Positions 1-64,000 of a DNA stretch of 64,000 bases are shown one piece after another (position 1 is the first letter of the stretch; every line of letters starts with the position of its first letter). The notes below the pieces were generated by a model. The model was not told where the DNA came from. It worked only from the letters and a program-made list of their open reading frames with translations, and did no database searches. Source of the stretch: Thermanaerosceptrum fracticalcis (GTDB lineage Bacteria > Bacillota > Peptococcia > DRI-13); the NCBI RefSeq assembly GCF_000746025.2, contig NZ_CP045798.1, forward strand, positions 2,094,501 to 2,158,500, written 5' to 3'. Made by a program: the position numbers and the translations under genes.

Positions 1-30
1 CGTGAGGATAAATCTCTCACGCTTTTTGTT

Positions 31-366
31 CTATGGTTTCAGTACCTCTTTCAAAATGGCCTGCATTTCGGGCGTCTTCATCGTTTCCACCATGGCCTGG
101 CGCATTTCCGGTGTTTTCATCATCTCCACCATGGCTTGTCTCATTTCCGGTGTTTTCATCATTTCCACCATAGCCTGCCGTATCTCAGGTGTTTTCATCA
201 TTTCTACCATGCCATAGCGGGCCTCCGGCGTTGTCATCATATCTCTCATCATGTTAAAACCATAATTATTATCAGTCCCCGGGCGACGTTGTGGTGCACA
301 GGCGGAAACTATCAATGAAAATACTAGTAGTAAACAAAGGAATTTACATATTTTTCTTATATGCAA
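31..366 (-). CDS. Met-rich tandem-repeat lipoprotein, GerD-like
   Basis: A lipoprotein of about 111 aa. A TTG start at 366 is preferred because GGAGG lies 8-9 nt upstream; the longer ATG reading encodes that ribosome site as Gly-Gly-Gly. The signal peptide ends in the lipobox Val-Ser-Ala-Cys with Cys23. The mature part is almost wholly five 13-residue repeats with consensus MVEMMKTPEMRQA, visible as a 39-bp DNA repeat at about 70-230. Repeats of this kind (Met-Met-Lys-x-Pro-Glu) occur in spore germination protein GerD, so a GerD-like envelope scaffold is one reading. Metal binding through methionines is another. A paralogue lies at 32650-33045. Function is not proven by the sequence. Confidence 0.72.
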   Translation of the reverse strand: MHIRKICKFLCLLLVFSLIVSACAPQRRPGTDNNYGFNMMRDMMTTPEARYGMVEMMKTPEIRQAMVEMMKTPEMRQAMVEMMKTPEMRQAMVETMKTPEMQAILKEVLKP

Positions 367-497
367 AATGTATTTCCCTCCTCCCATAGATCATTTTTCT
401 CTTTTATTTTGTGCAAAACCGGCTCTAAAAAATACTAGGCCTAATGTTAATTCGTAATTTTTTCATGTTTATTAGTAATTTTTTTGTTATTCACAAG

Positions 498-602
498 GGT
501 AAAGAGCAAACTGCAACTCTGGAAGAAGTAACGGCCAATACCCACGGTCTCTCCGAATTGGCTCAGGATTTACATAATCAAGTAAATAAATTTAAGATAT
601 AA
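498..602 (+). pseudogene. Remnant of methyl-accepting chemotaxis protein C-terminus
   Basis: Thirty-four codons plus stop read as the tail of a chemotaxis receptor: a Leu-Glu-Glu-Val-Thr-Ala stretch, then Leu-Ser-Glu-Leu-Ala-Gln, ending Val-Asn-Lys-Phe-Lys-Ile-stop. No start codon or upstream signalling domain is present, so only the 3' end survives. A shorter, more decayed copy of the same tail lies at 19554-19604. The rest of 367-700 holds no other gene that I can support. Confidence 0.55.
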
Positions 603-611
603 GGATAAGTA

Positions 612-636
612 AGGCATGTGCTAAGCGCACATGCCT
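612..636 (-). terminator. Hairpin downstream of the C4-acid operon
   Basis: Perfect 10-bp stem AGGCATGTGC / GCACATGCCT with a 5-nt loop, lying 65 nt past the stop of the 3-hydroxybutyryl-CoA dehydrogenase gene. The T tract is poor on both strands, so termination is only plausible. Similar GGCATGTG hairpins occur at 19893-19920 and near 33115-33138. Confidence 0.4.
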
Positions 637-700
637 CTTTCTGCTCATTTATTTTAACAAAGACAAAGATTCAAACAAAGTCTCAACCTTTGTAAGAAAA

Positions 701-1549
701 TTAATACACGAAAAATCCCTGACCACTCTTACGCCCTAGATGACCAGCACGGACTTTCTTCCGCAGTAAAGGGCACGGCCGGTACTTGGAATCACCGGTT
801 TCGTTATATAGGGTTTCCATAATAGCTAAACAAACATCCAGACCTACCAGATCACCTAAAGCCAAGGGACCAATGGGATGGTTAGCCCCTAGTTTCATAG
901 CGGTATCAATATCATCCGCAGAAGATACACCCTCCATTAAAAGGAATGCAGCCTCGTTTATCATAGGAATGAGAATACGGTTGACGATAAAACCCGGCGC
1001 CTCTTTTACATCAACAGGTTGTTTGCCCATTTTCTCCGCCAGTTCTTTAATAACCTCCACCGTTTCATCACTGGCATCCTCTCCACGGATCACTTCTACC
1101 AACTTCATTACCGGAACGGGATTGAAAAAGTGCATACCGATAACCTGATGGGGCCGTTTGGTTGCCCTAGCTATTTCGGTAATACTAAGGGCAGATGTGT
1201 TGGAAGCTAAAATAGTATGGCTAGGGCAAATTTCATCTAACTCAGCCAAAACTTTTTTCTTAACGTCGATATTTTCCACGATTGCTTCGATGACTAAATC
1301 AACTTCTACAGCCCGGGATTTTTCTGTAGTGGTAGCAATCAAAGCAAGAATCCGCTTTTTTTCATACTCATCTAATTTACCTTTTTTAACAGCATTGCTA
1401 AGGTTCTTTTCGATGACGTGAAAACCATGGACTACCGCTTCCTCAGCCACGTCACACAACAGAACTGAAAAGCCAGCTGTAGCAGCAGCCTGAGCAATAC
1501 CACTACCCATAGTTCCTGCCCCGAGTACCATTATTTTTCGGATATTCAA
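701..1549 (-). CDS. hbd: 3-hydroxybutyryl-CoA dehydrogenase
   Basis: Cytosolic NAD(P)-dependent oxidoreductase interconverting 3-hydroxybutyryl-CoA and acetoacetyl-CoA. The 282-aa length is normal for the family. The N-terminal Rossmann motif [11 protein letters not shown] is at residues 10-20. The catalytic His lies in [17 protein letters not shown] near residue 138, followed by the C-terminal helical domain with the PGFIVNRIL motif. The start is TTG with GGAGG 7 nt upstream. It is the last gene of the minus-strand operon and feeds acetoacetyl-CoA to the thiolase encoded upstream. Family members of this type act on the (S)-isomer, which matters because the adjacent hydratase is of the MaoC type. 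Confidence 0.95.
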
Positions 1550-1577
1550 CTTAGCTCCTCCTCACTGATACTCCTAG

Positions 1578-2006
1578 CTATTTATTTTTTTTAACCGGCA
1601 TGGATATTGCTTCACCATCAATGACGATTTGCCCGTTCTGGTTGGTACAGGTAGTACGAAGCTTAACTCTGTTTTTTTCCACGTTAATTTCTAATACCTC
1701 AACTTCTGCTGTAATAGTATCGCCTATTTTAACAGGTGCGGTAAATTTCACCGTTTGAGAAATGTAGATGTTGCCAGGACCTGGCAGTTGCATTCCTAAT
1801 ACTGCGGAAATGAGACCAGTGCTTAATATGCCATGGGCAATTCTTTCTTTGAAAATAGTACCTTTAGCGTATTCTTCGTTTACATGGGCCGGGTTCAAGT
1901 CACCGGTAATCCCTGCAAACATGTACACGTCAGCTTCACTAATGGTTTTAGTAAACGAAGCCTTTTCACCAACTACTAATTCTTCGACGGACTTCCCTTG
2001 TAACAT
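1578..2006 (-). CDS. MaoC-family enoyl-CoA hydratase (PhaJ-like)
   Basis: A 142-aa single hot-dog-fold hydratase, expected to add water to crotonyl-CoA. The hydratase-2 motif is present with Asp36 and His41 (GDLNPAHVNEEYA), then the FKERIAHGILSTGLISAVLG segment typical of MaoC/PhaJ. Classical PhaJ enzymes make the (R)-3-hydroxyacyl-CoA. No crotonase-fold (S)-specific hydratase is present in this operon, so this protein is the best candidate for the crotonyl-CoA hydration step. A role in polyhydroxyalkanoate supply cannot be excluded, but no pha gene is nearby. Confidence 0.88.
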   Translation of the reverse strand: MLQGKSVEELVVGEKASFTKTISEADVYMFAGITGDLNPAHVNEEYAKGTIFKERIAHGILSTGLISAVLGMQLPGPGNIYISQTVKFTAPVKIGDTITAEVEVLEINVEKNRVKLRTTCTNQNGQIVIDGEAISMPVKKNK

Positions 2007-2039
2007 AAATTACCCCTTCCTTTCATAACAGGTATTCTA

Positions 2040-3251
2040 TTAAGCTACTTCCCCCTGGTCTTCATCTTTCAAACGGGCCAACTCCTCCTTGAGGATAGGG
2101 AGAATTTCATGAACATCAGCCACAATGCCATAGTCGGCTATGGTAAAGATTGGCGCGTTAGGATCTTTGTTAATGGCGACAATAACCTCAGAACCTTGCA
2201 TTCCGGCCCTATGTTGGATAGCGCCGGAGATACCACAGGCAATATACAGTTTAGGCCTAACGGTTTTCCCGGTCTGCCCAACTTGGCGCTCTGGACCTAA
2301 CCAACCGGCTTCCACTGCTGCCCGGGAGGCAGCTACTTCTCCTCCGAGAAGCCGGGCAACTTCATCAAGGAGCTTAAACTTCTCGGCGTTGCCAATACCC
2401 CTTCCCCCGGCAACGATAACACTGGCTTCTTCCAAATTGGCACCCTGTTTGGCTTCCTTAACCACTTCCAGGATGGTTGTGCGAATATCTTTCTCGGCAA
2501 TCTTTACAGGGACCGTTACAATTTCACCTTTTCTACCCTCCACTTTTTCCGGCTTAGAGAAAACACCGGGACGAACAGTAGCCATCTGGGGACGATGGTT
2601 GGGGCAAACAATGGTGGCCATGATACTGCCGCCAAAGGCGGGGCGGGTTTGTAACAGGAGTCCTGACTCATTATCAATATCTAGTTCAGTACAATCTGCG
2701 GTCAACCCGGTTCTCAAACGGCGGGTAACTCGTGGAGCCAGATCTCGTCCAACATGGGTAGCACCGTAAAGAACAATAGCTGGTTTTTCAGCCTGGGCCA
2801 GGTCCGCCACTACAGTAGCATAGGCTTCAGTACGATAGTGTTTAAGGATAGGGTCCTGGGCCAAGTAAACCCTGTCAGCGCCAAAAGCAAAAAGCTGCCC
2901 AGCCAGGCTCTCAACCTCATCTCCCAAAAGAACTGCTGCTAGTTTTTGTCCTAATTGATCTGCTAGCTTACGTCCTTCTCCTAAAAGCTCGATAGCCACA
3001 TCGGCTAATCTTCCTTCTCGCTGTTCAGCAAAAACCCATACCCCCTGATACTGATTCAGGTTGGATTGGCCAGCCTTTTGACCCTCAGATATAATGGCGT
3101 CTTTTTTACAGGAGGTGACACAAGCTCCACAGCCGGTACAGTTATCTTTAATTATGGCTTTGCGGTCTACCACCTCAATGGCATTATAGGGGCACGCGGG
3201 TACACAAAGCTTGCAGCCGATACATTTATCTTTTAAAACAACTACGCTCAT
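2040..3251 (-). CDS. etfA: Electron transfer flavoprotein alpha subunit with N-terminal ferredoxin domain
   Basis: 403 aa. Residues 1-60 form a 2x[4Fe-4S] ferredoxin (CIGCKLCVPACP and CTGCGACVTSC). From about residue 68 follows a normal EtfA with the C-terminal FAD-binding region (GRGIGNAEKFKLLDEVARLLG, then CGISGAIQHRAGM). The fused ferredoxin gives an extra electron route beside FAD. It pairs with the EtfB gene just upstream and with the acyl-CoA dehydrogenase at 4080. Such fused EtfA proteins are known in anaerobes and may deliver electrons to or from another iron-sulfur partner; which one cannot be read from the sequence. Start is ATG with GGAGGAG upstream. Confidence 0.93.
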   Translation of the reverse strand: MSVVVLKDKCIGCKLCVPACPYNAIEVVDRKAIIKDNCTGCGACVTSCKKDAIISEGQKAGQSNLNQYQGVWVFAEQREGRLADVAIELLGEGRKLADQLGQKLAAVLLGDEVESLAGQLFAFGADRVYLAQDPILKHYRTEAYATVVADLAQAEKPAIVLYGATHVGRDLAPRVTRRLRTGLTADCTELDIDNESGLLLQTRPAFGGSIMATIVCPNHRPQMATVRPGVFSKPEKVEGRKGEIVTVPVKIAEKDIRTTILEVVKEAKQGANLEEASVIVAGGRGIGNAEKFKLLDEVARLLGGEVAASRAAVEAGWLGPERQVGQTGKTVRPKLYIACGISGAIQHRAGMQGSEVIVAINKDPNAPIFTIADYGIVADVHEILPILKEELARLKDEDQGEVA

Positions 3252-3266
3252 GACTGCTCCTCCCTC

Positions 3267-4052
3267 TTAAACGACTTTTTTATTCTTTAAACGTGAAATG
3301 AGGTCGCAAATCATCTCTTGTGGCTGTCCTTGCAACATTTCCCCTTTGCCTTTAGGGGCAGGCGTAAAGATTCTGCGCACCTGGGTAGGTGAACCTTTTA
3401 ATCCTACCTCTTGCAAATTAGCACCGAGATCGGCAGCGGACCAGACGGTAGTCTGCTTGCTGCGATAGGCATCTACAATACCTTTTATGGACGGATAGCG
3501 TGGTTCATTCAAATCCTTGATAACAGTGAGCAGGACCGGTAATTGAGCTTCAATAACTTCAAAGCCATCTTCCAAAGCACGTTTTACCTGAACTTTCCCC
3601 TCAAACAGTTGAATGTCCTTAACGTAGGTAACCTGGGGAATGTTCAGATATTCAGCCAACTGAGGTCCTACCTGGGCTGTATCACCGTCAATGGCTTGCC
3701 TTCCACAGAAAATCACCGAGAAGTTACCGATTTTCCTGATTGCATTGCCCAAAGCAGTGGAGGTGGCCAAGGTGTCGGCACCGGCGAAAGCCCGGTCACT
3801 TATAAGAATGGCTTCATCAGCACCCATGGCTAAAGCTTCTTTCAAAGCATCATCGGCCTGGGGAGGCCCCATTGTAAGGACAATGACTTTGGCACCATAT
3901 TGTTCTTTGAGTACCAGGGCAGCCTCTAAGGCATTTTTGTCCTCGGGATTGATGATACTGGGAACCCCGTCCCGAATCAGTGTACCGGTTTTGGGATCGG
4001 TTTTTACCTCGGTGGTATCAGGAACTTGTTTTATGCACACGACAATATTCAT
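3267..4052 (-). CDS. etfB: Electron transfer flavoprotein beta subunit
   Basis: 261 aa, full-length EtfB. The N-terminal MNIVVCIKQVPDT segment and the GRQAIDGDTAQVGPQLAEYL motif (AMP/FAD binding) are both present. It forms the heterodimer with the ferredoxin-fused EtfA encoded 15 bp downstream and accepts electrons from the butyryl-CoA-type dehydrogenase encoded just upstream. Start ATG with AGGAGG 7 nt upstream. A second, distinct EtfB is encoded at 8992-9774 in the same operon. Confidence 0.94.
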   Translation of the reverse strand: MNIVVCIKQVPDTTEVKTDPKTGTLIRDGVPSIINPEDKNALEAALVLKEQYGAKVIVLTMGPPQADDALKEALAMGADEAILISDRAFAGADTLATSTALGNAIRKIGNFSVIFCGRQAIDGDTAQVGPQLAEYLNIPQVTYVKDIQLFEGKVQVKRALEDGFEVIEAQLPVLLTVIKDLNEPRYPSIKGIVDAYRSKQTTVWSAADLGANLQEVGLKGSPTQVRRIFTPAPKGKGEMLQGQPQEMICDLISRLKNKKVV

Positions 4053-4079
4053 GATGAACCTCCTAATCGGGTTATGAAT

Positions 4080-5219
4080 TTAGCGAAGTATATTACCGGC
4101 AATAACCATACGCTGGACTTCGGAAGTACCTTCGTAAATCTCGGTAATCTTAGCGTCACGTAAGAATCTTTCCACCTGGTAATCCCGCATATATCCGTAG
4201 CCGCCATGGATCTGTACAGCTTTATCAGCGCAGAACATAGCTGCTTTGGACGCATATAATTTGGCCATAGCAGCTTCCTTACTGAAGCGCTGACCTTGGG
4301 ATTTAAGGAAGGCGGCGTAATAAACAAAGAATCTTGCCGCCTGTACCTCAACGGCCATATCAGCCAGCATCCACTGTACCGCCTGGAAAGAGGCGATAGG
4401 TTTGCCAAACTGTTCACGTTCCTTGGCGTATTTGATGGCAGCATCCAGAGCTCCCTGGGCAATACCTAAAGCTTGGGAGGCAATACCAATCCGTCCCCCG
4501 TCGAGGGTAGTCATAGCAATCTTGAAGCCTTCCCCCTCACGACCCAGAAGGTTCTCTTTGGGAACACGGACATTTTCAAAAACCAGTTCCGCCGTTTTAG
4601 AAGCGCGGATTCCCATTTTATCCTCAGGATGACCAACACTAAAGCCAGGCATCTCTTTTTCTACAATAAAGGCGGAAATACCTTTAGTCCCTACACCAGG
4701 TTTGGTCATGGCAAATACAACATAGCTATCAGCAGCACCGGCATTGGTGATAAACATCTTATTTCCATTTAGGACATAATGGTCCCCATCAAGCACCGCT
4801 TTGGTTTGCATGGCACCAGCATCAGTGCCGGCGTTTGGTTCAGTTAAGGCAAAGGCCCCTAATTTTTCACCCCTGGCCAGGGGTAGCAGATATTTTTGTT
4901 TTTGTTCTTCGGTGCCAAAAAGTTCTATCGCTTCTGCACCTAAGGATACATGGGATTCTACGATAACTCCGGTGGAAGCGCAAACCCGGGAGATCTCTTC
5001 AATCATGATGGCGTAGCTCACATAGTCTGCACCGGCACCCCCGTACTTCTGGGAGATGGGTAAACCCAGAAAACCGTAACGGGCCATTTTTTTCACATTC
5101 TTCCAGGGGAACTCACCACTTTTATCAATCTCTATCGCCAGGGGCGCTACTTCCTTTTCGGCAAACTCGCGCACCGTTTTTCTAATCATCAGTTGTTCTT
5201 TAGTCAAATTAAAGTTCAT
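4080..5219 (-). CDS. Acyl-CoA dehydrogenase (short-chain, butyryl-CoA type)
   Basis: 379 aa. FAD enzyme catalysing acyl-CoA/enoyl-CoA interconversion. Recognised by FALTEPNAGTDA (flavin contact), the central MFITNAG segment and the C-terminal [13 protein letters not shown] stretch, whose Glu is the catalytic base in short-chain family members. The start at 5219 (MNFNLTKEQ) has GGAGG 7 nt upstream; a longer reading would have no ribosome site. It lies between the thiolase and etfBA. A close paralogue is encoded at 9793. Likely substrate is butyryl-CoA/crotonyl-CoA, by context. Confidence 0.93.
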   Translation of the reverse strand: MNFNLTKEQLMIRKTVREFAEKEVAPLAIEIDKSGEFPWKNVKKMARYGFLGLPISQKYGGAGADYVSYAIMIEEISRVCASTGVIVESHVSLGAEAIELFGTEEQKQKYLLPLARGEKLGAFALTEPNAGTDAGAMQTKAVLDGDHYVLNGNKMFITNAGAADSYVVFAMTKPGVGTKGISAFIVEKEMPGFSVGHPEDKMGIRASKTAELVFENVRVPKENLLGREGEGFKIAMTTLDGGRIGIASQALGIAQGALDAAIKYAKEREQFGKPIASFQAVQWMLADMAVEVQAARFFVYYAAFLKSQGQRFSKEAAMAKLYASKAAMFCADKAVQIHGGYGYMRDYQVERFLRDAKITEIYEGTSEVQRMVIAGNILR

Positions 5220-5223
5220 CCAG

Positions 5224-6402
5224 TTACCTCCTTTCCACCAAAGCGGCAATACCCTGTCCGCCACCAATACACAAAGTAGCTAAACCTTTTTGTACGCCAC
5301 GTCGTGCCATTTCATGCAGCAAAGTTACAAGTATCCTGGCGCCACTGGCCCCAATAGGATGGCCAAGGGCAATGGCGCCGCCGTTGACATTCACAATATC
5401 AGTATTAAGCCCCAAATCTTTCACTACAGCCAAGCATTGGGAAGCAAAGGCTTCATTGGCTTCAATCAATTCCAGATCCTCTATGCTCCAGCCGGCTTTA
5501 GCCAGGGCCTTTTTGGTCGCATTAACAGGACCTATTCCCATAATAGTGGGATCAACGCCAGCCGAAGCACCTGCTGCAAACTTGGCTAAAGGTTTAACTC
5601 CAAGCTCCCTAGCCTTCTCAGCCGTGGTTAAGACCAGGGCCGCTGCGCCATCATTTATACCAGAAGCATTTCCGGCAGTGACAGTACCATCTTTCTTGAA
5701 GGCAGGCTTTAGTTTAGCCAGTTGCTCTAGAGTAACGCCTGTCCGTGGAAACTCATCAACTGAAAATTCTTTGAACCCACCTTTGACCGGCACTTGCACG
5801 GGGACTATTTCTTCTGCAAACTTGTTTTCTTTGATGGCTTTTTCCGCCCGGTTCTGGCTAGTCATAGCAAAGGTATCCTGTTCTTCCCGGGTAATACCCC
5901 ATTGGGCAGCAATATTCTCAGCCGTAATACCCATATGATAATCATTCATGGCACACCAGAGCCCCTCTTTAATCATGGAGTCTTCCAGCTTTCCATGGCC
6001 CATACGGTAGCCAAAACGGGCTTTGGGAACAAGATAGGGGGCCTGGGACATGTTTTCGGTTCCACCGGCTACCACCACATCAGCATCACCCAACATAATG
6101 GCCTGGGCAGCAAATACTACAGACTTTAGGCCGGAACCGCAAACTTTATTTATAGTCATGGCTGGTGTGGAAATGTGGAGCCCTGCCTTAAGACTAGCCT
6201 GGCGAGCTACGTTTTGACCCAATCCTGCCTGAAGAACACAACCCATAATGACTTCATCCACAGTCTCAGGCTTTACCTTAGCCCTTTGCAAGGCTTCTTT
6301 TATAACAAGGGCGCCTAAATCAACAGCACTTACATCAGCTAAAGAGCCACCAAAACTGCCAATCGGCGTACGAACAGCGCTTAATATGACAACTTCCCTC
6401 AT
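5224..6402 (-). CDS. Acetyl-CoA acetyltransferase (thiolase)
   Basis: 392 aa. Condenses two acetyl-CoA or cleaves acetoacetyl-CoA. The nucleophilic Cys is in [12 protein letters not shown] (near residue 90). The [22 protein letters not shown] and C-terminal CIGGGQG motifs supply the remaining catalytic His and Cys. The start at 6402 is favoured over an ATG two codons earlier because AGGAG then has 8 nt spacing. In this operon the most economical direction is thiolysis of acetoacetyl-CoA to acetyl-CoA. Confidence 0.95.
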
Positions 6403-6450
6403 AAACATATCTCCTTTACTTATGCTTAACTATGCTGCAGGTGTCCCCTC

Positions 6451-6735
6451 TTAACCGTACCTGAAATTAATTCCGAAACTTCCCTGAGGGTAATCCCACT
6501 TAATAGCACCGGGGCATGGACAGATTACGCGGCAGGTACCACACTCCAAACATCCCGCATAATCGAACTTAAGCTCGCCGTTCTCCTCGGTATAAAGGGC
6601 AGCGGGACAAACCATAGTACAGGGCTTCTTTATGCATTTTGCACAAATTTCCTTATTAAGGATGATATGAGGCTTTCCATCATCCACATTGTATTTATTA
6701 AATCCCAGCCTCTCTTCAATACTAAGCTTTTTCAT
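6451..6735 (-). CDS. fixX: FixX-like ferredoxin
   Basis: 94 aa. Ferredoxin-like partner of FixC. It has CAKCIKKPCTMVCP followed by CLECGTCRVICP and the characteristic FixX tail (IKWDYPQGSFGINFRYG). The stop-start overlap with fixC (ATGA-type, 4 nt) indicates translational coupling. FixX passes electrons between the FixAB flavoprotein and the quinone-linked FixC oxidoreductase at the membrane. Confidence 0.92.
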   Translation of the reverse strand: MKKLSIEERLGFNKYNVDDGKPHIILNKEICAKCIKKPCTMVCPAALYTEENGELKFDYAGCLECGTCRVICPCPGAIKWDYPQGSFGINFRYG

Positions 6736-8027
6736 AAGGAGGTTGCTCCTTTCCAGGCATCAGCAATGAGTTTGGTAAGGGGTACTTTACCCCGCACCAC
6801 TCCCATAAGTTTCTCCCGTAAAGGCTTCTGAGGAGTGGTGGTAACCGTAAAGACCTTGTACATAATCTCTTCCATAAGCTCAGGATAAGCGGAATACAAG
6901 CGGGGATTCTCCATAAAGCTGTGGGCCTTTTTGAAAGTGCTCAAATCCTTGTATATGAAACTTTCCTTAATTTTTTCTTCGTATTGCTTCTTTAAGTTAT
7001 CTTTACCGAAGTTTCCGGCCTTTTTGGCTTTTAGTACAGCCTGGGCCGCCAGATAGCCAGATTGAATAGCTAAGTCCATACCTCTAACCATGTAACCGGT
7101 ATTGATAACAAAACCAGCTGCATCACCCACCAGCAAGAGGCCATCTTCCACCAGAGGGGGCATCATCTTCAGACCAGCTTCGGGAATGAGGTGGGCCGAA
7201 TACTCCACAATTCTCCCTCCCGTCACCAATGGTTGGATGTGGGGATGATTTCTAAACTCCTCGATTAAATCGGCAACCTTCAGATGAGTATCTTTTAGAC
7301 CTTCTAGGCCAAAAACCAAACCCAAGGAGAGGGTGTTCTTATTTGTGTATAAGAAGCCCCCTCCCTGCAGCCCCCTAGTACAATCACCTACAAAGAGCTG
7401 GGCCAATCCTTCACCATTTTGGAGGCCAAAACGCTCCTCAATAGCACCTTCCGGAAGTTCAATTACTTCCTTTACTCCAACGGCCACTTCGTGGGTCGCC
7501 AGTTCCTTCCGTAATCCGGCCTTTTGAGCCAGGAGGGAATTCACTCCGTCGGCGGCGATAACCAGGTCGGCATAGAATTCATCACCATCAGCCACTACAC
7601 CAACGATTTTGCCATCCCGGACGACCAAATTATCGACCCTTACACCTGAAGCGACCATTGCCCCGGCGCTTTCCGCTTTTTCTGCCACCCACCTATCAAA
7701 CTCGGCGCGCAAAATGGTAAAGGAATGGGGGGTTTCCGGAGTATATTTGGATGTCTTGAAGTCAACAGAAACCAAACTATCAGGCGTTACAAAGGAAACA
7801 ATTTCCCTGACCACCCGGCGCTCTACGGGTGCTTCTTCCCAGAAATCGGGAATAATGTACTCCAGAGAATGGGCGTATAAACGTCCTCCCGTCATGTTCT
7901 TGGCACCTGCGCTGTTCCCGCGATCAATCAGCAGTACCTCTGCCCCTGCCTGAGCCAGGGTATAGGCGGCGATCGAACCTGCCACTCCAGCTCCTACTAC
8001 GATGCAATCAAAGCGTTCTTCCGTCAT
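6732..8027 (-). CDS. fixC: FixC-type electron transfer flavoprotein:quinone oxidoreductase
   Basis: 431 aa. FAD protein with N-terminal dinucleotide motif GAGVAGSIAAYTLAQAGA (residues 11-28), the GDAAGFVINTGYMVRGMD segment typical of FixC, and a C-terminal region that docks FixX. With FixX downstream and an EtfB/EtfA pair upstream it completes a FixABCX set. In known systems this either reduces the quinone pool or bifurcates NADH electrons to ferredoxin and quinone. Here it is directly downstream of an acyl-CoA dehydrogenase, so electrons from acyl-CoA oxidation are a plausible input. Confidence 0.93.
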   Translation of the reverse strand: MTEERFDCIVVGAGVAGSIAAYTLAQAGAEVLLIDRGNSAGAKNMTGGRLYAHSLEYIIPDFWEEAPVERRVVREIVSFVTPDSLVSVDFKTSKYTPETPHSFTILRAEFDRWVAEKAESAGAMVASGVRVDNLVVRDGKIVGVVADGDEFYADLVIAADGVNSLLAQKAGLRKELATHEVAVGVKEVIELPEGAIEERFGLQNGEGLAQLFVGDCTRGLQGGGFLYTNKNTLSLGLVFGLEGLKDTHLKVADLIEEFRNHPHIQPLVTGGRIVEYSAHLIPEAGLKMMPPLVEDGLLLVGDAAGFVINTGYMVRGMDLAIQSGYLAAQAVLKAKKAGNFGKDNLKKQYEEKIKESFIYKDLSTFKKAHSFMENPRLYSAYPELMEEIMYKVFTVTTTPQKPLREKLMGVVRGKVPLTKLIADAWKGATSL

Positions 8028-8047
8028 TGAAGTGTCACCACCTTAAC

Positions 8048-8977
8048 CTACCTTCCCAGCTCTTTCAGAAGGGCAGGTATTATTTGATAAAGGTCTCCTA
8101 CAATGTAATAGTCGGCCATCTGGAAGATAGGCGCATTTTCATTCTTATCTATAGCGAAGATGACCTTAGCATCCCGAATACCTGAAATATGCTGAACCTG
8201 ACCGGAAATACCGGTAGCCAGATAGAGGTTGGGCTTGATGACTTGACCCGAAATACCGATATACCTTTCCTCTGGCAGCCAGTGTAAATCTTCTGCAACG
8301 GGCCTGGAACAGCCAACCTCACCTTTTAAAGCCTCAGCCAACTGGAATGCGAGCTTTAGGTCGTCCTGGGAGGCCCAACCCCTACCTACACCTACTACTA
8401 ATTTAGCGTCTTTGATATTAACACTGTCTTCACCTTTTTCTCTAACTTCCACCACTTTAATCCGGTCACTGCCATACTGAGGAAAATCAGTTATCTCGCC
8501 AGTTCTCTCTTCCATTACTCCTTGTTCAAAAGTATAGGGAGGAACTGTAGCGATAATTGCCGAACCCCGGCTTTCTAACCAGGCGGTAGCAAGACCGCCA
8601 TACATCATTCTACGGAAAGAGAAGTTTTCGTTTTCCTGTTTTATTTCCTGTACATCACTGACACAGCCAATATCCAATATGGCTGCAGCACAGGCCGCAA
8701 TCTCTTTTCCGGTACGAGTACCACCAACCAGTATTAGCTTAGGATTTTCGTCCTTGATTACTTTAACTAGGGCTTCACTGCAGGACGCCAGGGGTACCCC
8801 GGCTATTTTAGGCAACACACAAACCTTATCAGCACCCAGCTTTATAGCTTTTTCCGCAGTCTCCCTGTCGGGTACTACACCGATTACTTTATCCTGATTA
8901 CCAGAAGAGAGCCGTTTGGCTTCACTTACTAATTCTAAGGCAAGATCTTGTTGTTCACTAAAGAATAAAATAGTCAC
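8048..8977 (-). CDS. fixB: Electron transfer flavoprotein alpha subunit (FixB)
   Basis: 309 aa, without the fused ferredoxin found in the EtfA at 2040. The C-terminal FAD region (VGVGRGWASQDDLKLA, then ATGISGQVQHISGIRDA) is clear. Start is GTG behind a GGGGTGG site. It belongs to the FixABCX set, with fixA upstream by 14 bp and fixC downstream by 20 bp. Confidence 0.92.
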   Translation of the reverse strand: MTILFFSEQQDLALELVSEAKRLSSGNQDKVIGVVPDRETAEKAIKLGADKVCVLPKIAGVPLASCSEALVKVIKDENPKLILVGGTRTGKEIAACAAAILDIGCVSDVQEIKQENENFSFRRMMYGGLATAWLESRGSAIIATVPPYTFEQGVMEERTGEITDFPQYGSDRIKVVEVREKGEDSVNIKDAKLVVGVGRGWASQDDLKLAFQLAEALKGEVGCSRPVAEDLHWLPEERYIGISGQVIKPNLYLATGISGQVQHISGIRDAKVIFAIDKNENAPIFQMADYYIVGDLYQIIPALLKELGR

Positions 8978-8991
8978 GGTTCCACCCCTTT

Positions 8992-9774
8992 CTAACCCAA
9001 CAGTCCTTCTTTTCGTAAAATTTCTAGAGCTTTCTGAGCAAGCACCTGTGGATTATCTCCCTCAATCTTGTTTTGCCTCCTTGACATATCTGTACCTAAA
9101 ACACTCTTTATGACGAAAGGCTCTTTCTCAGTTGCCATATCTATACCCACTTCTTCAACCGTCAGGCTCCTGGTAGGTTTCTTGGCTGCACCCAGGATTT
9201 GTTTCAAGCTCGGGATCCGTGGCTTATTGATGTCAGGGAGAACGGTTATTACTACGGGTAATTGGGCCTCTACAACTTCAATACCATTTTCCAGCTTCCG
9301 TTCGGCAATGACCTTGTCACCCTGAAGAGTGATTTTATTGACACAGGTAATGGAAGGTATTCCCAAAAGTACTGCCACCCTAGGACCAACCTGCTGGTTA
9401 TACCAGTCGCTGGACCCTTCCCCACAGATAATCATGTCATATTCGCCAATCTGTTTGACCAGGCCGGATAGACACTTAGATATGAGTCCGGCATCTACAT
9501 TACCTAAGCGGTCATCAGCAACGTACACAGCCTGGGCTGGCCCTCTGGAGAGGACATCTTTAAGGGAATTCTTCACCTGGCTGTTGCCAACGGTGATGGC
9601 GGTTACCTCAGCGCCCTGCTCCTCCACCAGTTGAACTCCTACCTCAATGGCATTACGATCATATTCATTAATCTTGTATGTTGTCTTATCAAAGACTAAT
9701 TCCCGTGTACGACCCTCAATTTTTATATCAGCTTCGTCAACTACCCATTTATAACAGGCAATAATTTTCGGCAT
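8992..9774 (-). CDS. fixA: Electron transfer flavoprotein beta subunit (FixA)
   Basis: 260 aa. EtfB fold with MPKIIACYKWVVDEADIKI at the N-terminus and the CGEGSSDWYNQQVGPRVAVLLG motif in the nucleotide-binding position. It pairs with the EtfA at 8048. It follows the acyl-CoA dehydrogenase at 9793 with an 18-bp gap, suggesting that enzyme is its electron donor. Confidence 0.92.
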   Translation of the reverse strand: MPKIIACYKWVVDEADIKIEGRTRELVFDKTTYKINEYDRNAIEVGVQLVEEQGAEVTAITVGNSQVKNSLKDVLSRGPAQAVYVADDRLGNVDAGLISKCLSGLVKQIGEYDMIICGEGSSDWYNQQVGPRVAVLLGIPSITCVNKITLQGDKVIAERKLENGIEVVEAQLPVVITVLPDINKPRIPSLKQILGAAKKPTRSLTVEEVGIDMATEKEPFVIKSVLGTDMSRRQNKIEGDNPQVLAQKALEILRKEGLLG

Positions 9775-9792
9775 ATGCGCCCTCCTTCCTTA

Positions 9793-10932
9793 CTAGCGTA
9801 AGACTTGTCCAGCAATTACCATTCTTTGGACTTCGGAAGTACCTTCGTAAATTTCTGTAATCTTAGCATCACGCATAAATCTCTCCACGGGATAATGGGT
9901 AGTAAAACCATATCCGCCATGAATCTGTATTGCTTTTATAGAAACCTGCATAGCAGTTTCAGAGGCAAATAGCTTGGCCATGGCCGCTTCTTTACTGAAA
10001 GGCTCGCCCTGATCCTTTAACCAGGCTGCATTATAAACCAGATGACGAGCTGCCTGAATTTGCGTAGCCATGTCCGCAATCATCCACTGAATGGCCTGGA
10101 AAGAGGCGATAGGTTTACCAAACTGTTGTCTCTCTTTTGCATAGTTCACAGCAGCATCTAGACAGGCTTGGGCAATACCCAAGGCTTGAGCCGCGATACC
10201 GACCCTTCCTACATCGAGGGCCTTCATAGCTACTTTGAATCCTTCACCTTCTTTACCAAGGAGGTTTTCCTTAGGCACCTTGCAGTTATTGAAAATTATT
10301 TCCGCTGTTTGCGAAGCTCTGATGCCTAACTTATCTTCTATTTGGCCAACCTGGAAACCAGGAAACTCTTTCTCCACAATAAAGGCGCTGATACCTTTAG
10401 TACCTTTGGACTGATCAGTCATAGCCATAACAATATAAATATCGGCCTGACCGCCGTTTGTAATAAAGATTTTACTACCATTTAATATATAGTGGTCACC
10501 ACTTAACACAGCCGTTGTCTTTTGCGCAGCAGCATCAGTACCGGCCGATGGCTCTGTCAGACAAAAAGCACCCAGTTTCTCACCAGAGGCAAGGGGCTTT
10601 AGGTACTTTTCTTTTTGGGCTTCTGTCCCGAATTCATAAATTGGCTGGCATCCCAGGCCCACATGGGTCGAAACTATAACACCAGTAGAGGCACAGCCCC
10701 GGGACAACTCTTCAACTACCATAGCAAAACTTAAAGTATCGGCGCCGGCTCCACCCCACTCTTCAGGGAAGGGTATTCCCAAAAGGTTTAGTTCTTTCAT
10801 ACGCGCCACCAGTTCCGTAGGGAAACGGTGGTTACGGTCATTATCGGCGGCCTGGGGCTTCACTTCTTCCTCGACAAATTCTCTAACCATATTTCTAATT
10901 AATTCTTGTTCTTCACTCAGTCTAAAATTCAT
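9793..10932 (-). CDS. Acyl-CoA dehydrogenase
   Basis: 379 aa, the same length as its paralogue at 4080. It has [12 protein letters not shown], the IFITNGG segment and the terminal [13 protein letters not shown] stretch with the catalytic Glu. Start ATG with GGAGGGA upstream. The operon thus holds two dehydrogenase/Etf sets: this one with FixABCX (quinone-linked) and the other with ferredoxin-fused EtfA. That suggests different electron acceptors or opposite net directions for the two enzymes. Confidence 0.93.
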
Positions 10933-10963
10933 GAATCTCCCTCCTCCTGGTTTAATTACAACT

Positions 10964-12262
10964 TTATAATAAATTCCGTTTTTTTGCTTCCGCCCTCAAC
11001 TCATCGCGAAAATCGGGATGGGCGATATTGATTAAGGCTTCGGCCCGCTGGCGCAATGTTTTGCCACGCAAGTTGGCTGCGCCATACTCAGTCACAATAT
11101 AATGAACATCATTGCGAGATGTGGTAACTGCAGCACCTTCGTCCAGCCGTGCAACAACACGCGAAACCGTACCTTTAGCGGCCGTAGAGGGAATGGCAAT
11201 GATGGAACGGCCATTTTTGGCACGAACAGCGCCGCGGACAAAGTCCACCTGACCACCGACACCGCTGTACTGCTGGTAGCCGATGGTTTCAGCCGCTACC
11301 TGACCCATGAGGTCCACCTGTATAGCCGAGTTAATGGAAACCATATTGTCATTCTGGCAGATGATAAAGGGATCATTGGTATAGTTGCCGGGATAAAACT
11401 CCACCATGGCATTTTCATGGAGAAAGTCGTAAAACTCCCGAGTACCCATGGCAAAATTGCTTACAATTTTCCCCGGGTGAAGGGTTTTCTTACGGCCCGT
11501 GATAACCCCGCTCTTTACCAGCTCCATGACCCCGTCGGAAATCATCTCCGAGTGAATGCCCAGGTCCTTCCTGTCCTTCAGGAACGTCAAAACAGCGTCG
11601 GGAATGGCCCCGATCCCCAGTTGCAAGGTATCACCGTCTTTGATGAGCTGGGCAATGTTGTTGCCGATTTTCTCTTCCACAGGACCTATCTTAGGCCGAT
11701 CCAAGACATAAAGGGGATGGGTGTTTTCCACGAAATAATCGATTTCCGAAACGTGAAGGAATGTATCACCATACACTTTGGGCATTTGCTCATTAACTTC
11801 CGCTACAACAATCCGGGCACATTCTGCCGCCGGTTTACTGTAGTCGATGGATATACCTAAACTGCAATACCCGTCTTTATCGGGTGGAGAAACCTGAATT
11901 AAGGCCACATCTACCGGCAGGTATGCGTCACGGAAAAGCCGCGCAATTTCCGAAATGAATACGGGCGTATATTCTGCTCTCCCCTGGGCAATAGCCTCCC
12001 GGGTGGGAGCGCCGGCAAACATTGAATTGTGACGGAAACTTTTCGCGTATTCAGGCCGGCAATATTTACCCGGTCCCATAGGGACCTGGTGTATAATTTC
12101 CACGTTTTCCAGTTCACCGGCCCGGGCCACCAGGGCTTCAATAGTCGACCAAGGTTCGCCGCAGGCATGCTGCACGACAACCCGATCCCCCGAATGAATG
12201 CACTTTACTGCTTCTTCTGCGGAAACCGTTCTTTCCGCATAAATTTTCTGCCACCAAACCAC
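10964..12262 (-). CDS. 4-hydroxybutyrate CoA-transferase family protein
   Basis: 432 aa, acetyl-CoA hydrolase/transferase family (Cat1/AbfT group). It is expected to transfer CoA from acetyl-CoA or butyryl-CoA to a C4 acid. Seen motifs include [14 protein letters not shown] and [14 protein letters not shown] in the catalytic half and [14 protein letters not shown] near the C-terminus. A GTG start follows the stop of the NifU-like gene immediately, with AGGAGG 9 nt upstream inside that gene. Two genes downstream of abfD, 4-hydroxybutyrate is the most likely substrate, by context. Confidence 0.88.
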
Positions 12263-12556
12263 TTACTCATCCCTCCTGCTACTTAAGAATCGTCTGGCCT
12301 CCTTAAGAAGCTCTTCGCTAACCCCGAAAACGGCTTCCACACCTTTTACCCAGGGTAGGGCCGCTTGCACCGTTTCTTTGACCACATTTTCCAGTGTTAA
12401 GTGGGCGGCGGGGCATAAGCCGCATGCCCCTGTTAACTCCACCCGCAAAACATTACCCCCGGTTAATTCCACGACCCGTAAATCCCCGCCATGTTCCCTT
12501 AGTACGTGGCGTACACGTTCGTTCAATACCTTTTCCAGTTCTTCTTTACGTGCCAT
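12263..12556 (-). CDS. NifU C-terminal-domain-like iron-sulfur scaffold
   Basis: 97 aa, only the NifU C-terminal domain, with the cluster-binding CGLCPA motif near residue 46. Such proteins assemble or carry [4Fe-4S] clusters. The gene sits between abfD, whose product needs a [4Fe-4S] cluster, and the CoA-transferase. A dedicated role in loading the dehydratase or the ferredoxin-type partners is an inference from position. The stop codon abuts the GTG start of the next gene. Confidence 0.85.
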   Translation of the reverse strand: MARKEELEKVLNERVRHVLREHGGDLRVVELTGGNVLRVELTGACGLCPAAHLTLENVVKETVQAALPWVKGVEAVFGVSEELLKEARRFLSSRRDE

Positions 12557-12576
12557 TAAACATCATTCTTTCCCTT

Positions 12577-14028
12577 TTATTTTTCTATACCGACCAGCTC
12601 AAAGGCTAACTCTTTCTTTTTCTCCATATTAGCCTGACGCGCAATGACCACTCTCATAGCCTGGGGAGAACCTGCTCCGTGCATGGATTCTGTAAGGTAT
12701 CCTACGGCTGCCCGGCCTAAGGTCATGTTCTCGATGAGGCGGAGCAGGCGGAGGCGGTCTTCAGTTGGTATTCCAGCAACCCCTTGCAAGTATTTCTCAA
12801 CATACTTGCCCAGTTCCGGATGACGGAAGTCTTTCTCTGAAGGTAAAGTTACCATCAATCCGCCGGCAATATCCTGAGCTAATCTGGCTATCTCATAAGG
12901 GAATCGGGTAACGTTTAGTTTACAAACGTTGGCCAATAAAAGATTAATGAGATACGTACCGGAGGCTGTCCGGTTCCCTTCGGCGGAACAAGCGATACCA
13001 CAAGAGTACAGAGTCTCATTCAGGTGAACCATCTCTACAAGCTTGTCCTTAATATGGGAAGCCTTTTCCACTCCATTGAATTGGGCCACAGCAGCAGTGG
13101 CTCCGATGAGGACGTCGCCCACACCAACTTTACAGCCGCCATAGCTCTGACGATGATAACCGGCAAACCGTTCTACCAAGAGACCGGCGAAGTCGTACTC
13201 ACGGCACATGAAAACCCTTTCCCAGGGTACAAACACGTTATCGAAGATGGTAAGCGCTTCTTGCCCACCAAACTTAGCATTACCTTTGTCGATGTCACCC
13301 TCTTCCAAGCTACGTGTATCACAGGACTGGCGTCCATAGATAAAGAAAAGGCCTTTGGCATCGGTTGGAACAGCAAAACTTACCGCATAGTCCTTATCCT
13401 CTTCCCGCATCGCAATGGTAGGCATAACCAGGACTTCGTGGGAGTTGACAATCCCCGTCTGGTGTACTTTAGCTCCCCGAACGACAATACCGTCTTCCCT
13501 TTCTTCCACGATCCTTAAGAAAAGATCAGGATCTGCCTGCTTGCTGGGCGGAAGGCTGCGATCCCCCTTGGGGTCGGTCATGGCCCCATCTACCACCAAA
13601 TCATTTTCCTGAATATAGGCCAGAAACTTACGGAAGCGCTGATGATATTCAGTGCCATATTTTTGATCTATTTCATAGGTAACACTGTCTATGGAATTAA
13701 AGGCATCCATACCTACACAGCGTTGGAAACAAACACCAGTCTTCTGTCCAAGCAGTCTTTGCATCTTAACTTTTTTAACTAAGTCTTCGGTGCTTTGGTG
13801 TAAGTGGGTAAAGCGGTTGACTCTTTTTCCTGTAAGGTTAGAGGTGGCCGTAAGCAGGTCCTCATATTCGGGCTGATTAGCGAGTTCATAAGTCATGGCC
13901 ACCGCATTGATGGAGGGCCTAATAATGGGATGGTCTACCGGGTTTTCCACACGTTCGCCAAACATAAACACCTTAATATTCCGCTGACGCAAACTTTCGA
14001 TGTATTCTTGTCCTGTTTTAAGCGCCAT
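12577..14028 (-). CDS. abfD: 4-hydroxybutyryl-CoA dehydratase / vinylacetyl-CoA isomerase
   Basis: 483 aa. FAD and [4Fe-4S] enzyme that converts 4-hydroxybutyryl-CoA to crotonyl-CoA by a radical route. The cluster ligands are visible: Cys-x3-Cys in KTGVCFQRCVGMDAF (near residue 100) and His-x6-Cys in GYHRQSYGGCKVG (near residue 295). This separates it from cluster-less 4-hydroxyphenylacetate hydroxylases of the same fold. The ATG at 14028 is preferred over a TTG one codon earlier. First gene of the operon, about 50 nt downstream of the predicted sigma-54 start site. Confidence 0.94.
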   Translation of the reverse strand: MALKTGQEYIESLRQRNIKVFMFGERVENPVDHPIIRPSINAVAMTYELANQPEYEDLLTATSNLTGKRVNRFTHLHQSTEDLVKKVKMQRLLGQKTGVCFQRCVGMDAFNSIDSVTYEIDQKYGTEYHQRFRKFLAYIQENDLVVDGAMTDPKGDRSLPPSKQADPDLFLRIVEEREDGIVVRGAKVHQTGIVNSHEVLVMPTIAMREEDKDYAVSFAVPTDAKGLFFIYGRQSCDTRSLEEGDIDKGNAKFGGQEALTIFDNVFVPWERVFMCREYDFAGLLVERFAGYHRQSYGGCKVGVGDVLIGATAAVAQFNGVEKASHIKDKLVEMVHLNETLYSCGIACSAEGNRTASGTYLINLLLANVCKLNVTRFPYEIARLAQDIAGGLMVTLPSEKDFRHPELGKYVEKYLQGVAGIPTEDRLRLLRLIENMTLGRAAVGYLTESMHGAGSPQAMRVVIARQANMEKKKELAFELVGIEK

Positions 14029-14091
14029 CAATTACTCCTCCTTGTATTGTCTTCAATTATATGGAAATTGCCTTGCCCCATGATATTTATA

Positions 14092-14109
14092 TGCAAGATC
14101 CATGCCAAA
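14092..14109 (-). promoter_or_regulatory. Sigma-54 promoter of the abfD operon
   Basis: On the minus strand the sequence TTGGCATGGATCTTGCA matches the -24/-12 pattern TGGCAC-N5-TTGC with one mismatch. The GG is at 14105-14106 and the GC at 14093-14094. Predicted transcription start is near 14081, giving a leader of about 50 nt that contains GGAGGAG. Confidence 0.82.
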
Positions 14110-14192
14110 CAAAGAAGAGATCCCACTTTTATTTGATTTCAGTTATAAAGCCCATTAGAGGTTGTGCCTGTGTTACACTATTTTTTATGTCT

Positions 14193-14208
14193 GATGCGAA
14201 AATACATC
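14193..14208. promoter_or_regulatory. Upstream activator palindrome 1 (abfD operon)
   Basis: GATGCGAAAATACATC, a GATG-N8-CATC palindrome lying about 85 bp upstream of the -24 element. The same motif occurs at 14296, 14317, 19427, 19493 and 19513, always near one of the two sigma-54 promoters. Confidence 0.75.
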
Positions 14209-14287
14209 AACCTCCACTCAATTCTAGGTTCCCTTTAGTGCCAGTCAACTGCTAAAGTCGTCATATTTCGACTTATGTAACCATTAC

Positions 14288-16078
14288 TTAATTTTGATGT
14301 GAAGTTACATCCTTTTGATGTGTTTCCGCATCGACATATTTTTGCAGTTTTCGTACTACATTGGACTGGTCGATTCCTAAGGCCAGGGCTGCCTTACGCG
14401 TTGTCTTATACCGCGCCATAGCCGCAAAAATCAATTGCCGTTCTAAATCTTCTATAGCCTCTTTCAATGGTACGATTTCAGAGATGGTCACTGTGATACC
14501 GTTCTCACCCCTCACCTGTTCACGAACGTAACCGGGCAAGTAGTCGGGAGAAATGACGTTACTGTTGCCCGAAACTATAAACAATCTTTCTACCATATTT
14601 TCTAACTCCCGTACGTTGCCGGGCCAGGCAAAAGCGGTAAAATATTCAATTACTTCCGGCGCAAACCATTTGTTTACTTTATATTTCTCGTTAAACTTTT
14701 TCAAAAAATGAATGGCCAGAGCAGGTATATCTTCTTTACGCTTCCTGAGAGGAGGGATAAGAATAGGAACTACATTTAAGCGATAATAAAGGTCTTCACG
14801 GAAAGTGCCCTGCTTAACCATGTCCTCCAAGCTCTTATTTGTTGCGGCAATGACACGGACATCAATAGGTATGGACTTTGTCCCACCCACACGCACTATT
14901 TCTCCACCCTGTAAAACCCTTAACAACTTCACTTGCAAATTGCTGGGCAGGTCACCGATCTCATCCAAAAAAACGGTCCCTCCATTGGCAGACTCAAAGA
15001 GTCCCGGCTTCCCCTCTTTTTTTGCTCCGGTAAAGGCTCCCGATTCGTAACCGAACAACTCAGATTCCATTAAATTCTCGGGAATTGCCCCACAGTTGAT
15101 GGTGACAAAGGGACCATCTTTCTTTTTGCTGGATTTATGAATCAGGTGTGCAATCACTTCCTTACCAACACCAGATTCCCCAAGCACCAGGACGGTAGTA
15201 TCCACCTCGCCCAAACGGATGGCCAATTCTACGATATTACGCATTTCTTTACTTTTAGATACTAAATTCATGGACGTAAGACGTCTTAAGCGAAGTTCTT
15301 CCAATTCGGAGTAATACCGATCATTGAGCGTTTTAGCCTCATCCAATTCCTTCTGCAATCTATTTAATTCGGTCATATCACGAACACAGGTCACCACCCT
15401 GAGTATCTCACCATTTTCCCCGACTACCGGAATACCGGTTACCATTACTGTCTTTCCTGTCTTTAGTTCCTGCATAATGGTCATCCGTTGCTTTTTCTGC
15501 AGCACCAAAATGGTGACGGATTCCGAAAAATAGCCGAGTTTCACCAACTCGTCCATATGTCTTCCAATAACTTCTTCCCGTCGAACCCCGGTAATCTTTT
15601 CATAGGCGCTGTTTACGCGGAGGGTAACTCCGGCGCCGTCTGTGATGTAGATACCATCGGCTAATGACTCGATGATGGTGTCCATTTCCCGATTGCATTC
15701 TTTTACTGCCGTTAGTTCCTTAAAAAGAGCCTCTACCTCGGAAATATCCTGAAATACCCCGATAGCCCCCACCACCTTGCCATCCCGGATTACGGGCGTG
15801 CGATTAGAGAGTACATAGGTGCTACCGATTAATGTTTTTCGGGCCAGTTGAGGCTCACCAGTTCTTAGAACGTGTAAGAGCCCCGTTTGGGGCATCACTT
15901 CATCAACCGGACGCCCGATAGCTTCGGCAGCCTTTAAACCTATGATCTCCTCGGCTTTTGTGTTAAAGATTACAATCTTTCCTGATGCATCGATAACCAC
16001 TATCCCGTTGTGTGCTGCTTCCAGAATTGTTTTTAGTTGCTCTACTCCATATTGAAGAAAGAATGTATCCTCTCCCAT
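14288..16078 (-). CDS. Sigma-54-dependent transcriptional activator with two PAS domains
   Basis: 596 aa. PAS domains at about residues 12-110 and 125-230. The AAA+ sigma-54 interaction domain covers about 265-500, with Walker A GESGVGKEV, the sigma-54-contacting GAFTGA motif, Walker B GGTVFLDEIGDL and sensor region NVRELENMVER. A Fis-type helix-turn-helix lies near 560-585 (TTRKAALALGIDQSNVVRKL). No receiver domain is present, so a ligand or redox signal probably acts on the PAS domains. It lies between its two likely targets, the TRAP operon and the abfD operon, and its 3' end carries two activator palindromes. Start ATG behind AGGAAAGGTGG. Confidence 0.92.
   Translation of the reverse strand: MGEDTFFLQYGVEQLKTILEAAHNGIVVIDASGKIVIFNTKAEEIIGLKAAEAIGRPVDEVMPQTGLLHVLRTGEPQLARKTLIGSTYVLSNRTPVIRDGKVVGAIGVFQDISEVEALFKELTAVKECNREMDTIIESLADGIYITDGAGVTLRVNSAYEKITGVRREEVIGRHMDELVKLGYFSESVTILVLQKKQRMTIMQELKTGKTVMVTGIPVVGENGEILRVVTCVRDMTELNRLQKELDEAKTLNDRYYSELEELRLRRLTSMNLVSKSKEMRNIVELAIRLGEVDTTVLVLGESGVGKEVIAHLIHKSSKKKDGPFVTINCGAIPENLMESELFGYESGAFTGAKKEGKPGLFESANGGTVFLDEIGDLPSNLQVKLLRVLQGGEIVRVGGTKSIPIDVRVIAATNKSLEDMVKQGTFREDLYYRLNVVPILIPPLRKRKEDIPALAIHFLKKFNEKYKVNKWFAPEVIEYFTAFAWPGNVRELENMVERLFIVSGNSNVISPDYLPGYVREQVRGENGITVTISEIVPLKEAIEDLERQLIFAAMARYKTTRKAALALGIDQSNVVRKLQKYVDAETHQKDVTSHQN
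14296..14332. promoter_or_regulatory. Upstream activator palindromes 2 and 3, inside the regulator gene
   Basis: GATGTGAAGTTACATC (14296-14311) and GATGTGTTTCCGCATC (14317-14332), starting 21 bp apart and so on the same face of the helix. They lie within the last codons of the sigma-54 regulator gene, about 190-230 bp upstream of the abfD promoter. Confidence 0.75.
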
Positions 16079-16133
16079 TGGTTCATACCACCTTTCCTGG
16101 AGGTTTTGGTATTGTTATCCACAAACAATTCGA

Positions 16134-16154
16134 CAGTTCTCTTTAAGAGAACTG
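16134..16154 (-). terminator. Hairpin between dctM and the regulator gene
   Basis: Perfect 10-bp inverted repeat CAGTTCTCTT / AAGAGAACTG around one central base. There is no T tract on the minus strand, so it may attenuate rather than stop transcription running from the transporter genes into the regulator. Confidence 0.4.
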
Positions 16155-16181
16155 CCGTCGTTTTAGACAAATTTTAAGCTG

Positions 16182-17459
16182 TTATTTAATCAATAGATTT
16201 GGTAACCAGAGGGACAACTGCGGGAAATAAGTCACCAGCATAAGCACTGTGACTGTTGCCGCTAAGAATGGTAGTATCGGTTTCATTACTTCCGACATCT
16301 TGGCATCGGCTATGTTACAGGAGACAAAAAGACACAAGCCCAGAGGAGGCGTCAGCATGCCAATGGCCAGGTTGGTTACCATCACAACACCGAAGTGGAT
16401 GGGGTCAATCCCCATTTTCATTATGACCGGATAAAGTACAGGTACCAGTAGGATTAGAGCAGGCGTGGTCTCCATAAAGGTACCGATTATTAAAAGCAGA
16501 ATATTAATAATCAATAAGATAACATAAGGATTGTTCGATATACTCAAGAGACCGGCAGCGATCTTTTGGGGAATCTGCTCACTGGTCATAATCCAACCAA
16601 AAGTGGAAGCAATAGCTAAGAGCAGCATAACGACACCGGTACTGATAGCGGACGCAGTTAAAACATTACTTAAATGCTGCCATTTTAATTCCCGGTAGGC
16701 AAAGACACCAACCAACAATCCATAAACCACGGCAACGACGGCCGCTTCAGTTGGTGTGAAAATACCGCCTAAAATACCTCCAAGTATAATTAAAGGCATA
16801 AGAAGGGCAGGGAAAGCATCTATAAAAGCCGAAAAGACTTCTGAAGCAGTAGCCCTTTTTTCCGGCTGGTAGCCCTCTTTTTTAGCGTAAATATAGTTTA
16901 CAATCATGATTCCAATACCCATCATAATGCCGGGAACAATCCCTGCTAAAAACAGTTTACCAATGGAAACCCCCGCGGACACCCCGTACAACACAAAGGG
17001 AATAGAGGGCGGGATGATAATACCAATTGGCCCCGATGCCCCCAGGAGACAGACGGCGAAGTCTTTGCGGTAACCTTTGTTAAGTAAGGCCGGTATAAGC
17101 ATAGAGCCGATAGCTGCAGTGGTAGCTGCCCCTGAACCGGAAACCGCAGCGAAAAACATAGCAGAGAGCGCAGCCACGTGGGCCAGGCCACCGGGAATGT
17201 GACCCACCAGGCTATTGGCAAACCGTACAAGCCGACGGGAAATCCCTCCCGTATCCATCAAGGCACCGGCTAGCATAAAGAAAGGAATCGCCATAAGGGG
17301 AAAGGAATCTGTACCGGTAAACATGCGCTGGGCGACTACCAGTAAGGGGATGTTGCCTTTATAGAGTAATGCTGCACTTGAGGCAATACCCAAGGCTAAA
17401 GCAATGGGCACGTTAATTAAAAATAGCAGAGCCAAACTTCCAAACAATACAGCAGTCAT
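16182..17459 (-). CDS. dctM: TRAP transporter large permease subunit
   Basis: 425 aa, about 12 hydrophobic segments, full-length DctM. Typical stretches include GTDSFPLMAIPFFMLAGALM, SGSGAATTAAIGSMLIPALL and IIPPSIPFVLYG. It works with the small permease (4-nt gene overlap) and the periplasmic-type binding protein encoded upstream to import a carboxylate using a sodium gradient, as known for TRAP systems. The C4-acid catabolic operon nearby and the shared regulator sites suggest 4-hydroxybutyrate or a related short acid; this is inference. Confidence 0.94.
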   Translation of the reverse strand: MTAVLFGSLALLFLINVPIALALGIASSAALLYKGNIPLLVVAQRMFTGTDSFPLMAIPFFMLAGALMDTGGISRRLVRFANSLVGHIPGGLAHVAALSAMFFAAVSGSGAATTAAIGSMLIPALLNKGYRKDFAVCLLGASGPIGIIIPPSIPFVLYGVSAGVSIGKLFLAGIVPGIMMGIGIMIVNYIYAKKEGYQPEKRATASEVFSAFIDAFPALLMPLIILGGILGGIFTPTEAAVVAVVYGLLVGVFAYRELKWQHLSNVLTASAISTGVVMLLLAIASTFGWIMTSEQIPQKIAAGLLSISNNPYVILLIINILLLIIGTFMETTPALILLVPVLYPVIMKMGIDPIHFGVVMVTNLAIGMLTPPLGLCLFVSCNIADAKMSEVMKPILPFLAATVTVLMLVTYFPQLSLWLPNLLIK

Positions 17460-17977
17460 TTAGGCAGTTCCCCCTTTCCGCCAATCATTCTATCTTGCTT
17501 TCCCTGAGAGGAAAATATTTTTTTTACCCGCTCGACAGTATTTTCCAGAAGGTGAAGCAGCATGAGCGAGGTACAAACCGGAAGAGCCAGATAGGGCCAT
17601 TTCATAGAAATCCGCATGGCTGGGGATACCTGCTTTACCACCCGCTCAAGTAACCCGGCGGATTCTTTTACAATCATCGCCAAAAAGATGATGCCTAAAA
17701 CATTAACAATCACGGCCAGGTAGTTCTGATATTTTTCCGACAACTTGCTGGTAAAGACATCTATTCCTAGATGAGCGCCCTTTTTAAAGGCGATACTGGC
17801 ACCAAGAAAACTAATCCACACAAAAAGATAACGCCCCAGTTCCTCCGACCAGCTTAGAGGACTTGACAGGACATACCGGTAAACCACCTGGGCAAAAATA
17901 ACTACCACAATGGCTACCATCAGAACTCCGGCTACGTATTCTTCTAGTTTACTAATAAACCCCATAATTTTTCTCAA
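17456..17977 (-). CDS. dctQ: TRAP transporter small permease subunit
   Basis: About 173 aa from a TTG start at 17977, which has GGAGG 7 nt upstream; the ATG 36 nt earlier has no ribosome site. Four hydrophobic segments, with the family signature SWSEELGRYLFVWISFLGAS near the middle. It overlaps dctM by 4 nt, implying coupled translation. Confidence 0.9.
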   Translation of the reverse strand: MRKIMGFISKLEEYVAGVLMVAIVVVIFAQVVYRYVLSSPLSWSEELGRYLFVWISFLGASIAFKKGAHLGIDVFTSKLSEKYQNYLAVIVNVLGIIFLAMIVKESAGLLERVVKQVSPAMRISMKWPYLALPVCTSLMLLHLLENTVERVKKIFSSQGKQDRMIGGKGELPK

Positions 17978-18036
17978 GTTCCACCCTCCCTTTACTGTCA
18001 AGACAGTATCCATGGCTTGGTTTATTTTTTGAATAA

Positions 18037-18077
18037 GACAGGCAGGTCCGACTATTAATTCCGGTTCCTGCCTGCCT
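18037..18077 (-). terminator. Stem-loop between dctP and dctQ
   Basis: AGGCAGG and CCTGCCT arms with an inner CCG/CGG pair, between the binding-protein gene and the permease genes. Stem-loops here commonly give partial termination or protect the upstream mRNA, so that binding protein exceeds permease. No strong T tract is seen. Confidence 0.5.
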
Positions 18078-18094
18078 AAGCATTACCAGAGAGC

Positions 18095-19129
18095 TTACTT
18101 GGTATCGATAACTTTCTGAATAAGGTCCTTGCCGCCAACTTTCTGAGCATATTTGTCGTACAAGGGTTGTACTGCTTTCCGGAAGGGTTCAAGGTCAGGT
18201 GTATTTACTTCGACGCCTTTTTCTTTAATTTTTGCTAGCATCTCTTGTTCACGGGACTGGAGGAGCTTTCGCTCGTAATCACGTCCTTCAACAGCTGCTT
18301 CTTGAAGGGCTTTTTTAATATCTTCGGGCAGGCCTTGGAAGAATTTTTCATCAATCAAAAGAGGAACCCCGGAATAGAAATGCTTAGTCATAGAGAGATA
18401 TTTGGTAACCTCAGCGAAACCGCCGGTGTAAGCTGTCTCCATGGCACCTTCAGCTGCGTCAATTGTTTTTTGCTGCAGGGCGGTGTATACTTCACCCCAG
18501 GCCATAGGCGTGGAACTTGCACCCATGATATTAAAGGTATCAATCATTAAGGGGTTTTCCATAACACGAATTTTAATGCCGCTCATGTCTTCGGGCTTAT
18601 TGATAGGACGCTTGGTATTAAACACACTGCGGAAACCCTGATCCCACCAGGCCAGGTTACGAATTCCGGCGTCTAACATCTTTTTGTTAATCATGTCACC
18701 TACTTCCCCGTCTAAAACCTTGTAAGCGTGGGCCTGGTCACGGAAGAGATAAGGAAGGTCTAAGAGCATGATTTCAGGTACAAAACCGCTAATAGGTCCA
18801 GTGGAGATTAAGCCCATTTCCACCGTATGTACTTGCATACCCTCCACCAGGTCACGTTCATTACCTAGCTGGGAACTGGGGAATACTTTTACTTCAACTT
18901 TGCCATTGGTCTTTTTAGATACTAATTCCGCAAAATGATTAAGAGCAAGGTTATATGTATGGTCCGGAGCCAGAACATGTCCAACACGAATGGTAATCTT
19001 CCCGTCTTTTGTCGATGGATTATTTCCGTCTTTTTTGGCATTATCATTACCACAGCCTGCAATTGCAACAATTAATAAAACGATTAAGGACAGTGCCAAG
19101 ATTTTCTTAATAAACTTTTTACTCATCAT
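18095..19129 (-). CDS. dctP: TRAP transporter substrate-binding lipoprotein
   Basis: 344 aa. The signal peptide has lipobox Ile-Ala-Gly-Cys near residue 26, so the protein is lipid-anchored outside the membrane. The DctP fold is shown by IRVGHVLAPDHTYNLALNHFAE at the N-terminus and by a conserved Arg in GIKIRVMENPLMIDTF that binds the substrate carboxylate in this family, followed by TPMAWGEVYTALQQKTIDAAEG. First gene of the transporter operon, downstream of a sigma-54 promoter with a leader of about 230 nt. The ligand is unknown; 4-hydroxybutyrate or a similar acid is suggested by context. Confidence 0.93.
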   Translation of the reverse strand: MMSKKFIKKILALSLIVLLIVAIAGCGNDNAKKDGNNPSTKDGKITIRVGHVLAPDHTYNLALNHFAELVSKKTNGKVEVKVFPSSQLGNERDLVEGMQVHTVEMGLISTGPISGFVPEIMLLDLPYLFRDQAHAYKVLDGEVGDMINKKMLDAGIRNLAWWDQGFRSVFNTKRPINKPEDMSGIKIRVMENPLMIDTFNIMGASSTPMAWGEVYTALQQKTIDAAEGAMETAYTGGFAEVTKYLSMTKHFYSGVPLLIDEKFFQGLPEDIKKALQEAAVEGRDYERKLLQSREQEMLAKIKEKGVEVNTPDLEPFRKAVQPLYDKYAQKVGGKDLIQKVIDTK

Positions 19130-19368
19130 TTGCTCCTCCTCAATTCATTAGTCCTCTTTATATTGCAGTTTTTTATCAATGGAGTTCAGCTTCACCTCCT
19201 TCATGAGTAAAAAGAAGTAAAATCCTCATTACTCATTTGTTTAATTAGGGCAAGGCAATATCTTCGACATTTTTTATGTTTTTCGATATATTTCTCGACC
19301 ACCCCCCGGTTTCCTGCCGATTGTTAAAAAAACCACAAGTTTTTTCATATTTCTCCACTTATTTTTTA

Positions 19369-19389
19369 CAAGCAATATTCGTGCCATAT
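19369..19389 (-). promoter_or_regulatory. Sigma-54 promoter of the TRAP operon
   Basis: On the minus strand TGGCACGAATATTGC is a perfect TGGCAC-N5-TTGC element (GG at 19384-19385, GC at 19372-19373). The predicted start is near 19360, leaving a 230-nt leader before dctP in which I see no gene. Confidence 0.88.
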
Positions 19390-19426
19390 TAATAAGACAA
19401 AATCATACACTTTTTTTCGTTAATTT

Positions 19427-19442
19427 GATGTAATTTCGCATC
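19427..19442. promoter_or_regulatory. Upstream activator palindrome 1 (TRAP operon)
   Basis: GATGTAATTTCGCATC, about 45 bp upstream of the -24 element. It is the reverse complement of the site at 19493-19508. Confidence 0.8.
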
Positions 19443-19492
19443 GTTTTTGTGTTTTGTAGTTATTTTTTTGTACTCTGTAGAGGTTTGTCATT

Positions 19493-19528
19493 GATGCGAA
19501 ATTACATCTCGGGATGCAATCTCGCATC
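19493..19528. promoter_or_regulatory. Upstream activator palindromes 2 and 3 (TRAP operon)
   Basis: GATGCGAAATTACATC (19493-19508) and GATGCAATCTCGCATC (19513-19528), starting 20 bp apart, about 110-145 bp upstream of the promoter. With the other four sites the consensus is GATGYRAWWTYRCATC. Confidence 0.8.
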
Positions 19529-19553
19529 ATAATCGTCATTGCTGCGTCATGGC

Positions 19554-19604
19554 CTCTCCGAGTTAGCTCACCATCTACATAAAGAAGTGAACAAATTTAA
19601 GATA
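19554..19604 (+). pseudogene. Second remnant of a chemotaxis-receptor C-terminus
   Basis: Seventeen codons read Leu-Ser-Glu-Leu-Ala-His-His-Leu-His-Lys-Glu-Val-Asn-Lys-Phe-Lys-Ile, matching the tail at 498-602 with several changes. The stop codon is lost and stops occur in the other frames upstream. Too short and decayed to be functional. Confidence 0.45.
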
Positions 19605-19622
19605 TTTCAAGATATAAGGAAT

Positions 19623-19660
19623 AAAAAGATTCCCCGGAAAACTCCCGGGGAATCTTTTTA
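19623..19660. terminator. Bidirectional rho-independent terminator
   Basis: Stem GATTCCCCGG / CCGGGGAATC flanked by an A tract on the left and a T tract on the right, so it can act on both strands. It separates the sigma-54 region from the remnants to the right. Confidence 0.8.
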
Positions 19661-19663
19661 TTC

Positions 19664-19889
19664 CTACATCCTGCTCATCATGGGTAATGTAAACAGGTAA
19701 ATATTTAAGATGCCCAACAAGATAACCAGTTACAGCGGGCGTTGGTATCATGGTTCTGGTGGAACTTGTTTCATTTCTCTTGGTTGAACTTTTACCAAAA
19801 CTTATGCCACCGCCGTTCTACGGGAATATTTCAGAAAACCTGCTATAGCCAGTACTGCCAGGTTAATTATCAAAAAGACATACAGTAAA
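19664..19889 (-). pseudogene. Internally deleted duplicate of the polyferredoxin / His-rich gene pair
   Basis: Bases 19664-19735 match the 3' end of the polyferredoxin gene (around 24915-24990), and 19750-19889 match its 5' end plus the 3' end of the upstream His-rich gene (around 26226-26362). The matching includes the gene junction and the end of the C-terminal membrane segment. About 1.2 kb of the middle is missing. This is a scar of a former second copy on the same strand as the intact genes. Confidence 0.75.
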
Positions 19890-19892
19890 TTT

Positions 19893-19920
19893 AAGAGACA
19901 TGTGTTTGCACATGTCTCTT
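19893..19920 (-). terminator. Hairpin downstream of the Gly/Met-rich gene
   Basis: Perfect 12-bp stem AAGAGACATGTG / CACATGTCTCTT with a 4-nt loop, 26 nt past the stop of the gene at 19947. Only three T residues follow on the minus strand. Confidence 0.55.
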
Positions 19921-19946
19921 TCAGTAAGTAGTGTACTGTTTAGAAA

Positions 19947-20243
19947 TTACCTGTAGCCGTAACTACCCATCATGCCGCCGTAACCGCCCATCATCCCACC
20001 AAAGCCCTGGGGTGCAGCACCGTTACCAAAATACTGGCTCATCATGCCGTTAGGACCATGACAGTAAGCATACATCTGCTGCCAAAAATCTTGACCGGGT
20101 TGAGGGGGCACAGGGGTTTGAGACTGGGGAGCCTGAATCACAGGAGCTTGGGTCGTCTCCTGAGAATCGGAAGCGGCAATTGCCGTCCCGGCAATCCCAA
20201 TGAGCAGTAAACCGACAACCAGGAAAATGATACTTTTTTTCAT
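19947..20243 (-). CDS. Secreted Gly/Met/Tyr-rich small protein
   Basis: 98 aa. Signal peptide of about 23 residues ending Ala-Ile-Ala-Ala, then a Gln/Pro linker, a conserved-looking WQQMYAYCHGPNGMMSQYFG segment, and a C-terminal tail of GGMMGGYGGMMG repeats. No enzymatic fold is seen. Cys-His plus repeated Met-Met pairs suggest a metal-binding (possibly copper) envelope protein, but this is inference. It has its own promoter of the 11-nt direct-repeat type at 20289-20342, shared with the copper and envelope genes further right. Confidence 0.75.
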   Translation of the reverse strand: MKKSIIFLVVGLLLIGIAGTAIAASDSQETTQAPVIQAPQSQTPVPPQPGQDFWQQMYAYCHGPNGMMSQYFGNGAAPQGFGGMMGGYGGMMGSYGYR

Positions 20244-20288
20244 TTCAATTCCTCCTTTAAATTTGGTTTATGATTTACCTGCAGGTTT

Positions 20289-20342
20289 ATCATATCAAGT
20301 AGTTGTGACCAAACTTGGGAGGAATTTTGAACATTTTATGAA
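20289..20342 (-). promoter_or_regulatory. Direct-repeat promoter (11+11-26-TANNNT)
   Basis: Minus strand: TTCATAAAATG then TTCAAAATTCC (20342-20321), 26 nt, then -10 TATGAT (20294-20289). Expected start is near 20282, upstream of the gene at 19947-20243. One of ten promoters with this exact layout. Confidence 0.75.
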
Positions 20343-20368
20343 CAAATAGTAATGAAATTTCAAAAACC

Positions 20369-20530
20369 TTATACCAGTCTTATTTTTTCACACTTATCTA
20401 TTTGGACCACCCGGCCATCCTGAATGATGATGGTGACACTGCCATAACGGACACTTTTGACGGCTTCAAGTACCCTCTTCCACACCTGTGCGTCATGCTG
20501 TTCTTTTGTAACCTTCTCTACGTCACCCAC
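20369..20530 (-). CDS. DUF2292 (YezD-like) small protein
   Basis: 53 aa from a GTG start with GGAGG 8 nt upstream. The signature YGSVTIIIQDGRVVQIDKCE (residues 29-48) is that of the DUF2292/YezD family. Members are often found beside cysteine, methionine or sulfate-assimilation genes. Here the gene lies just downstream of metY-metA with its own sigma-A promoter. The molecular function is not known. Confidence 0.85.
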   Translation of the reverse strand: MGDVEKVTKEQHDAQVWKRVLEAVKSVRYGSVTIIIQDGRVVQIDKCEKIRLV

Positions 20531-20607
20531 TGGAGATACCTCCTTTAAGCGTAAATAAAATTCCTTTCCGGCCGTAGACTGAGGGAATATCTTTTATATT
20601 TGGAGTA

Positions 20608-20636
20608 AGTATACTTTGAGAATAACCAACTGTCAA
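20608..20636 (-). promoter_or_regulatory. Sigma-A promoter of the DUF2292 gene
   Basis: Minus strand TTGACA (20636-20631), 17-bp spacer, TATACT (20613-20608). Near-consensus; start expected near 20601. Confidence 0.75.
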
Positions 20637-20688
20637 CGGCAGTGAATTTCCTGGTCCTCCTTTATCTGGATAGTATCTCCGGACAACG

Positions 20689-21606
20689 TTATTTCAACTG
20701 CCGCAAATCAAAAGGAGTTTCCTGGTACACATAATAGTTAAGCCAGTTGGCAAAAAGAAGATTGGCATGGCTTCTCCATTTTACAACAGGGTCCTTCGTC
20801 GGGTCATTTTCAGGAAAATAGTTTTGGGGAAGAGCAATGGGCAGACCTCTGGCCACATCACGCTCATATTCGGCTTTTAAGGTCAGTGGATCATATTCAG
20901 AATGTCCCGTGACAAAAATTTGCCGTCCATTCTTGGCAGCCACTATATATATACCGGCTGTGGGAGACTCTGCCAGTATCTCCAATTCAGGTATCTTCAG
21001 GATGTCCTCCCTTCTGATTTCGGTATGCCTGGAATGGGGAGCATAAAACTCATCATCAAAACCACGTAAAAGCATCGTATTTTTCCTATTCACCTGATGG
21101 GTAAAAACCCCAAACATCTTTTCGGGCAAGGGATACTTAGGTACTCCATAATGATAGAAGAGTCCTGCCTGTGCACCCCAGCAGATATGGAACGTGGAAT
21201 ATACATGATGCAGGGACCATTCCATGATTGCGGTTAATTCTTCCCAATAATCCACCTCTTCAAAGGCCATATCTTCTACAGGAGCTCCGGTAATAATCAT
21301 GCCGTCGAACTTTTCATGTTTAATGTCCTCAAAGGTATTATAAAACTTTAACAGATGTTCCTCCGGCGTATTTTTGGACTGATGGGTACGGGGGTGTAGC
21401 AAGACAATGTCAACCTGAAGAGGAGAATTTCCTAGAAGGCGAAGGATCTGGGTTTCAGTAGCGATCTTAGTAGGCATCAAATTTAAGATGGCAATTTTTA
21501 AGGGCCGGATATCCTGATGAATAGCTCGTTCTTCCTTCATAACAAAAATATTCTCACTTTGTAAGATTTCTCTCGTTGGCAAATTATCAGGAATATTAAT
21601 GGGCAT
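20689..21606 (-). CDS. metA: Homoserine O-acetyltransferase (MetA type)
   Basis: 305 aa, full-length MetA fold. It acylates homoserine in methionine synthesis. The nucleophile region [11 protein letters not shown] holds the catalytic Cys, and [14 protein letters not shown] the downstream catalytic residues. In [16 protein letters not shown] the Glu after Pro-Val is the residue that favours acetyl-CoA over succinyl-CoA in characterised MetA proteins. That fits the O-acetylhomoserine sulfhydrylase encoded 25 bp upstream in the same operon. Confidence 0.93.
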
Positions 21607-21631
21607 TTGCTCTTTCTCCCCCCCGTTTTCC

Positions 21632-22985
<1,354 letters not shown>

Positions 22986-23003
22986 ATATGGTCAGCAAAA
23001 ACG

Positions 23004-23145
23004 AAAAATCTCTTCCTAACAGGAAGAGATTTTTAAAAACTAAAAACTCATCTGTTAGGATAATCATCCTACAGGAATTAGCACCTCGCATGAAAGCAGG
23101 TTGCCGGGTTTCATTGGGCCAGTCCCTCCACCTCTCTGGATGAGT
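23004..23145 (-). promoter_or_regulatory. SAM-I (S-box) riboswitch with terminator
   Basis: The aptamer runs from 23145 to about 23046 on the minus strand. It contains the S-box signatures AGAGAGGTGGAGGGACTGGC, AATGAAACCCGGCAACC and GGTGCTAATTCC. P1 is formed by ACTCATC (5') and GATGAGT (3'). The expression platform is a terminator at 23034-23004 with 14-bp arms and a T tract. High S-adenosylmethionine should stop transcription of metY-metA. Confidence 0.95.
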
Positions 23146-23166
23146 ATATATGCTGTTTTGAAAATT

Positions 23167-23195
23167 ATTATAAAGAGGGTTAAAGGCATTGTCAA
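23167..23195 (-). promoter_or_regulatory. Sigma-A promoter of the metY-metA operon
   Basis: Minus strand TTGACA (23195-23190), 17-bp spacer, TATAAT (23172-23167): a full-consensus promoter, starting just before the SAM-I aptamer. Confidence 0.85.
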
Positions 23196-23204
23196 TATGC
23201 AAAT

Positions 23205-23525
23205 TTACAGGTTGTCATTATTCAACTGTTTGTCGCCGATGCCCCACTTTCTCAGTATGGCCAGAGCATAATCCTCCGGGGAATATCCTTCTAAGGTGTT
23301 GACCGTTACCGCCACGATCTGGGCTTTGGTCTTGCGTGCTAGCTCTGCGGAGGTTTGTATAATGGTTTGTTCCGTACTTTCACTTAAGATGTTGGCTTTG
23401 TCCAGTACATAAAAGCTACTGGTGGGATTAGGAATGGGAGGATCGGCGGACCAGGTGGGAACAGACCAGACTATAAGGCTAAAGAGTATTTTAAGCTGTA
23501 GCTGTTTTACATTTATTTTCCGCAA
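23205..23525 (-). pseudogene. Truncated TPM-domain (YgcG-like) protein
   Basis: 106 aa with a signal-like N-terminus and the first part of a TPM domain (FYVLDKANILSESTEQTI, then KAQIVAVTVNTLEGYSPEDYAL and RKWGIGDKQLNND). The family usually continues through a conserved GVLLL segment and a C-terminal membrane or low-complexity region. Here the frame ends right after RKWGIGDK-, at the edge of the metY promoter. A 3' deletion is the likely cause. Confidence 0.7.
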
Positions 23526-23672
23526 AATTGCCGTAAACTTTTTAATTATACCGAGGTAATTTTCATTTTATATTTGCATGGTAATTATTGGGTATTTGTT
23601 TATGTATCGTTGGAAAACATATAAATAGTTCATTATGCTTGGTTAATTTTAATGTCGAAAGGAGTATCGTCT

Positions 23673-24854
23673 ATGCAAAAGCAGTTGATGCACCAGCTGC
23701 TCAGTCAGGTGGCTACCGGTTCCCTGGCTGTAACTTACTGGGACGGAACAACAGAACAGTATGGGAACGGTAACCCTGCCTGTAGAATTATTTTTAACAA
23801 TCCGCTAGATCCTAAAAAAGTACTTGGTGACCCGGTCATGGCTTTAGGCGAAGCCTATATGGATGGGGCCATAGAATTTGAAGGAGAACTTGAGAAATTT
23901 CTCAAGCTTGCTTTTTTAAACAAAAACTCTTTCCTACAGCGGAACCCAAGAGTAAGAAAAACACTGTTACGGTGGCAGCGACCAAATTCCTTGCAACAAC
24001 AGAAAATGGATGTACAGCATCATTATGACCTGGGGAATGACTTTTTCGCCTTATGGCTGGATGAGACCATGAGCTATTCATGCGCCTATTTTTGCTCTCC
24101 CCAAGACTCTTTATACCAGGCTCAACTACAAAAGATCGATCATGTGCTAAAAAAGCTGCAACTCCGTCCAGGAGAGACTTTGCTGGATATCGGGAGCGGC
24201 TGGGGCTGGTTAATTATCCGGGCAGCCCAGCAATATCAAGTTAAGACCTTAGGAATTACCCTCAGTGAAGAGCAATATAGGGAAACTAAACGCAGGATTC
24301 AGGAATTAGCCCTGGAAGAATTGGTAGAAGTAGAGCTCATGGACTACAGAACACTGGCGGAAAGCGGTCGTACCTTTGATAAGGTAGTGAGTATAGGGAT
24401 GTTAGAGCATGTAGGAAGAGCCAATCTACCGCGTTATATGGCTTCAGTGGACAAATTGCTAGCTCCCCAGGGCCTCTCACTTCTACATACAATTACTCAC
24501 TTAAAAGAAGGACCGGTCAATTCCTGGATTGAGAAATACATCTTTCCCGGTGGTTACATCCCCTCCCTCAGGGAACTAATCTGGCTGCTCCCGGAATATG
24601 ACTTTCACCTCTTGGATGTAGAGAGCCTCCGCCTCCACTACGCTATGACCCTGGACCGCTGGGCAGCAAATTTTGAAAAGAATGCGGAAACAGTACATAA
24701 AAGGTATGGTGAACGCTTTGTCCGCATGTGGCGGTTGTATTTGCAGTCCTGTGCCGCTTCCTTCCGCTATAGCGGCCTGGATATCCATCAAATCCTTTTC
24801 TCTAAAGGATTGAATAACAATTTACCTCTGACACGCCACTATCTTTATGTGTAG
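23673..24854 (+). CDS. cfa: Cyclopropane-fatty-acyl-phospholipid synthase
   Basis: 393 aa. SAM-dependent methylene transfer to unsaturated phospholipid acyl chains. Recognised by HYDLGNDFFALWLDETMSYS, the SAM site LLDIGSGWGWLIIRAA and the VSIGMLEHVGRANLP motif. The start at 23673 has AAAGGAG 8 nt upstream. A lone plus-strand gene between minus-strand operons; I see no clear promoter for it in 23526-23672. Confidence 0.93.
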   Translation: MQKQLMHQLLSQVATGSLAVTYWDGTTEQYGNGNPACRIIFNNPLDPKKVLGDPVMALGEAYMDGAIEFEGELEKFLKLAFLNKNSFLQRNPRVRKTLLRWQRPNSLQQQKMDVQHHYDLGNDFFALWLDETMSYSCAYFCSPQDSLYQAQLQKIDHVLKKLQLRPGETLLDIGSGWGWLIIRAAQQYQVKTLGITLSEEQYRETKRRIQELALEELVEVELMDYRTLAESGRTFDKVVSIGMLEHVGRANLPRYMASVDKLLAPQGLSLLHTITHLKEGPVNSWIEKYIFPGGYIPSLRELIWLLPEYDFHLLDVESLRLHYAMTLDRWAANFEKNAETVHKRYGERFVRMWRLYLQSCAASFRYSGLDIHQILFSKGLNNNLPLTRHYLYV

Positions 24855-24920
24855 TTTTGAAACCAGAGTAAATTATAAACCCCTATGCCATTTATGAAAG
24901 GAGACTGTGTATATTATCAT

Positions 24921-26273
24921 CTACATCCGGCTCATCATTGGCAAGGTAAACAGGTAAATATTTAAAATGCCTAAAAGAATAACCAGAATGGTGTGGACTA
25001 GGAATGGTCTCTTGAAATCATCCTGGTAATTGTATTTGGCAATGCGGTAGACGGTATAAATGGAGCCCAGCACCCCCAAACCAATTAAAGCGAACTGCAA
25101 GAGTTGGATAACGTCATTGGAGACCAGGGCAGGAGAGCCTTCCGGCATCTCTGTAAATAGGGCGATAAAGGTATAGAAAATGGATTTCCCTTCCGCTAAC
25201 AGGTGGAAAAGGTTATGAGCCAGGTGCCCGGCTAAATCTAGTGGTATCAACGCGTAGCCAAAGCGGGCAAAGTTTACGGTAGTTGACTCTGTCTTTTTCG
25301 CAAAGAAACTGGTGATAAAGAGCAGAGCTACCGTGGAACCCATCGCAATCAAGAAGGCGATGGTGAAGATAACGGCGTAATTGCTCGTTCCGGTCAGGTT
25401 CTCCAGGAAGGCCAGCATTTTACCCCAGACATCCAGCATAGTGATGTTTTGGATAAAGACGATGCCGACAATAACGATAGCCAGGAAGGATTCCTCAAAG
25501 GATGGTTTTCTAATAAACCAGAGTTCCCTGGTAGGTACTCTTAAAGAAACCTGGATAGAATCATTGGGGCAAGATTTCACGCAATAACCGCAGTAGTTAC
25601 AACGCGCATTGGTATCCATGGTTCGTGGAAACTCAAACATGGGACAACCGGGGACTTTTCCGTTTCCTTTGAAGCAGGAAGCAGTCTTACAATCCTTACA
25701 GATATCGGGAGTAGCCCGCAATTCTACGGCACCGGCTCTCGCATAGTTACTGGACAAGCCGCCAAGGAAACAGAGATAACGGCACCAGGTTCTTCTCTCC
25801 CAGAAAGCGCCGGAGATGACTACACCTGTTACAAGCATCAATAAGAGGATACCGGATCCCCAGGGTGATTCCACGATACCCCAGACATGATCTGCCCAGG
25901 TAATTAGAATAAAGAAAAAGTCAATCAGCCAAATACCATATTTCTTAAGGAACTTAGGCACCGGACCATTCAACCCCACTACCTTCTGGACCAGGTCACT
26001 CAAGGTAGCGAAGGGACAGATGGCACACCAGAATCTTCCTAAAAGGAGAAAGATTAACGGAATTAAGGGCCACCATAAGACCCAGGTAGCTGCTGTACCA
26101 AAGTTGTCATGGGCTGCGTCAGGACCAAAGAGTAGCTGGTAGACGATAAAACCAAAAATAAAGAAAGTTGGCCACACAATGATCCCTGGATACCAGGGCT
26201 GCTTTAGAATATCTTTTATGAACGAAATCCTGGGTGGAACTTGTTTCACTTCTCCTGGTTGAACTTTTGCCAA
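24921..26273 (-). CDS. Membrane-bound polyferredoxin (NapH/NosR-C-like 4Fe-4S protein)
   Basis: 450 aa with 8 or so membrane segments and two kinds of cysteine motif. Membrane-edge pairs lie in RFWCAICPFATL and TWCRYLCFLGG. A central domain has CKDCKTASCFKGNGKVPGCP and a [4Fe-4S] set CNYCGYCVKSCPNDSI near residues 215-240. The layout matches the NapH/NosR/CcoG group, whose members pass electrons across the membrane or serve copper-enzyme assembly. A TTG start lies 3 nt after the stop of the His-rich gene, so the two are coupled. A deleted duplicate is at 19664-19889. The redox partner is unknown. Confidence 0.82.
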   Translation of the reverse strand: MAKVQPGEVKQVPPRISFIKDILKQPWYPGIIVWPTFFIFGFIVYQLLFGPDAAHDNFGTAATWVLWWPLIPLIFLLLGRFWCAICPFATLSDLVQKVVGLNGPVPKFLKKYGIWLIDFFFILITWADHVWGIVESPWGSGILLLMLVTGVVISGAFWERRTWCRYLCFLGGLSSNYARAGAVELRATPDICKDCKTASCFKGNGKVPGCPMFEFPRTMDTNARCNYCGYCVKSCPNDSIQVSLRVPTRELWFIRKPSFEESFLAIVIVGIVFIQNITMLDVWGKMLAFLENLTGTSNYAVIFTIAFLIAMGSTVALLFITSFFAKKTESTTVNFARFGYALIPLDLAGHLAHNLFHLLAEGKSIFYTFIALFTEMPEGSPALVSNDVIQLLQFALIGLGVLGSIYTVYRIAKYNYQDDFKRPFLVHTILVILLGILNIYLFTLPMMSRM

Positions 26274-26276
26274 AGA

Positions 26277-26645
26277 TTATGCCACCACCGTTCTACGGGA
26301 ATATTTCAGAAAACCTGCTATAGCCAGTACTGCCAGGTTAATTACTAAAAAAACATACAGTAAAGCATAGTTTCTTTCGGTTATTTTGGTACCGTGGCCG
26401 CCTCCGCCGTGGTCATCGGCTGTTTCGTGAGATTCCATAGGTGTCATATTCCCGGTCATCTCTTGTCCACTATGGGTTTCCACAGGTTGCGTATTGTTGT
26501 TTGGGTTAACTTTAACGTTTTTGTCGCCTGTGCCGTGACTGGAACCGGAACCATGGCTGTCATTACCCGCAGCCAGGGTAATTCCCGGCAATACTGTAAC
26601 TATCAAGGTCATAATGAGAATTAAAGCCATCACTTTTTTCTCCAA
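26277..26645 (-). CDS. His/Met-rich exported protein with C-terminal membrane anchor
   Basis: 122 aa. N-terminal signal (residues 1-25), a low-complexity extracytoplasmic part rich in His, Met, Gly and Asn (SHGSGSSHGTGD, then MTPMESHETADDHGGGGHG), and one membrane helix near residues 93-113. The His clusters suggest metal capture outside the membrane. It is translationally coupled to the polyferredoxin at 24921, suggesting a two-protein membrane complex. It is preceded by a direct-repeat promoter. Confidence 0.75.
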   Translation of the reverse strand: MEKKVMALILIMTLIVTVLPGITLAAGNDSHGSGSSHGTGDKNVKVNPNNNTQPVETHSGQEMTGNMTPMESHETADDHGGGGHGTKITERNYALLYVFLVINLAVLAIAGFLKYSRRTVVA

Positions 26646-26708
26646 TCCGAATCCTTCCTTTCCTTAATGTCTGAAAATATCTTCCAGTTAAAGAAATTTT
26701 TCCGAATG

Positions 26709-26762
26709 ATAATAACAAGGAAATATGGATAAACTGTGATCAATTTGTGTATAAAGTGTGAA
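26709..26762 (-). promoter_or_regulatory. Direct-repeat promoter of the His-rich/polyferredoxin operon
   Basis: Minus strand: TTCACACTTTA then TACACAAATTG (26762-26741), 26 nt containing ATCACAGTTTA in register, then -10 TATTAT (26714-26709). Confidence 0.8.
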
Positions 26763-26792
26763 GTATTAAGAGATAATTAGTGCACTTCAAAC

Positions 26793-26933
26793 TTACAGCG
26801 ATGCCACCAATTTTCTCTTGGGAGTTAAGGGTGTTTTATTCCTGTTTCCTGTTGAATATCTTCCCCATGGCCACTTTACCTGCAATTTGCGGAACACACT
26901 GAATCCAGCTATATTCAGGCCAAAAAAGATCAT
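26793..26933 (-). pseudogene. Possible membrane-protein fragment
   Basis: An open frame of 46 codons begins MIFFGLNIAGFSVFRKLQ, which looks like the end of a membrane helix plus a cytoplasmic tail. There is no good ribosome site and the family is not recognisable. It lies between the terminator at 26955 and the promoter at 26709. It is either a decayed remnant or a chance frame; nothing else is seen in 26763-26954. Confidence 0.25.
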
Positions 26934-26954
26934 GAATAAACCTATAGAATCATA

Positions 26955-26991
26955 AAAAAGAAAATGAGGAGTTCTTTTTCTAGACTCCTCA
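26955..26991 (-). terminator. Terminator of the sulfur-trafficking operon
   Basis: Minus strand stem TGAGGAGT / ACTCCTCA followed by TTTTCTTTTTT, 20 nt past the stop of the DsrE-like gene. Confidence 0.8.
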
Positions 26992-27010
26992 CTTCTTTAC
27001 TATTTTTTTA

Positions 27011-27490
27011 CTAGATAAAGAGATTAACTCCCGCTTGATCAGCTTCACCTAAATAAGTGGCCACTCCGGCAAATTCCAGGCCGGGAATTAATTCCTCTTC
27101 TTTTATACCCATCACATCCATAGACATGGTGCAGGCCACCATTTTCACACCCAGTGCCTGGGCAGAAGCGATAAGTTCGGGAAGGGTGTTAACCTGCTTA
27201 TCCCCCATGATTTTCTTCATCATTACGGCTCCCATTCCCCAGAAGTTCATCTTGGACAATCCCAGTTTTTCTGCACCTCTGGGCATCATCCAACCAAAAA
27301 TCTTCTCCAGGAAGCCCTTTTTCACCGGGACATTTTCGGGCTTGCGTAGAATATTCAGTCCCCAGAAGGTAAAGAACATGGTGACATCGTCGCCCATTGC
27401 TGCAGCCCCGTTAGCAATAATGAACCCGGCCATGGCTTTGTCTAAATCACCGCTAAACATGATGATGGTTTTTTTATTGGACTGGACCAT
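27011..27490 (-). CDS. DsrE/DsrF-like (peroxiredoxin-family DUF) sulfur-trafficking protein
   Basis: 159 aa from the ATG at 27490 (GGAGGGGG upstream). DsrE-like fold: KTIIMFSGDLDKAMAGFIIANGAAAMGDDVTMFFTF at the N-terminus and the MVACTMSMDVMGI segment with a likely active Cys near residue 125. Family members accompany TusA and rhodaneses in persulfide transfer. Directly downstream of the tusA-like gene and in the same operon as a CoA-disulfide-reductase-type protein. Confidence 0.85.
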   Translation of the reverse strand: MVQSNKKTIIMFSGDLDKAMAGFIIANGAAAMGDDVTMFFTFWGLNILRKPENVPVKKGFLEKIFGWMMPRGAEKLGLSKMNFWGMGAVMMKKIMGDKQVNTLPELIASAQALGVKMVACTMSMDVMGIKEEELIPGLEFAGVATYLGEADQAGVNLFI

Positions 27491-27500
27491 GTTCCCCCTC

Positions 27501-27725
27501 CTAATTCTTTTTAATGGTAGCAATAATTACCCCATCTTTTTCGGTTATGTCAATCAGTTCATTACCTGTTTTTTTGCACCAGGCTTGGACATCTCTTTTG
27601 AAACCAGGGTCGGTAACTTCGATCTTGATAACGTCTCCCTCAGCACACTGTTTGCTTTGATTGAAAAGCTGAACGATAGGACCGGGGCATTGAAGCCCGC
27701 GAGCATTAATAAGATATTCTGCCAT
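27501..27725 (-). CDS. TusA/SirA-like sulfur carrier
   Basis: 74 aa, the usual TusA length. The carrier Cys is in ARGLQCPGPIVQL (Cys13, CPxP motif). It accepts and donates persulfide sulfur. Start ATG with GAGGAGGAG upstream. Placed between the rhodanese-containing oxidoreductase and the DsrE-like gene. Confidence 0.92.
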   Translation of the reverse strand: MAEYLINARGLQCPGPIVQLFNQSKQCAEGDVIKIEVTDPGFKRDVQAWCKKTGNELIDITEKDGVIIATIKKN

Positions 27726-27742
27726 GCTAACTCCTCCTCTGT

Positions 27743-29409
27743 TTATTCCACGGTATAGGGATAGGCTTCAATACCTCCGTCGAGGATCGCCACATCCGCA
27801 AAACCTAATTTTTTAAGCGTGGGCAGGGTTAAATAAGCCCTCTTCCCCACTTTGCAAACAAGCACTATTTTTTTGTTGCGGGGTATTTCATCTAAGCGGT
27901 TTGTCAATTGGTTAAAAGGAATATTCAGGGCACCAGGTATGGCCTTAACGAAAAACTCAGCCTCCGTTCGTACGTCGATCACTGCAATCTCTTCTTTTTC
28001 CAGGGCAGTCACCAGGTCTTTGGGGTTCATTCCTGTAAATTTACTCTGCAGCTTGTTGAGCATTACGTTAGCCGCCAGGATGGTAGAACTCATGGCCATG
28101 GAGAAAGGCGGGGCATATGCCAAGTCCAGGCGGGCCAGTTGTTCCACCGTAGCCCCGCAAGACATCATGGCTACAATAATATCAATAGGCTTATCAACTA
28201 CACCTTCCCCTACAATCTGAGCACCCAGGATTTTACCTGTTTCCTTTTCTGCAATAAGCTTCGTAATAATCTGCCTATAACCCGGATAATAATGGGCCTT
28301 GTCGTTAGCCGGAACTAAAACCGTTTCCACGGCATAACCTTTTTGCGTTGCTTGTGCCTCTGTTAAGCCTGTACGAGCAGCCTGCAGTTCAAAGAGCTTA
28401 ATAACACTGGTCCCCAGAACACCGGGTAAAAAGTCCGCTTTTGTTTTATGAGCAACATTCAGACCAGCAATCCTCCCCGTTTTGTTAGCCGTAGAACCCA
28501 TAGGATACCAACAGGTTCCTGGGTTAAAAGGTGGGTGTTTTCGGCACAATCCCCCACAGCATAGATACCGGGAATGTTAGTTTCCATGTATTCATTTACG
28601 GCAATACACCCGGTAGGCCCTAGTTCTATCCCCGCTTCCTTAGCTATCTTGGTATTGGGACGAACCCCTCCGGCCCAGACCACTAGTTGAGCCGGCAACA
28701 CATCCTGAGAAAGCTTAACACCTTGGACTTTACCTTCGGAGTTACCAGTAAAACCGCAAACCCTGGTGGAAGTTCGTATCGCTACGCCCTTTTCTACCAG
28801 ATAGTTTTGGATATACCGGGCTATTTCCTCGTCATAGCCTGGGAGAATGGTAGGGGCCATCTCTACCACAGTGACGGTGATCCCCTTCAGAGTAAGGTTT
28901 TCTGCCACTTCCAGGCCAATAAAGCCAGCACCCACCACCACAGCCTTCTGAACTGCTCCCTCATCCACCAGCTGACGAATGGCTTCCGCATCATCCACCG
29001 TTCTCACGGAATAAATATTCTTGAGGGTAATTCCTTCAACAGGTGGTAAGACGGGCGAAGCGCCTGTAGCTAAGATAAGATAATCATAAGAAACTTCATG
29101 ACAGGCGCCGGTGTTCAGTTCGGTAAACCGTACCGTTTTGCCGGTAGGATCAATGCGGGTTACCTCTCGCCCGGTTAAAACTAAAATTCCCTGTTCCCGC
29201 TCAAATTCTTCGGGTTCCCTCACTACCAGTTCCTTGCGGTCTTTGATGATACTCCCTATATAATAAGGGAGGCCACACCCAGCATAAGAAACATCTTTAT
29301 CTCTGGCGAGTACTATCACTTCCAAGTCCGGATTTTCCCGTTTAGCTTTGCTGGCCGCCTTGGTGCCTGCCGCCACACCGCCAATAACTACTACTCTCTC
29401 CTTCCTCAT
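27743..29409 (-). pseudogene. CoA-disulfide-reductase/rhodanese fusion, frameshifted
   Basis: Two overlapping frames together make one protein of about 555 aa. The first (29409 to about 28512) holds the FAD motif VVIGGVAAGTKAASKAKR, the active Cys in SYAGCGLPYYIG, a central NAD domain and YAVGDCAENTHLLTQEP. The second (from about 28511 to 27743) continues WYPMGSTANKTGRIAGLN, the dimerisation domain and a C-terminal rhodanese with Cys in VLVCKVGKRAY. One base appears to be missing near 28511-28513, between Gln-Glu-Pro and Trp-Tyr-Pro. Both halves are otherwise intact, so a recent mutation or a sequencing error is likely. Confidence 0.88.
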
Positions 29410-29512
29410 AACCTCTCACTCCTCGCACTCAAGCTTTTAAATCAGAAAAATTACAGATATTTCTTCTACATTAATCAACTTTGTGCAATTCCGCACTAGT
29501 ACAGCCAAATAT

Positions 29513-29541
29513 ATTATTATTCATATATATAGTAATGTCAA
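29513..29541 (-). promoter_or_regulatory. Sigma-A promoter of the sulfur-trafficking operon
   Basis: Minus strand TTGACA (29541-29536), 17-bp spacer, AATAAT (29518-29513). The leader of about 100 nt to 29409 shows no riboswitch that I recognise. Confidence 0.55.
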
Positions 29542-29628
29542 TGTTATATTTTGGAATAATCTTGACAGAAAAGTACTGTTACGTTTCTAAGAATAAGTAG
29601 AAAGAGCTCCCAACGGAGCCCCTTATAC

Positions 29629-29832
29629 TTATTGCACTACATCATAACCCTGGTCTTCAATTTCCGTAACAATTTGTTCAAATTTTACTTTCGCCGGGTC
29701 ATATTCAACTGTAACAGTTTTTTCACCCAGATTTACTGCAGCATCCACCCCAATACCCTTTAGGGCTTTCTCAATAGACATTTTGCAGTGGTTGCAGGAC
29801 ATGCCATTCACTTTTAATACTTTTTTCTCCAT
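29629..29832 (-). CDS. copZ: Copper chaperone CopZ
   Basis: 67 aa heavy-metal-associated domain. The metal motif is MSCNHC (Cys12, Cys15), followed by the usual beta-alpha-beta pattern and the GYDV end. It carries Cu(I) to the ATPase CopA encoded 34 bp upstream; the two are likely co-transcribed from the direct-repeat promoter before copA. Confidence 0.92.
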   Translation of the reverse strand: MEKKVLKVNGMSCNHCKMSIEKALKGIGVDAAVNLGEKTVTVEYDPAKVKFEQIVTEIEDQGYDVVQ

Positions 29833-29866
29833 AATTAACCTCCTAAATTGTTGATTTAATTTATTT

Positions 29867-32281
29867 TTATCTGGAAGCTGATTTATGCTTCCAGCGCTTC
29901 AATCTTAGGGCATTTGTCACTACGGAAACAGAACTGAAAGCCATAGCTGCTCCCGCTATAACCGGGCTTAATAAGCCCATGGCCGCCACGGGAATACCCA
30001 ATGTGTTATAGATGAGGGCCCAAAAGAGGTTTTGCTTAATATTGCGCATGGTAGCCCGGCTTAATTTAATACTTGCCGGTATGCCCCTTAGGTCACCACG
30101 CATGAGGGTGATATCGGCAGCCTCCATGGCCACGTCAGTCCCTGTGCCGATAGCCATCCCCACATCAGCCGTGGCCAGGGCGGGAGCATCATTAATCCCG
30201 TCACCCACCATGCCTACCTTTTTACCCTGGGCTTTGAGTTTTTCTACTTCATTAGCCTTATCTTCGGGTAAGACTTCCGCCAGGACATGGGTGATTCCAA
30301 CCTGTTTGGCAATGGCCTGAGCGGTACGCCTGTTATCACCCGTAATCATGACTACATCAATACCCATGGCCTGGAGTTCTCTGATGGCCTCCGCTGAATT
30401 CTCCTTGACAGTGTCAGCCACAGCAATAATTCCTGCAATGGTACCGTCCATAGCCATCAGCATGGCTGTCTTACCCTGGTTTTCCAGTTCACTCATTTTA
30501 TCTTCTATTTGCTCAATGGCCACATTTCTTTCTCTCATCAGTTTTCTTGTACCCAACAATATGGCTTTATTGTCAACAGTAGCTTCCACACCATGACCCG
30601 GGATAGCGGCGAAATGTTGCGGGTCGGGTAATTCACCGAAGACTTCTTTGCCCCGTTTGACAATGGCTTCCCCTAAGGGGTGTTCGGAACCTTTCTCGGT
30701 AATGGCTGCGATGCGTAGTATTTCATTTTCTGATAAGGAAATTAGGCTCAATACATCAGTAACTTCGGGCTGCCCTTTGGTGATGGTTCCTGTTTTGTCA
30801 AGGACGACTGTATCGAGCTTATGGGCATTTTCCAAATGTTCTCCACCCTTGATCAAGATACCGTTTTCTGCTCCTTTGCCTGTCCCCACCATGATGGAAG
30901 TGGGAGTTGCCAATCCTAAGGCACAAGGGCAAGCAATAACCAGAACAGCGGTAAAGTTAATGAGGGCTCGCGTGAAGTTACCTGGGTCAACAATAAAGTA
31001 CCAGACTAAGGCTGTAGCAATAGCAATCACGATAACAGCAGGTACGAAATAGGCTGAAATTATGTCGGCTAATCTCTGAATCGGAGCCTTGGAGCCTTGA
31101 GCATCTTCTACGATTTTGATGATCTGGGCCAAAGCCGTGTCTTTACCAACTTTGGTAGCCTCAAACTTGAAGCTGCCGTGTTTGTTGATGGTAGCCCCAA
31201 TGACCTGGTCCCCTACTTTTTTGTCCACGGGTATGCTTTCCCCGGTCAACATAGATTCGTCTACAGCGGAATATCCTTCTTTGATGACACCATCCACAGG
31301 GATTTTTTCCCCGGGACGTACCAGAATCAGATCACCTACTACTACTTCTTCAATGGGTATATCAAGTTCTTGGCCATCCCGGATGACCCGGGCCGTTTTA
31401 GCTTGCAGCCCCATCAATTTTTTGATGGCTTCCGACGTTTTGCCCTTAGCAATGGCCTCTAAAAGTTTGCCTAAAATAATGAGCGTAATGATAATGGCCG
31501 AGGTTTCGTAGTAGACGTGCATTTCCCCGATTTGTTCTCCCCAGAAAGTGACCACTAAGCTGAAGAAATAGGCTGCCGAGGTACCCAGTGCTACCAGGAC
31601 TGCCATGTTGGCACTGCGGTTTTTTAGGGCATAATAGCCATCTTTATAAAACTGTGCGCCGGCAATGAATTGGATGGGTGTAGCCAAAGCTAATTGGAAA
31701 TACCTGTTAAATAATATTTCCGGAGCCCAGGCCCATTTGAAGAGTTCAGCAAACATATAAAAGGCCAGGGGGAAGGAGAGAACGGCGGAAAAAATGAAGT
31801 AAGCTTTCTGTCTTTTAATTTCTCTTTCTCGAGCTTCCCGTTCTTTGTCTACATCTAATTTGTCATCGACCATTTCAGCCTTGTATCCCAACTTTTCAAT
31901 GGCCTGTTTAAAGTCTTGAACCCCGATAGTGCCAGAGAAATAGGCTATGGAGGCCTTTTCTGTAGCCAGGTTTACCGTTGCCTTGGTAACCCCCGGTAAG
32001 GAATTCAGTTTTCTTTCAATCTTAGCCGCACAGGCCGCACAGGTCATACCAATAATTTTTAAGTCAACCTTATCTGAGACTAAGGTATAACCCAGATCAG
32101 CAATTTTTTTGTTAAAATCATCTACACCTACTTGTTGAGGGTCATACTCTATAGTAGCTTTCTCCAGGGCTAAATTTACGTTAGCGCCGGTTACACCTTT
32201 CATTTTACCCAGCGCTCGCTCGATCTTGGCAGCGCAGGCTGCACAGGTCATACCCTGTATTTTAAAACTGGTCTTTTCCAT
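29867..32281 (-). CDS. copA: Cu(I)-exporting P1B-type ATPase
   Basis: 804 aa. Two N-terminal metal-binding domains, each with CAAC (near residues 13-16 and 81-84), and eight membrane helices. The transport site is [15 protein letters not shown] is in the actuator domain. The phosphorylated Asp is in DKTGT, the ATP-site His in [10 protein letters not shown], and [12 protein letters not shown] and the last helix ([15 protein letters not shown]) follow. These match copper exporters. No csoR or copY regulator gene is adjacent; a direct-repeat promoter lies upstream at 32358-32411. Confidence 0.96.
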
Positions 32282-32357
32282 AATTGTTCACCTTCCTTAT
32301 CTTTGACCCATCCCAGTTATAGCATGAGATGAGCATCACTATTTAATGCATGAATTA

Positions 32358-32411
32358 AGCATAACAGAAAAAATTGTAAAATCTATAATCAAATTTTGAA
32401 CAAATTGTGAA
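32358..32411 (-). promoter_or_regulatory. Direct-repeat promoter of copA-copZ
   Basis: Minus strand: TTCACAATTTG then TTCAAAATTTG (32411-32390), 26 nt, then -10 TATGCT (32363-32358). Divergent from the promoter at 32489-32542; 77 bp separate the two repeat blocks. Confidence 0.78.
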
Positions 32412-32488
32412 GTTAATGATTTTCGGTACAGTCCATACAATAATTCCTCTTTTTTTCACACGTTCTACCTCCAACGACCCGCATATTT

Positions 32489-32542
32489 TTCACATTTTCT
32501 ACAAATTTTTGTCACAATTTGTTGACATTATTGGTATATAAT
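32489..32542 (+). promoter_or_regulatory. Direct-repeat promoter of the Met-rich lipoprotein gene
   Basis: TTCACATTTTC then TACAAATTTTT (32489-32510), 26 nt carrying a third and fourth copy in register (GTCACAATTTG, TTGACATTATT), then -10 TATAAT (32537-32542). The tempting TTGACA at 32522 is only 9 bp from the -10, so it is better read as the fourth repeat. Confidence 0.8.
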
Positions 32543-32649
32543 TCCCTATGGTAAGGATGGCATGTTTTACCAGAGGGGGTGATTAAGAAAACAAACTTAC
32601 ATACTAAATTCACCAAATTCTATATTTTCCTAAAGAAAGGATGTTAATT

Positions 32650-33045
32650 ATGAAGAAAGTCTTAATTATTCTAGGTATGATGATCATTTTAGCTCTTATT
32701 GTCACAGGTTGTTCTTCCGGAAAAACCTCACAAAACATGATGATGACTCCCGCAGATATGTCCAAAACAATGATGCAAAATCCCAATATGATGGTTGACG
32801 TAATGTCATCGAAAGATATGAAAAACACCATGGTAAACGTCATGAGTTCGCCTAAGATGAAACCTATGATGATGGAAATGATGCAGTCACCCGAAATGCA
32901 AGCTCAAATGATGGAAGTCATGAAGGCTAAAGAAACCCGTGAAGCTATGCTAAAAATTATGTCGGACCCTAAAATGAAGGATTTTATGATTGAAATGATG
33001 TCTGACCCCCGTATGAAGGACGTCCTGGATGCAGTAAAAAAATAA
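32650..33045 (+). CDS. Met-rich repeat lipoprotein (paralogue of 31-366)
   Basis: 131 aa. The ATG at 32650 has AAAGGA upstream. Lipobox Ile-Val-Thr-Gly-Cys near residue 21. The mature protein is a series of roughly 13-residue units such as MMMEMMQSPEMQA, MLKIMSDPKMKD and MIEMMSDPRMKD, with over 25 methionines. The unit length and the Pro-Glu/Asp-Pro turn match the lipoprotein at 31-366 and the repeats of GerD-type proteins. It is divergent from copA under a matching promoter, so a copper-linked role is as likely as a germination role. Confidence 0.75.
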   Translation: MKKVLIILGMMIILALIVTGCSSGKTSQNMMMTPADMSKTMMQNPNMMVDVMSSKDMKNTMVNVMSSPKMKPMMMEMMQSPEMQAQMMEVMKAKETREAMLKIMSDPKMKDFMIEMMSDPRMKDVLDAVKK

Positions 33046-33056
33046 ACGTAGAAGTA

Positions 33057-33091
33057 GGGCCTTAACCTTAAACCCGGTTAAGGCCCTTTTT
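33057..33091 (+). terminator. Rho-independent terminator after the lipoprotein gene
   Basis: Perfect 11-bp stem GGGCCTTAACC / GGTTAAGGCCC followed by TTTTT. Confidence 0.9.
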
Positions 33092-33164
33092 AGACCTATT
33101 TCATTGAATAAAAAGGCATGTGCGCTCCAACACATGCCTCCAAAATGGGGAGGATTTTTCTTAT

Positions 33165-33341
33165 TTAATGGCAGCTTTTTTGATTTTTATTATTTTCTTC
33201 TGAAGATTCGGAGCTTCTCCTGTTTCCATGATTCCCGTGGGAATGCCCACCATGACCACCGCAGCAGCCACCGCGTCTCATCATGAAGAACATGAGCAGA
33301 CCTAAAGCCAGATAAGGTAAATAAGCTTGTAATTGTTCCAT
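33165..33341 (-). CDS. Small membrane protein with Cys/His/Gly-rich tail
   Basis: 58 aa from the ATG at 33341 (GGAGG 8 nt upstream). One membrane helix (residues 7-23, YLPYLALGLLMFFMM), then RRGGCCGGHGGHSHGNHGN, a Cys-Cys and multi-His tail that looks like a metal-binding segment. The last gene of the operon led by the lipoprotein at 34066; the gap to the metallopeptidase gene is 14 bp. No family assigned. Confidence 0.7.
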   Translation of the reverse strand: MEQLQAYLPYLALGLLMFFMMRRGGCCGGHGGHSHGNHGNRRSSESSEENNKNQKSCH

Positions 33342-33355
33342 GATCACGACCTCCT

Positions 33356-34051
33356 TTAAGTTTCATCACGAAAGATTCCAGCTAAAGCTAACAATCTTAC
33401 CAGGTTACTGACCGCCATAAAAGCAGCGGCTACATAGGTGAGGGCAGCAGCATTTAAAACGGCATCCAAAGATCGGAATTCAAAAGGTGTTACCAGGTTG
33501 TTCTCTTCTAACATGGCCAGAGCCCTGTGACTGGCATTATATTCTACCGGCAAGGTTATAAGCTGAAACACTACTACGCCGATAAAGGCAAAAACACCAA
33601 TTTTGATGAGAGACGGTATAGTCATAATCAGCCCTAAGAAGAGCAAGGGAAAAGCCAGGGAGGAACCAATCTGGGCAACGGGGATCAGAGAATTTCGCAG
33701 GTTTAGCGGCAGATATCCCCGGCTGTGTTGAACAGCATGGCCAACTTCGTGGGCGGCCACCCCCAGGCTGGTTACAGAAGCAGTACTATACACCTGAGGT
33801 GAAAGTCTCACTACACCCTCTCTCGGGTCGTAATGATCCCCCATAGGGGATTCGGTCATTTCTACCTGTATGTGGTCTAAGCCATATATATGGAGAAGAC
33901 TCTGAGCCGCTTCCGCACCGGTAAGACCTGCCATATTCCTTTCCTGGGCATACCGTTCAAATACACTTCTCACCCGGTTCTGGGCATAGAAGGCCAGGAT
34001 CATGGCGGGAATCAAGATTAAAAAAGTTGAGTCGAAAAAGAATGGAAACAT
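33356..34051 (-). CDS. Membrane zinc metallopeptidase (YugP-like)
   Basis: 231 aa, family of neutral zinc metallopeptidases (YugP type). The zinc motif HEVGHAVQH is near residue 101, with membrane helices at the N-terminus, near residues 130-165 and at the C-terminus. Typical family features are the first helix ending AFYAQNRVRSVFERYAQ and the ALTYVAAAFMAVSNLVRLL end. Substrate unknown. It lies in an operon of envelope proteins under the direct-repeat promoter at 34635-34688. Confidence 0.9.
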   Translation of the reverse strand: MFPFFFDSTFLILIPAMILAFYAQNRVRSVFERYAQERNMAGLTGAEAAQSLLHIYGLDHIQVEMTESPMGDHYDPREGVVRLSPQVYSTASVTSLGVAAHEVGHAVQHSRGYLPLNLRNSLIPVAQIGSSLAFPLLFLGLIMTIPSLIKIGVFAFIGVVVFQLITLPVEYNASHRALAMLEENNLVTPFEFRSLDAVLNAAALTYVAAAFMAVSNLVRLLALAGIFRDET

Positions 34052-34065
34052 CTTTTATACCTCCT

Positions 34066-34605
34066 TTATGGGGTTAAATATTTTTTCTCCCAGACAAGTT
34101 CACGTTTGGCAGCACCACCATAATTTTCGATAACCAATTTGATACCATCAAGGTTTTGTAAGTTGAAACCGGTGTCTTTAAAATGTAGATTGCCGACGAT
34201 ATGGTGACCATCCCCGCTTACCTGTTCCCATTCGGATATGGAGGAAAGGAGATTTCCTTTGGCATCATAAAGTTTGGCATATTGATTTAAAGGATACCTG
34301 GCTAGGTCTACCGAATGGGTATTAAGGGAAACGATAAAAGTCAAATTACCTTTTTTCCCTTGGCCTATGGGATTGGCGTATGTTGCCGATACAGCCACTG
34401 CTCCTTCTTCATTCACACGCTCTAAATCTTTTGAACTAATCTTACCGCTTGGGTTTTCCTTTTTCCCAACCTCACCCGGTGTAGGTGAAGAACTTACATT
34501 TTGCACGTTATTTTTTTGGTCATTACCTGCTTTGGCACTACAGCCGGCGGCTAAAACAACTGCCGCGATTAAAATAACCAGTATGCTGATTCCTCTTTTA
34601 TTCAT
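34066..34605 (-). CDS. Lipoprotein of unknown function
   Basis: About 179 aa from the ATG at 34605 (GAGG 8 nt upstream). Lipobox Leu-Ala-Ala-Gly-Cys near residue 22, a Ser/Asn linker, then a beta-rich domain (residues about 65-175) with FIVSLNTHSVDLARYPLNQYAKLYD and GGDGHHI-like turns (SGDGHHIVGNLHF). It contains a His-His pair but no catalytic pattern. Leads the operon with the metallopeptidase and the Cys/His-rich small protein. Confidence 0.72.
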   Translation of the reverse strand: MNKRGISILVILIAAVVLAAGCSAKAGNDQKNNVQNVSSSPTPGEVGKKENPSGKISSKDLERVNEEGAVAVSATYANPIGQGKKGNLTFIVSLNTHSVDLARYPLNQYAKLYDAKGNLLSSISEWEQVSGDGHHIVGNLHFKDTGFNLQNLDGIKLVIENYGGAAKRELVWEKKYLTP

Positions 34606-34634
34606 TTCATCCACCTCAAACTATTTTTAACGTA

Positions 34635-34688
34635 AGGATAACATGAAGTCGTGTCTAAACTGTTATCAATTTGTGTACAAATTATGAA
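34635..34688 (-). promoter_or_regulatory. Direct-repeat promoter of the lipoprotein/metallopeptidase operon
   Basis: Minus strand: TTCATAATTTG then TACACAAATTG (34688-34667), 26 nt beginning ATAACAGTTTAGACAC, then -10 TATCCT (34640-34635). Confidence 0.82.
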
Positions 34689-34719
34689 GGTTTTTGGAGA
34701 AAACTCCCTAACAGTAATC

Positions 34720-34773
34720 TTCATAAAATTTTCACGATTCCCCAACAGATTTGTCAAGATTAAATAATATAAT
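34720..34773 (+). promoter_or_regulatory. Direct-repeat promoter of the 34809 gene
   Basis: TTCATAAAATT then TTCACGATTCC (34720-34741), 26 nt, then -10 TATAAT (34768-34773). Back to back with the promoter at 34635-34688, 31 bp apart. Confidence 0.78.
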
Positions 34774-34808
34774 TTACATACTCACATAATTAGTTTGGAG
34801 TGATTGGT

Positions 34809-35201
34809 TTGTCCTCTGAATTCAAAAATATCCTCTCCATCATCCTCTTTGGTGATAACAAGGAGCATAAAGACGATGATGTAAATTTGCCAAAACTTCT
34901 CAATCTCTTAAAGGAGCAGGAGAACAAAACCAAGTATTATTTGGAGAAACTTGACCACTACATAATTCAATTACGTGATGATCAGTTTGCCGGAAATATA
35001 CCTGAAGCACAAAAACTGTTTATGGCAGAACAAATTGCTTATCTGGAAAAACAAAAACTCACTTTAATCCAGGATTTGGAGAACTTATTATTATGGAAAG
35101 AAAGACTAAATTATTATCTTCTTACGACCAAAATAAACTCTATACACCTGGATAACCTGGACCTGGAGCTGAGATTACTCCAAATAAATAATCTAAAATA
35201 A
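34809..35201 (+). CDS. Hypothetical coiled-coil protein
   Basis: 130 aa from a TTG at 34809 with GGAG 8 nt upstream. Not recognised. It is Leu/Lys/Glu-rich and mostly helical: KLLNLLKEQENKTKYYLEKL, then QKLFMAEQIAYLEKQKLTLI. It has no signal peptide, so probably cytosolic. It has a well-formed direct-repeat promoter, which makes it a member of the same putative regulon and argues for a real gene. Base use is normal for the region. Confidence 0.65.
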   Translation: MSSEFKNILSIILFGDNKEHKDDDVNLPKLLNLLKEQENKTKYYLEKLDHYIIQLRDDQFAGNIPEAQKLFMAEQIAYLEKQKLTLIQDLENLLLWKERLNYYLLTTKINSIHLDNLDLELRLLQINNLK

Positions 35202-35218
35202 TTGATAAAGTGACTTAG

Positions 35219-35264
35219 AAAGCCCACCTTTACATAATATTTAGGTGGGCTTCCATAATTTTTT
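35219..35264 (+). terminator. Terminator after the 34809 gene
   Basis: Stem AAGCCCACCT / AGGTGGGCTT with a 13-nt loop, followed by a T-rich stretch ending in TTTTTT. Confidence 0.75.
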
Positions 35265-35322
35265 GGGGACATTCCTGTCCCTGAGACAGACCCGAACTTC
35301 AGCAGGTGTGTCTCCTTTCCTT

Positions 35323-35577
35323 TTACTCAACAGGAGATGCCTTCTGTTCCTTAGCCTTATTGTTGTCTTCACCATGGCAGTTTTGACCTTTATCGCGCAT
35401 ACCAAACATCATGAGAACATGCATGAGGGGACAGGCCAGGAGAAAGAGCCAGGTAAGATTGGCACCGGAGAACGAATTTTTGAGCTGGGGAGCAAAAAAC
35501 ATGAAAGCGACAATAGGAAGCAGGCAGCACAACATCATTAACAGACCTTGTAAGGGACCATGATTTTTGTGATTCAT
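35323..35577 (-). CDS. DUF2933-like small membrane protein
   Basis: 84 aa, two membrane helices: residues 8-28 (LQGLLMMLCCLLPIVAFMFF) and 42-60 (WLFLLACPLMHVLMMFG). The second helix plus MRDKG and a following Cys-His (QNCHGED) resembles DUF2933 proteins, which are often found with copper resistance genes. Its Met, Cys and His in and after the helix could bind metal. Downstream of the CcdA-like gene in the same operon. Start ATG behind AAGGAGG. Confidence 0.72.
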   Translation of the reverse strand: MNHKNHGPLQGLLMMLCCLLPIVAFMFFAPQLKNSFSGANLTWLFLLACPLMHVLMMFGMRDKGQNCHGEDNNKAKEQKASPVE

Positions 35578-35618
35578 AATTAAATTCCTCCTTCAACATT
35601 CTTCTAAAAATTTTATTA

Positions 35619-36353
35619 TTACATACCGATAGGAAGCTTAAAGGGTAACAGTTTAGCGGTAAAGGCCGTTAATAAGGTGAACTTATCAAGCATAATTAAG
35701 ACGCCCATTCCCAGCATAATCAAACCTAAAACTAGATTGACTGTTTTTTCTACCTGCCAGGTCCTGTGGATGGCTTTGATAATTTTGTCCATATAAAGAC
35801 TGGCCAGTAGATAAGGTATGGCTAAACCGGTAGAGAAGAAGAACATGACCGTCATACCGCTGGAAATAGACCCTAAAGAACCTGCCATGATCAGGATAGA
35901 GTAGAGGACTGGACCAATGCAGTGAGAGCAGGCTACAGCGAAAACAATACCGATGCCAAATGCCTTTAAATAACTTGCTTTTCCTTTTCCCTCAGCACCG
36001 GGTATCTTGCAGTGGTCAGGACCTTTCTTGCCTATAAGGCCAAGGATATTTAAGGCCAATAGAATTACGGCTGCTCCCCCGATGAAGTTTAAGACCTGTT
36101 TGTATTCCTTTAATAACTTAGAAAAGGCTCCGGCTGCACCACCGGCCAGCGTAAAGATAATAGTAAAGGCTAACACAAACATGAGGGTTTTAAGGAATAT
36201 TTCCTTTTTCAATTCTTTGTTATCCGGGAGGTTGCGCAATTCTTTCAAGGACAGACCGGTAATAAAGGTAAAATAACCCGACAGCATAGGGATGATACAG
36301 GGTGAAACAAAAGAGACGATCCCTGCCAGAAATGATAGTAAATAAAGACTCAT
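35619..36353 (-). CDS. CcdA/DsbD-family thiol-disulfide transmembrane protein
   Basis: 244 aa, six to seven membrane helices. The redox cysteines sit where CcdA places them: SPCIIPMLSGYF in helix 1 and ACSHCIGPVLYSI in helix 4. Such proteins carry reducing power from cytosolic thioredoxin to the outside for cytochrome c or metalloprotein assembly. No cytochrome c gene is in the window, so delivery to extracytoplasmic metal proteins is one option. First gene after the direct-repeat promoter at 36385-36438. Confidence 0.9.
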   Translation of the reverse strand: MSLYLLSFLAGIVSFVSPCIIPMLSGYFTFITGLSLKELRNLPDNKELKKEIFLKTLMFVLAFTIIFTLAGGAAGAFSKLLKEYKQVLNFIGGAAVILLALNILGLIGKKGPDHCKIPGAEGKGKASYLKAFGIGIVFAVACSHCIGPVLYSILIMAGSLGSISSGMTVMFFFSTGLAIPYLLASLYMDKIIKAIHRTWQVEKTVNLVLGLIMLGMGVLIMLDKFTLLTAFTAKLLPFKLPIGM

Positions 36354-36384
36354 AGAAATCCTCCGTTTTCTTTTTCCTGACCAT

Positions 36385-36438
36385 AGTTTAGTACAAATAA
36401 GTGTCTAAACTTTTATCAATTTGTGAAAGAACTATGAA
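36385..36438 (-). promoter_or_regulatory. Direct-repeat promoter of the CcdA-like operon
   Basis: Minus strand: TTCATAGTTCT then TTCACAAATTG (36438-36417), 26 nt beginning ATAAAAGTTTAGACAC, then -10 TAAACT (36390-36385). The spacer is nearly the same as that at 34641-34666. Confidence 0.8.
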
Positions 36439-36447
36439 CTTTATATG

Positions 36448-36501
36448 TTCACAATATCTTCACACTTTGGTGAAAGTTTGTACACTTCTTTTTTGTACAA
36501 T
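36448..36501 (+). promoter_or_regulatory. Direct-repeat promoter of the lgt-like operon
   Basis: TTCACAATATC then TTCACACTTTG (36448-36469), 26 nt with a third and fourth repeat (GTGAAAGTTTG, TACACTTCTTT), then -10 TACAAT (36496-36501). Only 9 bp separate it from the divergent promoter. Confidence 0.82.
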
Positions 36502-36546
36502 AAAGACCATGACGCCCCCACCCAGTAAAAAAGGAGGTAATACATT

Positions 36547-37371
36547 TTGAAAGAACTCTTTTCTTTCGGTCATATATCCATCTATTTTTTCGGTGTGACA
36601 GTAGCTCTCGGTGCCTTAGCGGGCATCCTCTTGGCTTCGCGGGAAGCAAAAAAACAGGGTATCCCTGAGGATCCCTTTTTTGATGTCCTCTTATATACCC
36701 TGTTAGGTGGTTTCCTGGGAGCGCGTTTAGTCTATATACTGGCCTATGACTCATCCTACTACTTTGCCAACCCTTTAGAAATCATTTTTATCAATAATGG
36801 GGGGCTTTCTATCCACGGGGGTATCCTGGGAGGCGTTTTCTCCGGTATCTGGCGCATCAAAAAACACCAGCTTTCACTCTGGCAGATTGCGGATATAATT
36901 GCTCCCGCTCTAATCCTGGGACAAGCCATCGGCCGTATTGGCTGCGATGTTTTCGGTATCCCCATGGCAGAACCCTATTTCTGGGGAGTAAAGGTGAACG
37001 GTATACTGGTCCATCCTGCCCAGGTGTATGAATTAATCCTTGACTATCTTCTTTTTGCCTACCTGTGGCTTAGACGAACCTCTGCCTCTTATCAGGGACA
37101 GATCTTTGTCCATTATCTCATTGGTTTTTCCATAATAAGAGGAATCGTAGAATTCTTCCGGTTTAATCCCACGGTTTTTGGTTTCTTATCCGTTTCTCAC
37201 CTCTTAAGTATTGTTGGTATCATAGCAGGTCTTATCTTGGCGGCATATCTTAAGAAGACTTATCCCTTGGAAAAAAATAAGGAAAAGAACGCTTCACCTC
37301 TAAGCACTCTGCTTTTCACTGCTCTTCTGATTATCGTATCAACAGCCATCTATTATTTTGTTCAAGGATAG
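36547..37371 (+). CDS. lgt: Prolipoprotein diacylglyceryl transferase homologue
   Basis: 274 aa, seven membrane helices. Family features are LGARLVYILAYD, the essential His in IHGGILGG (near residue 98) and the HPAQVYELILDYLLF segment. The usual signature GRIGNFINGE is changed to GRIGCDVFG, so this is a divergent member that may modify a subset of lipoproteins. The TTG start has GGAGG 8 nt upstream. The regulon that controls it also contains two lipoproteins (32650 and 34066), which fits. Confidence 0.88.
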   Translation: MKELFSFGHISIYFFGVTVALGALAGILLASREAKKQGIPEDPFFDVLLYTLLGGFLGARLVYILAYDSSYYFANPLEIIFINNGGLSIHGGILGGVFSGIWRIKKHQLSLWQIADIIAPALILGQAIGRIGCDVFGIPMAEPYFWGVKVNGILVHPAQVYELILDYLLFAYLWLRRTSASYQGQIFVHYLIGFSIIRGIVEFFRFNPTVFGFLSVSHLLSIVGIIAGLILAAYLKKTYPLEKNKEKNASPLSTLLFTALLIIVSTAIYYFVQG

Positions 37372-37386
37372 GAACGGGGAATGATA

Positions 37387-39639
37387 ATGCAGCAGAAAAA
37401 ATCTATCGTCCTTCACTTTTCCGTCTTTCTTGTCGGTTTTACCCTCTTCATGTTTGAGATTACCCTAACCCGCCTTTTTTCCGCCCTCATGTGGTATCAC
37501 TTTGTCTTTTTCGCTATCTCCCTGGCCATGTTAGGCTGGGCTGTAGGCGGAGTCTATGCTCATAGATGGTTGAAAAGCCTGGAGGAATCGCCTTTTAATG
37601 AAGATGCTCTACCCATAAAGAAACAGCGTCTACTGGCTGCTCTCGCCGCGAGTATTCTGTTGGCCATCCTCTTCATGTATAAGGTTCCTTTTAACTTCTC
37701 CCTGGTTTTCCTCTATACCTTAACCAGTGCCCTCCCTTTCATCTTGGGGGGCTATTACCTCTCCCTGGTATTTAAAGAAAATGCCCAAAACAGCAACACC
37801 ATTTACTTTGCTGACCTTCTAGGCTCAGCCTGTGGCAGCTTTCTCATTATTCTTTTCTTAAATAACTTTAGCCTCATCAGGATTAGTATAATTTTAAGTT
37901 TGATAGTCCTATTGGTTTTTTCCTTCAACCTTACCACACGTAAAAAGAAAATATTAGCAAGCAGTCTGACGGCAGTGATGTTAATATTGACTGTTGCCGG
38001 CGGCGCTTTCTTAGATTCTTTTGCCAAAGATTTTACTGCTTATAAAGGGAATCCCAAAACCCTGGGAGCCCTGTCGGAGAAAAATCCCCGCATCGTTTTT
38101 ACCACCTGGAATTCCCTAGCCCGTACTGACGTGGTGGAAACAGATGACATTAAGTATAAGACAGTGCTGGTAGATGGTGGCGCTACTTCCCGGATGATCG
38201 CCTTTAACGGTGATCCCTGGGAAGTGGCATACCTAACCCAGGAAGTAGGTTATTTCCCCTTTGCCCTTGGCGCCAAGAACTCGGCCCTTTTAATAGGTCC
38301 CGGTGGCGGAAAGGATATTCTGCTGGCCCATTTGGGCGGTATCCACGATATTACGGCTGTAGAAATTAACCCGGGTACGGTGAAAGCAGCAGAGTATTTC
38401 AAAGGCTATAACGGCAATATCTACGGTTTTGCAGGAACAAAGGTATTTGTAGAAGACGGCCGCAGTTTTATTACCCGCGACAACAACAAGTATGATGTCA
38501 TCTTCCTTTCCCTGGTGATGACACAGGCCTCGGAGACCCTTGGTTATGCTCTCTCCGAAAACTATATCTATACTAAAGAAGCTTTTAATGCCTACTTGAA
38601 CCACCTGACACCTGATGGTACCCTGGCTTTTGTCCTGCACGGCAAAGAGGACCTGCAGAAAGCCTTGGCCACTGTGCTCAAAGTCCTGGAGGAGCGGGGG
38701 GTACCCCAGGAAAAAGCTTCCCAGTACCTGGCGGTTATTAACAGTTCATACCGTGATGGGAAGACCCATGCCCATGACAACAGTATCATGTACCCTCTCT
38801 TAATGGTAAAAAATTCGCCTTTTACCAAAGAAGAAAGCCAGCAGCTTCAAGCTATGGCGACTCTGTCTAACCAGCCCATTATTCATCTACCTTTAGTTAT
38901 GGATAATTCAGAGTCAATTATTCCTCCCGCCAAAGACTTACCATCTTATATAGTAACCGATAATAATCCTTTCTTTTATAATCCCGGTAAAGGAGTTCCT
39001 CTGCCTATCTTGTTAATCCTGGTAGCCGTATATTTAGTTGGTGTCCGTTTCTTTAAGCCCTGGTTGGAGATAAAGGAATCGCCAGTCCGCTATGTACGAA
39101 ACTATTTTTCTCTCATTGGCGTGGCCTTTATGCTCATCGAAATTCCTCTCTTACAAAAACTGATTTTACTCTTCGGTCATCCAACCCTGACTTTCTCCAC
39201 AGTTATAGCTATCTTGCTTTTTGCGACAGGGCTTGGCAGCCTGTTCAGTAAAACCCTGACCAGAAAAATTCCTCTTCCGGTTATTGGTTTAATGATTTTC
39301 CTCTACACCGGCGTTCTCTATCTTGCCCTTCCCGGTTTTATTGCCTATTTCCAAGGGGCTACCCTGGGGCTTAAAGTAATTTCTACTTTGGCTCTCCTGC
39401 TGCCTCTGGGCATCCTCATGGGTATCCCTTTTCCTACCGGTATTCGCTGGGCAGAAGAACAGGATATGAGTGAAATGATACCAATTATCTGGGGTATTAA
39501 TGGCTGGATGTCAGTGGTGGGTTCTGTACTGTCTCTGGTCCTGGCCATGTCCTTGGGCTATAACTTTACACTTTTAGCCGGAGCAGGCCTATATTTGGCT
39601 TTTACTTTCCACACCCGCAAGGGTTCTTTCAGAGAATAA
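37387..39639 (+). CDS. Spermidine-synthase-like integral membrane protein
   Basis: About 750 aa. N-terminal half with six or more helices (from VLHFSVFLVGFTLFMFEITL). A central soluble domain at about residues 225-480 resembles spermidine synthase/methyltransferase folds: nucleotide loop LLIGPGGGKDILLAHLGG, acidic residue in ITAVEINPGTV, and EDGRSF. The C-terminal half has seven helices (MLIEIPLLQKLILLFGHPTL). It is a known but poorly defined family of membrane-embedded aminopropyltransferase-like proteins; the reaction is not established. Co-transcribed with the lgt homologue, 9 bp upstream. Confidence 0.82.
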   Translation: MQQKKSIVLHFSVFLVGFTLFMFEITLTRLFSALMWYHFVFFAISLAMLGWAVGGVYAHRWLKSLEESPFNEDALPIKKQRLLAALAASILLAILFMYKVPFNFSLVFLYTLTSALPFILGGYYLSLVFKENAQNSNTIYFADLLGSACGSFLIILFLNNFSLIRISIILSLIVLLVFSFNLTTRKKKILASSLTAVMLILTVAGGAFLDSFAKDFTAYKGNPKTLGALSEKNPRIVFTTWNSLARTDVVETDDIKYKTVLVDGGATSRMIAFNGDPWEVAYLTQEVGYFPFALGAKNSALLIGPGGGKDILLAHLGGIHDITAVEINPGTVKAAEYFKGYNGNIYGFAGTKVFVEDGRSFITRDNNKYDVIFLSLVMTQASETLGYALSENYIYTKEAFNAYLNHLTPDGTLAFVLHGKEDLQKALATVLKVLEERGVPQEKASQYLAVINSSYRDGKTHAHDNSIMYPLLMVKNSPFTKEESQQLQAMATLSNQPIIHLPLVMDNSESIIPPAKDLPSYIVTDNNPFFYNPGKGVPLPILLILVAVYLVGVRFFKPWLEIKESPVRYVRNYFSLIGVAFMLIEIPLLQKLILLFGHPTLTFSTVIAILLFATGLGSLFSKTLTRKIPLPVIGLMIFLYTGVLYLALPGFIAYFQGATLGLKVISTLALLLPLGILMGIPFPTGIRWAEEQDMSEMIPIIWGINGWMSVVGSVLSLVLAMSLGYNFTLLAGAGLYLAFTFHTRKGSFRE

Positions 39640-39661
39640 ATATATAATAAGGGATACCAAA

Positions 39662-39701
39662 AGGGGTACACCGCGGGAGGTGTACCCCTCTTCACATTTT
39701 T
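39662..39701 (+). terminator. Terminator after the lgt operon
   Basis: Perfect 11-bp stem AGGGGTACACC / GGTGTACCCCT, then a T-rich stretch (CTTCACATTTTTG). Confidence 0.8.
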
Positions 39702-39791
39702 GTTAAACAATATTATCATTTTCTTTACCACTTACCACCAAATTCTCCACTCATATTCCTTTAATATTAATTTAAAGGATATTGGAAAATT

Positions 39792-40733
39792 ATGTCGTAT
39801 AACAGCCCACTCCTGGTTGTAGATACCAAAAACTCCGCTATGGGTACCCCTTTAAAGATAGATAACTTTACACATACATTTTCCGGGGACAAGGAAGGCT
39901 ATGATAAAAAATTATATACGAATGACAGTGGTAAATTCATAAGAGCTTTCGCCCCACTTAAGAAGGGAGAAACAACAGTAGGCTTGGTAGGCGTCGATGT
40001 CAACGCTCATTTCCTGGTGGAAGATAGCAAAAAAGTTAAGAATTATATCATCTACGCATTCTTTTTTTTAACTATGCTTTTTTCTTTTACAAATTTTAAG
40101 CTTGCCGAGATTCTGGAAAACCGTAAAGAATTATTTGATGGGTCTATTAACAGCCTAGTTGACAGTATTAATGCTAAAGACAATTATACGAGGGATCATT
40201 CAGTGAATGTGGCCTATTACTCCACTCTGATTGCTGAAGAACTGGGTTTCTCTGCAAGTGAAATAAGAATCCTAGGAGCCTTGGCTAAATTACATGATAT
40301 CGGCAAGATTGGCATCAGAGACGATATCCTGAGTAGGCCAGGAAAATTGAGTAAGGAAGAATATGAGATCATCAAACTTCACCCCGTGATAGGTGCACAG
40401 ATACTATCCAATATTAAAGAAGCACAAAAATACCTTTCTATAGTTCGCAATCATCATGAAAGATTTGACGGCGAGGGTTATCCCGATGGTTTAAGAGGCG
40501 AAGAAATCCCTTTGATGGCCCGGATTGTGGCTGTCGCGGATACTTTCGATGCCATGACAACGAACCGCCCGTACAGAGGCGCCCTTCCGGTGGAAGCTGC
40601 CCTTAAAGAACTGGAAAAAAATAAAGGGTCTCAATTTGACCCACAGGTAGTCGATGCCTTTATCAAGGTTATGATGACAAGCAACGTAACGGTTGGAGCT
40701 AAATCTATGAATATAGGGGGTTACAGTGCATGA
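39792..40733 (+). CDS. HD-GYP-domain phosphodiesterase, probably N-terminally truncated
   Basis: 313 aa. The HD-GYP domain (about residues 115-300) is complete: HD pair in KLHDIGKIGI, then HPVIGAQIL, HHERFDGEGYPDGL and AVADTFDAM. Such domains usually degrade cyclic di-GMP. The preceding part reads as the second half of an extracellular Cache-type sensor plus one membrane helix (NYIIYAFFFLTMLFSFTNF). The first helix and the front of the sensor are missing, so the 5' end has probably been lost. Ribosome site AGGATATTGG is weak. Confidence 0.8.
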   Translation: MSYNSPLLVVDTKNSAMGTPLKIDNFTHTFSGDKEGYDKKLYTNDSGKFIRAFAPLKKGETTVGLVGVDVNAHFLVEDSKKVKNYIIYAFFFLTMLFSFTNFKLAEILENRKELFDGSINSLVDSINAKDNYTRDHSVNVAYYSTLIAEELGFSASEIRILGALAKLHDIGKIGIRDDILSRPGKLSKEEYEIIKLHPVIGAQILSNIKEAQKYLSIVRNHHERFDGEGYPDGLRGEEIPLMARIVAVADTFDAMTTNRPYRGALPVEAALKELEKNKGSQFDPQVVDAFIKVMMTSNVTVGAKSMNIGGYSA

Positions 40734-40767
40734 AGCTGTCCTCCAGGCCAAGCCAACCTCCCCTTAA

Positions 40768-41109
40768 TCAATCCTCTTTGTAGCTAAATGAAAGGGATTT
40801 CCAACGCCATACACTGGTTAGAGTAATTTCGGCCCACCCTTTTAGGGAAGCAAGGGCTTTATCCAAGTAGACTGTAATGTCCCCCACCTGACGTTCTTGG
40901 TAATTTTCCGGATTACGGCGGGGCTTGCTAAGTTCCAGACCAGGTTCAGGCACAGACCCTGCGCAGCACCCGCTGGCCAGACCCTCGTAGATTAAGATAT
41001 TTCCACCTTTTTGCCTGATGAACTGGGAGCATCCTCCGCAATAAAGATTTCCAAAATTAAACCACCTTTCTACGGTTACTATATTTTCAGCCTTCCCGAA
41101 GTTTTGCAA
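40768..41109 (-). CDS. CC/Se-motif family protein
   Basis: Up to 113 aa; the start is uncertain because the upstream TTG lies inside a hairpin and no good ribosome site is seen. The recognisable core runs from FIRQKGGNILIYEGL through GCCAGSVPEPGLELSKP to NPENYQERQVGDITVYLDKAL. This matches the small CC/Se-motif proteins, in which a Cys-Cys or Cys-Sec pair precedes a Pro-Glu-Pro. An extra YCGGC motif lies upstream. Function unknown; a redox or metal-thiol role is likely from the motif. Confidence 0.6.
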   Translation of the reverse strand: MQNFGKAENIVTVERWFNFGNLYCGGCSQFIRQKGGNILIYEGLASGCCAGSVPEPGLELSKPRRNPENYQERQVGDITVYLDKALASLKGWAEITLTSVWRWKSLSFSYKED

Positions 41110-41124
41110 AACTTCGGGTTCTTT
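41095..41124. terminator. Strong hairpin between the response regulator and CC/Se genes
   Basis: Perfect 11-bp stem CCCGAAGTTTT / AAAACTTCGGG with a 2-nt loop. The T-rich side faces the plus strand, so termination of the minus-strand response-regulator transcript is not certain. Confidence 0.55.
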
Positions 41125-41133
41125 AGTTTCCTT

Positions 41134-41829
41134 CTATTTATGCTGGGATACCTCAAACTTATATCCAACCCCCCAGACAGTGCTAATATATGATGGTGCG
41201 TCATTAACCCGCAGTTTATCTCGCAGCCGGTTAACGTGTGTATCCACCGTTCTCAAATCTCCGTAATAATCAAAACCCCAGACCTCTTTAAGCAGTTGCT
41301 CCCTGCTGAAGACCCGGCCGGGATACCTGGCTAACAGGGTCAACATGTCGAATTCCTTTAGTGTCAGATTAACTTGTTGGTTCATCACGAAAACATCACG
41401 TGTCAGCAGGTCTATGAGCATTCCGGGAAACTTCAAGATATGCTCTTCTTTCCGTGAGCCTTTTTCCATACGGCGAAAAATAGCCTTGATTCTGGCTACC
41501 AGTTCCCTAGGGCTGAAGGGCTTACCCATATAATCATCGGCACCGAACTCTAAACCGAGAATCCTGTCAACCTCTTCGTTTTTGGCTGTTAACATAATGA
41601 TGGGGATATGAGAAGTTTTTCTGATTTCCTGGCATACCTTAATCCCGTCCATTTTCGGCATCATCACATCCAGGATGATAATATCCCAGGACTCTGCCTT
41701 AAATTTAGCCAGAACTTCTTCCCCATCCTCCGCTTCTCCTACCTCATACCCTTCCTTTTTAAGATACACACCGATGGCCTGGCGGATTTTACTTTCATCA
41801 TCAGCTACTAGAACCTTTAGATTGTTCAT
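41134..41829 (-). CDS. OmpR/PhoB-family response regulator
   Basis: 231 aa from the ATG at 41829 (GGAG 8 nt upstream). The receiver domain has the acidic pair in VADDE, the phosphorylated Asp in IIILDVMMPKMDG (near residue 52) and Lys in MLTAKNEE. A winged-helix DNA-binding domain follows (about 130-228) with TLKEFDMLTLLARYPGRVFSREQLL and RTVDTHVNRLRDKL. No histidine kinase gene is adjacent. It is the only OmpR-type regulator in the window and is the first candidate to bind the 11-nt direct repeats. Confidence 0.95.
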   Translation of the reverse strand: MNNLKVLVADDESKIRQAIGVYLKKEGYEVGEAEDGEEVLAKFKAESWDIIILDVMMPKMDGIKVCQEIRKTSHIPIIMLTAKNEEVDRILGLEFGADDYMGKPFSPRELVARIKAIFRRMEKGSRKEEHILKFPGMLIDLLTRDVFVMNQQVNLTLKEFDMLTLLARYPGRVFSREQLLKEVWGFDYYGDLRTVDTHVNRLRDKLRVNDAPSYISTVWGVGYKFEVSQHK

Positions 41830-41875
41830 TAGATCCACTCCTTTGGATATGGTAACCACTTAAATAGTTTCTTCT

Positions 41876-42907
41876 TTACCGTTTTTCAAGGTTAAACAAT
41901 TTCCAGGCACCGTAAGAGAAAGCCCATACGAAAACGAACAAGGCTACCAGTAAATATCCCATGCCGCTAAATTCCAAACCCTGTACCGAGGTCCAAAACC
42001 AACCCTGCAACCCTAATTTCGGTGTAATCACCTGAGCAATTTCTATCCCCCCAATAAAGAGGGCCGCTATCACCGATAAACCCGTGACGGTCAGGTTATA
42101 GTAAATCTTGCGCAGGGGAGTAGCAAAAGCCCAGCGATAGGCTGTAATCATAAAAATTCCGTCGGCAGTGTCCATTAAACTCATCCCCGCGGCAAACAAA
42201 ATGGGAAAAGATAGAATACCTGCAATGGGAATGGTCTGGCTGGCCACCCCGGCAGAAATGGCGATTAGCGCTACTTCACTGGCCGTATCAAATCCCAAGC
42301 CAAAGAGAAAACCTAGGGGATAGATATGCCAGCTTTTATTGATAAAACGGTAGAAGGAACCGGCAAAGCGAGCGATAAATCCCCTGGCATCAAGAAGCTG
42401 CTCAAGCTGACGGTCATCATACTTCTTTTGCCCCGCTTGCAGAAACAAACGATAAATATCCAGCCAGATATAAAGATTGACAAAACCGATGATGAGAAGA
42501 AATCCTCCTGAAACTGTGGTACCGATTAAACCGCCGATCTCCTGGAGCTGGGGCAAATTTTGCTGGGACCAGCGCATGGCCAGGATGGTAACTAAAGTCA
42601 TGAGAAAAACCACGGTAGAATGGCCCAGAGAAAAATAGAAGCCAATCCCCGTAGCGTCCTTTTTCTGCTGCACAAGTTTGCGCACGATATTATCAATGGC
42701 TGCAATGTGGTCTGCATCAAAAGCATGCCTTAAGCCCAGGGTATAAGCTAAAAAACCCATGCCCAACAATTCAGGGTATTCCCGTCCCTGCCATAACAAA
42801 AGCGTTAGGCCAAGAATGTGGATGCCAGCCACCACTAGGCCATAACCAAACCAGGACGGTAAGAATGTTGATTTTTTGCCTGTCCCTTCTAAGCTCGTCG
42901 CCTTCAT
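41876..42907 (-). CDS. NiCoT-family nickel/cobalt transporter
   Basis: About 343 aa, eight helices. The signature HAFDADHIAAIDN (helix 2), FSLGHSTVVF and LGFDTASEVALI are those of HoxN/NixA-type permeases. The ATG at 42907 is preferred over a GTG 12 nt earlier, which abuts the AGGG site. Adjacent to the [NiFe] hydrogenase cluster, so nickel supply for the hydrogenase is the likely role. Confidence 0.93.
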   Translation of the reverse strand: MKATSLEGTGKKSTFLPSWFGYGLVVAGIHILGLTLLLWQGREYPELLGMGFLAYTLGLRHAFDADHIAAIDNIVRKLVQQKKDATGIGFYFSLGHSTVVFLMTLVTILAMRWSQQNLPQLQEIGGLIGTTVSGGFLLIIGFVNLYIWLDIYRLFLQAGQKKYDDRQLEQLLDARGFIARFAGSFYRFINKSWHIYPLGFLFGLGFDTASEVALIAISAGVASQTIPIAGILSFPILFAAGMSLMDTADGIFMITAYRWAFATPLRKIYYNLTVTGLSVIAALFIGGIEIAQVITPKLGLQGWFWTSVQGLEFSGMGYLLVALFVFVWAFSYGAWKLFNLEKR

Positions 42908-43030
42908 CTTTAGTCTCACCCTACTTTAAAAAATTATAAATCATCATATCCCTAACAAATTCGCGGCAGTTGGTCCGATACCAGGACATCCACAAGACGT
43001 TTACCGCCAATAATGGTGTTCAGGTACACT

Positions 43031-43501
43031 TTACCCTGGAATTGATCTACTACCTGCCCGATGATGGCAGCATTCAAAACCCACGGCCAGGAAAACTATT
43101 TTTTTCAACGTATTTTCTCTGGCTATTTCTAGAGCATCCAGCGGTGAATAGACTATCTGAACAGCGGCTCCCCCCGCCCTGGCTTGCTGTAAAGAACCCT
43201 TGGTACCAGGTACACGCATCATATCCCCAAAAGTGGTAATGATGACATCCTGATAGCCTGCCAATTCCAGGGCCAGGTCAATGTAACCCTGAGGCGTTAC
43301 GCACACCGGGCAGCCGGGTCCGGAGAGGAGATTTATACTTTCCCGCAACAAATACCTGAGCCCGCTTCTAAAAATAGCATGAGTATGGGTCCCACATACT
43401 TCCATTAAGGTTACTGTACGGCCAAGACGAAGATTTTGCATTTTTTTCCCCAGTAAGGGACCGATGAGTTGAGTACTGTTTTTTTCAATTGTACTAAGCA
43501 C
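43031..43501 (-). pseudogene. hypD: Truncated HypD
   Basis: The first 143 residues are a good HypD: LMEVCGTHTHAIFRSG, the LSGPGCPVCVTPQGYID iron/thiol motif and TTFGDMMRVPG. After IVFLAVGFE the frame becomes CCHHRAGSRSIPG-stop, whereas HypD normally continues for about 220 more residues. In another frame 43080-42952 reads AAIIGQVVDQFQGKVYLN and ends at a TAG; I cannot assign that piece. A deletion joining unrelated DNA is likely. HypD is needed to build the Fe(CN)2CO group, so a working copy must be elsewhere if the hydrogenase is active. Confidence 0.82.
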
Positions 43502-43712
43502 TGTCCACCATCTCCTTTATCAACTGCCAGGTAAGTAATGCTTCCTCTTGATCAATAACTTGAATAGCAAAACCCGCATGGATTAACACGTAATCTCCCA
43601 CATTTACCGGCCTTACCAAATCCAAGCCTACTTTGATCAGCGTATCTGATATTTTCACTACCCCTATGTTGTTTTTTATCTCTATCACCTGTCCCGGTAC
43701 ACCAAGACACAT
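43494..43712 (-). CDS. hypC: Hydrogenase maturation chaperone HypC
   Basis: 72 aa. Starts MCLGVPGQVIEI with the essential N-terminal Cys2, followed by the HypC core DLVRPVNVGDYVLIHAGFAIQ. It shuttles the iron-ligand group with HypD to the hydrogenase large subunit. Overlaps hypD by 8 nt and touches the hypF stop. Confidence 0.95.
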   Translation of the reverse strand: MCLGVPGQVIEIKNNIGVVKISDTLIKVGLDLVRPVNVGDYVLIHAGFAIQVIDQEEALLTWQLIKEMVDSA

Positions 43713-46006
43713 TAGAAATTCCTCCTTTTTCTCACGCCTGCTCCCGCTATTACCGCCTGTCCCAGGGAAATGCCCCCGTCATTGGCAGGTACCTTACTGT
43801 GGGTATAAACTGTAAAACCTTCCCTTTCCAATAGTTGTACTGTTTGACTCAGCAACAAAATGTTCTGAAAAACACCACCGCTTAAAACCACACCCTTAAT
43901 CCCTGTCTCTTTCCGGATATTCATACAACCTATAAAAATTAAATCCGCCACAGTCTTATGAAAACGTGCAGCAATCATTTCCACAGGATATTTGTTCAAT
44001 CGGTCAGCGATAAGCTCATCAAACATAGGTCCTAGTTCAATCTTCCACGGTAATGTATCTTTCTTAATAGTGAAACTATAGCCTGGAACATTGACATCGG
44101 TTAAGGCCAGCTGTTCCAGTTCGATAGCGGCCTGTCCTTCATAGCTGATTTCCTGTCTCACACCTAATAAAGCCGCCACGCCGTCAAAAAGCCTGCCCGC
44201 ACTGGAAGTCAGCAATTTTTTATGTGCGTGTGTCACGAGACCTTTTACCATGGCTAACTTTTGCCCATCGATGTTTTGCAACTCCGGTAAAAACCTTTCG
44301 GGCATGCTTCCCGGAAGCAGGGTGGAAAGGTAACTTACGGCCATGCGCCAGGGCTGTCTGATAGCGGCAGGGCCCCCAGGTAGAGGCACATATTCCAGGT
44401 GGGCCCAGCGTGCAAAATTTCCGTAACTTCCAACGAAAAATTCACCGCCCCAAATGTTGCCGTCAGTACCATAACCGCTGCCATCAAAAGCCACCCCTAT
44501 CACCTCTTCCATTAAGCCGTTTTCAGCCATACAGGAAGCTACATGGGCGTGGTGATGCTGCACGGCAACTTGAGCACATTTCCCCATCTCCTGGGCAAAT
44601 TTACTGCTCAGGTAATCGGGATGAAGATCATAGGCCACCACCCGGGGTCTAATATTGAATACCTTTTGCAGGTGTTCTACGGCCTGTTCAAAAGCCTGCA
44701 TATTACTGAGGTTCTCCAAATCACCGATATGCTGGCTGAGAAAAGCCCTGCTTCCTTTGGTAAGACAGAGGGTATTTTTCAGTTCTCCTCCCACAGCCAG
44801 GATATTGTCCACTTGAAAAGGCAGTTTGAGCGGTAAAGGCACATAACCCCGGGAACGTCTCAACACCATCTCTTTCCCCCTGAAAATACGGACCACTGAA
44901 TCATCGGTACGTATATGAATATCCCGGTTATGGCTAAGAAAGAAATCGGCAATATCCCTAAGATTAGTAAGGGCTTCTCTGTCCACATATTCTATAGCAT
45001 CCCCGCTTTTATTCCCGCTTGTCATGACCAGCACTTCCAGACCTTGGTCAAATAACAGGTAATGAAGAGGAGAATACGGCAGCATTACACCCAAACACCG
45101 GTTACCGGGCGCCACTTCGGGAGCTACGGGCGAGCCCGCCTTTTTCCCTAACAGTACGATAGGACGGCGCTGACTGCTCAGGGCTGTCTCTTCTTCCCTT
45201 GAGACCAGACAATGTTTTTTCACAGTCTCCATGTCCGGCATCATCACGGCAAAGGGCTTGGCCTCCCGGTTCTTGCGGCTTCTTAACACCTGTACTGCAC
45301 TACTATTAAAGGCATCACATACCAGGTGATACCCCCCCAGTCCTTTAACGGCCAGAATGTGTCCTTTTTTGAGTAAGGTTACGGCTTCTGCTACCGGGTC
45401 CTTTACCTCCGAGGGCCTGTCCTGGCCATCCAGCAAGCTAACCTGGGGACCACAGGCCGGGCAGGCATTGGGTTGGGCATGAAAACGGCGATCCCGGGGA
45501 TCATCATATTCTCTTTGGCAGTCAGGACACATAAGAAAGCCGGCCATAGTGGTCAGGGAACGGTCATAAGGGACGTCTTTGATAATGGTGAAACGGGGAC
45601 CACAATTGGTGCAGTTGATAAAAGGATAGCGATAACGCCTGTTCTCCGGATCCTTTAACTCTTCCAGGCACTGGGGACATGTGGCAGTATCCGGCGAAAG
45701 GAGAGTAAATTTCTCTTCTCCTCCCTCACTATCCTTGATGACAAAATTCTCATAATTAACCGGAGCCAGTCTGGTTGCTGTTATTTCCTCAATGAGAGCC
45801 AGAGGAGGGGCTTCCTCGTTCATCCGTTCCGAAAACTTTAAGAGAACTGGTTCCTCACCTTCTATTTCCAGTTCCACACCCCGGACGGTATTGTTAACCC
45901 AGCCTTTTACCCCTAAACTCTGGGCCAGGTTATAAACAAAGGGGCGAAAACCCACCCCCTGCACCACACCTTTGATATGCATATGAATCCTTACTGTCTT
46001 AGGCAT
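43712..46006 (-). CDS. hypF: Carbamoyltransferase HypF
   Basis: 764 aa, full length. An acylphosphatase domain at the N-terminus (VQGVGFRPFVYNLAQ), two zinc-finger sets (CPQCLEELKDPENRRYRYPFINCTNC and CPDCQREYDDPRDRRFHAQPNACPAC), a YrdC-like domain (around 200-380) and a Kae1-like carbamoyltransferase domain (HHHAHVASCMAE, FDGSGYGTDGNIWGGEFF). It makes the thiocarbamate that becomes the cyanide ligand, normally passing it to HypE. No hypE is present in the window. Confidence 0.96.
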   Translation of the reverse strand: MPKTVRIHMHIKGVVQGVGFRPFVYNLAQSLGVKGWVNNTVRGVELEIEGEEPVLLKFSERMNEEAPPLALIEEITATRLAPVNYENFVIKDSEGGEEKFTLLSPDTATCPQCLEELKDPENRRYRYPFINCTNCGPRFTIIKDVPYDRSLTTMAGFLMCPDCQREYDDPRDRRFHAQPNACPACGPQVSLLDGQDRPSEVKDPVAEAVTLLKKGHILAVKGLGGYHLVCDAFNSSAVQVLRSRKNREAKPFAVMMPDMETVKKHCLVSREEETALSSQRRPIVLLGKKAGSPVAPEVAPGNRCLGVMLPYSPLHYLLFDQGLEVLVMTSGNKSGDAIEYVDREALTNLRDIADFFLSHNRDIHIRTDDSVVRIFRGKEMVLRRSRGYVPLPLKLPFQVDNILAVGGELKNTLCLTKGSRAFLSQHIGDLENLSNMQAFEQAVEHLQKVFNIRPRVVAYDLHPDYLSSKFAQEMGKCAQVAVQHHHAHVASCMAENGLMEEVIGVAFDGSGYGTDGNIWGGEFFVGSYGNFARWAHLEYVPLPGGPAAIRQPWRMAVSYLSTLLPGSMPERFLPELQNIDGQKLAMVKGLVTHAHKKLLTSSAGRLFDGVAALLGVRQEISYEGQAAIELEQLALTDVNVPGYSFTIKKDTLPWKIELGPMFDELIADRLNKYPVEMIAARFHKTVADLIFIGCMNIRKETGIKGVVLSGGVFQNILLLSQTVQLLEREGFTVYTHSKVPANDGGISLGQAVIAGAGVRKRRNF

Positions 46007-46730
46007 AGTTGATCTTCTCTTTCTTGGCTTTAACTTTTTCCATCAGGTAAATAAACCAGATACTGGATTCATAGAGCAGGATAACGGGTAAACACACCCC
46101 AGCTAATGTCAAAAGATCCGGTGACGGGATAATGATACCCATGGCCATGAAGATGCTGATATATCCATACATCCTGGTAGCTCTGAGCTTGCAGGATTTA
46201 ATCACGCCGAGCCTGCTCAAAGCTACCATAACCAGGGGGATCTGGAAAAGGAGTCCCATGGCCAGGGTTAAGAGAACCAAAAAAGAAAAATACTTACTGC
46301 CAAGGAGCATAGGGTTAAGATAGGCCTCGCCAATACCTATAAAAAAATGTAATACGAAGGGAAAAAGTATCTGTTTACCAAATAAAACACCCAGAAAAAA
46401 CAGGATAATGGCCGGGGGTATGGAAGAGAAAATAACTCTCCTTTCTTTGGGGGTACAGCCCGGCAGAATAAAGGCTAATACTTGGTAGACAAAGACGGGC
46501 AACCCCAGCATAATCCCCCCCACCACCGCAATCTGAATGGTTATAAAAAAACCGTCGGCAGGACCGGTAAAATGCAGAGTCTTCCCCCCCAGAGGGGCAA
46601 GAAGCCACCTGATGACATTATCCATATTGAGATAAACCAGAAGTGCACCTATGAGAAAAGCTGTAAGAGAGAAGAGCAGGCGATAGCGCAGTTCTCCCAG
46701 GTGCTCAACTACCGACATTTTCTTATCCAT
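45999..46730 (-). CDS. tatC: Sec-independent translocase TatC, copy 2
   Basis: 243 aa from the ATG at 46730 (AGGGG 6 nt upstream). Six helices. VEHLGELRYRLLFSLTAF at the start carries the conserved Glu and Arg that recognise the twin-arginine signal. PGCTPKERR and the IITSPDLL-like segment (GIIIPSPDLLTLAGVCLPVILLYE) are typical. It differs clearly from the TatC at 46966. With tatA between them, the cluster encodes two TatC proteins for one visible Tat substrate, the hydrogenase. Confidence 0.92.
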   Translation of the reverse strand: MDKKMSVVEHLGELRYRLLFSLTAFLIGALLVYLNMDNVIRWLLAPLGGKTLHFTGPADGFFITIQIAVVGGIMLGLPVFVYQVLAFILPGCTPKERRVIFSSIPPAIILFFLGVLFGKQILFPFVLHFFIGIGEAYLNPMLLGSKYFSFLVLLTLAMGLLFQIPLVMVALSRLGVIKSCKLRATRMYGYISIFMAMGIIIPSPDLLTLAGVCLPVILLYESSIWFIYLMEKVKAKKEKINYA

Positions 46731-46764
46731 ACCTAACCCCTGTCTTTGTATGATCAATGAAATA

Positions 46765-46962
46765 TTATTTACCTGCTTCCTGTGGATTCACTTCTTTTTT
46801 GGGTTCATCATTAGCTTCACTGAGAACACTGTCTTTAGCTACTCTAAACTCCCGAACCGCTTTTCCCACTGCACGGCCCACGTCAGGCAGTTTTCCGGGT
46901 CCAAAGACAATCAAGGCGATGACTAAAATCAGTACTAATTCGGGTAAACCTAAGCTTGGCAT
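46765..46962 (-). CDS. tatA: Sec-independent translocase TatA
   Basis: 65 aa. One helix (PELVLILVIALIVFGPGKLPD) with the conserved FGPGKLP hinge and an amphipathic helix (GRAVGKAVREFRVAKD). It forms the translocation pore with TatC. It is sandwiched between the two tatC genes. Confidence 0.95.
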   Translation of the reverse strand: MPSLGLPELVLILVIALIVFGPGKLPDVGRAVGKAVREFRVAKDSVLSEANDEPKKEVNPQEAGK

Positions 46963-46965
46963 AAT

Positions 46966-47703
46966 TTATACCTCCTGTAAAGTTTCCTGTCTTTTTTTGC
47001 TGGACTTTTCCAGAGTTGAAACCACTAAAATGCTCAGTTCATACAAGATAAACACCGGAACACTGGCCACCATTAGTGTAAAGATATCAGGGGTGGGCGT
47101 AATAAGAGCCGTCAGTAACAAAATGCCCAGAAGAGCAAACTTGCGTTTTTCCCGCAGCATCCGGGAAGTTATAATCCCCACTGCCGCCAGGACCGCCACA
47201 ATGAGGGGCAGCTGAAACACAACCCCCATACCCAGAGAGAGTATGATAACAAAAGAAAAATAGCGGCCGGCCGATAACATTGCCGTCATGTAGGCCTGTC
47301 CCGTCTCTAAGAGGAAGTTTAGGGTAACAGGCGTGATTACAGTAAAACCAAAGACCACACCCACGGTAAACAACAGGGTTGCCAATGGTATCACCCAGTA
47401 AAACACCTTCTTCTGCCTCTCCCCCAGCAAGGGTGCCGCCAAACGGATAGCTTGCCAGAGTATCAAGGGCAGGCACAGGGCAAGGGCAGTAAAGAAAGCG
47501 ATCTGGATTTTGGTCATAAAGCCTTCCATAGGGGAAAGAAAGACCAACTGCCGCTGACCCAGAGGCCTTGCCAAAAAAGTAATCAGCAGGTCTGTGCGCC
47601 AATAAACAAGGACAGTCACAGCCAGCACTGTTACTGCAGAAAAGATAAGAATCTTACGGAGCCGTTCCAGCCGGTCAACTATCTTTACATAATTAATGAT
47701 CAT
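46966..47703 (-). CDS. tatC: Sec-independent translocase TatC, copy 1
   Basis: 245 aa from the second Met (ATG at 47703, GGGG 7 nt upstream). Six helices, FLLETGQAYMTAMLSAGRYFSFV and TPTPDIFTLMVASVPVFILYELSI. The N-terminus lacks the HLxELRxR motif seen in copy 2 (it reads VDRLERLRKILIFS), so it is the more divergent of the two. It may act only together with copy 2. Confidence 0.88.
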   Translation of the reverse strand: MIINYVKIVDRLERLRKILIFSAVTVLAVTVLVYWRTDLLITFLARPLGQRQLVFLSPMEGFMTKIQIAFFTALALCLPLILWQAIRLAAPLLGERQKKVFYWVIPLATLLFTVGVVFGFTVITPVTLNFLLETGQAYMTAMLSAGRYFSFVIILSLGMGVVFQLPLIVAVLAAVGIITSRMLREKRKFALLGILLLTALITPTPDIFTLMVASVPVFILYELSILVVSTLEKSSKKRQETLQEV

Positions 47704-47746
47704 GGCCATACCCCGTTCGTCAAAACCTGTTTATAAAGAAAAGTAC

Positions 47747-48445
47747 CTAAATAGCCTGTTGATAAGGATCCTGCCCCTTGAAAAAAGCCTGTTTCTTCCT
47801 AACTCTTTCTTTGAGATGCTCCGCTAACCTGGGGATACCCTCTCCCGTACGGCAAGATACATTAAAAGTTTCCAGCCCGGGATTGATGATGTTGATATCA
47901 GCCAGGGCCTGCCTGGCAGAAAAATTAGTCTGCTCTATCAGGTCAATCTTATTGATAATGACGAGATTGGCCCTTTGGAACATGGCAGGATATTTGGCAG
48001 GCTTATCGTCACCCTCGGTTACACTGAGCGCCACCATTTTAAGGTCTTCCCCCAGGTCATAACTGGCCGGGCATACTAAATTGCCCACATTTTCGATCAC
48101 CAGCAGTTCTATTTCCTCCAGGGGCAGGTTAGCGAGAGACTCTTTAATCATGTTGCTGTCCAGGTGACAGCCGCCGCCGGTATTGATCTGGACTACGGGA
48201 ACCCTTTGCTGTTCAATACGTTCTGCATCTTTGGAGGTATAGACATCTCCCTCGATGACTGCAATTTTTACTTCATCCTTCAGTTCCCTGATCAATTTCT
48301 CCAGGATCGATGTCTTGCCAGCCCCGGGCGAACCCATAAAGTTGATGACAAAGATCCCACGACGGCTAAATTCTTTTCTTAATTCCAGTGACAATACATC
48401 ATTAGCTTGTAAAATATCGGAGACCACATGAATTTTTTTACACAC
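47747..48445 (-). CDS. hypB: Hydrogenase nickel-incorporation GTPase HypB
   Basis: 232 aa from a GTG at 48445 that has GGAGG 9 nt upstream inside hypA. P-loop GSPGAGKTSILEKL, metal-site Cys-His in NTGGGCHLDSNM, ENVGNLVCPASYDLGED and guanine motif NKID. It lacks the long His-rich nickel-storage N-terminus. Overlaps hypA by 8 nt. Confidence 0.95.
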   Translation of the reverse strand: MCKKIHVVSDILQANDVLSLELRKEFSRRGIFVINFMGSPGAGKTSILEKLIRELKDEVKIAVIEGDVYTSKDAERIEQQRVPVVQINTGGGCHLDSNMIKESLANLPLEEIELLVIENVGNLVCPASYDLGEDLKMVALSVTEGDDKPAKYPAMFQRANLVIINKIDLIEQTNFSARQALADINIINPGLETFNVSCRTGEGIPRLAEHLKERVRKKQAFFKGQDPYQQAI

Positions 48446-48803
48446 TTTTTTCTTCCTCCAGTTCACTTTCTCCGGTTATGGTATCCACATACAGCTCTTT
48501 ACCGGTAAGCATCTCGTAATCGGGTTTGACTTCACACTTACATCTTAAATTAGTGATGCCGGCCAATTTTTCTCCACAAGCACGGCACCTGCCACTCACA
48601 CCTACCGTAGTAATAGAAAACTCGGCGTCTTGAGCCACTGAATCACGGGCAAAAAAGGAGAAGGCAAACTTTAAGGCCTCCGGTTCTACTCCGGAAAGTT
48701 CCCCCACCACCACATGGACTTTCTCCACTTTTTTCAGGCGGTGTTTGGCGGCATTTTCCATAACGATCTCAAAGATGCTCTGCATGATGGAAAGCTCGTG
48801 CAT
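48438..48803 (-). CDS. hypA: Hydrogenase nickel-incorporation protein HypA
   Basis: 121 aa. The N-terminal nickel ligand is MHELS (His2). The zinc site is formed by CRACG and CKC in the C-terminal half. It passes nickel with HypB to the large subunit. A GGGGG/CCCCC stem-loop lies in the 48-bp gap to the protease gene upstream. Confidence 0.95.
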   Translation of the reverse strand: MHELSIMQSIFEIVMENAAKHRLKKVEKVHVVVGELSGVEPEALKFAFSFFARDSVAQDAEFSITTVGVSGRCRACGEKLAGITNLRCKCEVKPDYEMLTGKELYVDTITGESELEEEKSV

Positions 48804-48851
48804 TGCTTACATCCTTTCGTGAGGTGGTCACGGGGGTCAAAGCCCCCGTTA

Positions 48852-49307
48852 TTAATGAATCTGCTGTACTTCCTTTTCCACCGTATCCATAATGAGGGGA
48901 AGAACCCTTTCTATCTCCGGAGTTAACTCCAGGGACTCTTTGATTTCCTTGGGTTCAACGCCAATAATGATGACTTCCGGATATTTCCCCATCATAGCCG
49001 CAAGCCTGATAAGGTCTAAAACCTGGGTATCATGGAGAGAAATTTCCGAGGAGTAATAACTGCCTAATTGTTCTGGCTTAAGACGGTAGATGGTACCGGG
49101 AGAATATCCTCCTTTCAGGCTGTCTACTATCACTACACGTTCATTGTCTAAAAACAAATCCAGCATGTCCAGGGTGGAAGTCCCTCCGTCCACTATGTCA
49201 ACGTAAGGCAGTGAACCTTTTTCCTTCAGTTTTTCGACCACTCTTATCCCAATCCCGTCATCCTGCAAAAGGATATTGCCAATGCCTAGAACCGCGGTTT
49301 TCTTCAT
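48852..49307 (-). CDS. Hydrogenase maturation endopeptidase (HyaD/HybD type)
   Basis: 151 aa. GIGNILLQDDGIGIRVVE with the nickel-binding Glu/Asp, DGGTSTLDMLDLF and IIIGVEPKEI are the family motifs. It removes the C-terminal peptide of the large subunit after nickel insertion. Overlaps the large-subunit stop by 4 nt. Confidence 0.94.
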   Translation of the reverse strand: MKKTAVLGIGNILLQDDGIGIRVVEKLKEKGSLPYVDIVDGGTSTLDMLDLFLDNERVVIVDSLKGGYSPGTIYRLKPEQLGSYYSSEISLHDTQVLDLIRLAAMMGKYPEVIIIGVEPKEIKESLELTPEIERVLPLIMDTVEKEVQQIH

Positions 49308-50743
49308 CCATTGACCCCCACAGCATTGGGATAACCAATGACAAATTCCTTGTCTACACCTTTCTCGGGATTAATGACATGGACTGCGCAGCCGGTACAG
49401 GGGTCAAAGGAGTGGACGATGCGCAGGAGTTCTACAGGCTGGTCGGGATCGGCTACCGTAGTGCCAATCAAGGCCTGTTCCATGGCACCCCCAATGCCGC
49501 TGTCATCTTTGGGTGAGGCATTCCAGCAGGTAGGAGTAATTACTTGATAAGTGGTAACTTTTTTAGCGGTGATTGTGAGCCAGTGTCCCAGGGCGCCCCG
49601 GGGAGCGTCAGTCAGGCCGATACCCATCCCTGCATCCGGTGGCGTAGTGATTTTCTCGTAGGCGTTTACCCCCGGGGCCAGCTCATTCAACCAGCCTTTC
49701 AGGGCTTCAGCTATCTTTTTCGTTTCCAGGGCTCTCGCTTTAATCCGGTCCATCACAGATACGCCCCCGGCATAATCGCCGTTGATTTTCATGCGAGCCA
49801 GGGGTCCCACTTCATATACTTCTCCTTCGTAGCGTGGCGCCTTTAACCAGGTATAGGCGTCTTTCTTACCGTATTGAGGTATGGTCTGACCCTGGGCAGG
49901 ATTTAAGCCGCTGGGACTGGAGTAATAGGAATACCCCACATATTCCTTAATTTTATCCAGATCTACACTACCGGAGGTTCCCTCTTTGATGATTCCCTGT
50001 TTAAAGAGGGTACTGCCATCAGGCTGATCAAAAACCCCATAACTCAAAAGATTCCCCGGACCTTTACCAATATCGAAATAATCGCTGTAAACCCGGGCCA
50101 GCAGTTCCACATCAGACAGGTATTTATTATTGATGAAGCTGGTGACCGTGGCCAGATAATCCTTCATCCTGCTGATCTGGTCGGCATCAGGGGCCATGGT
50201 CACTCCACCCGGAGCAATACTCATGACATGAGGCACCCTGCCTGCTAGAATAGCTGCCATTTCCTGGGCCTGGCGCCGGACTTGCAGGGCCTCCACGTAA
50301 TTGTTAATCAGGCGCTCCGTCTCCGTGCTGCTCAGCCGCATATCCACACTATAGCCGGGCGTCCAGGGATTCATCTGGGGTCCTACAATGTAGTCCATGA
50401 GGTTCAAGTGGTAAAAATGGAGGATGTGGTCCTGCATGTAATTACTGCTCTGAATGACCGTACGGCGCAGAATAGCCTGTTCACTAGGGGTAAAACCCAT
50501 GGCCTGCTCATTGGCCTTGACCGAGGCTATGGCATGGGAGACAGGACAGACCCCGCAAATCCTCTGGGTGATGTGGATGGCATCCCAGGGATGTCTGTTC
50601 TTTAGTATATTCTCCATATCGCGGTAAAGGTTGCCCGTAACATTGGCTGAAGCTACTTTGTTGTCCTTATCCAGTTCAACCTTGATTTTCAAATGGCCTT
50701 CTACCCTGGTTACCGGGTCTATGGTAATAACTTTCTTAGACAT
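49304..50743 (-). CDS. [NiFe] hydrogenase large subunit
   Basis: 479 aa. Both nickel-binding motifs are present: L1 RICGVCPVSHA (near residue 62) and L2 DPCTGCAVH (near residue 450). The 20 residues after the final His (VINPEKGVDKEFVIGYPNAV and on) form the peptide removed by the protease. Conserved HLKIKVELD at the N-terminus. Group 1-like membrane-uptake type by overall pattern, but no cytochrome b gene follows. Confidence 0.96.
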   Translation of the reverse strand: MSKKVITIDPVTRVEGHLKIKVELDKDNKVASANVTGNLYRDMENILKNRHPWDAIHITQRICGVCPVSHAIASVKANEQAMGFTPSEQAILRRTVIQSSNYMQDHILHFYHLNLMDYIVGPQMNPWTPGYSVDMRLSSTETERLINNYVEALQVRRQAQEMAAILAGRVPHVMSIAPGGVTMAPDADQISRMKDYLATVTSFINNKYLSDVELLARVYSDYFDIGKGPGNLLSYGVFDQPDGSTLFKQGIIKEGTSGSVDLDKIKEYVGYSYYSSPSGLNPAQGQTIPQYGKKDAYTWLKAPRYEGEVYEVGPLARMKINGDYAGGVSVMDRIKARALETKKIAEALKGWLNELAPGVNAYEKITTPPDAGMGIGLTDAPRGALGHWLTITAKKVTTYQVITPTCWNASPKDDSGIGGAMEQALIGTTVADPDQPVELLRIVHSFDPCTGCAVHVINPEKGVDKEFVIGYPNAVGVNG

Positions 50744-50779
50744 ATGTCATGATTCCTTTCTCGTAGATTTTTATCAACA

Positions 50780-51787
50780 TTACATTCCACCGGAGCTCAT
50801 TCCACCAGATCCCGTTCCGCCGGAAGTCGTACCACCAGAGCCCATTTCACCGGAACCCATGCCCCCGGAACTCATGGAGTGGGAACCCATGTCTCCCATA
50901 CCTCCATAATAAAAGGGACCAGCGGGGAAAGTGGGTGAAGCACAGCTTATACACTGCATATTCGCTTTATCGATACACCAGTTGACACCGTTATTCCATT
51001 TGAGGAGTGGACAGGTAAACACGGTACTTGGCCCTTTGCAGCCAATTCCTTTATAACAGCCAAATTTGCCGTATTGGTCTACCATGGTGGTATGTCGGCG
51101 GGGGCAATTATTATGAACATAAGTTGTGTAATATTCCACAGGCCGGCCATACCGGTCCAACCTGGGCATGCCCTTGGTCAATAAAGTTACAATGGTGCCC
51201 ACCATCACATTAGGATGGACCGGACAGGATGGTAAATTGATTATGGTATTTTTCGTTTTGCCTTTTAAAACTTGAGCCACTGTCTTGATGCCTGTATAAG
51301 TTGAAGGTTTGACTACGCCGCCGAAAGCTGCACAGGTCCCGACCGCAATCACATATTTGGCTTTGGATCCCAGTTCGTTTACGGCATCCAGCATCGTCCA
51401 ATCTTTACCCCCTTTATCGGCAATAACACAGTATTTTCCGTTAACACCAGTAGGGATACCCCCTTCAATACAGAGAATAAACTCACCCGCATATTTATCC
51501 GAGGTGTCAATGATAGAGGTAACCGCCAGGTCGCCGGCGGCCGCGGCAAGGTTGGGATGATACTTCACACTGACTTTATTAAGCAGCACATCATCAATAG
51601 TGGGGTTGGCCGCATTCAACAATGATATAGAACACCCGGTACACATGGCACCCTGCAGCCAAATCACCGGGGGGCTTGTACTAGCAGCTAAGGCCTGCTC
51701 TACTTTTACCAGATCTAAAGAAGTCAATCCTAATGCCGCTGCAGAAGCGGTAATCCATTTCAGAAAATCCCGTCGATTAATTTGCAT
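50780..51787 (-). CDS. [NiFe] hydrogenase small subunit with Tat signal and Met/Gly/Ser tail
   Basis: 335 aa. Tat signal INRRDFLKWITASAAALG at the N-terminus. Proximal cluster ligands are in WLQGAMCTGCSISLLN and GTCAAFGG, and medial and distal cluster regions in NLPSCPVHPNVMVG, FGCYKGIGCKGPSTVFTCP and NMQCISCASP. In place of the usual C-terminal membrane helix the last 45 residues are MGSHSMSSGGMGSGEMGSGG-type repeats. The complex is thus exported by Tat but has no visible anchor. Confidence 0.95.
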   Translation of the reverse strand: MQINRRDFLKWITASAAALGLTSLDLVKVEQALAASTSPPVIWLQGAMCTGCSISLLNAANPTIDDVLLNKVSVKYHPNLAAAAGDLAVTSIIDTSDKYAGEFILCIEGGIPTGVNGKYCVIADKGGKDWTMLDAVNELGSKAKYVIAVGTCAAFGGVVKPSTYTGIKTVAQVLKGKTKNTIINLPSCPVHPNVMVGTIVTLLTKGMPRLDRYGRPVEYYTTYVHNNCPRRHTTMVDQYGKFGCYKGIGCKGPSTVFTCPLLKWNNGVNWCIDKANMQCISCASPTFPAGPFYYGGMGDMGSHSMSSGGMGSGEMGSGGTTSGGTGSGGMSSGGM

Positions 51788-51874
51788 TTATACAATCCTC
51801 CTATTATCTGAAATATCTATCTGACATACCATAAACTCCTGTGAAAATGGCTTCCACCTCCCATCGACACTTTA

Positions 51875-51928
51875 ATTGTAAATGAGCAAATTTACGAAAC
51901 ATTGTCGTGGAATTGACTTTTTCGTGAC
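51875..51928 (-). promoter_or_regulatory. Degenerate direct-repeat promoter before the hydrogenase operon
   Basis: Minus strand: GTCACGAAAAA then GTCAATTCCAC (51928-51907), 26 nt continuing GACAATGTTTC and GTAAATTTGCT in register, then -10 TACAAT (51880-51875). Same layout as the ten clear promoters but weaker repeats. Confidence 0.45.
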
Positions 51929-52011
51929 ATTTACATTAGATAAAGAAGGAGCTATTGACAAAGGTATTACCTTTCAGCTCATACCCCCTTTTTCATTTTG
52001 GTTTTGTATAT

Positions 52012-52041
52012 AAAAAAAAGGGTCTTCCTAAAGGAAAACCT
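52012..52041 (-). terminator. Terminator after rsgI
   Basis: Minus strand stem GGTTTTCCT / AGGAAGACC (one mismatch) followed by a tract of eight T residues. Confidence 0.8.
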
Positions 52042-52072
52042 TCTTCCACAAAGTTATGAAGGGATTCTGTTT

Positions 52073-53020
52073 TTACCTCATGTTCATCGGTTGTTTGGGG
52101 GTCATGGGCGAACCTTCAAAAGTATTTGGTGTTGGTGATTGATTATTATCAGGCATACTCATGTGATTAGAAGTGGGGGTCCGCCAGCCAGATCCAGACT
52201 GCATACGGGAACCCTTATTTGCTGAGCTATCCTCCTGTCCCTGGAGACTATTCTTAGTGACCGTTCTATGCATACCAAACAGTTCTTCCGGTGATGTTCC
52301 CACCTCATTTAACACATTGCGCATTTGCCCGTGTTTTATTTTTTCTGTTGTTAATTCATAACCTTTAGCCTTACCCTGTTCATAAACATAATACTGACTG
52401 GCAGTGAGTCGCAATTCATTAGCCCTCTCTATAAACTCTCTGTCATGCTTGCTTACAACCATCATCATACCGCTATACTGCTCCTCATTAAGAGCCTTCA
52501 TAATGGCCTCTTTAATTTTAGATTCTTCTAAGGGATTCTTTCCCTGATTTTTCAGTTCAGCTAAATTTACCAACAATATACCATCTTTGTCTTCCAGCAT
52601 TCCCATTCTTTTAACCTCAGAGGTCAATGCAGAAACGGCTTCATACACATCTTTACCCTTCAGTTGGATATTTGTTAAATCGTTAATGGAATCGGCATAT
52701 TTGACTTTAATCACCTTATTGTTTTGATCAGTCCAGAATTCTACACCACCCGTATTTAGTTCCATACTTAAGTAAGCCTGGGCCTGTTGTACAGGGTATA
52801 CCGTACCCATAAATACAAGAAGCAGGACTGCCGCAGCGACAGCAGCTATCCGCCACATTCCGCTAGCTGCCGGTCGATTATACTCTACATTTTCAATATT
52901 TAATACTTGTCCTACCTGATGGGAACTTTTTTTTGGTATTTTCATAAAGTGCCCATCCTCAGTATAGGCCACTGTACAGCGGCCTTCTACAGACATGATC
53001 ATTGCCTTGCTAGATTTCAT
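52073..53020 (-). CDS. rsgI: RsgI-like anti-sigma factor
   Basis: 315 aa from the ATG at 53020. A short N-terminal cytoplasmic domain (residues 1-55, MSVEGRCTVAYTEDGHFMKIP) of the RsgI type binds SigI. One membrane helix follows near 60-80, then an extracellular domain with AYLSMELNTGGVEFWTDQNN, a feature of RsgI proteins that is linked to self-cleavage. The C-terminal 70 residues are Met/Pro/Ser/Asn-rich, with no carbohydrate-binding domain. Directly downstream of sigI. Confidence 0.88.
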   Translation of the reverse strand: MKSSKAMIMSVEGRCTVAYTEDGHFMKIPKKSSHQVGQVLNIENVEYNRPAASGMWRIAAVAAAVLLLVFMGTVYPVQQAQAYLSMELNTGGVEFWTDQNNKVIKVKYADSINDLTNIQLKGKDVYEAVSALTSEVKRMGMLEDKDGILLVNLAELKNQGKNPLEESKIKEAIMKALNEEQYSGMMMVVSKHDREFIERANELRLTASQYYVYEQGKAKGYELTTEKIKHGQMRNVLNEVGTSPEELFGMHRTVTKNSLQGQEDSSANKGSRMQSGSGWRTPTSNHMSMPDNNQSPTPNTFEGSPMTPKQPMNMR

Positions 53021-53039
53021 GATAACCACTCCCTTTTTT

Positions 53040-53747
53040 TCAAGGAATATTAGTGAATTGCTTTAAAGGAGTTAACCGGGAGTCAGTAAAAATTACTGCC
53101 AGGGCAATTACGTATTTTCTCCCCTTCTCCAGTACCTTTCTACTTAAACCGGTAGACTCACACAAGTCTTTCAGGGGGAGCTGTCCGTTTTTTTTCCAGA
53201 AATCTAGCATATCCCTGTCATTAACAAGAGCGAGTGCAGCCTGGAGAAGGGATTCCCTGGTGTCCCTGTGCTTTGGGGAATATTCAGGTAGTTCATTTAG
53301 ATCTATCCCGTACACTGCTAATCTGCTCCGGTAATAATCTATCAAATGGACCAGACTCTCCTGGGAGTTACTTTCCTGGTAACTTAAAAAGGCCTGGGCC
53401 TCTGCGGCCCTTTCCAGTTCATTGGTTTCCTCAAGAGGTGTCGTAAGTACCTCACGTTGAAACTTAGCCTGCCCTCGAAAATAATCAATGAGACGGCGCT
53501 TGATCACCATCTGGGCATAGGTGGTAAACTTTACTTTTCCGTTAGTGTCAAATCCGTCGATGGCCTCATTTAAGGCAAGTAAACCAATGCTCAACTCTTC
53601 GTCATTCTCCCAGTTAAGATACCTTTTACAGGTCATTGAACAGATCTGAGCCACAAAGTTGCGATGATTGCGGATTAGCTGTTCCCGGGCGTACTCATCA
53701 CCTCTTTGGGCTCGCTGAATATGCTGTTTTAGACCTAGTAAGAACAA
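53040..53747 (-). CDS. sigI: RNA polymerase sigma factor SigI
   Basis: 235 aa, usual SigI length. Region 2 reads LSIGLLALNEAIDGFDTNGKVKFTTYAQMVIKRRLIDYFR. The C-terminal part (LKDLCESTGLSRKVLEKGRKYVIALAVIF) is the SigI-specific DNA-binding domain rather than a sigma-70 region 4. The best start in frame is a TTG at 53747 with AAGGGG about 10 nt upstream. Paired with rsgI downstream; probably autoregulated. Confidence 0.93.
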   Translation of the reverse strand: MFLLGLKQHIQRAQRGDEYAREQLIRNHRNFVAQICSMTCKRYLNWENDEELSIGLLALNEAIDGFDTNGKVKFTTYAQMVIKRRLIDYFRGQAKFQREVLTTPLEETNELERAAEAQAFLSYQESNSQESLVHLIDYYRSRLAVYGIDLNELPEYSPKHRDTRESLLQAALALVNDRDMLDFWKKNGQLPLKDLCESTGLSRKVLEKGRKYVIALAVIFTDSRLTPLKQFTNIP

Positions 53748-53769
53748 AATTCATCAACCCCTTAATTAC

Positions 53770-53797
53770 TTCGTAAAAAAGTAAACTGTTTGGGTAG
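53770..53797 (-). promoter_or_regulatory. Candidate SigI-type promoter of sigI-rsgI
   Basis: Minus strand CTACCC (53797-53792), 18 bp, CGAA (53773-53770). This resembles the C-rich -35 and CGAA -10 described for SigI promoters. Only two candidate sites exist in the window, so the assignment is tentative. Confidence 0.4.
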
Positions 53798-53901
53798 GTG
53801 GTCATACGAAACTTCATACAATATATCTTGGGTATCTTGGGCGAGGTCGTATATGCATGAGTTTAACAAAGACTTTTGTCATGTTTGTCATTTTTGTGTA
53901 T

Positions 53902-53933
53902 TTAAAAGGGGTCAGGATAATCCTGATCCCCTT
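53902..53933 (-). terminator. Terminator after the SLH protein gene
   Basis: Minus strand stem AAGGGGATCAGGA / TCCTGACCCCTT followed by TTAAAT, immediately past the stop at 53939. Confidence 0.75.
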
Positions 53934-53938
53934 AACCT

Positions 53939-56101
53939 TTAAAATAAGCGGCTTAACCTTAATAACATAACTGTTGCTTCAGCTCTACTGGCATTTTTTT
54001 GCGGATAAAACAAGAGTTGCCCTTCTAAGGGAATACCTTTCGTTATATTAGCACGCATAATCTTTTGAACGCTCTCCTTAGCCCAGCCTGCAATGCGTCC
54101 TTTGTCTGCAAACATCTCCAGGTCTAATGTTACGTGCCCGATTTTTTGCATATCCAACTTTGCATAGGTCATGGCATTTGCAATCATGACCGCCATTTGT
54201 TCCCGTGTAATAAATTCATTGGGCCTAAACTCTTCCGCACTATAACCACTGACGATTCCTGCCTGATAGGCCTTGGCAAGGCTCTCAAAATACCACTGGT
54301 CTGGCAACACATCTTTAAAAGTAATTGAGGCTTTATCCTCAAGTTTTAGTATTCTTACCAAGATTGCTGTAAATTCTGCCCTTGTGATATTTACTTCCGG
54401 TCTAAAGGCATGGTCCTCATATCCACTAACCAACCCCTTGCCCGCCATTTCCAAAATATCATTTTGAGCCCAATGACCTTGAGTATCTGTAAAATCTCGT
54501 ACGGGGCTTTCATTGGAAGTATCTTCGCTTTCACCGCCGGAATTATCCACCCCTCCCGCTCTACTCAAGATGGCATATTTACTAAAGTGGTTAGTGGTAA
54601 AAGTCAATGTTCTTTCCTCAACATTATGGCTGGCTTGCAGAGGCTGCACTTTAGACTCCTGTTCGTTAAGGTAAAAGGCATCCAGGGTTAAGTGTGATGT
54701 GTCCTGCCAGTATTTTTCCGGCACAGGCATTGTTACCTTAATAGCTTCACTATATTGGCTAAATTCTTCCTCTATCCCGTTATCAGAGACAATTATCTTA
54801 AATTCATAAATCTTATCAGCCAGTTTAAAGGAGGTACCTTCCACAAGTTTGTTAATATCCCCTGTACTCACTGCCTGGGCACTAAAACTCACCGTTGAGT
54901 TCCGGGGTACGTCCAGAATCTGGGGATTAAAAATGAACTTAACCCCGTTTAAGGATAATGCTACGGGTTTATTTGCTTCAATTAATCGCGCTAGTTGCGC
55001 TTCGGTAAGCTCAACCTTATCAGCACCAGTACTTGCCGTCAGGCTAATTTGTTCGTCAGCCTGGCTGATAGCTTGCTGTATCTGGTCATTGGAAAAGGTG
55101 CCCTGAGGTGCGGTAGTATCGTTGTTATCTGAGGAATCGTTACCTGTGTCATTAGAGGAATCGTCATCCGAGTCATCCGTTGGGACCATCTCTATAGGGT
55201 CCAAAGTAACATCCTCTTCACCTACTAGAATCTCTTCTGAGAGATATTCCTCATAACCAGGGGCCGACACTTTTAAAATATAATTTCCTGGGACGACCTT
55301 AATGGTAAAATTTATTTCCTGGCTTTCTGCGGTCAGGTTTAGAGGCATAGGATCCATGCTCATGTCTTTACCAGGCTGCACAAGAGAGATACTGACATTT
55401 ACACCCGGTTCCAGTCCTGTTATCACACCGGTTATTTGTTTAATATGCAGATCAGCAGTGACATCGCTATCCTCAACCTTTATGGGCATCATGGCCGCCG
55501 CGACACTGTTAATATTGACACAAAAAACGTAATCACCTGCAGGTACATCTATAAAACTGAATTCTACCACACCTTCTTCCAGGGTTACTTCCTGGAAAAT
55601 ATCCTCTCCGCGCATTAACATTAATTGTACCTGCTCGCTGTCCGCTATCCCGTAGATTTTTCCACTGACAATAAAGCCCAGTCCTTCCTCATTTTCCGTC
55701 ACTGTTTCTTGGGAATCACCATTTGCGGGCGTAAGGCTAACCTGCCCCTCATTACTACCAGTGTCGCCAATATCCGTCTCACTACCGGTGCCGTTGTCCC
55801 CGGTTGGAACGGGATCATTGGGACTTTCACCACTTTCATTGTTTGAATTGCTTACATCAGAAGTAACTTCATTCTCACTAGGGGCGCTACTATCACTTTT
55901 ACTGTTACTGTCATTAATGTCGGCAGGTACCTCTTCAGGGGCAGCATAGACTTCCTCCGTTACTGTGGTACTATGATCCGTATGGGTTTCATCAGCTAAA
56001 GCAGTATTCATACCACCAAAAGAGATCATATTTAACAGCATGAAAAATACTAAAGCCACAGAACTTAACTTCACGATAAACCTTGATTTAGCTAATTTCA
56101 C
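53939..56101 (-). CDS. S-layer-homology (SLH) domain surface protein
   Basis: 720 aa from a GTG at 56101 (GAGG 8 nt upstream), giving a proper signal peptide ending Thr-Ala-Leu-Ala-Asp. Residues about 45-135 are a Ser/Asp/Glu/Asn-rich linker. From 140 to 315 come two carboxypeptidase-regulatory-like beta domains (GKIYGIADSEQVQLML, PGNYILKVSAPGYEEYL). A second acidic linker and a domain of about 150 residues follow. Three SLH domains end the protein (about 540-720: FTDTQGHWAQNDILEMAGKG, FKDVLPDQWYFESLAKAY), anchoring it to cell-wall polymer. The target or enzymatic role is not visible. Confidence 0.88.
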   Translation of the reverse strand: MKLAKSRFIVKLSSVALVFFMLLNMISFGGMNTALADETHTDHSTTVTEEVYAAPEEVPADINDSNSKSDSSAPSENEVTSDVSNSNNESGESPNDPVPTGDNGTGSETDIGDTGSNEGQVSLTPANGDSQETVTENEEGLGFIVSGKIYGIADSEQVQLMLMRGEDIFQEVTLEEGVVEFSFIDVPAGDYVFCVNINSVAAAMMPIKVEDSDVTADLHIKQITGVITGLEPGVNVSISLVQPGKDMSMDPMPLNLTAESQEINFTIKVVPGNYILKVSAPGYEEYLSEEILVGEEDVTLDPIEMVPTDDSDDDSSNDTGNDSSDNNDTTAPQGTFSNDQIQQAISQADEQISLTASTGADKVELTEAQLARLIEANKPVALSLNGVKFIFNPQILDVPRNSTVSFSAQAVSTGDINKLVEGTSFKLADKIYEFKIIVSDNGIEEEFSQYSEAIKVTMPVPEKYWQDTSHLTLDAFYLNEQESKVQPLQASHNVEERTLTFTTNHFSKYAILSRAGGVDNSGGESEDTSNESPVRDFTDTQGHWAQNDILEMAGKGLVSGYEDHAFRPEVNITRAEFTAILVRILKLEDKASITFKDVLPDQWYFESLAKAYQAGIVSGYSAEEFRPNEFITREQMAVMIANAMTYAKLDMQKIGHVTLDLEMFADKGRIAGWAKESVQKIMRANITKGIPLEGQLLFYPQKNASRAEATVMLLRLSRLF

Positions 56102-56217
56102 CGTCTTAACCTCACTTAATTTAATTTTCAAAGAACACAAGTACTTAAACTTTCTAATCAATTTACATATATTTTAAAACCCTCTCCTTTCCTAGAGCAT
56201 TAATTATTGACATAGCT

Positions 56218-56271
56218 ATACTAACAGATAACTTTAACAAGCCTCTCGCAACAGTCTAACGTTTTTGTGAC
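56218..56271 (-). promoter_or_regulatory. Weak direct-repeat promoter candidate before the SLH gene
   Basis: Minus strand: GTCACAAAAAC then GTTAGACTGTT (56271-56250), 26 nt, then TAGTAT (56223-56218). The spacing fits the family but the repeats are poor. Confidence 0.3.
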
Positions 56272-56289
56272 AAAATTTACATGAACCTT

Positions 56290-56319
56290 ACCCCCCTATA
56301 CCGTGTCTTCCTCCTCGAA
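56290..56319 (+). promoter_or_regulatory. Candidate SigI-type promoter of the Met-rich secreted protein
   Basis: ACCCCCC (56290-56296), 19 bp, CGAA (56316-56319). A C-rich -35 and a CGAA -10 are features of SigI-dependent promoters. It lies 77 bp upstream of the GTG start at 56397 and close to sigI-rsgI. Confidence 0.45.
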
Positions 56320-56396
56320 AAAGTTAGTGAAGGCGCTGGAAGGTTCACTCCAGCCGTCATACCACAAATCACTAAAAACATAAGGAGGAGTATCAA

Positions 56397-56885
56397 GTGA
56401 ACAAAAACCGTATTTTCCTTACCGTAACCACTGTAGCCTTAGGTCTCTCTTTAGTAGGCATTGCCAATGCCAGCACCATGAAGGCTGCCTTCGTGGGTCA
56501 ACCCCCCGAAACTGTCCAGCAACGGGTGTATATGAACCAGAACCGGCCCCAAGACATGTTTACGCCAAAAAATGTAGATGCAGCCGCAGGTCTTTCCCAA
56601 GACACTACGTCTGCCGATTCATCCGCCAGTTCCCAGACCACTCAACTGTCGGATACTAACAAGCCTTTTGTGATGGGACCAGAGATGATGCAAGAAGGCA
56701 CCGCTTCTTACCAGCAAATGCTTGAAATCCACAAAAACAACCAGAAAGAAATGGCCGAATTCCACAAAAATATGCCTCAACATTCAATGGGACAGGGATT
56801 TGCCGGTATGCATAATGCCAGTGAAAAAGATGGTTCCAACAAATCCTTCCGTGGTCCTATGGGCAGAGGCATGATGGGTCGATAA
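56397..56885 (+). CDS. Secreted Met/Gln-rich protein
   Basis: 162 aa from a GTG with AAGGAGGAG upstream. Signal peptide of about 25 residues (ends Ile-Ala-Asn-Ala-Ser). The mature part has no known fold: a Gln/Pro/Met region, a Ser/Thr linker, a charged helix (YQQMLEIHKNNQKEMAEFHK) and a Gly/Met/Arg tail (GPMGRGMMGR). Met and His content suggests metal binding, as in the Gly/Met-rich protein at 19947, which has a similar tail. A possible SigI promoter precedes it. Confidence 0.7.
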   Translation: MNKNRIFLTVTTVALGLSLVGIANASTMKAAFVGQPPETVQQRVYMNQNRPQDMFTPKNVDAAAGLSQDTTSADSSASSQTTQLSDTNKPFVMGPEMMQEGTASYQQMLEIHKNNQKEMAEFHKNMPQHSMGQGFAGMHNASEKDGSNKSFRGPMGRGMMGR

Positions 56886-56926
56886 AAAAAAGCGGCGTCT
56901 AAAGACCGTTAAAGTCTTTAGACGCC
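56884..56926. terminator. Bidirectional terminator overlapping the 56899 stop
   Basis: Perfect 13-bp stem GGCGTCTAAAGAC / GTCTTTAGACGCC with a 7-nt loop. On the minus strand it is followed by GCTTTTTTTT, and the stem includes the end of the minus-strand gene at 56899. Confidence 0.88.
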
Positions 56927-57174
56927 TTATCTATTGATAGAGGGATTTTATCATCAACGAGCCGTTTCCTGTCAAAGCCCGCATCATCTTGTGTTTCATT
57001 ATATTTTCTTTTTTCTAAAGAAGGGAGCGTTCTTTTATCCACTGATTGGCCTTGTTTTAACCATTCTATCCAATAGATAATCACTCCGATAAGAAACATC
57101 AAAGGTATGGCCATAATTAAAATAAGCATGAAACTCTCGATAAACCCCCATATACCCACTCTATAACCGAGCAT
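56899..57174 (-). CDS. Small membrane protein of unknown function
   Basis: 91 aa from the ATG at 57174 (GGAGG 8 nt upstream). One long hydrophobic stretch (residues 8-37, FIESFMLILIMAIPLMFLIG) and a charged cytoplasmic tail. No family recognised. It follows the histidine kinase gene on the same strand, 79 bp downstream, and its stop codon lies in the terminator hairpin. Confidence 0.6.
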   Translation of the reverse strand: MLGYRVGIWGFIESFMLILIMAIPLMFLIGVIIYWIEWLKQGQSVDKRTLPSLEKRKYNETQDDAGFDRKRLVDDKIPLSIDKASKDFNGL

Positions 57175-57268
57175 TGTTTTTACCTCCAAGGCTATTGATT
57201 ATACCTCTTCAGTTTACCTTAAAGATTTCACAAAGCTGGTTATTTACTTTAAACTTTTCGTGATATTA

Positions 57269-58720
57269 TCACTTATCACAAGGAATGATAATGGTAAATA
57301 CGGTACCTTCACCAGGTTTGCTCTGCACTTCAATACATCCGCCATGGGCTTCAACTATTCTCTTAACAATGGCCAGGCCTAAACCGGTCCCCCCAGTAAC
57401 CCGTGTGCGGGATTTGTCTACTTTATAAAATCGCTCCCAAATCATCGGTAAATCATCCTTAGGGATTCCTTCACCCGTATCCCGCACTTCAATGAGAACA
57501 TTGTTTGCCTTCGTAGAAATAGTGACTAATACCTGCCCGCCTCCGGGAGTGTGACGTAGAGCATTATCAATGAGGTTGATTAGTACCTGTTTTATCCTGT
57601 CTTTGTTACAGAAAACCAGTGGTATTCGTTTATCTATCTTAAATGATAGATCAATACCTTTTTCTTCTACCAGGGTGCAAAATTTACTCTGTAAAGATTC
57701 AGCAATTACTCTTAAATCTACATATTCTTTCTCAAAGTCGTCATATCCCTCTTCCATTTTCTTAAGATCTAATACTTCGGTTACTAAACGTCTTAATCGT
57801 TGGACCTCTTCACTTATGTTGTTCAAATATTGTTTTTTTTCGTTTTCATCAACGGCAAGGTTATCCTGCAAAGCTTCCGTAAAAGCCTGAATAATGCTAA
57901 GTGGCGTTTTCATTTCGTGGGACAGATTGGTGACAAACTCCCGGCGTGTACGGTCAAGCCTCTCCAATTGAGCCAGTTTCTCCTGGAGTTGGGCAGAAAG
58001 GGTATTCAAGGAGTTGGCCAGCAAGCTTATTTCGTCATTTGACTTTACTGTTACGCGACGGGAAAAATCCCCACTGGCCATAGCCAAAGCAGTTTTACTC
58101 ATATCCAATAGGGGTTGGGAGATTCTCTTTGAGAAAAGCAGGCTTAAAATAGTGGCCAATACTATACCACCCACCCCTGTATAAACTGTGATGATTTTTA
58201 GGGTGGCCAGTTGTCCTGCCAATGGATTGAGGGGTGCATGGATGATTACTGCCCCAATCCTGCTTTCGGTATCATCCACAGGGACAGCTACGGAAAGAAC
58301 ATCTGTGTCAAAATAGTCATTCCTGCCTTTATGAATAACCATCTCGCCTTGGAATAGTTTTTCCATATCCTTTTCGGTCAAGGGACTATGATGGGGATTA
58401 TTTGCATCCATTAACAAATCTTTGGCACTCTTTCCCCAACCCTCACAGGATTGCACAATGTTTTTTTTGTCAATGATCATGATATTACCATCGATTATAT
58501 TGGAGATGGTATCCAATTTTGAATCGAGAAGCTCAGGATTGTCTGCTATTTGGGTAAGATTAATAATCTTTTTCCCTATGGCCACAAGTTGCTGGGATTG
58601 TTGATGATAGTATATCTTTTCAATAAAACTTGTCTGAATAGCTCCTGAAATACCCATGACAAGTAAGGTCAGAACAGAGATTATAATCCAAAGTTTTGTT
58701 ACTATGCTGTTGAATTTCAT
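57269..58720 (-). CDS. Membrane sensor histidine kinase
   Basis: 483 aa from the ATG at 58720 (GGAGG 5 nt upstream). Helix at about 8-28, extracellular sensor of about 130 residues, helix near 163-185, HAMP domain (SKRISQPLLDMSKTALAMASGDF), dimerisation domain with the phosphorylated His in FVTNLSHEMKTPLSIIQ, and ATPase domain with N box LINLIDNALRHTP, DTGEGIPKDDL and GGTGLGLAIV. No response regulator gene is adjacent. It lies downstream of the PspA-like genes whose promoter carries the direct repeats. The OmpR-type regulator at 41134, also unpaired, is a possible partner. Confidence 0.94.
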   Translation of the reverse strand: MKFNSIVTKLWIIISVLTLLVMGISGAIQTSFIEKIYYHQQSQQLVAIGKKIINLTQIADNPELLDSKLDTISNIIDGNIMIIDKKNIVQSCEGWGKSAKDLLMDANNPHHSPLTEKDMEKLFQGEMVIHKGRNDYFDTDVLSVAVPVDDTESRIGAVIIHAPLNPLAGQLATLKIITVYTGVGGIVLATILSLLFSKRISQPLLDMSKTALAMASGDFSRRVTVKSNDEISLLANSLNTLSAQLQEKLAQLERLDRTRREFVTNLSHEMKTPLSIIQAFTEALQDNLAVDENEKKQYLNNISEEVQRLRRLVTEVLDLKKMEEGYDDFEKEYVDLRVIAESLQSKFCTLVEEKGIDLSFKIDKRIPLVFCNKDRIKQVLINLIDNALRHTPGGGQVLVTISTKANNVLIEVRDTGEGIPKDDLPMIWERFYKVDKSRTRVTGGTGLGLAIVKRIVEAHGGCIEVQSKPGEGTVFTIIIPCDK

Positions 58721-58753
58721 TTTACCCTCCAAAACCTCTGTCTTAAATCAAAG

Positions 58754-58783
58754 AGAAAAATTGGCGGACATCCGCCAATTTTT
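58754..58783 (-). terminator. Terminator between the coiled-coil gene and the kinase gene
   Basis: Minus strand perfect stem AAAAATTGGCGGA / TCCGCCAATTTTT with a 2-nt loop, ending in a T tract, partly inside the stop region of the upstream gene. Some read-through would be needed for the kinase to share the pspA promoter. Confidence 0.75.
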
Positions 58784-59447
58784 AGAGATTATTTACCATG
58801 TCTTCAAGCTCATTTAATCTTTGCCGTTGCGCGGCCACCTTTTGTTCAGCGATTTTAGTTTCCAGTTTGGTTTCCAATTCCTTTAGCTGCTCAAGGGTCT
58901 TATGAATCTCTTGGATTTTGACTTCGATATCAGCAGCTTGTTCCGCAAAGTCCTGTCGTTTTTCCAGGTGGGCCCTGGCTGCTCTTTCATCTGTGCTGAT
59001 CATTTCTTTGGCCAGCAATTCTTCCTGCTCCATCTTTTTTCTTAGTTCAGCTTGCGCATTCCGCAAATTCTGCAAGATGAGTAAAGTTTCTTCCCGCGCC
59101 TTGTGCAATTCCATTTTTTTGTTCTCAAAGAGAACGGACTTATCCTCCCTGGAAACCTTCGAGTCCCTTGATGAGCTTACTCTTTCTTTTAGGGATTGAC
59201 GTAACTCCCATAAATCATCCAGGGTAAACCTGCCCTTCTTTAATTGTTCCAGGTACTCATCGTACATGCCAGAAGTAATCATGCCACTGGCATACATTTT
59301 TTGCAGTTCCTTTTTTATTAAACGATAATCTGAGGACCTGTCCTCAAACTCTTCATTCCGTCTATATCGTCCAGGTTCAGGGAAAAACATACCTCCGCCA
59401 CAACCAAAAAGAGGGAATCCTCCCCAACCTCTACCACCGCATCCCAT
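58782..59447 (-). CDS. PspA-associated coiled-coil protein with Gly/Cys-rich N-terminus
   Basis: 221 aa. The N-terminus is MGCGGRGWGGFPLFGCGGGM. A short-helix module follows (residues 40-85, KKELQKMYASGMITSGMYDEYLEQLKKGRFTLDDL, like SHOCT pairs). Then comes a coiled coil to the end (about 100-220) whose spacing ERAARAHLEKRQDFAEQAADIE resembles PspA/IM30. Directly downstream of the PspA-like gene by 13 bp. Probably a co-assembling or regulatory partner; the Cys/Gly start is unusual. Confidence 0.65.
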   Translation of the reverse strand: MGCGGRGWGGFPLFGCGGGMFFPEPGRYRRNEEFEDRSSDYRLIKKELQKMYASGMITSGMYDEYLEQLKKGRFTLDDLWELRQSLKERVSSSRDSKVSREDKSVLFENKKMELHKAREETLLILQNLRNAQAELRKKMEQEELLAKEMISTDERAARAHLEKRQDFAEQAADIEVKIQEIHKTLEQLKELETKLETKIAEQKVAAQRQRLNELEDMVNNL

Positions 59448-59460
59448 CCTCTTAAACCTC

Positions 59461-60168
59461 CTAACTTTTATTAGCCATTTGAGCTTTTAACCTCTTAAGA
59501 TCCTCTTCCACAGCAGCGTCCTTACTTAATTTGGCTAAACGCTGTTCAACATCGTTTTCCTGAAGGGGCAAGATTTCTTCCACAACCCCCTCTTCCAGAA
59601 GGTGATCAATAGCCTGTACCCTGGCTTCTGTATGTTTGATTTTAGCTTCCGCCCTTTCTACGATCTCTGCCACGTTTTGAGATTCCTTACCCAGAGAAGT
59701 TAAAATTTCTTTTACCTTTAATTGGGCTTGGGAAGCATCATATACAGCTTTAAGCTCTTCTTTTTTTGCACGGAACAGTTCAATCTTATGCCGCATTTCC
59801 TTTTGGTTTTTCGTGATAATAGTCAATTTTTCTTCTAGTGCCGTAATTTGTTTAGTGAGAACTTGTGTCCTTTCTTCTTCCTGATGTTTTTTATTCAACG
59901 CTTCCCGGGCTAATTCTTCCTGCCCCATTGTTAACGCTTTCTGGGCTAATTCCTCATAATTCTTAGCATTAGCCAGGTTAGAATCCCGCTGTATTTCCAG
60001 TTTCCGTTTGGCAGTGGCAACTTCCACGGTATGTCTGGTCATATCCTTTAAACTTTGTTCCATCTGGCTAATACTGTAATCAAGCATTTCCTTCGGGTTC
60101 TCCACCGCATCTAAGCCTTTCTCCATTTTGGCTCCTAAAATTGCCTTAATTCTGGTTAACAATCCCAC
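59461..60168 (-). CDS. pspA: PspA/IM30-family membrane-stress protein
   Basis: 235 aa from the GTG at 60168 (GGGG 8 nt upstream). Starts GLLTRIKAILGAKMEKGLDAVENPKEMLDY, the PspA amphipathic helix and first coiled segment. A long coiled coil covers the rest (KKHQEEERTQVLTKQITALEEKL). PspA-type proteins polymerise on damaged inner membranes. Promoter with direct repeats at 60201-60254. Confidence 0.88.
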   Translation of the reverse strand: MGLLTRIKAILGAKMEKGLDAVENPKEMLDYSISQMEQSLKDMTRHTVEVATAKRKLEIQRDSNLANAKNYEELAQKALTMGQEELAREALNKKHQEEERTQVLTKQITALEEKLTIITKNQKEMRHKIELFRAKKEELKAVYDASQAQLKVKEILTSLGKESQNVAEIVERAEAKIKHTEARVQAIDHLLEEGVVEEILPLQENDVEQRLAKLSKDAAVEEDLKRLKAQMANKS

Positions 60169-60200
60169 ACAACTCACCCCTTAAAATTTGTACTAAATTT

Positions 60201-60254
60201 ATCTTACCTGAAAGTTTTGAATTAACTTTGAAGCAATTGTGTATATTTAATGAA
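60201..60254 (-). promoter_or_regulatory. Direct-repeat promoter of the pspA-like operon
   Basis: Minus strand: TTCATTAAATA, TACACAATTGC, then TTCAAAGTTAA and TTCAAAACTTT, four 11-nt units in a row (60254-60211), followed 4 nt later by -10 TAAGAT (60206-60201). The clearest four-repeat case. Confidence 0.85.
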
Positions 60255-60302
60255 CTTTTTAACAAAGGACAAAAACCTCTAAACACAGTAGAGTCAGAAA
60301 AG

Positions 60303-60330
60303 AAAAAAACGCAGGCATCAAGGGCCTGCG
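60303..60330 (-). terminator. Terminator after the SHOCT gene
   Basis: Minus strand stem CGCAGGC / GCCTGCG followed by TTTTTTT. Confidence 0.85.
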
Positions 60331-60333
60331 GCA

Positions 60334-60570
60334 TTAGCTGAGAAGAACTTGTTTTCTTTCATTGTACTCTTCCAGAGAAATTTCCCCCGCGGCATAACGT
60401 ATCTTCAACTGCTCAAGAGCAACATTGCCAGGGGTGTTTTTTTCTGTTTTTTTATTGTGGAACAACTGGATTAAACCATAACCTGCCAGGAAAATACCTG
60501 CGATGATAACACCCCACCACAGCAACATGAAAAACCACATACCAAAACTCATCATTCCATAACCCATCAT
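60334..60570 (-). CDS. SHOCT-domain small membrane protein
   Basis: 78 aa from the ATG at 60570 (GGAGG 9 nt upstream). Met-rich start (MMGYGMMSFGMW), one helix (residues 12-36), and a C-terminal SHOCT motif (ALEQLKIRYAAGEISLEEYNERKQVL). SHOCT motifs mediate oligomerisation in many bacterial proteins. A single-gene unit with its own direct-repeat promoter and terminator. Confidence 0.85.
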   Translation of the reverse strand: MMGYGMMSFGMWFFMLLWWGVIIAGIFLAGYGLIQLFHNKKTEKNTPGNVALEQLKIRYAAGEISLEEYNERKQVLLS

Positions 60571-60621
60571 GTTTATCATCCTCCAATAAAAGCGTTAAAT
60601 TCTTTTTGACCTGTTAAGGCT

Positions 60622-60675
60622 ATTATACAAAGGCTTTGTGTTAGACCTTTGACTAAATTGTGTAGAAACTATGAA
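60622..60675 (-). promoter_or_regulatory. Direct-repeat promoter of the SHOCT gene
   Basis: Minus strand: TTCATAGTTTC, TACACAATTTA (60675-60654), third unit GTCAAAGGTCT, fourth AACACAAAGCC, then 4 nt and -10 TATAAT (60627-60622). Confidence 0.85.
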
Positions 60676-60770
60676 CTTTATAGTGAAAATTTATTTTGCA
60701 TCATATTGCATCCTGTATTTTGCTTTACTCATATGGAAATTTTTTAGTTATCTTGATATACAATTAAAAG

Positions 60771-60812
60771 AGAAAACCTTTAGTATCATTAACAACTAAG
60801 GGTTTCTTTTTT
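60771..60812 (-). terminator. Terminator after the TauE/SafE gene
   Basis: Minus strand: imperfect stem AGAAACCCTTAGT / ACTAAAGGTTTTCT with a 10-nt loop, followed by a T-rich stretch. Confidence 0.65.
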
Positions 60813-60834
60813 ATCCCCCAGTACTGATAAGCTT

Positions 60835-61608
60835 TCAATATATAAGGTTAAGCCACATTTTCACCGCGGAAGTGCTTATGAGCAGGGCCAGTAATACTTT
60901 AAGAATTTTTACGGGAACGATTTTGCTCACTTTTCCTCCCAGGTAAGCCCCGGGAAGAGCTCCTATGATGATGGCAAATGCTAAATCCCAGGGAATTTGA
61001 CCTGTCAAGGCCTTACCAATAAAACCTGAGAGAGCTGAAAAAAAGACTATACCTAGTGAACTGCCGATAGTTATTCTCAGGGGTATCTTCAAAAGATACA
61101 GCATAATGGGAACTAAGAGAAAGGCGCCTCCGGCTCCTATCAGTCCCGACAGCACCCCGATGATTGCGGCACAGGTTACTGAAAGTGGTCTATTAATCAT
61201 TACTTCCTGGTTTTCACCAGCTTCTTTCCTGGGAATAAACATTACCACTGCAGCTAATAAGGCTAAAGCAGCAAACACAAATTGTAAAACTTCCTCAGAT
61301 ACATATTTGGCTCCCAACCCACCTGCAAAAGAGCCGATAGCTATACTTGTCCCCATCCAGACTACCAAGGACCTGTTAAAAAGGTTATGAGACTTATGTA
61401 CCCAGGCCGCTGTCCCTGCAGCCACCAGTACCTGGACAATGGTTACCCCTGCGACAGCTTGCAGGCTTAATTTTTCCAGCCCCAGTATAGGCGGCACGTA
61501 GTAAAGCAAAGGTATCATGATCACCGCACCGCCTATACCGGCCAGCCCTGCGATAAAGGCTCCTGCCATGCCCAGCATGGACACTACGAGAACCAGATTA
61601 CTTGTCAT
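60835..61608 (-). CDS. TauE/SafE-family permease
   Basis: 257 aa, eight helices. Typical motif GLAGIGGAVIMIPLLYYV in the first helix pair and GLIGAGGAFLLVPIML in the second repeat. Family members export sulfite, sulfoacetate or related anions. The start at 61608 is chosen over a TTG 18 nt earlier that encodes the GGGAG site. Translated just after a rhodanese gene, so sulfur oxyanion or thiosulfate-related export is plausible. Confidence 0.9.
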   Translation of the reverse strand: MTSNLVLVVSMLGMAGAFIAGLAGIGGAVIMIPLLYYVPPILGLEKLSLQAVAGVTIVQVLVAAGTAAWVHKSHNLFNRSLVVWMGTSIAIGSFAGGLGAKYVSEEVLQFVFAALALLAAVVMFIPRKEAGENQEVMINRPLSVTCAAIIGVLSGLIGAGGAFLLVPIMLYLLKIPLRITIGSSLGIVFFSALSGFIGKALTGQIPWDLAFAIIIGALPGAYLGGKVSKIVPVKILKVLLALLISTSAVKMWLNLIY

Positions 61609-61629
61609 AATCGTTACTTCTCCCAAACC

Positions 61630-62004
61630 TTAAGCTGCCAGCCTGGTCCTTTCAACTTCTCCGCCGATATCAATATAACCCTCAATCCCGTCTCTTAACG
61701 TCCAGGTCTGGTATCCCAGCAGGTTTAATAAGGAACTGGTTTGGGCGGCAGTAAATCCGGTATTACAGATGAGGATTATCTTTTGGTCTTTCGGTATTCT
61801 CTCCAAATTAGCGCCAATTTCCCTAAAGGGAATGTTAATGGACCCGGCTATTCTGAAAGCATTAAATTTTTCCCGTTCCCTGATGTCCAAAAGTATGTAA
61901 CCTTTCAGTTGCCCCTTAATATTCATTTCTTCAAACTTGACTAAATCAATACCGTACTTATCCTGGGGAATTCCTTGAAAATACTCCTTAACTAAATTCA
62001 TCAT
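61630..62004 (-). CDS. Single-domain rhodanese
   Basis: 124 aa rhodanese-like domain. LLDIREREKFNAFRIAGSINIPF is the CH2-A type segment. The active Cys is in IILICNTGFTAAQTSSLL. It transfers sulfane sulfur to thiol acceptors. Probably one operon with the TauE/SafE permease (21-bp gap). Start ATG behind AAAGGAG. Confidence 0.9.
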   Translation of the reverse strand: MMNLVKEYFQGIPQDKYGIDLVKFEEMNIKGQLKGYILLDIREREKFNAFRIAGSINIPFREIGANLERIPKDQKIILICNTGFTAAQTSSLLNLLGYQTWTLRDGIEGYIDIGGEVERTRLAA

Positions 62005-62226
62005 CTCGATCCTCTCCTTTGTTTTAGTGTTTTAAGTTGTTCTCATTATAAAAACTAAATTTGTCCATTCTAGGAAGCAGGAAAGGATAATTATTTAACA
62101 ATTTATGACCATAGTACAAGAAAATTATGTCTAAAGTATGATGACGTTTTCCTGGTAAAAAAATTTCTAAATATGTATTAGTTATCTTAGTAATGCACAC
62201 ACTAACCTACGGAGGTGATAATTAAA

Positions 62227-62385
62227 ATGACAGCTCCCAAAATGCAGGTAAAATGCGGTGTAGACAACTGCCATTTCTGGAAAAATCAATACTGTACCGC
62301 TGAAGCCTTAGAAGTTAATACCCAAGGTGACGGCAGAGCACAAACCAGTGACGGAACCTGCTGCACCACTTTTAAACCAAGGTAA
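62227..62385 (+). CDS. DUF1540 small Cys-rich protein
   Basis: 52 aa from an ATG preceded by GGAGGTG. It has VKCGVDNCHFWKNQYCTAEALEV and a C-terminal TCCTTFKP, the DUF1540 pattern of paired cysteines around a CxxxxxCxA core. Probably binds a metal; the family is common in Clostridia and of unknown role. Single gene, followed by a very strong terminator. Confidence 0.88.
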   Translation: MTAPKMQVKCGVDNCHFWKNQYCTAEALEVNTQGDGRAQTSDGTCCTTFKPR

Positions 62386-62401
62386 AGATAAGAATGGCTA
62401 C

Positions 62402-62459
62402 ATCAATAGATAGACCGCTGGTACCATATCCAGCGGTCTATCTATTGATTAGTTTTTTT
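62402..62459 (+). terminator. Terminator after the DUF1540 gene
   Basis: Perfect 20-bp stem: left arm 62402-62421, right arm 62430-62449, core TAGACCGCTGG / CCAGCGGTCTA, with an 8-nt loop, then TTTTTTT. Confidence 0.92.
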
Positions 62460-62626
62460 GCTAACCTAATTCATAAAGCAATCTCCCAAAATTATATTTC
62501 TTCCCGATCTTACCACCCACATAGACTCCAATATTCTATTAGTTCTATAATACTTGTTCTATGATATTATATAAATAAACGGAAATACAAGAATAACGAA
62601 ATAATTCCATGCTGGAGTTGAACTCA

Positions 62627-63049
62627 ATGTTTGATCTGGAAACTTGTGTAGCCTTTATCACCAATACAACTTCAAAAAAATTGGCTAATGCCTTTAATGA
62701 AAGACTCATACCCCTGGGCATTACCAGGGTGCAATGGACTGCCTTGTACTTTCTTGGCCTCCAGGAGGGAATCAGCCAAAGGGAATTGGCGGAAAAAATG
62801 AATATCAAAGATTCAACCGTGGCCAGGCTCATAGACAGAATGGAAAAAGAAGGTTATGTCACCCGCCTCAAAGACCCCTCCGATAAAAGAGTGACCAACC
62901 TTATACTCACCGAAAAGGGCAGAAAATTAAGAGAAGAATTCCTACCTGAAGGCCAAAAGATGAGTGAAATATTTTCGCAAAACATTACGAAAGAAGAATT
63001 CGAGACTTTCAAAAGGGTATTAACAAAAATGGTTGATAACATCAGCTAG
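62627..63049 (+). CDS. MarR-family transcriptional regulator
   Basis: 140 aa from the ATG at 62627 (TGGAG upstream). The winged-helix core is ISQRELAEKMNIKDSTVARLIDRMEKEGYVTRL with the conserved DPSDKRVTNLILTEKG wing. These proteins bind as dimers to palindromes and usually repress nearby genes. The 39-bp palindrome at 63135-63173, over the promoter of the next gene, is a likely target. Confidence 0.94.
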   Translation: MFDLETCVAFITNTTSKKLANAFNERLIPLGITRVQWTALYFLGLQEGISQRELAEKMNIKDSTVARLIDRMEKEGYVTRLKDPSDKRVTNLILTEKGRKLREEFLPEGQKMSEIFSQNITKEEFETFKRVLTKMVDNIS

Positions 63050-63057
63050 TATATAAA

Positions 63058-63089
63058 CCTCAATTAAGACCCTTAATTGAGGTTTTTTT
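63058..63089 (+). terminator. Terminator after marR
   Basis: Perfect 11-bp stem CCTCAATTAAG / CTTAATTGAGG, 3-nt loop, TTTTTTT. Confidence 0.92.
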
Positions 63090-63134
63090 GCCACAAGATC
63101 GTGAAAGTTATTACAATAACTATTGAACTCTGCC

Positions 63135-63173
63135 ATATATTTGCTATACTAATAATTAGTATAGCAAATATAT
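63135..63173 (+). promoter_or_regulatory. 39-bp palindromic operator over a sigma-A promoter
   Basis: Arms ATATTTGCTATACTAAT and ATTAGTATAGCAAATAT are perfect inverses around one central base, extended by two more pairs. The -10 TATACT (63145-63150) lies inside the palindrome; -35 TTGAAC is at 63123-63128 with 16 bp spacing. Binding of a dimeric repressor would block the AhpD-like gene. Confidence 0.82.
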
Positions 63174-63194
63174 TTTATGGAGGAGGTCCATCTT

Positions 63195-63548
63195 ATGGCC
63201 AAATCAAGAGAAATTTTAAATCAATTTTTAGGAGGTCTTCAGGAAGTAGGGAAAACCAACCCAGAACAAGTCAACGCTTTTATGAACCTGTTAGGCGCAG
63301 CATACAAACCAGGCGCCCTTGATGTTAAAACAAAGGAATTAATCAGTGTAGCTATCGGGGCATACAACAGATGCGAATACTGCATCGTTTTCCATGTTTA
63401 TAAAGCCCTGGAGGCAGGGGCTACCCGTGAAGAAATTATGGAAGCGGCTATGGTAGCCGTTGCCTTTGGTGGAGGTCCCACCATGGCCTACACAGTCTCA
63501 TTGTTAAAAGAATCCCTAGATGAATTTGCACCTGATTTTAATAAGTAA
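63195..63548 (+). CDS. AhpD/carboxymuconolactone-decarboxylase-like protein
   Basis: 117 aa from the ATG at 63195 (GGAGG 8 nt upstream). The alkylhydroperoxidase-like redox motif is CEYCIVFHVYKALEAGATREEIMEA with Cys-x2-Cys and His. Proteins of this type reduce peroxides or act on unknown substrates. Controlled by the palindromic operator, probably through the MarR protein upstream. It could respond to oxidative or organic-compound stress. Confidence 0.9.
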   Translation: MAKSREILNQFLGGLQEVGKTNPEQVNAFMNLLGAAYKPGALDVKTKELISVAIGAYNRCEYCIVFHVYKALEAGATREEIMEAAMVAVAFGGGPTMAYTVSLLKESLDEFAPDFNK

Positions 63549-63562
63549 GAATATAAGCTCAA

Positions 63563-63600
63563 AAGGCAGCCGCAATGCTGCCTTTATTGCACTTTTTTTA
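63563..63600 (+). terminator. Terminator after the AhpD-like gene
   Basis: Stem AAGGCAGC / GCTGCCTT with a 6-nt loop, then a T-rich run to 63600. Confidence 0.8.
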
Positions 63601-63617
63601 CCGAAAGGAGTAGCAAT

Positions 63618-64000
63618 GTGTTACTAGAAATAAAATTAGAGAATTTGCCTAATCACGCCAAGGAAGCGAAGGTAACAGAAGTTTGCAAAAAAGCCGGCGA
63701 TAAAGTTAATGGGAACGATATCCTGTTTACTGTGGAAGCAAACAAATCCGCCATGGAAATCTATGCAGACGCCGTTGGGATTATGGAAAAGATAACCGTA
63801 CAAGTTGGAGACTTGGTAAAAGTCGGCCAGGTTGTCGCCATCATTGATGGCGAGAAAGTGCAGGCCCACAATACAACAAACCAATTCGACTATTTCGCGA
63901 ACCTCTTAAAACCCATGAAACAGGAAATTAAGACGGACGTTGCCATTATTGGCGGTGGACCGGGGGGTTATGTAGCCGCTGTTAAAGCAGCACAGCTAGG
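63618..64000 (+). CDS. Dihydrolipoamide dehydrogenase with N-terminal lipoyl domain (partial)
   Basis: The 3' end lies beyond the window. GTG start at 63618 with AAAGGAG 7 nt upstream. Residues 1-80 are a lipoyl/biotinyl domain with the modifiable Lys in VEANKSAMEI. A linker follows, and at about residue 107 the FAD motif VAIIGGGPGGYVAAVKAAQLG begins. Such fused E3 proteins occur in pyruvate, acetoin or glycine-cleavage-type systems. The plus-strand gene follows the AhpD terminator. Confidence 0.88.
   Translation, partial: MLLEIKLENLPNHAKEAKVTEVCKKAGDKVNGNDILFTVEANKSAMEIYADAVGIMEKITVQVGDLVKVGQVVAIIDGEKVQAHNTTNQFDYFANLLKPMKQEIKTDVAIIGGGPGGYVAAVKAAQL

Follow-up and report, generated by a model that had tools for sequence, protein, structure and literature searches.

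Results

A hydrogenase operon whose small subunit ends in a repeat tail

The window (the whole 64,000-nucleotide stretch of the Thermanaerosceptrum fracticalcis genome that we analysed) carries a [NiFe] hydrogenase operon in which the small-subunit gene is followed downstream by genes for the large subunit, protease, HypA, HypB-like protein, TatC, TatA-family protein, second TatC and HypF, in that order. The features are:

50780..51787, minus strand, [NiFe] hydrogenase small subunit, 335 aa, with Tat signal RRDFLK (domain matches, solved-structure matches)
50783..50905, minus strand, 41-residue Gly/Ser/Met/Thr tail after PFYY, residues 295–335 (translation)
50783..50875, minus strand, degenerate 15-bp tandem repeat encoding a Gly-Gly-Met-Gly-Ser unit (TRF; codon-shuffle test)
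49304..50743, minus strand, hydrogenase large subunit, 479 aa, with RICGVC and DPCTGC motifs and Cys (TGT), not Sec
48852..49307, minus strand, hydrogenase maturation protease (HycI family)
48438..48803, minus strand, HypA
47747..48466, minus strand, HypB-like GTPase (CobW/HypB/UreG domain)
46966..47709, minus strand, TatC, first copy
46765..46962, minus strand, TatA-family protein, 65 aa, between both tatC genes
45999..46757, minus strand, TatC, second copy (86 of 253 aligned columns identical to the first)
43712..46006, minus strand, HypF

The small subunit consists of a Tat signal (TAT_signal score 23.2 against a cut-off of 22.7 bits) and the Oxidored_q6 and NiFe_hyd_SSU_C domains (PF01058 and PF14720, scoring 91.7 and 56.9, both above the cut-off of 27), and it scores 217.5 with TIGR00391 (hydA) against a curated cut-off of 179.5 bits. 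The tail that follows PFYY reads GGMGDMGSHSMSSGGMGSGEMGSGGTTSGGTGSGGMSSGGM and is rich in methionine (7 of 41 residues vs 6 of 257 in the mature core); Asp, Glu and His occur once each, and Cys is absent. TRF describes the underlying DNA as a repeat of period 15 with 6.2 copies and 69% matches, and identity at lag 15 is 0.61, whereas codon-shuffled sequences give 0.30 on average; as none of 20,000 shuffles reached the observed value, the repeat is far beyond chance. The original prediction of a Ser-Gly-Gly-Met-Gly-type tail encoded by a degenerate 15-bp repeat is thus confirmed, although the tail is about 41 residues long and not 45. In the AlphaFold model the tail has a pLDDT below 50, but the whole small-subunit model is weak (mean pLDDT 59.6, with 135 residues below 50), so the low confidence in the tail says little. 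A PDB fold search, made with this weak model as input, confirmed the family and ranked the soluble periplasmic group first.

A search of the whole genome for the Gly-Gly-Met DNA pattern with up to two mismatches matched this gene only, in one cluster of four places, and we therefore rejected the idea that Met-rich tails are a habit of the exported proteins of this genome. With up to one mismatch the pattern was found in 5 of the 45 genomes around G198 and in 5 of 60 relatives. The non-hydrogenase matches include what we take to be small YjcZ-like proteins (L164, L165/L168), GroEL tails (L170, L172) and internal segments of a histidine kinase (L167) and a CRISPR-RAMP-like protein (L171); a further match lies inside a short reading frame (L169), and L166 gave no reading frame. 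The GroEL C-terminal Gly-Gly-Met tail is likewise a disordered Gly/Met repeat (as described in the excerpted text of PMC4379175; also seen in G019 and G043), but GroEL is a cytosolic chaperonin unrelated to hydrogenase and the resemblance goes no further. No report of a methionine-rich C-terminal tail on a hydrogenase small subunit was found in the open-licence library searched.

Several other features of the window were noted. A truncated hypD of about 145 residues (42953–43501, minus strand) runs out of frame into the apparent 3' end of hypE, recognised by comparison with the tail-less relative G191, and this is likely to be a hypD–hypE deletion scar; two intact HypD genes are found elsewhere in the genome. 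A 27-bp imperfect palindrome in the upstream region of the operon (51903–51929, TGTCACGA...) is a possible candidate operator. A terminator-like hairpin (52021–52040) lies 3' of rsgI, which belongs to a sigma factor and RsgI-like anti-sigma pair near the hydrogenase (52073–53747, minus strand, in the window and 11160–12831, minus strand, in L032), with RsgI ending Ser/Met/Pro-rich in both. A link between this pair and the hydrogenase was considered and dropped, because the terminator-like site lies between them, the arrangement in L032 differs and the L033 contig has no such pair upstream. Met-rich sequences also occur in a GerD-like lipoprotein (31–387, minus strand), in which a 39-bp DNA repeat gives rise to a Met-rich repeat of 13 residues, and in a small signal-peptide-like protein (56397–56885, plus strand) with a Met/Gly-rich C-terminus ending RGPMGRGMMGR, for which Pfam gave no match.

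The enzyme resembles soluble periplasmic hydrogenases

The best solved matches to the small subunit are soluble periplasmic enzymes (2wpn, 4kl8, 1cc1 and 3ze6), with the alignment extending to residue 293. The soluble [NiFeSe]/[NiFe] enzymes of Desulfovibrio and Desulfomicrobium (2wpn, 4kl8, 1cc1; HydDB group 1a) are likewise exported, two-subunit and unanchored, their core ends at the same place, and the alignment shows that they share a Cys at the medial-cluster position, which we take to be the one making the medial cluster a [4Fe-4S] cluster, as we also assume the ligand roles of the cluster cysteines. The window enzyme differs from these in having Cys in place of Sec in its large subunit, in its hypA, hypB, tatC–tatA–tatC and hypF operon and in its Gly/Ser/Met tail. 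Selenocysteine is absent (DPCTGC is encoded with a TGT codon) and the NCBIfam NiFeSe models score below their cut-offs (286.6/470, 552.1/600 and 494.9/780), and the C-terminal membrane helix and adjacent cytochrome b gene of the membrane-bound group 1 uptake hydrogenases are also absent. An export signal is present and a membrane anchor is not, which are presumably the features that define HydDB group 1a, and from its nearest relatives we regard the enzyme as group-1a-like. Group 1a is listed as periplasmic in Table 1 of PMC5037454. The group 1a hydrogenases of clostridial acetogens, as presented in the excerpted text of PMC9431212, are two-subunit enzymes mostly without an adjacent cytochrome b5-type gene; unlike in the window, no Tat signal was found in them, and that excerpt mentions no such tail.

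Small subunits without an anchor are common

We classified by script the C-termini of all 132 loci whose small-subunit match reaches the C-terminus, a set that includes duplicates (e.g. L032 = L118 and L033 = L119). These comprised 82 hydrophobic C-termini, 38 short ones (L032/L118 only because the assembly has a gap there; contig ends truncate L024 and L089), five with a CXXCH motif, two that are Gly/Ser/Thr-rich (one gene counted twice) and five others (of which L016, L030 and L141 resemble anchors just under the threshold). Anchored homologues are found within the same phylum (L002, L004–L007, L009–L015), and L002, the second hydrogenase of the same genome, is one of them. The nearest unanchored relatives stop at or near the core (L003, with PFYKF*, L034–L039 and L120–L124). 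Subunits of the Clostridium, Fervidicella, Paenibacillus and Desulfosporosinus type (L003, L034–L039, L102, L120–L124) are 48–56% identical and several have tatC pairs nearby, but unlike the window they have no tail. The original prediction had presented the missing anchor as unusual; it is normal in the periplasmic type and in close Gram-positive relatives.

The five small subunits with CXXCH (L046, L050, L052, L056 and L058) come from Desulfuromonadales/Geobacter and Nitrospirae MAGs and carry this heme-type motif at their C-terminus, where the window has its tail; such C-termini are possibly covalently attached electron exits.

In a tree of 29 rows picked by us from the fetched loci, the window and L033 pair together (100/99) inside an unanchored clade of 17 rows (99/97). 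The 15 other members of this clade (45–56% identical) end no more than 19 residues past the core, and none has a long tail or an anchor. On this tree the tail is an addition that is new relative to the unanchored relatives and apparently confined to one small lineage.

Orthologous tails and the distribution of the gene

The L033 small subunit is 77% identical to that of the window and has a tail of 38 residues, GGMGSGGMGSGSIGSGGTTTGGMGSGGTTTGTTTGRMR, which was read again in an overlapping contig. It should be noted that this is the sole complete orthologous tail, that it comes from a low-coverage MAG contig (cov 1.37), and that the hydrogenase gene is interrupted upstream by an N run. The L033 and L151 contigs have the same operon gene order as the window (with genes named by their likeness to those of the window). 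A second ortholog (L032/L118, the same gene fetched twice; 80% identical) begins its tail with FYYGGMG before an assembly gap of N; this 2-N gap in the Desulfosporosinus UBA8487 MAG (L032 6897–6898; L118 1500–1501) falls exactly at the start of the repeat and hides the tail. Comparison of the orthologues as originally proposed shows that the five-residue Gly/Ser/Thr period is kept in the one complete tail, but methionine is not kept at several units, where Thr or Ile often replaces it.

Between five units of the window and seven of L033, differences at first, second and third codon positions number 42, 49 and 118 of 175, counts which are not independent as the units are related by duplication. 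This third-position excess suggests that the tail is probably translated and that its amino-acid composition is constrained.

Orthologues of 77–80% identity occur in the genomes reached through L032 and L033. The best match in the congener G001 (80% complete) is only 39% identical (E 2.9e-59), which fits an anchored enzyme like the second hydrogenase, and a plasmid search returned 124 records, all below 60% identity. Horizontal transfer of the hydrogenase would be a natural inference from this distribution.

Tat genes are linked to unanchored hydrogenases

With the TatC proteins of the window as queries, and counting loci of 8 kb or more, matches were found in 13 of 28 unanchored loci vs none of 31 others, where the unanchored set was hand-sorted from the short and CXXCH classes (omitting L118, L024 and L089) and the two sets also differ by ancestry. 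This association is linkage and not proof of a dedicated translocase. Tandem tatC pairs are found in seven loci (L034, L036–L039, L044 and L062). We note that the module order in the window is tatC–tatA–tatC (45999–47709, minus strand), with the L151 module at 3186–4969, and that the L034 module (9854–11554) has the order tatA–tatC–tatC. The genome of the window has an additional TatC elsewhere (C1:1121357); in G191 the sole TatC found is the hydrogenase-linked one. We found no report in the open-licence library searched of a paired tatC tied to a hydrogenase and the Tat system.

Cytochrome b genes lie elsewhere in the genome

The hydrogenase operon genes examined include no cytochrome b, as had been predicted. 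The proposed check for such genes elsewhere returned only two PF01292 matches in the genome (C1:2265720 and C1:77267), both outside the window: one of these cytochrome b561-type genes adjoins the second, anchored hydrogenase, and the other is clustered with a gene for a ResB-like protein and with c-type cytochrome genes whose products have 6 and 10 CXXCH motifs. The multiheme c-type cytochromes of this genome are possibly acceptors for the unanchored hydrogenase. G191 has no cytochrome b561 above the cut-off and no match to Cytochrom_c3_2 (the one c3-type family searched), and a cytochrome partner is therefore not necessarily general.

Discussion

The tail might be the wreck of an anchor lost through a frameshift or sequencing error, and the anchored homologues in the same phylum would fit such a loss. 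However, reading the tail region by eye in both alternative frames of the minus strand revealed no long hydrophobic helix, the nearest relatives (45–77% identical) are unanchored and L033 has the same kind of tail. We looked for anchored orthologues combined with a frameshift here and did not find them; we rejected this explanation as highly improbable, and the tail sequence and frames bear out the prediction of a small subunit without a C-terminal membrane helix. The suggestion that the tail methionines bind a soft metal (e.g. Cu(I) or Ag(I)) or aid assembly draws on the seven Met and one His in 41 residues, and is weakened by the L033 tail, where Met falls to 4 of 38 with no His and Thr or Ile replaces it in several units; Cys is missing from both tails. 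From these sequences we consider metal binding improbable.

Neutral growth, in which slippage at a free C-terminus produced a harmless and useless tail, is unlikely in our view. It would account for the 15-bp tandem array, for the different lengths (41 vs 38 residues) and diverging units of the two tails, and for the fact that most unanchored relatives do without one, but between the two arrays the third codon position differs two to three times as often as the first and second, and neither lineage has lost the open frame, with cores that are 77% identical. Alternatively, the tail could attach or dock the enzyme specifically to the cell wall, the S-layer or a partner cytochrome, and so replace the anchor and hold the enzyme near its acceptor. 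It sits exactly where anchored relatives have a helix and five relatives have CXXCH, its composition is kept in L033, and an SLH-domain protein is encoded nearby (53939–56161). We nonetheless consider this rather unlikely, as we recognised none of the known wall-binding motifs in the tail, and many relatives have neither tail nor anchor (the 38 short C-termini), so that this enzyme type needs neither.

The explanation that we favour, with moderate confidence, is that of a Tat-exported, soluble, group-1a-like [NiFe] uptake hydrogenase with a later-added unstructured tail that is not a specific metal site. Small and large subunits are intact, the Tat signal is present and the cluster cysteines align with those of soluble periplasmic enzymes. 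The hydrogenase would work outside the membrane and reduce an extracytoplasmic electron carrier, for which the multiheme c-type cytochromes encoded elsewhere in the genome are possible candidates. The tail may have grown by duplication of the 15-bp unit in one small lineage and have persisted there as a flexible Gly/Ser/Thr/Met chain with almost no charge, occupying what would be the position where other lineages have either a membrane helix, a CXXCH motif or no extension. Most likely its role is either to keep the enzyme soluble or, through weak contacts, to tether it loosely to a partner or the cell surface. Since the small subunit lacks an anchor and the operon lacks a cytochrome b gene, the enzyme probably resides outside the membrane, free or only loosely attached, which agrees with the original suggestion that it is free or wall-associated. 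The absence of an anchor is ordinary, and the tail is a rare lineage-specific variant with a putative function only.

A bolder and rather doubtful idea is that the C-terminus of unanchored [NiFe] small subunits is a slot for acceptor-reaching devices (a membrane helix, a CXXCH heme, or, in this case, a Gly/Ser/Met tether grown by slippage, as a means of non-membrane retention) within a self-contained tatC–tatA–tatC exported-hydrogenase cassette that would move between Gram-positive lineages. There is no good explanation yet of how Gram-positives link exported hydrogenases without an anchor to respiration, and the tail, the CXXCH C-termini and the linked Tat modules provide a concrete comparison set for enzyme retention and electron hand-over.
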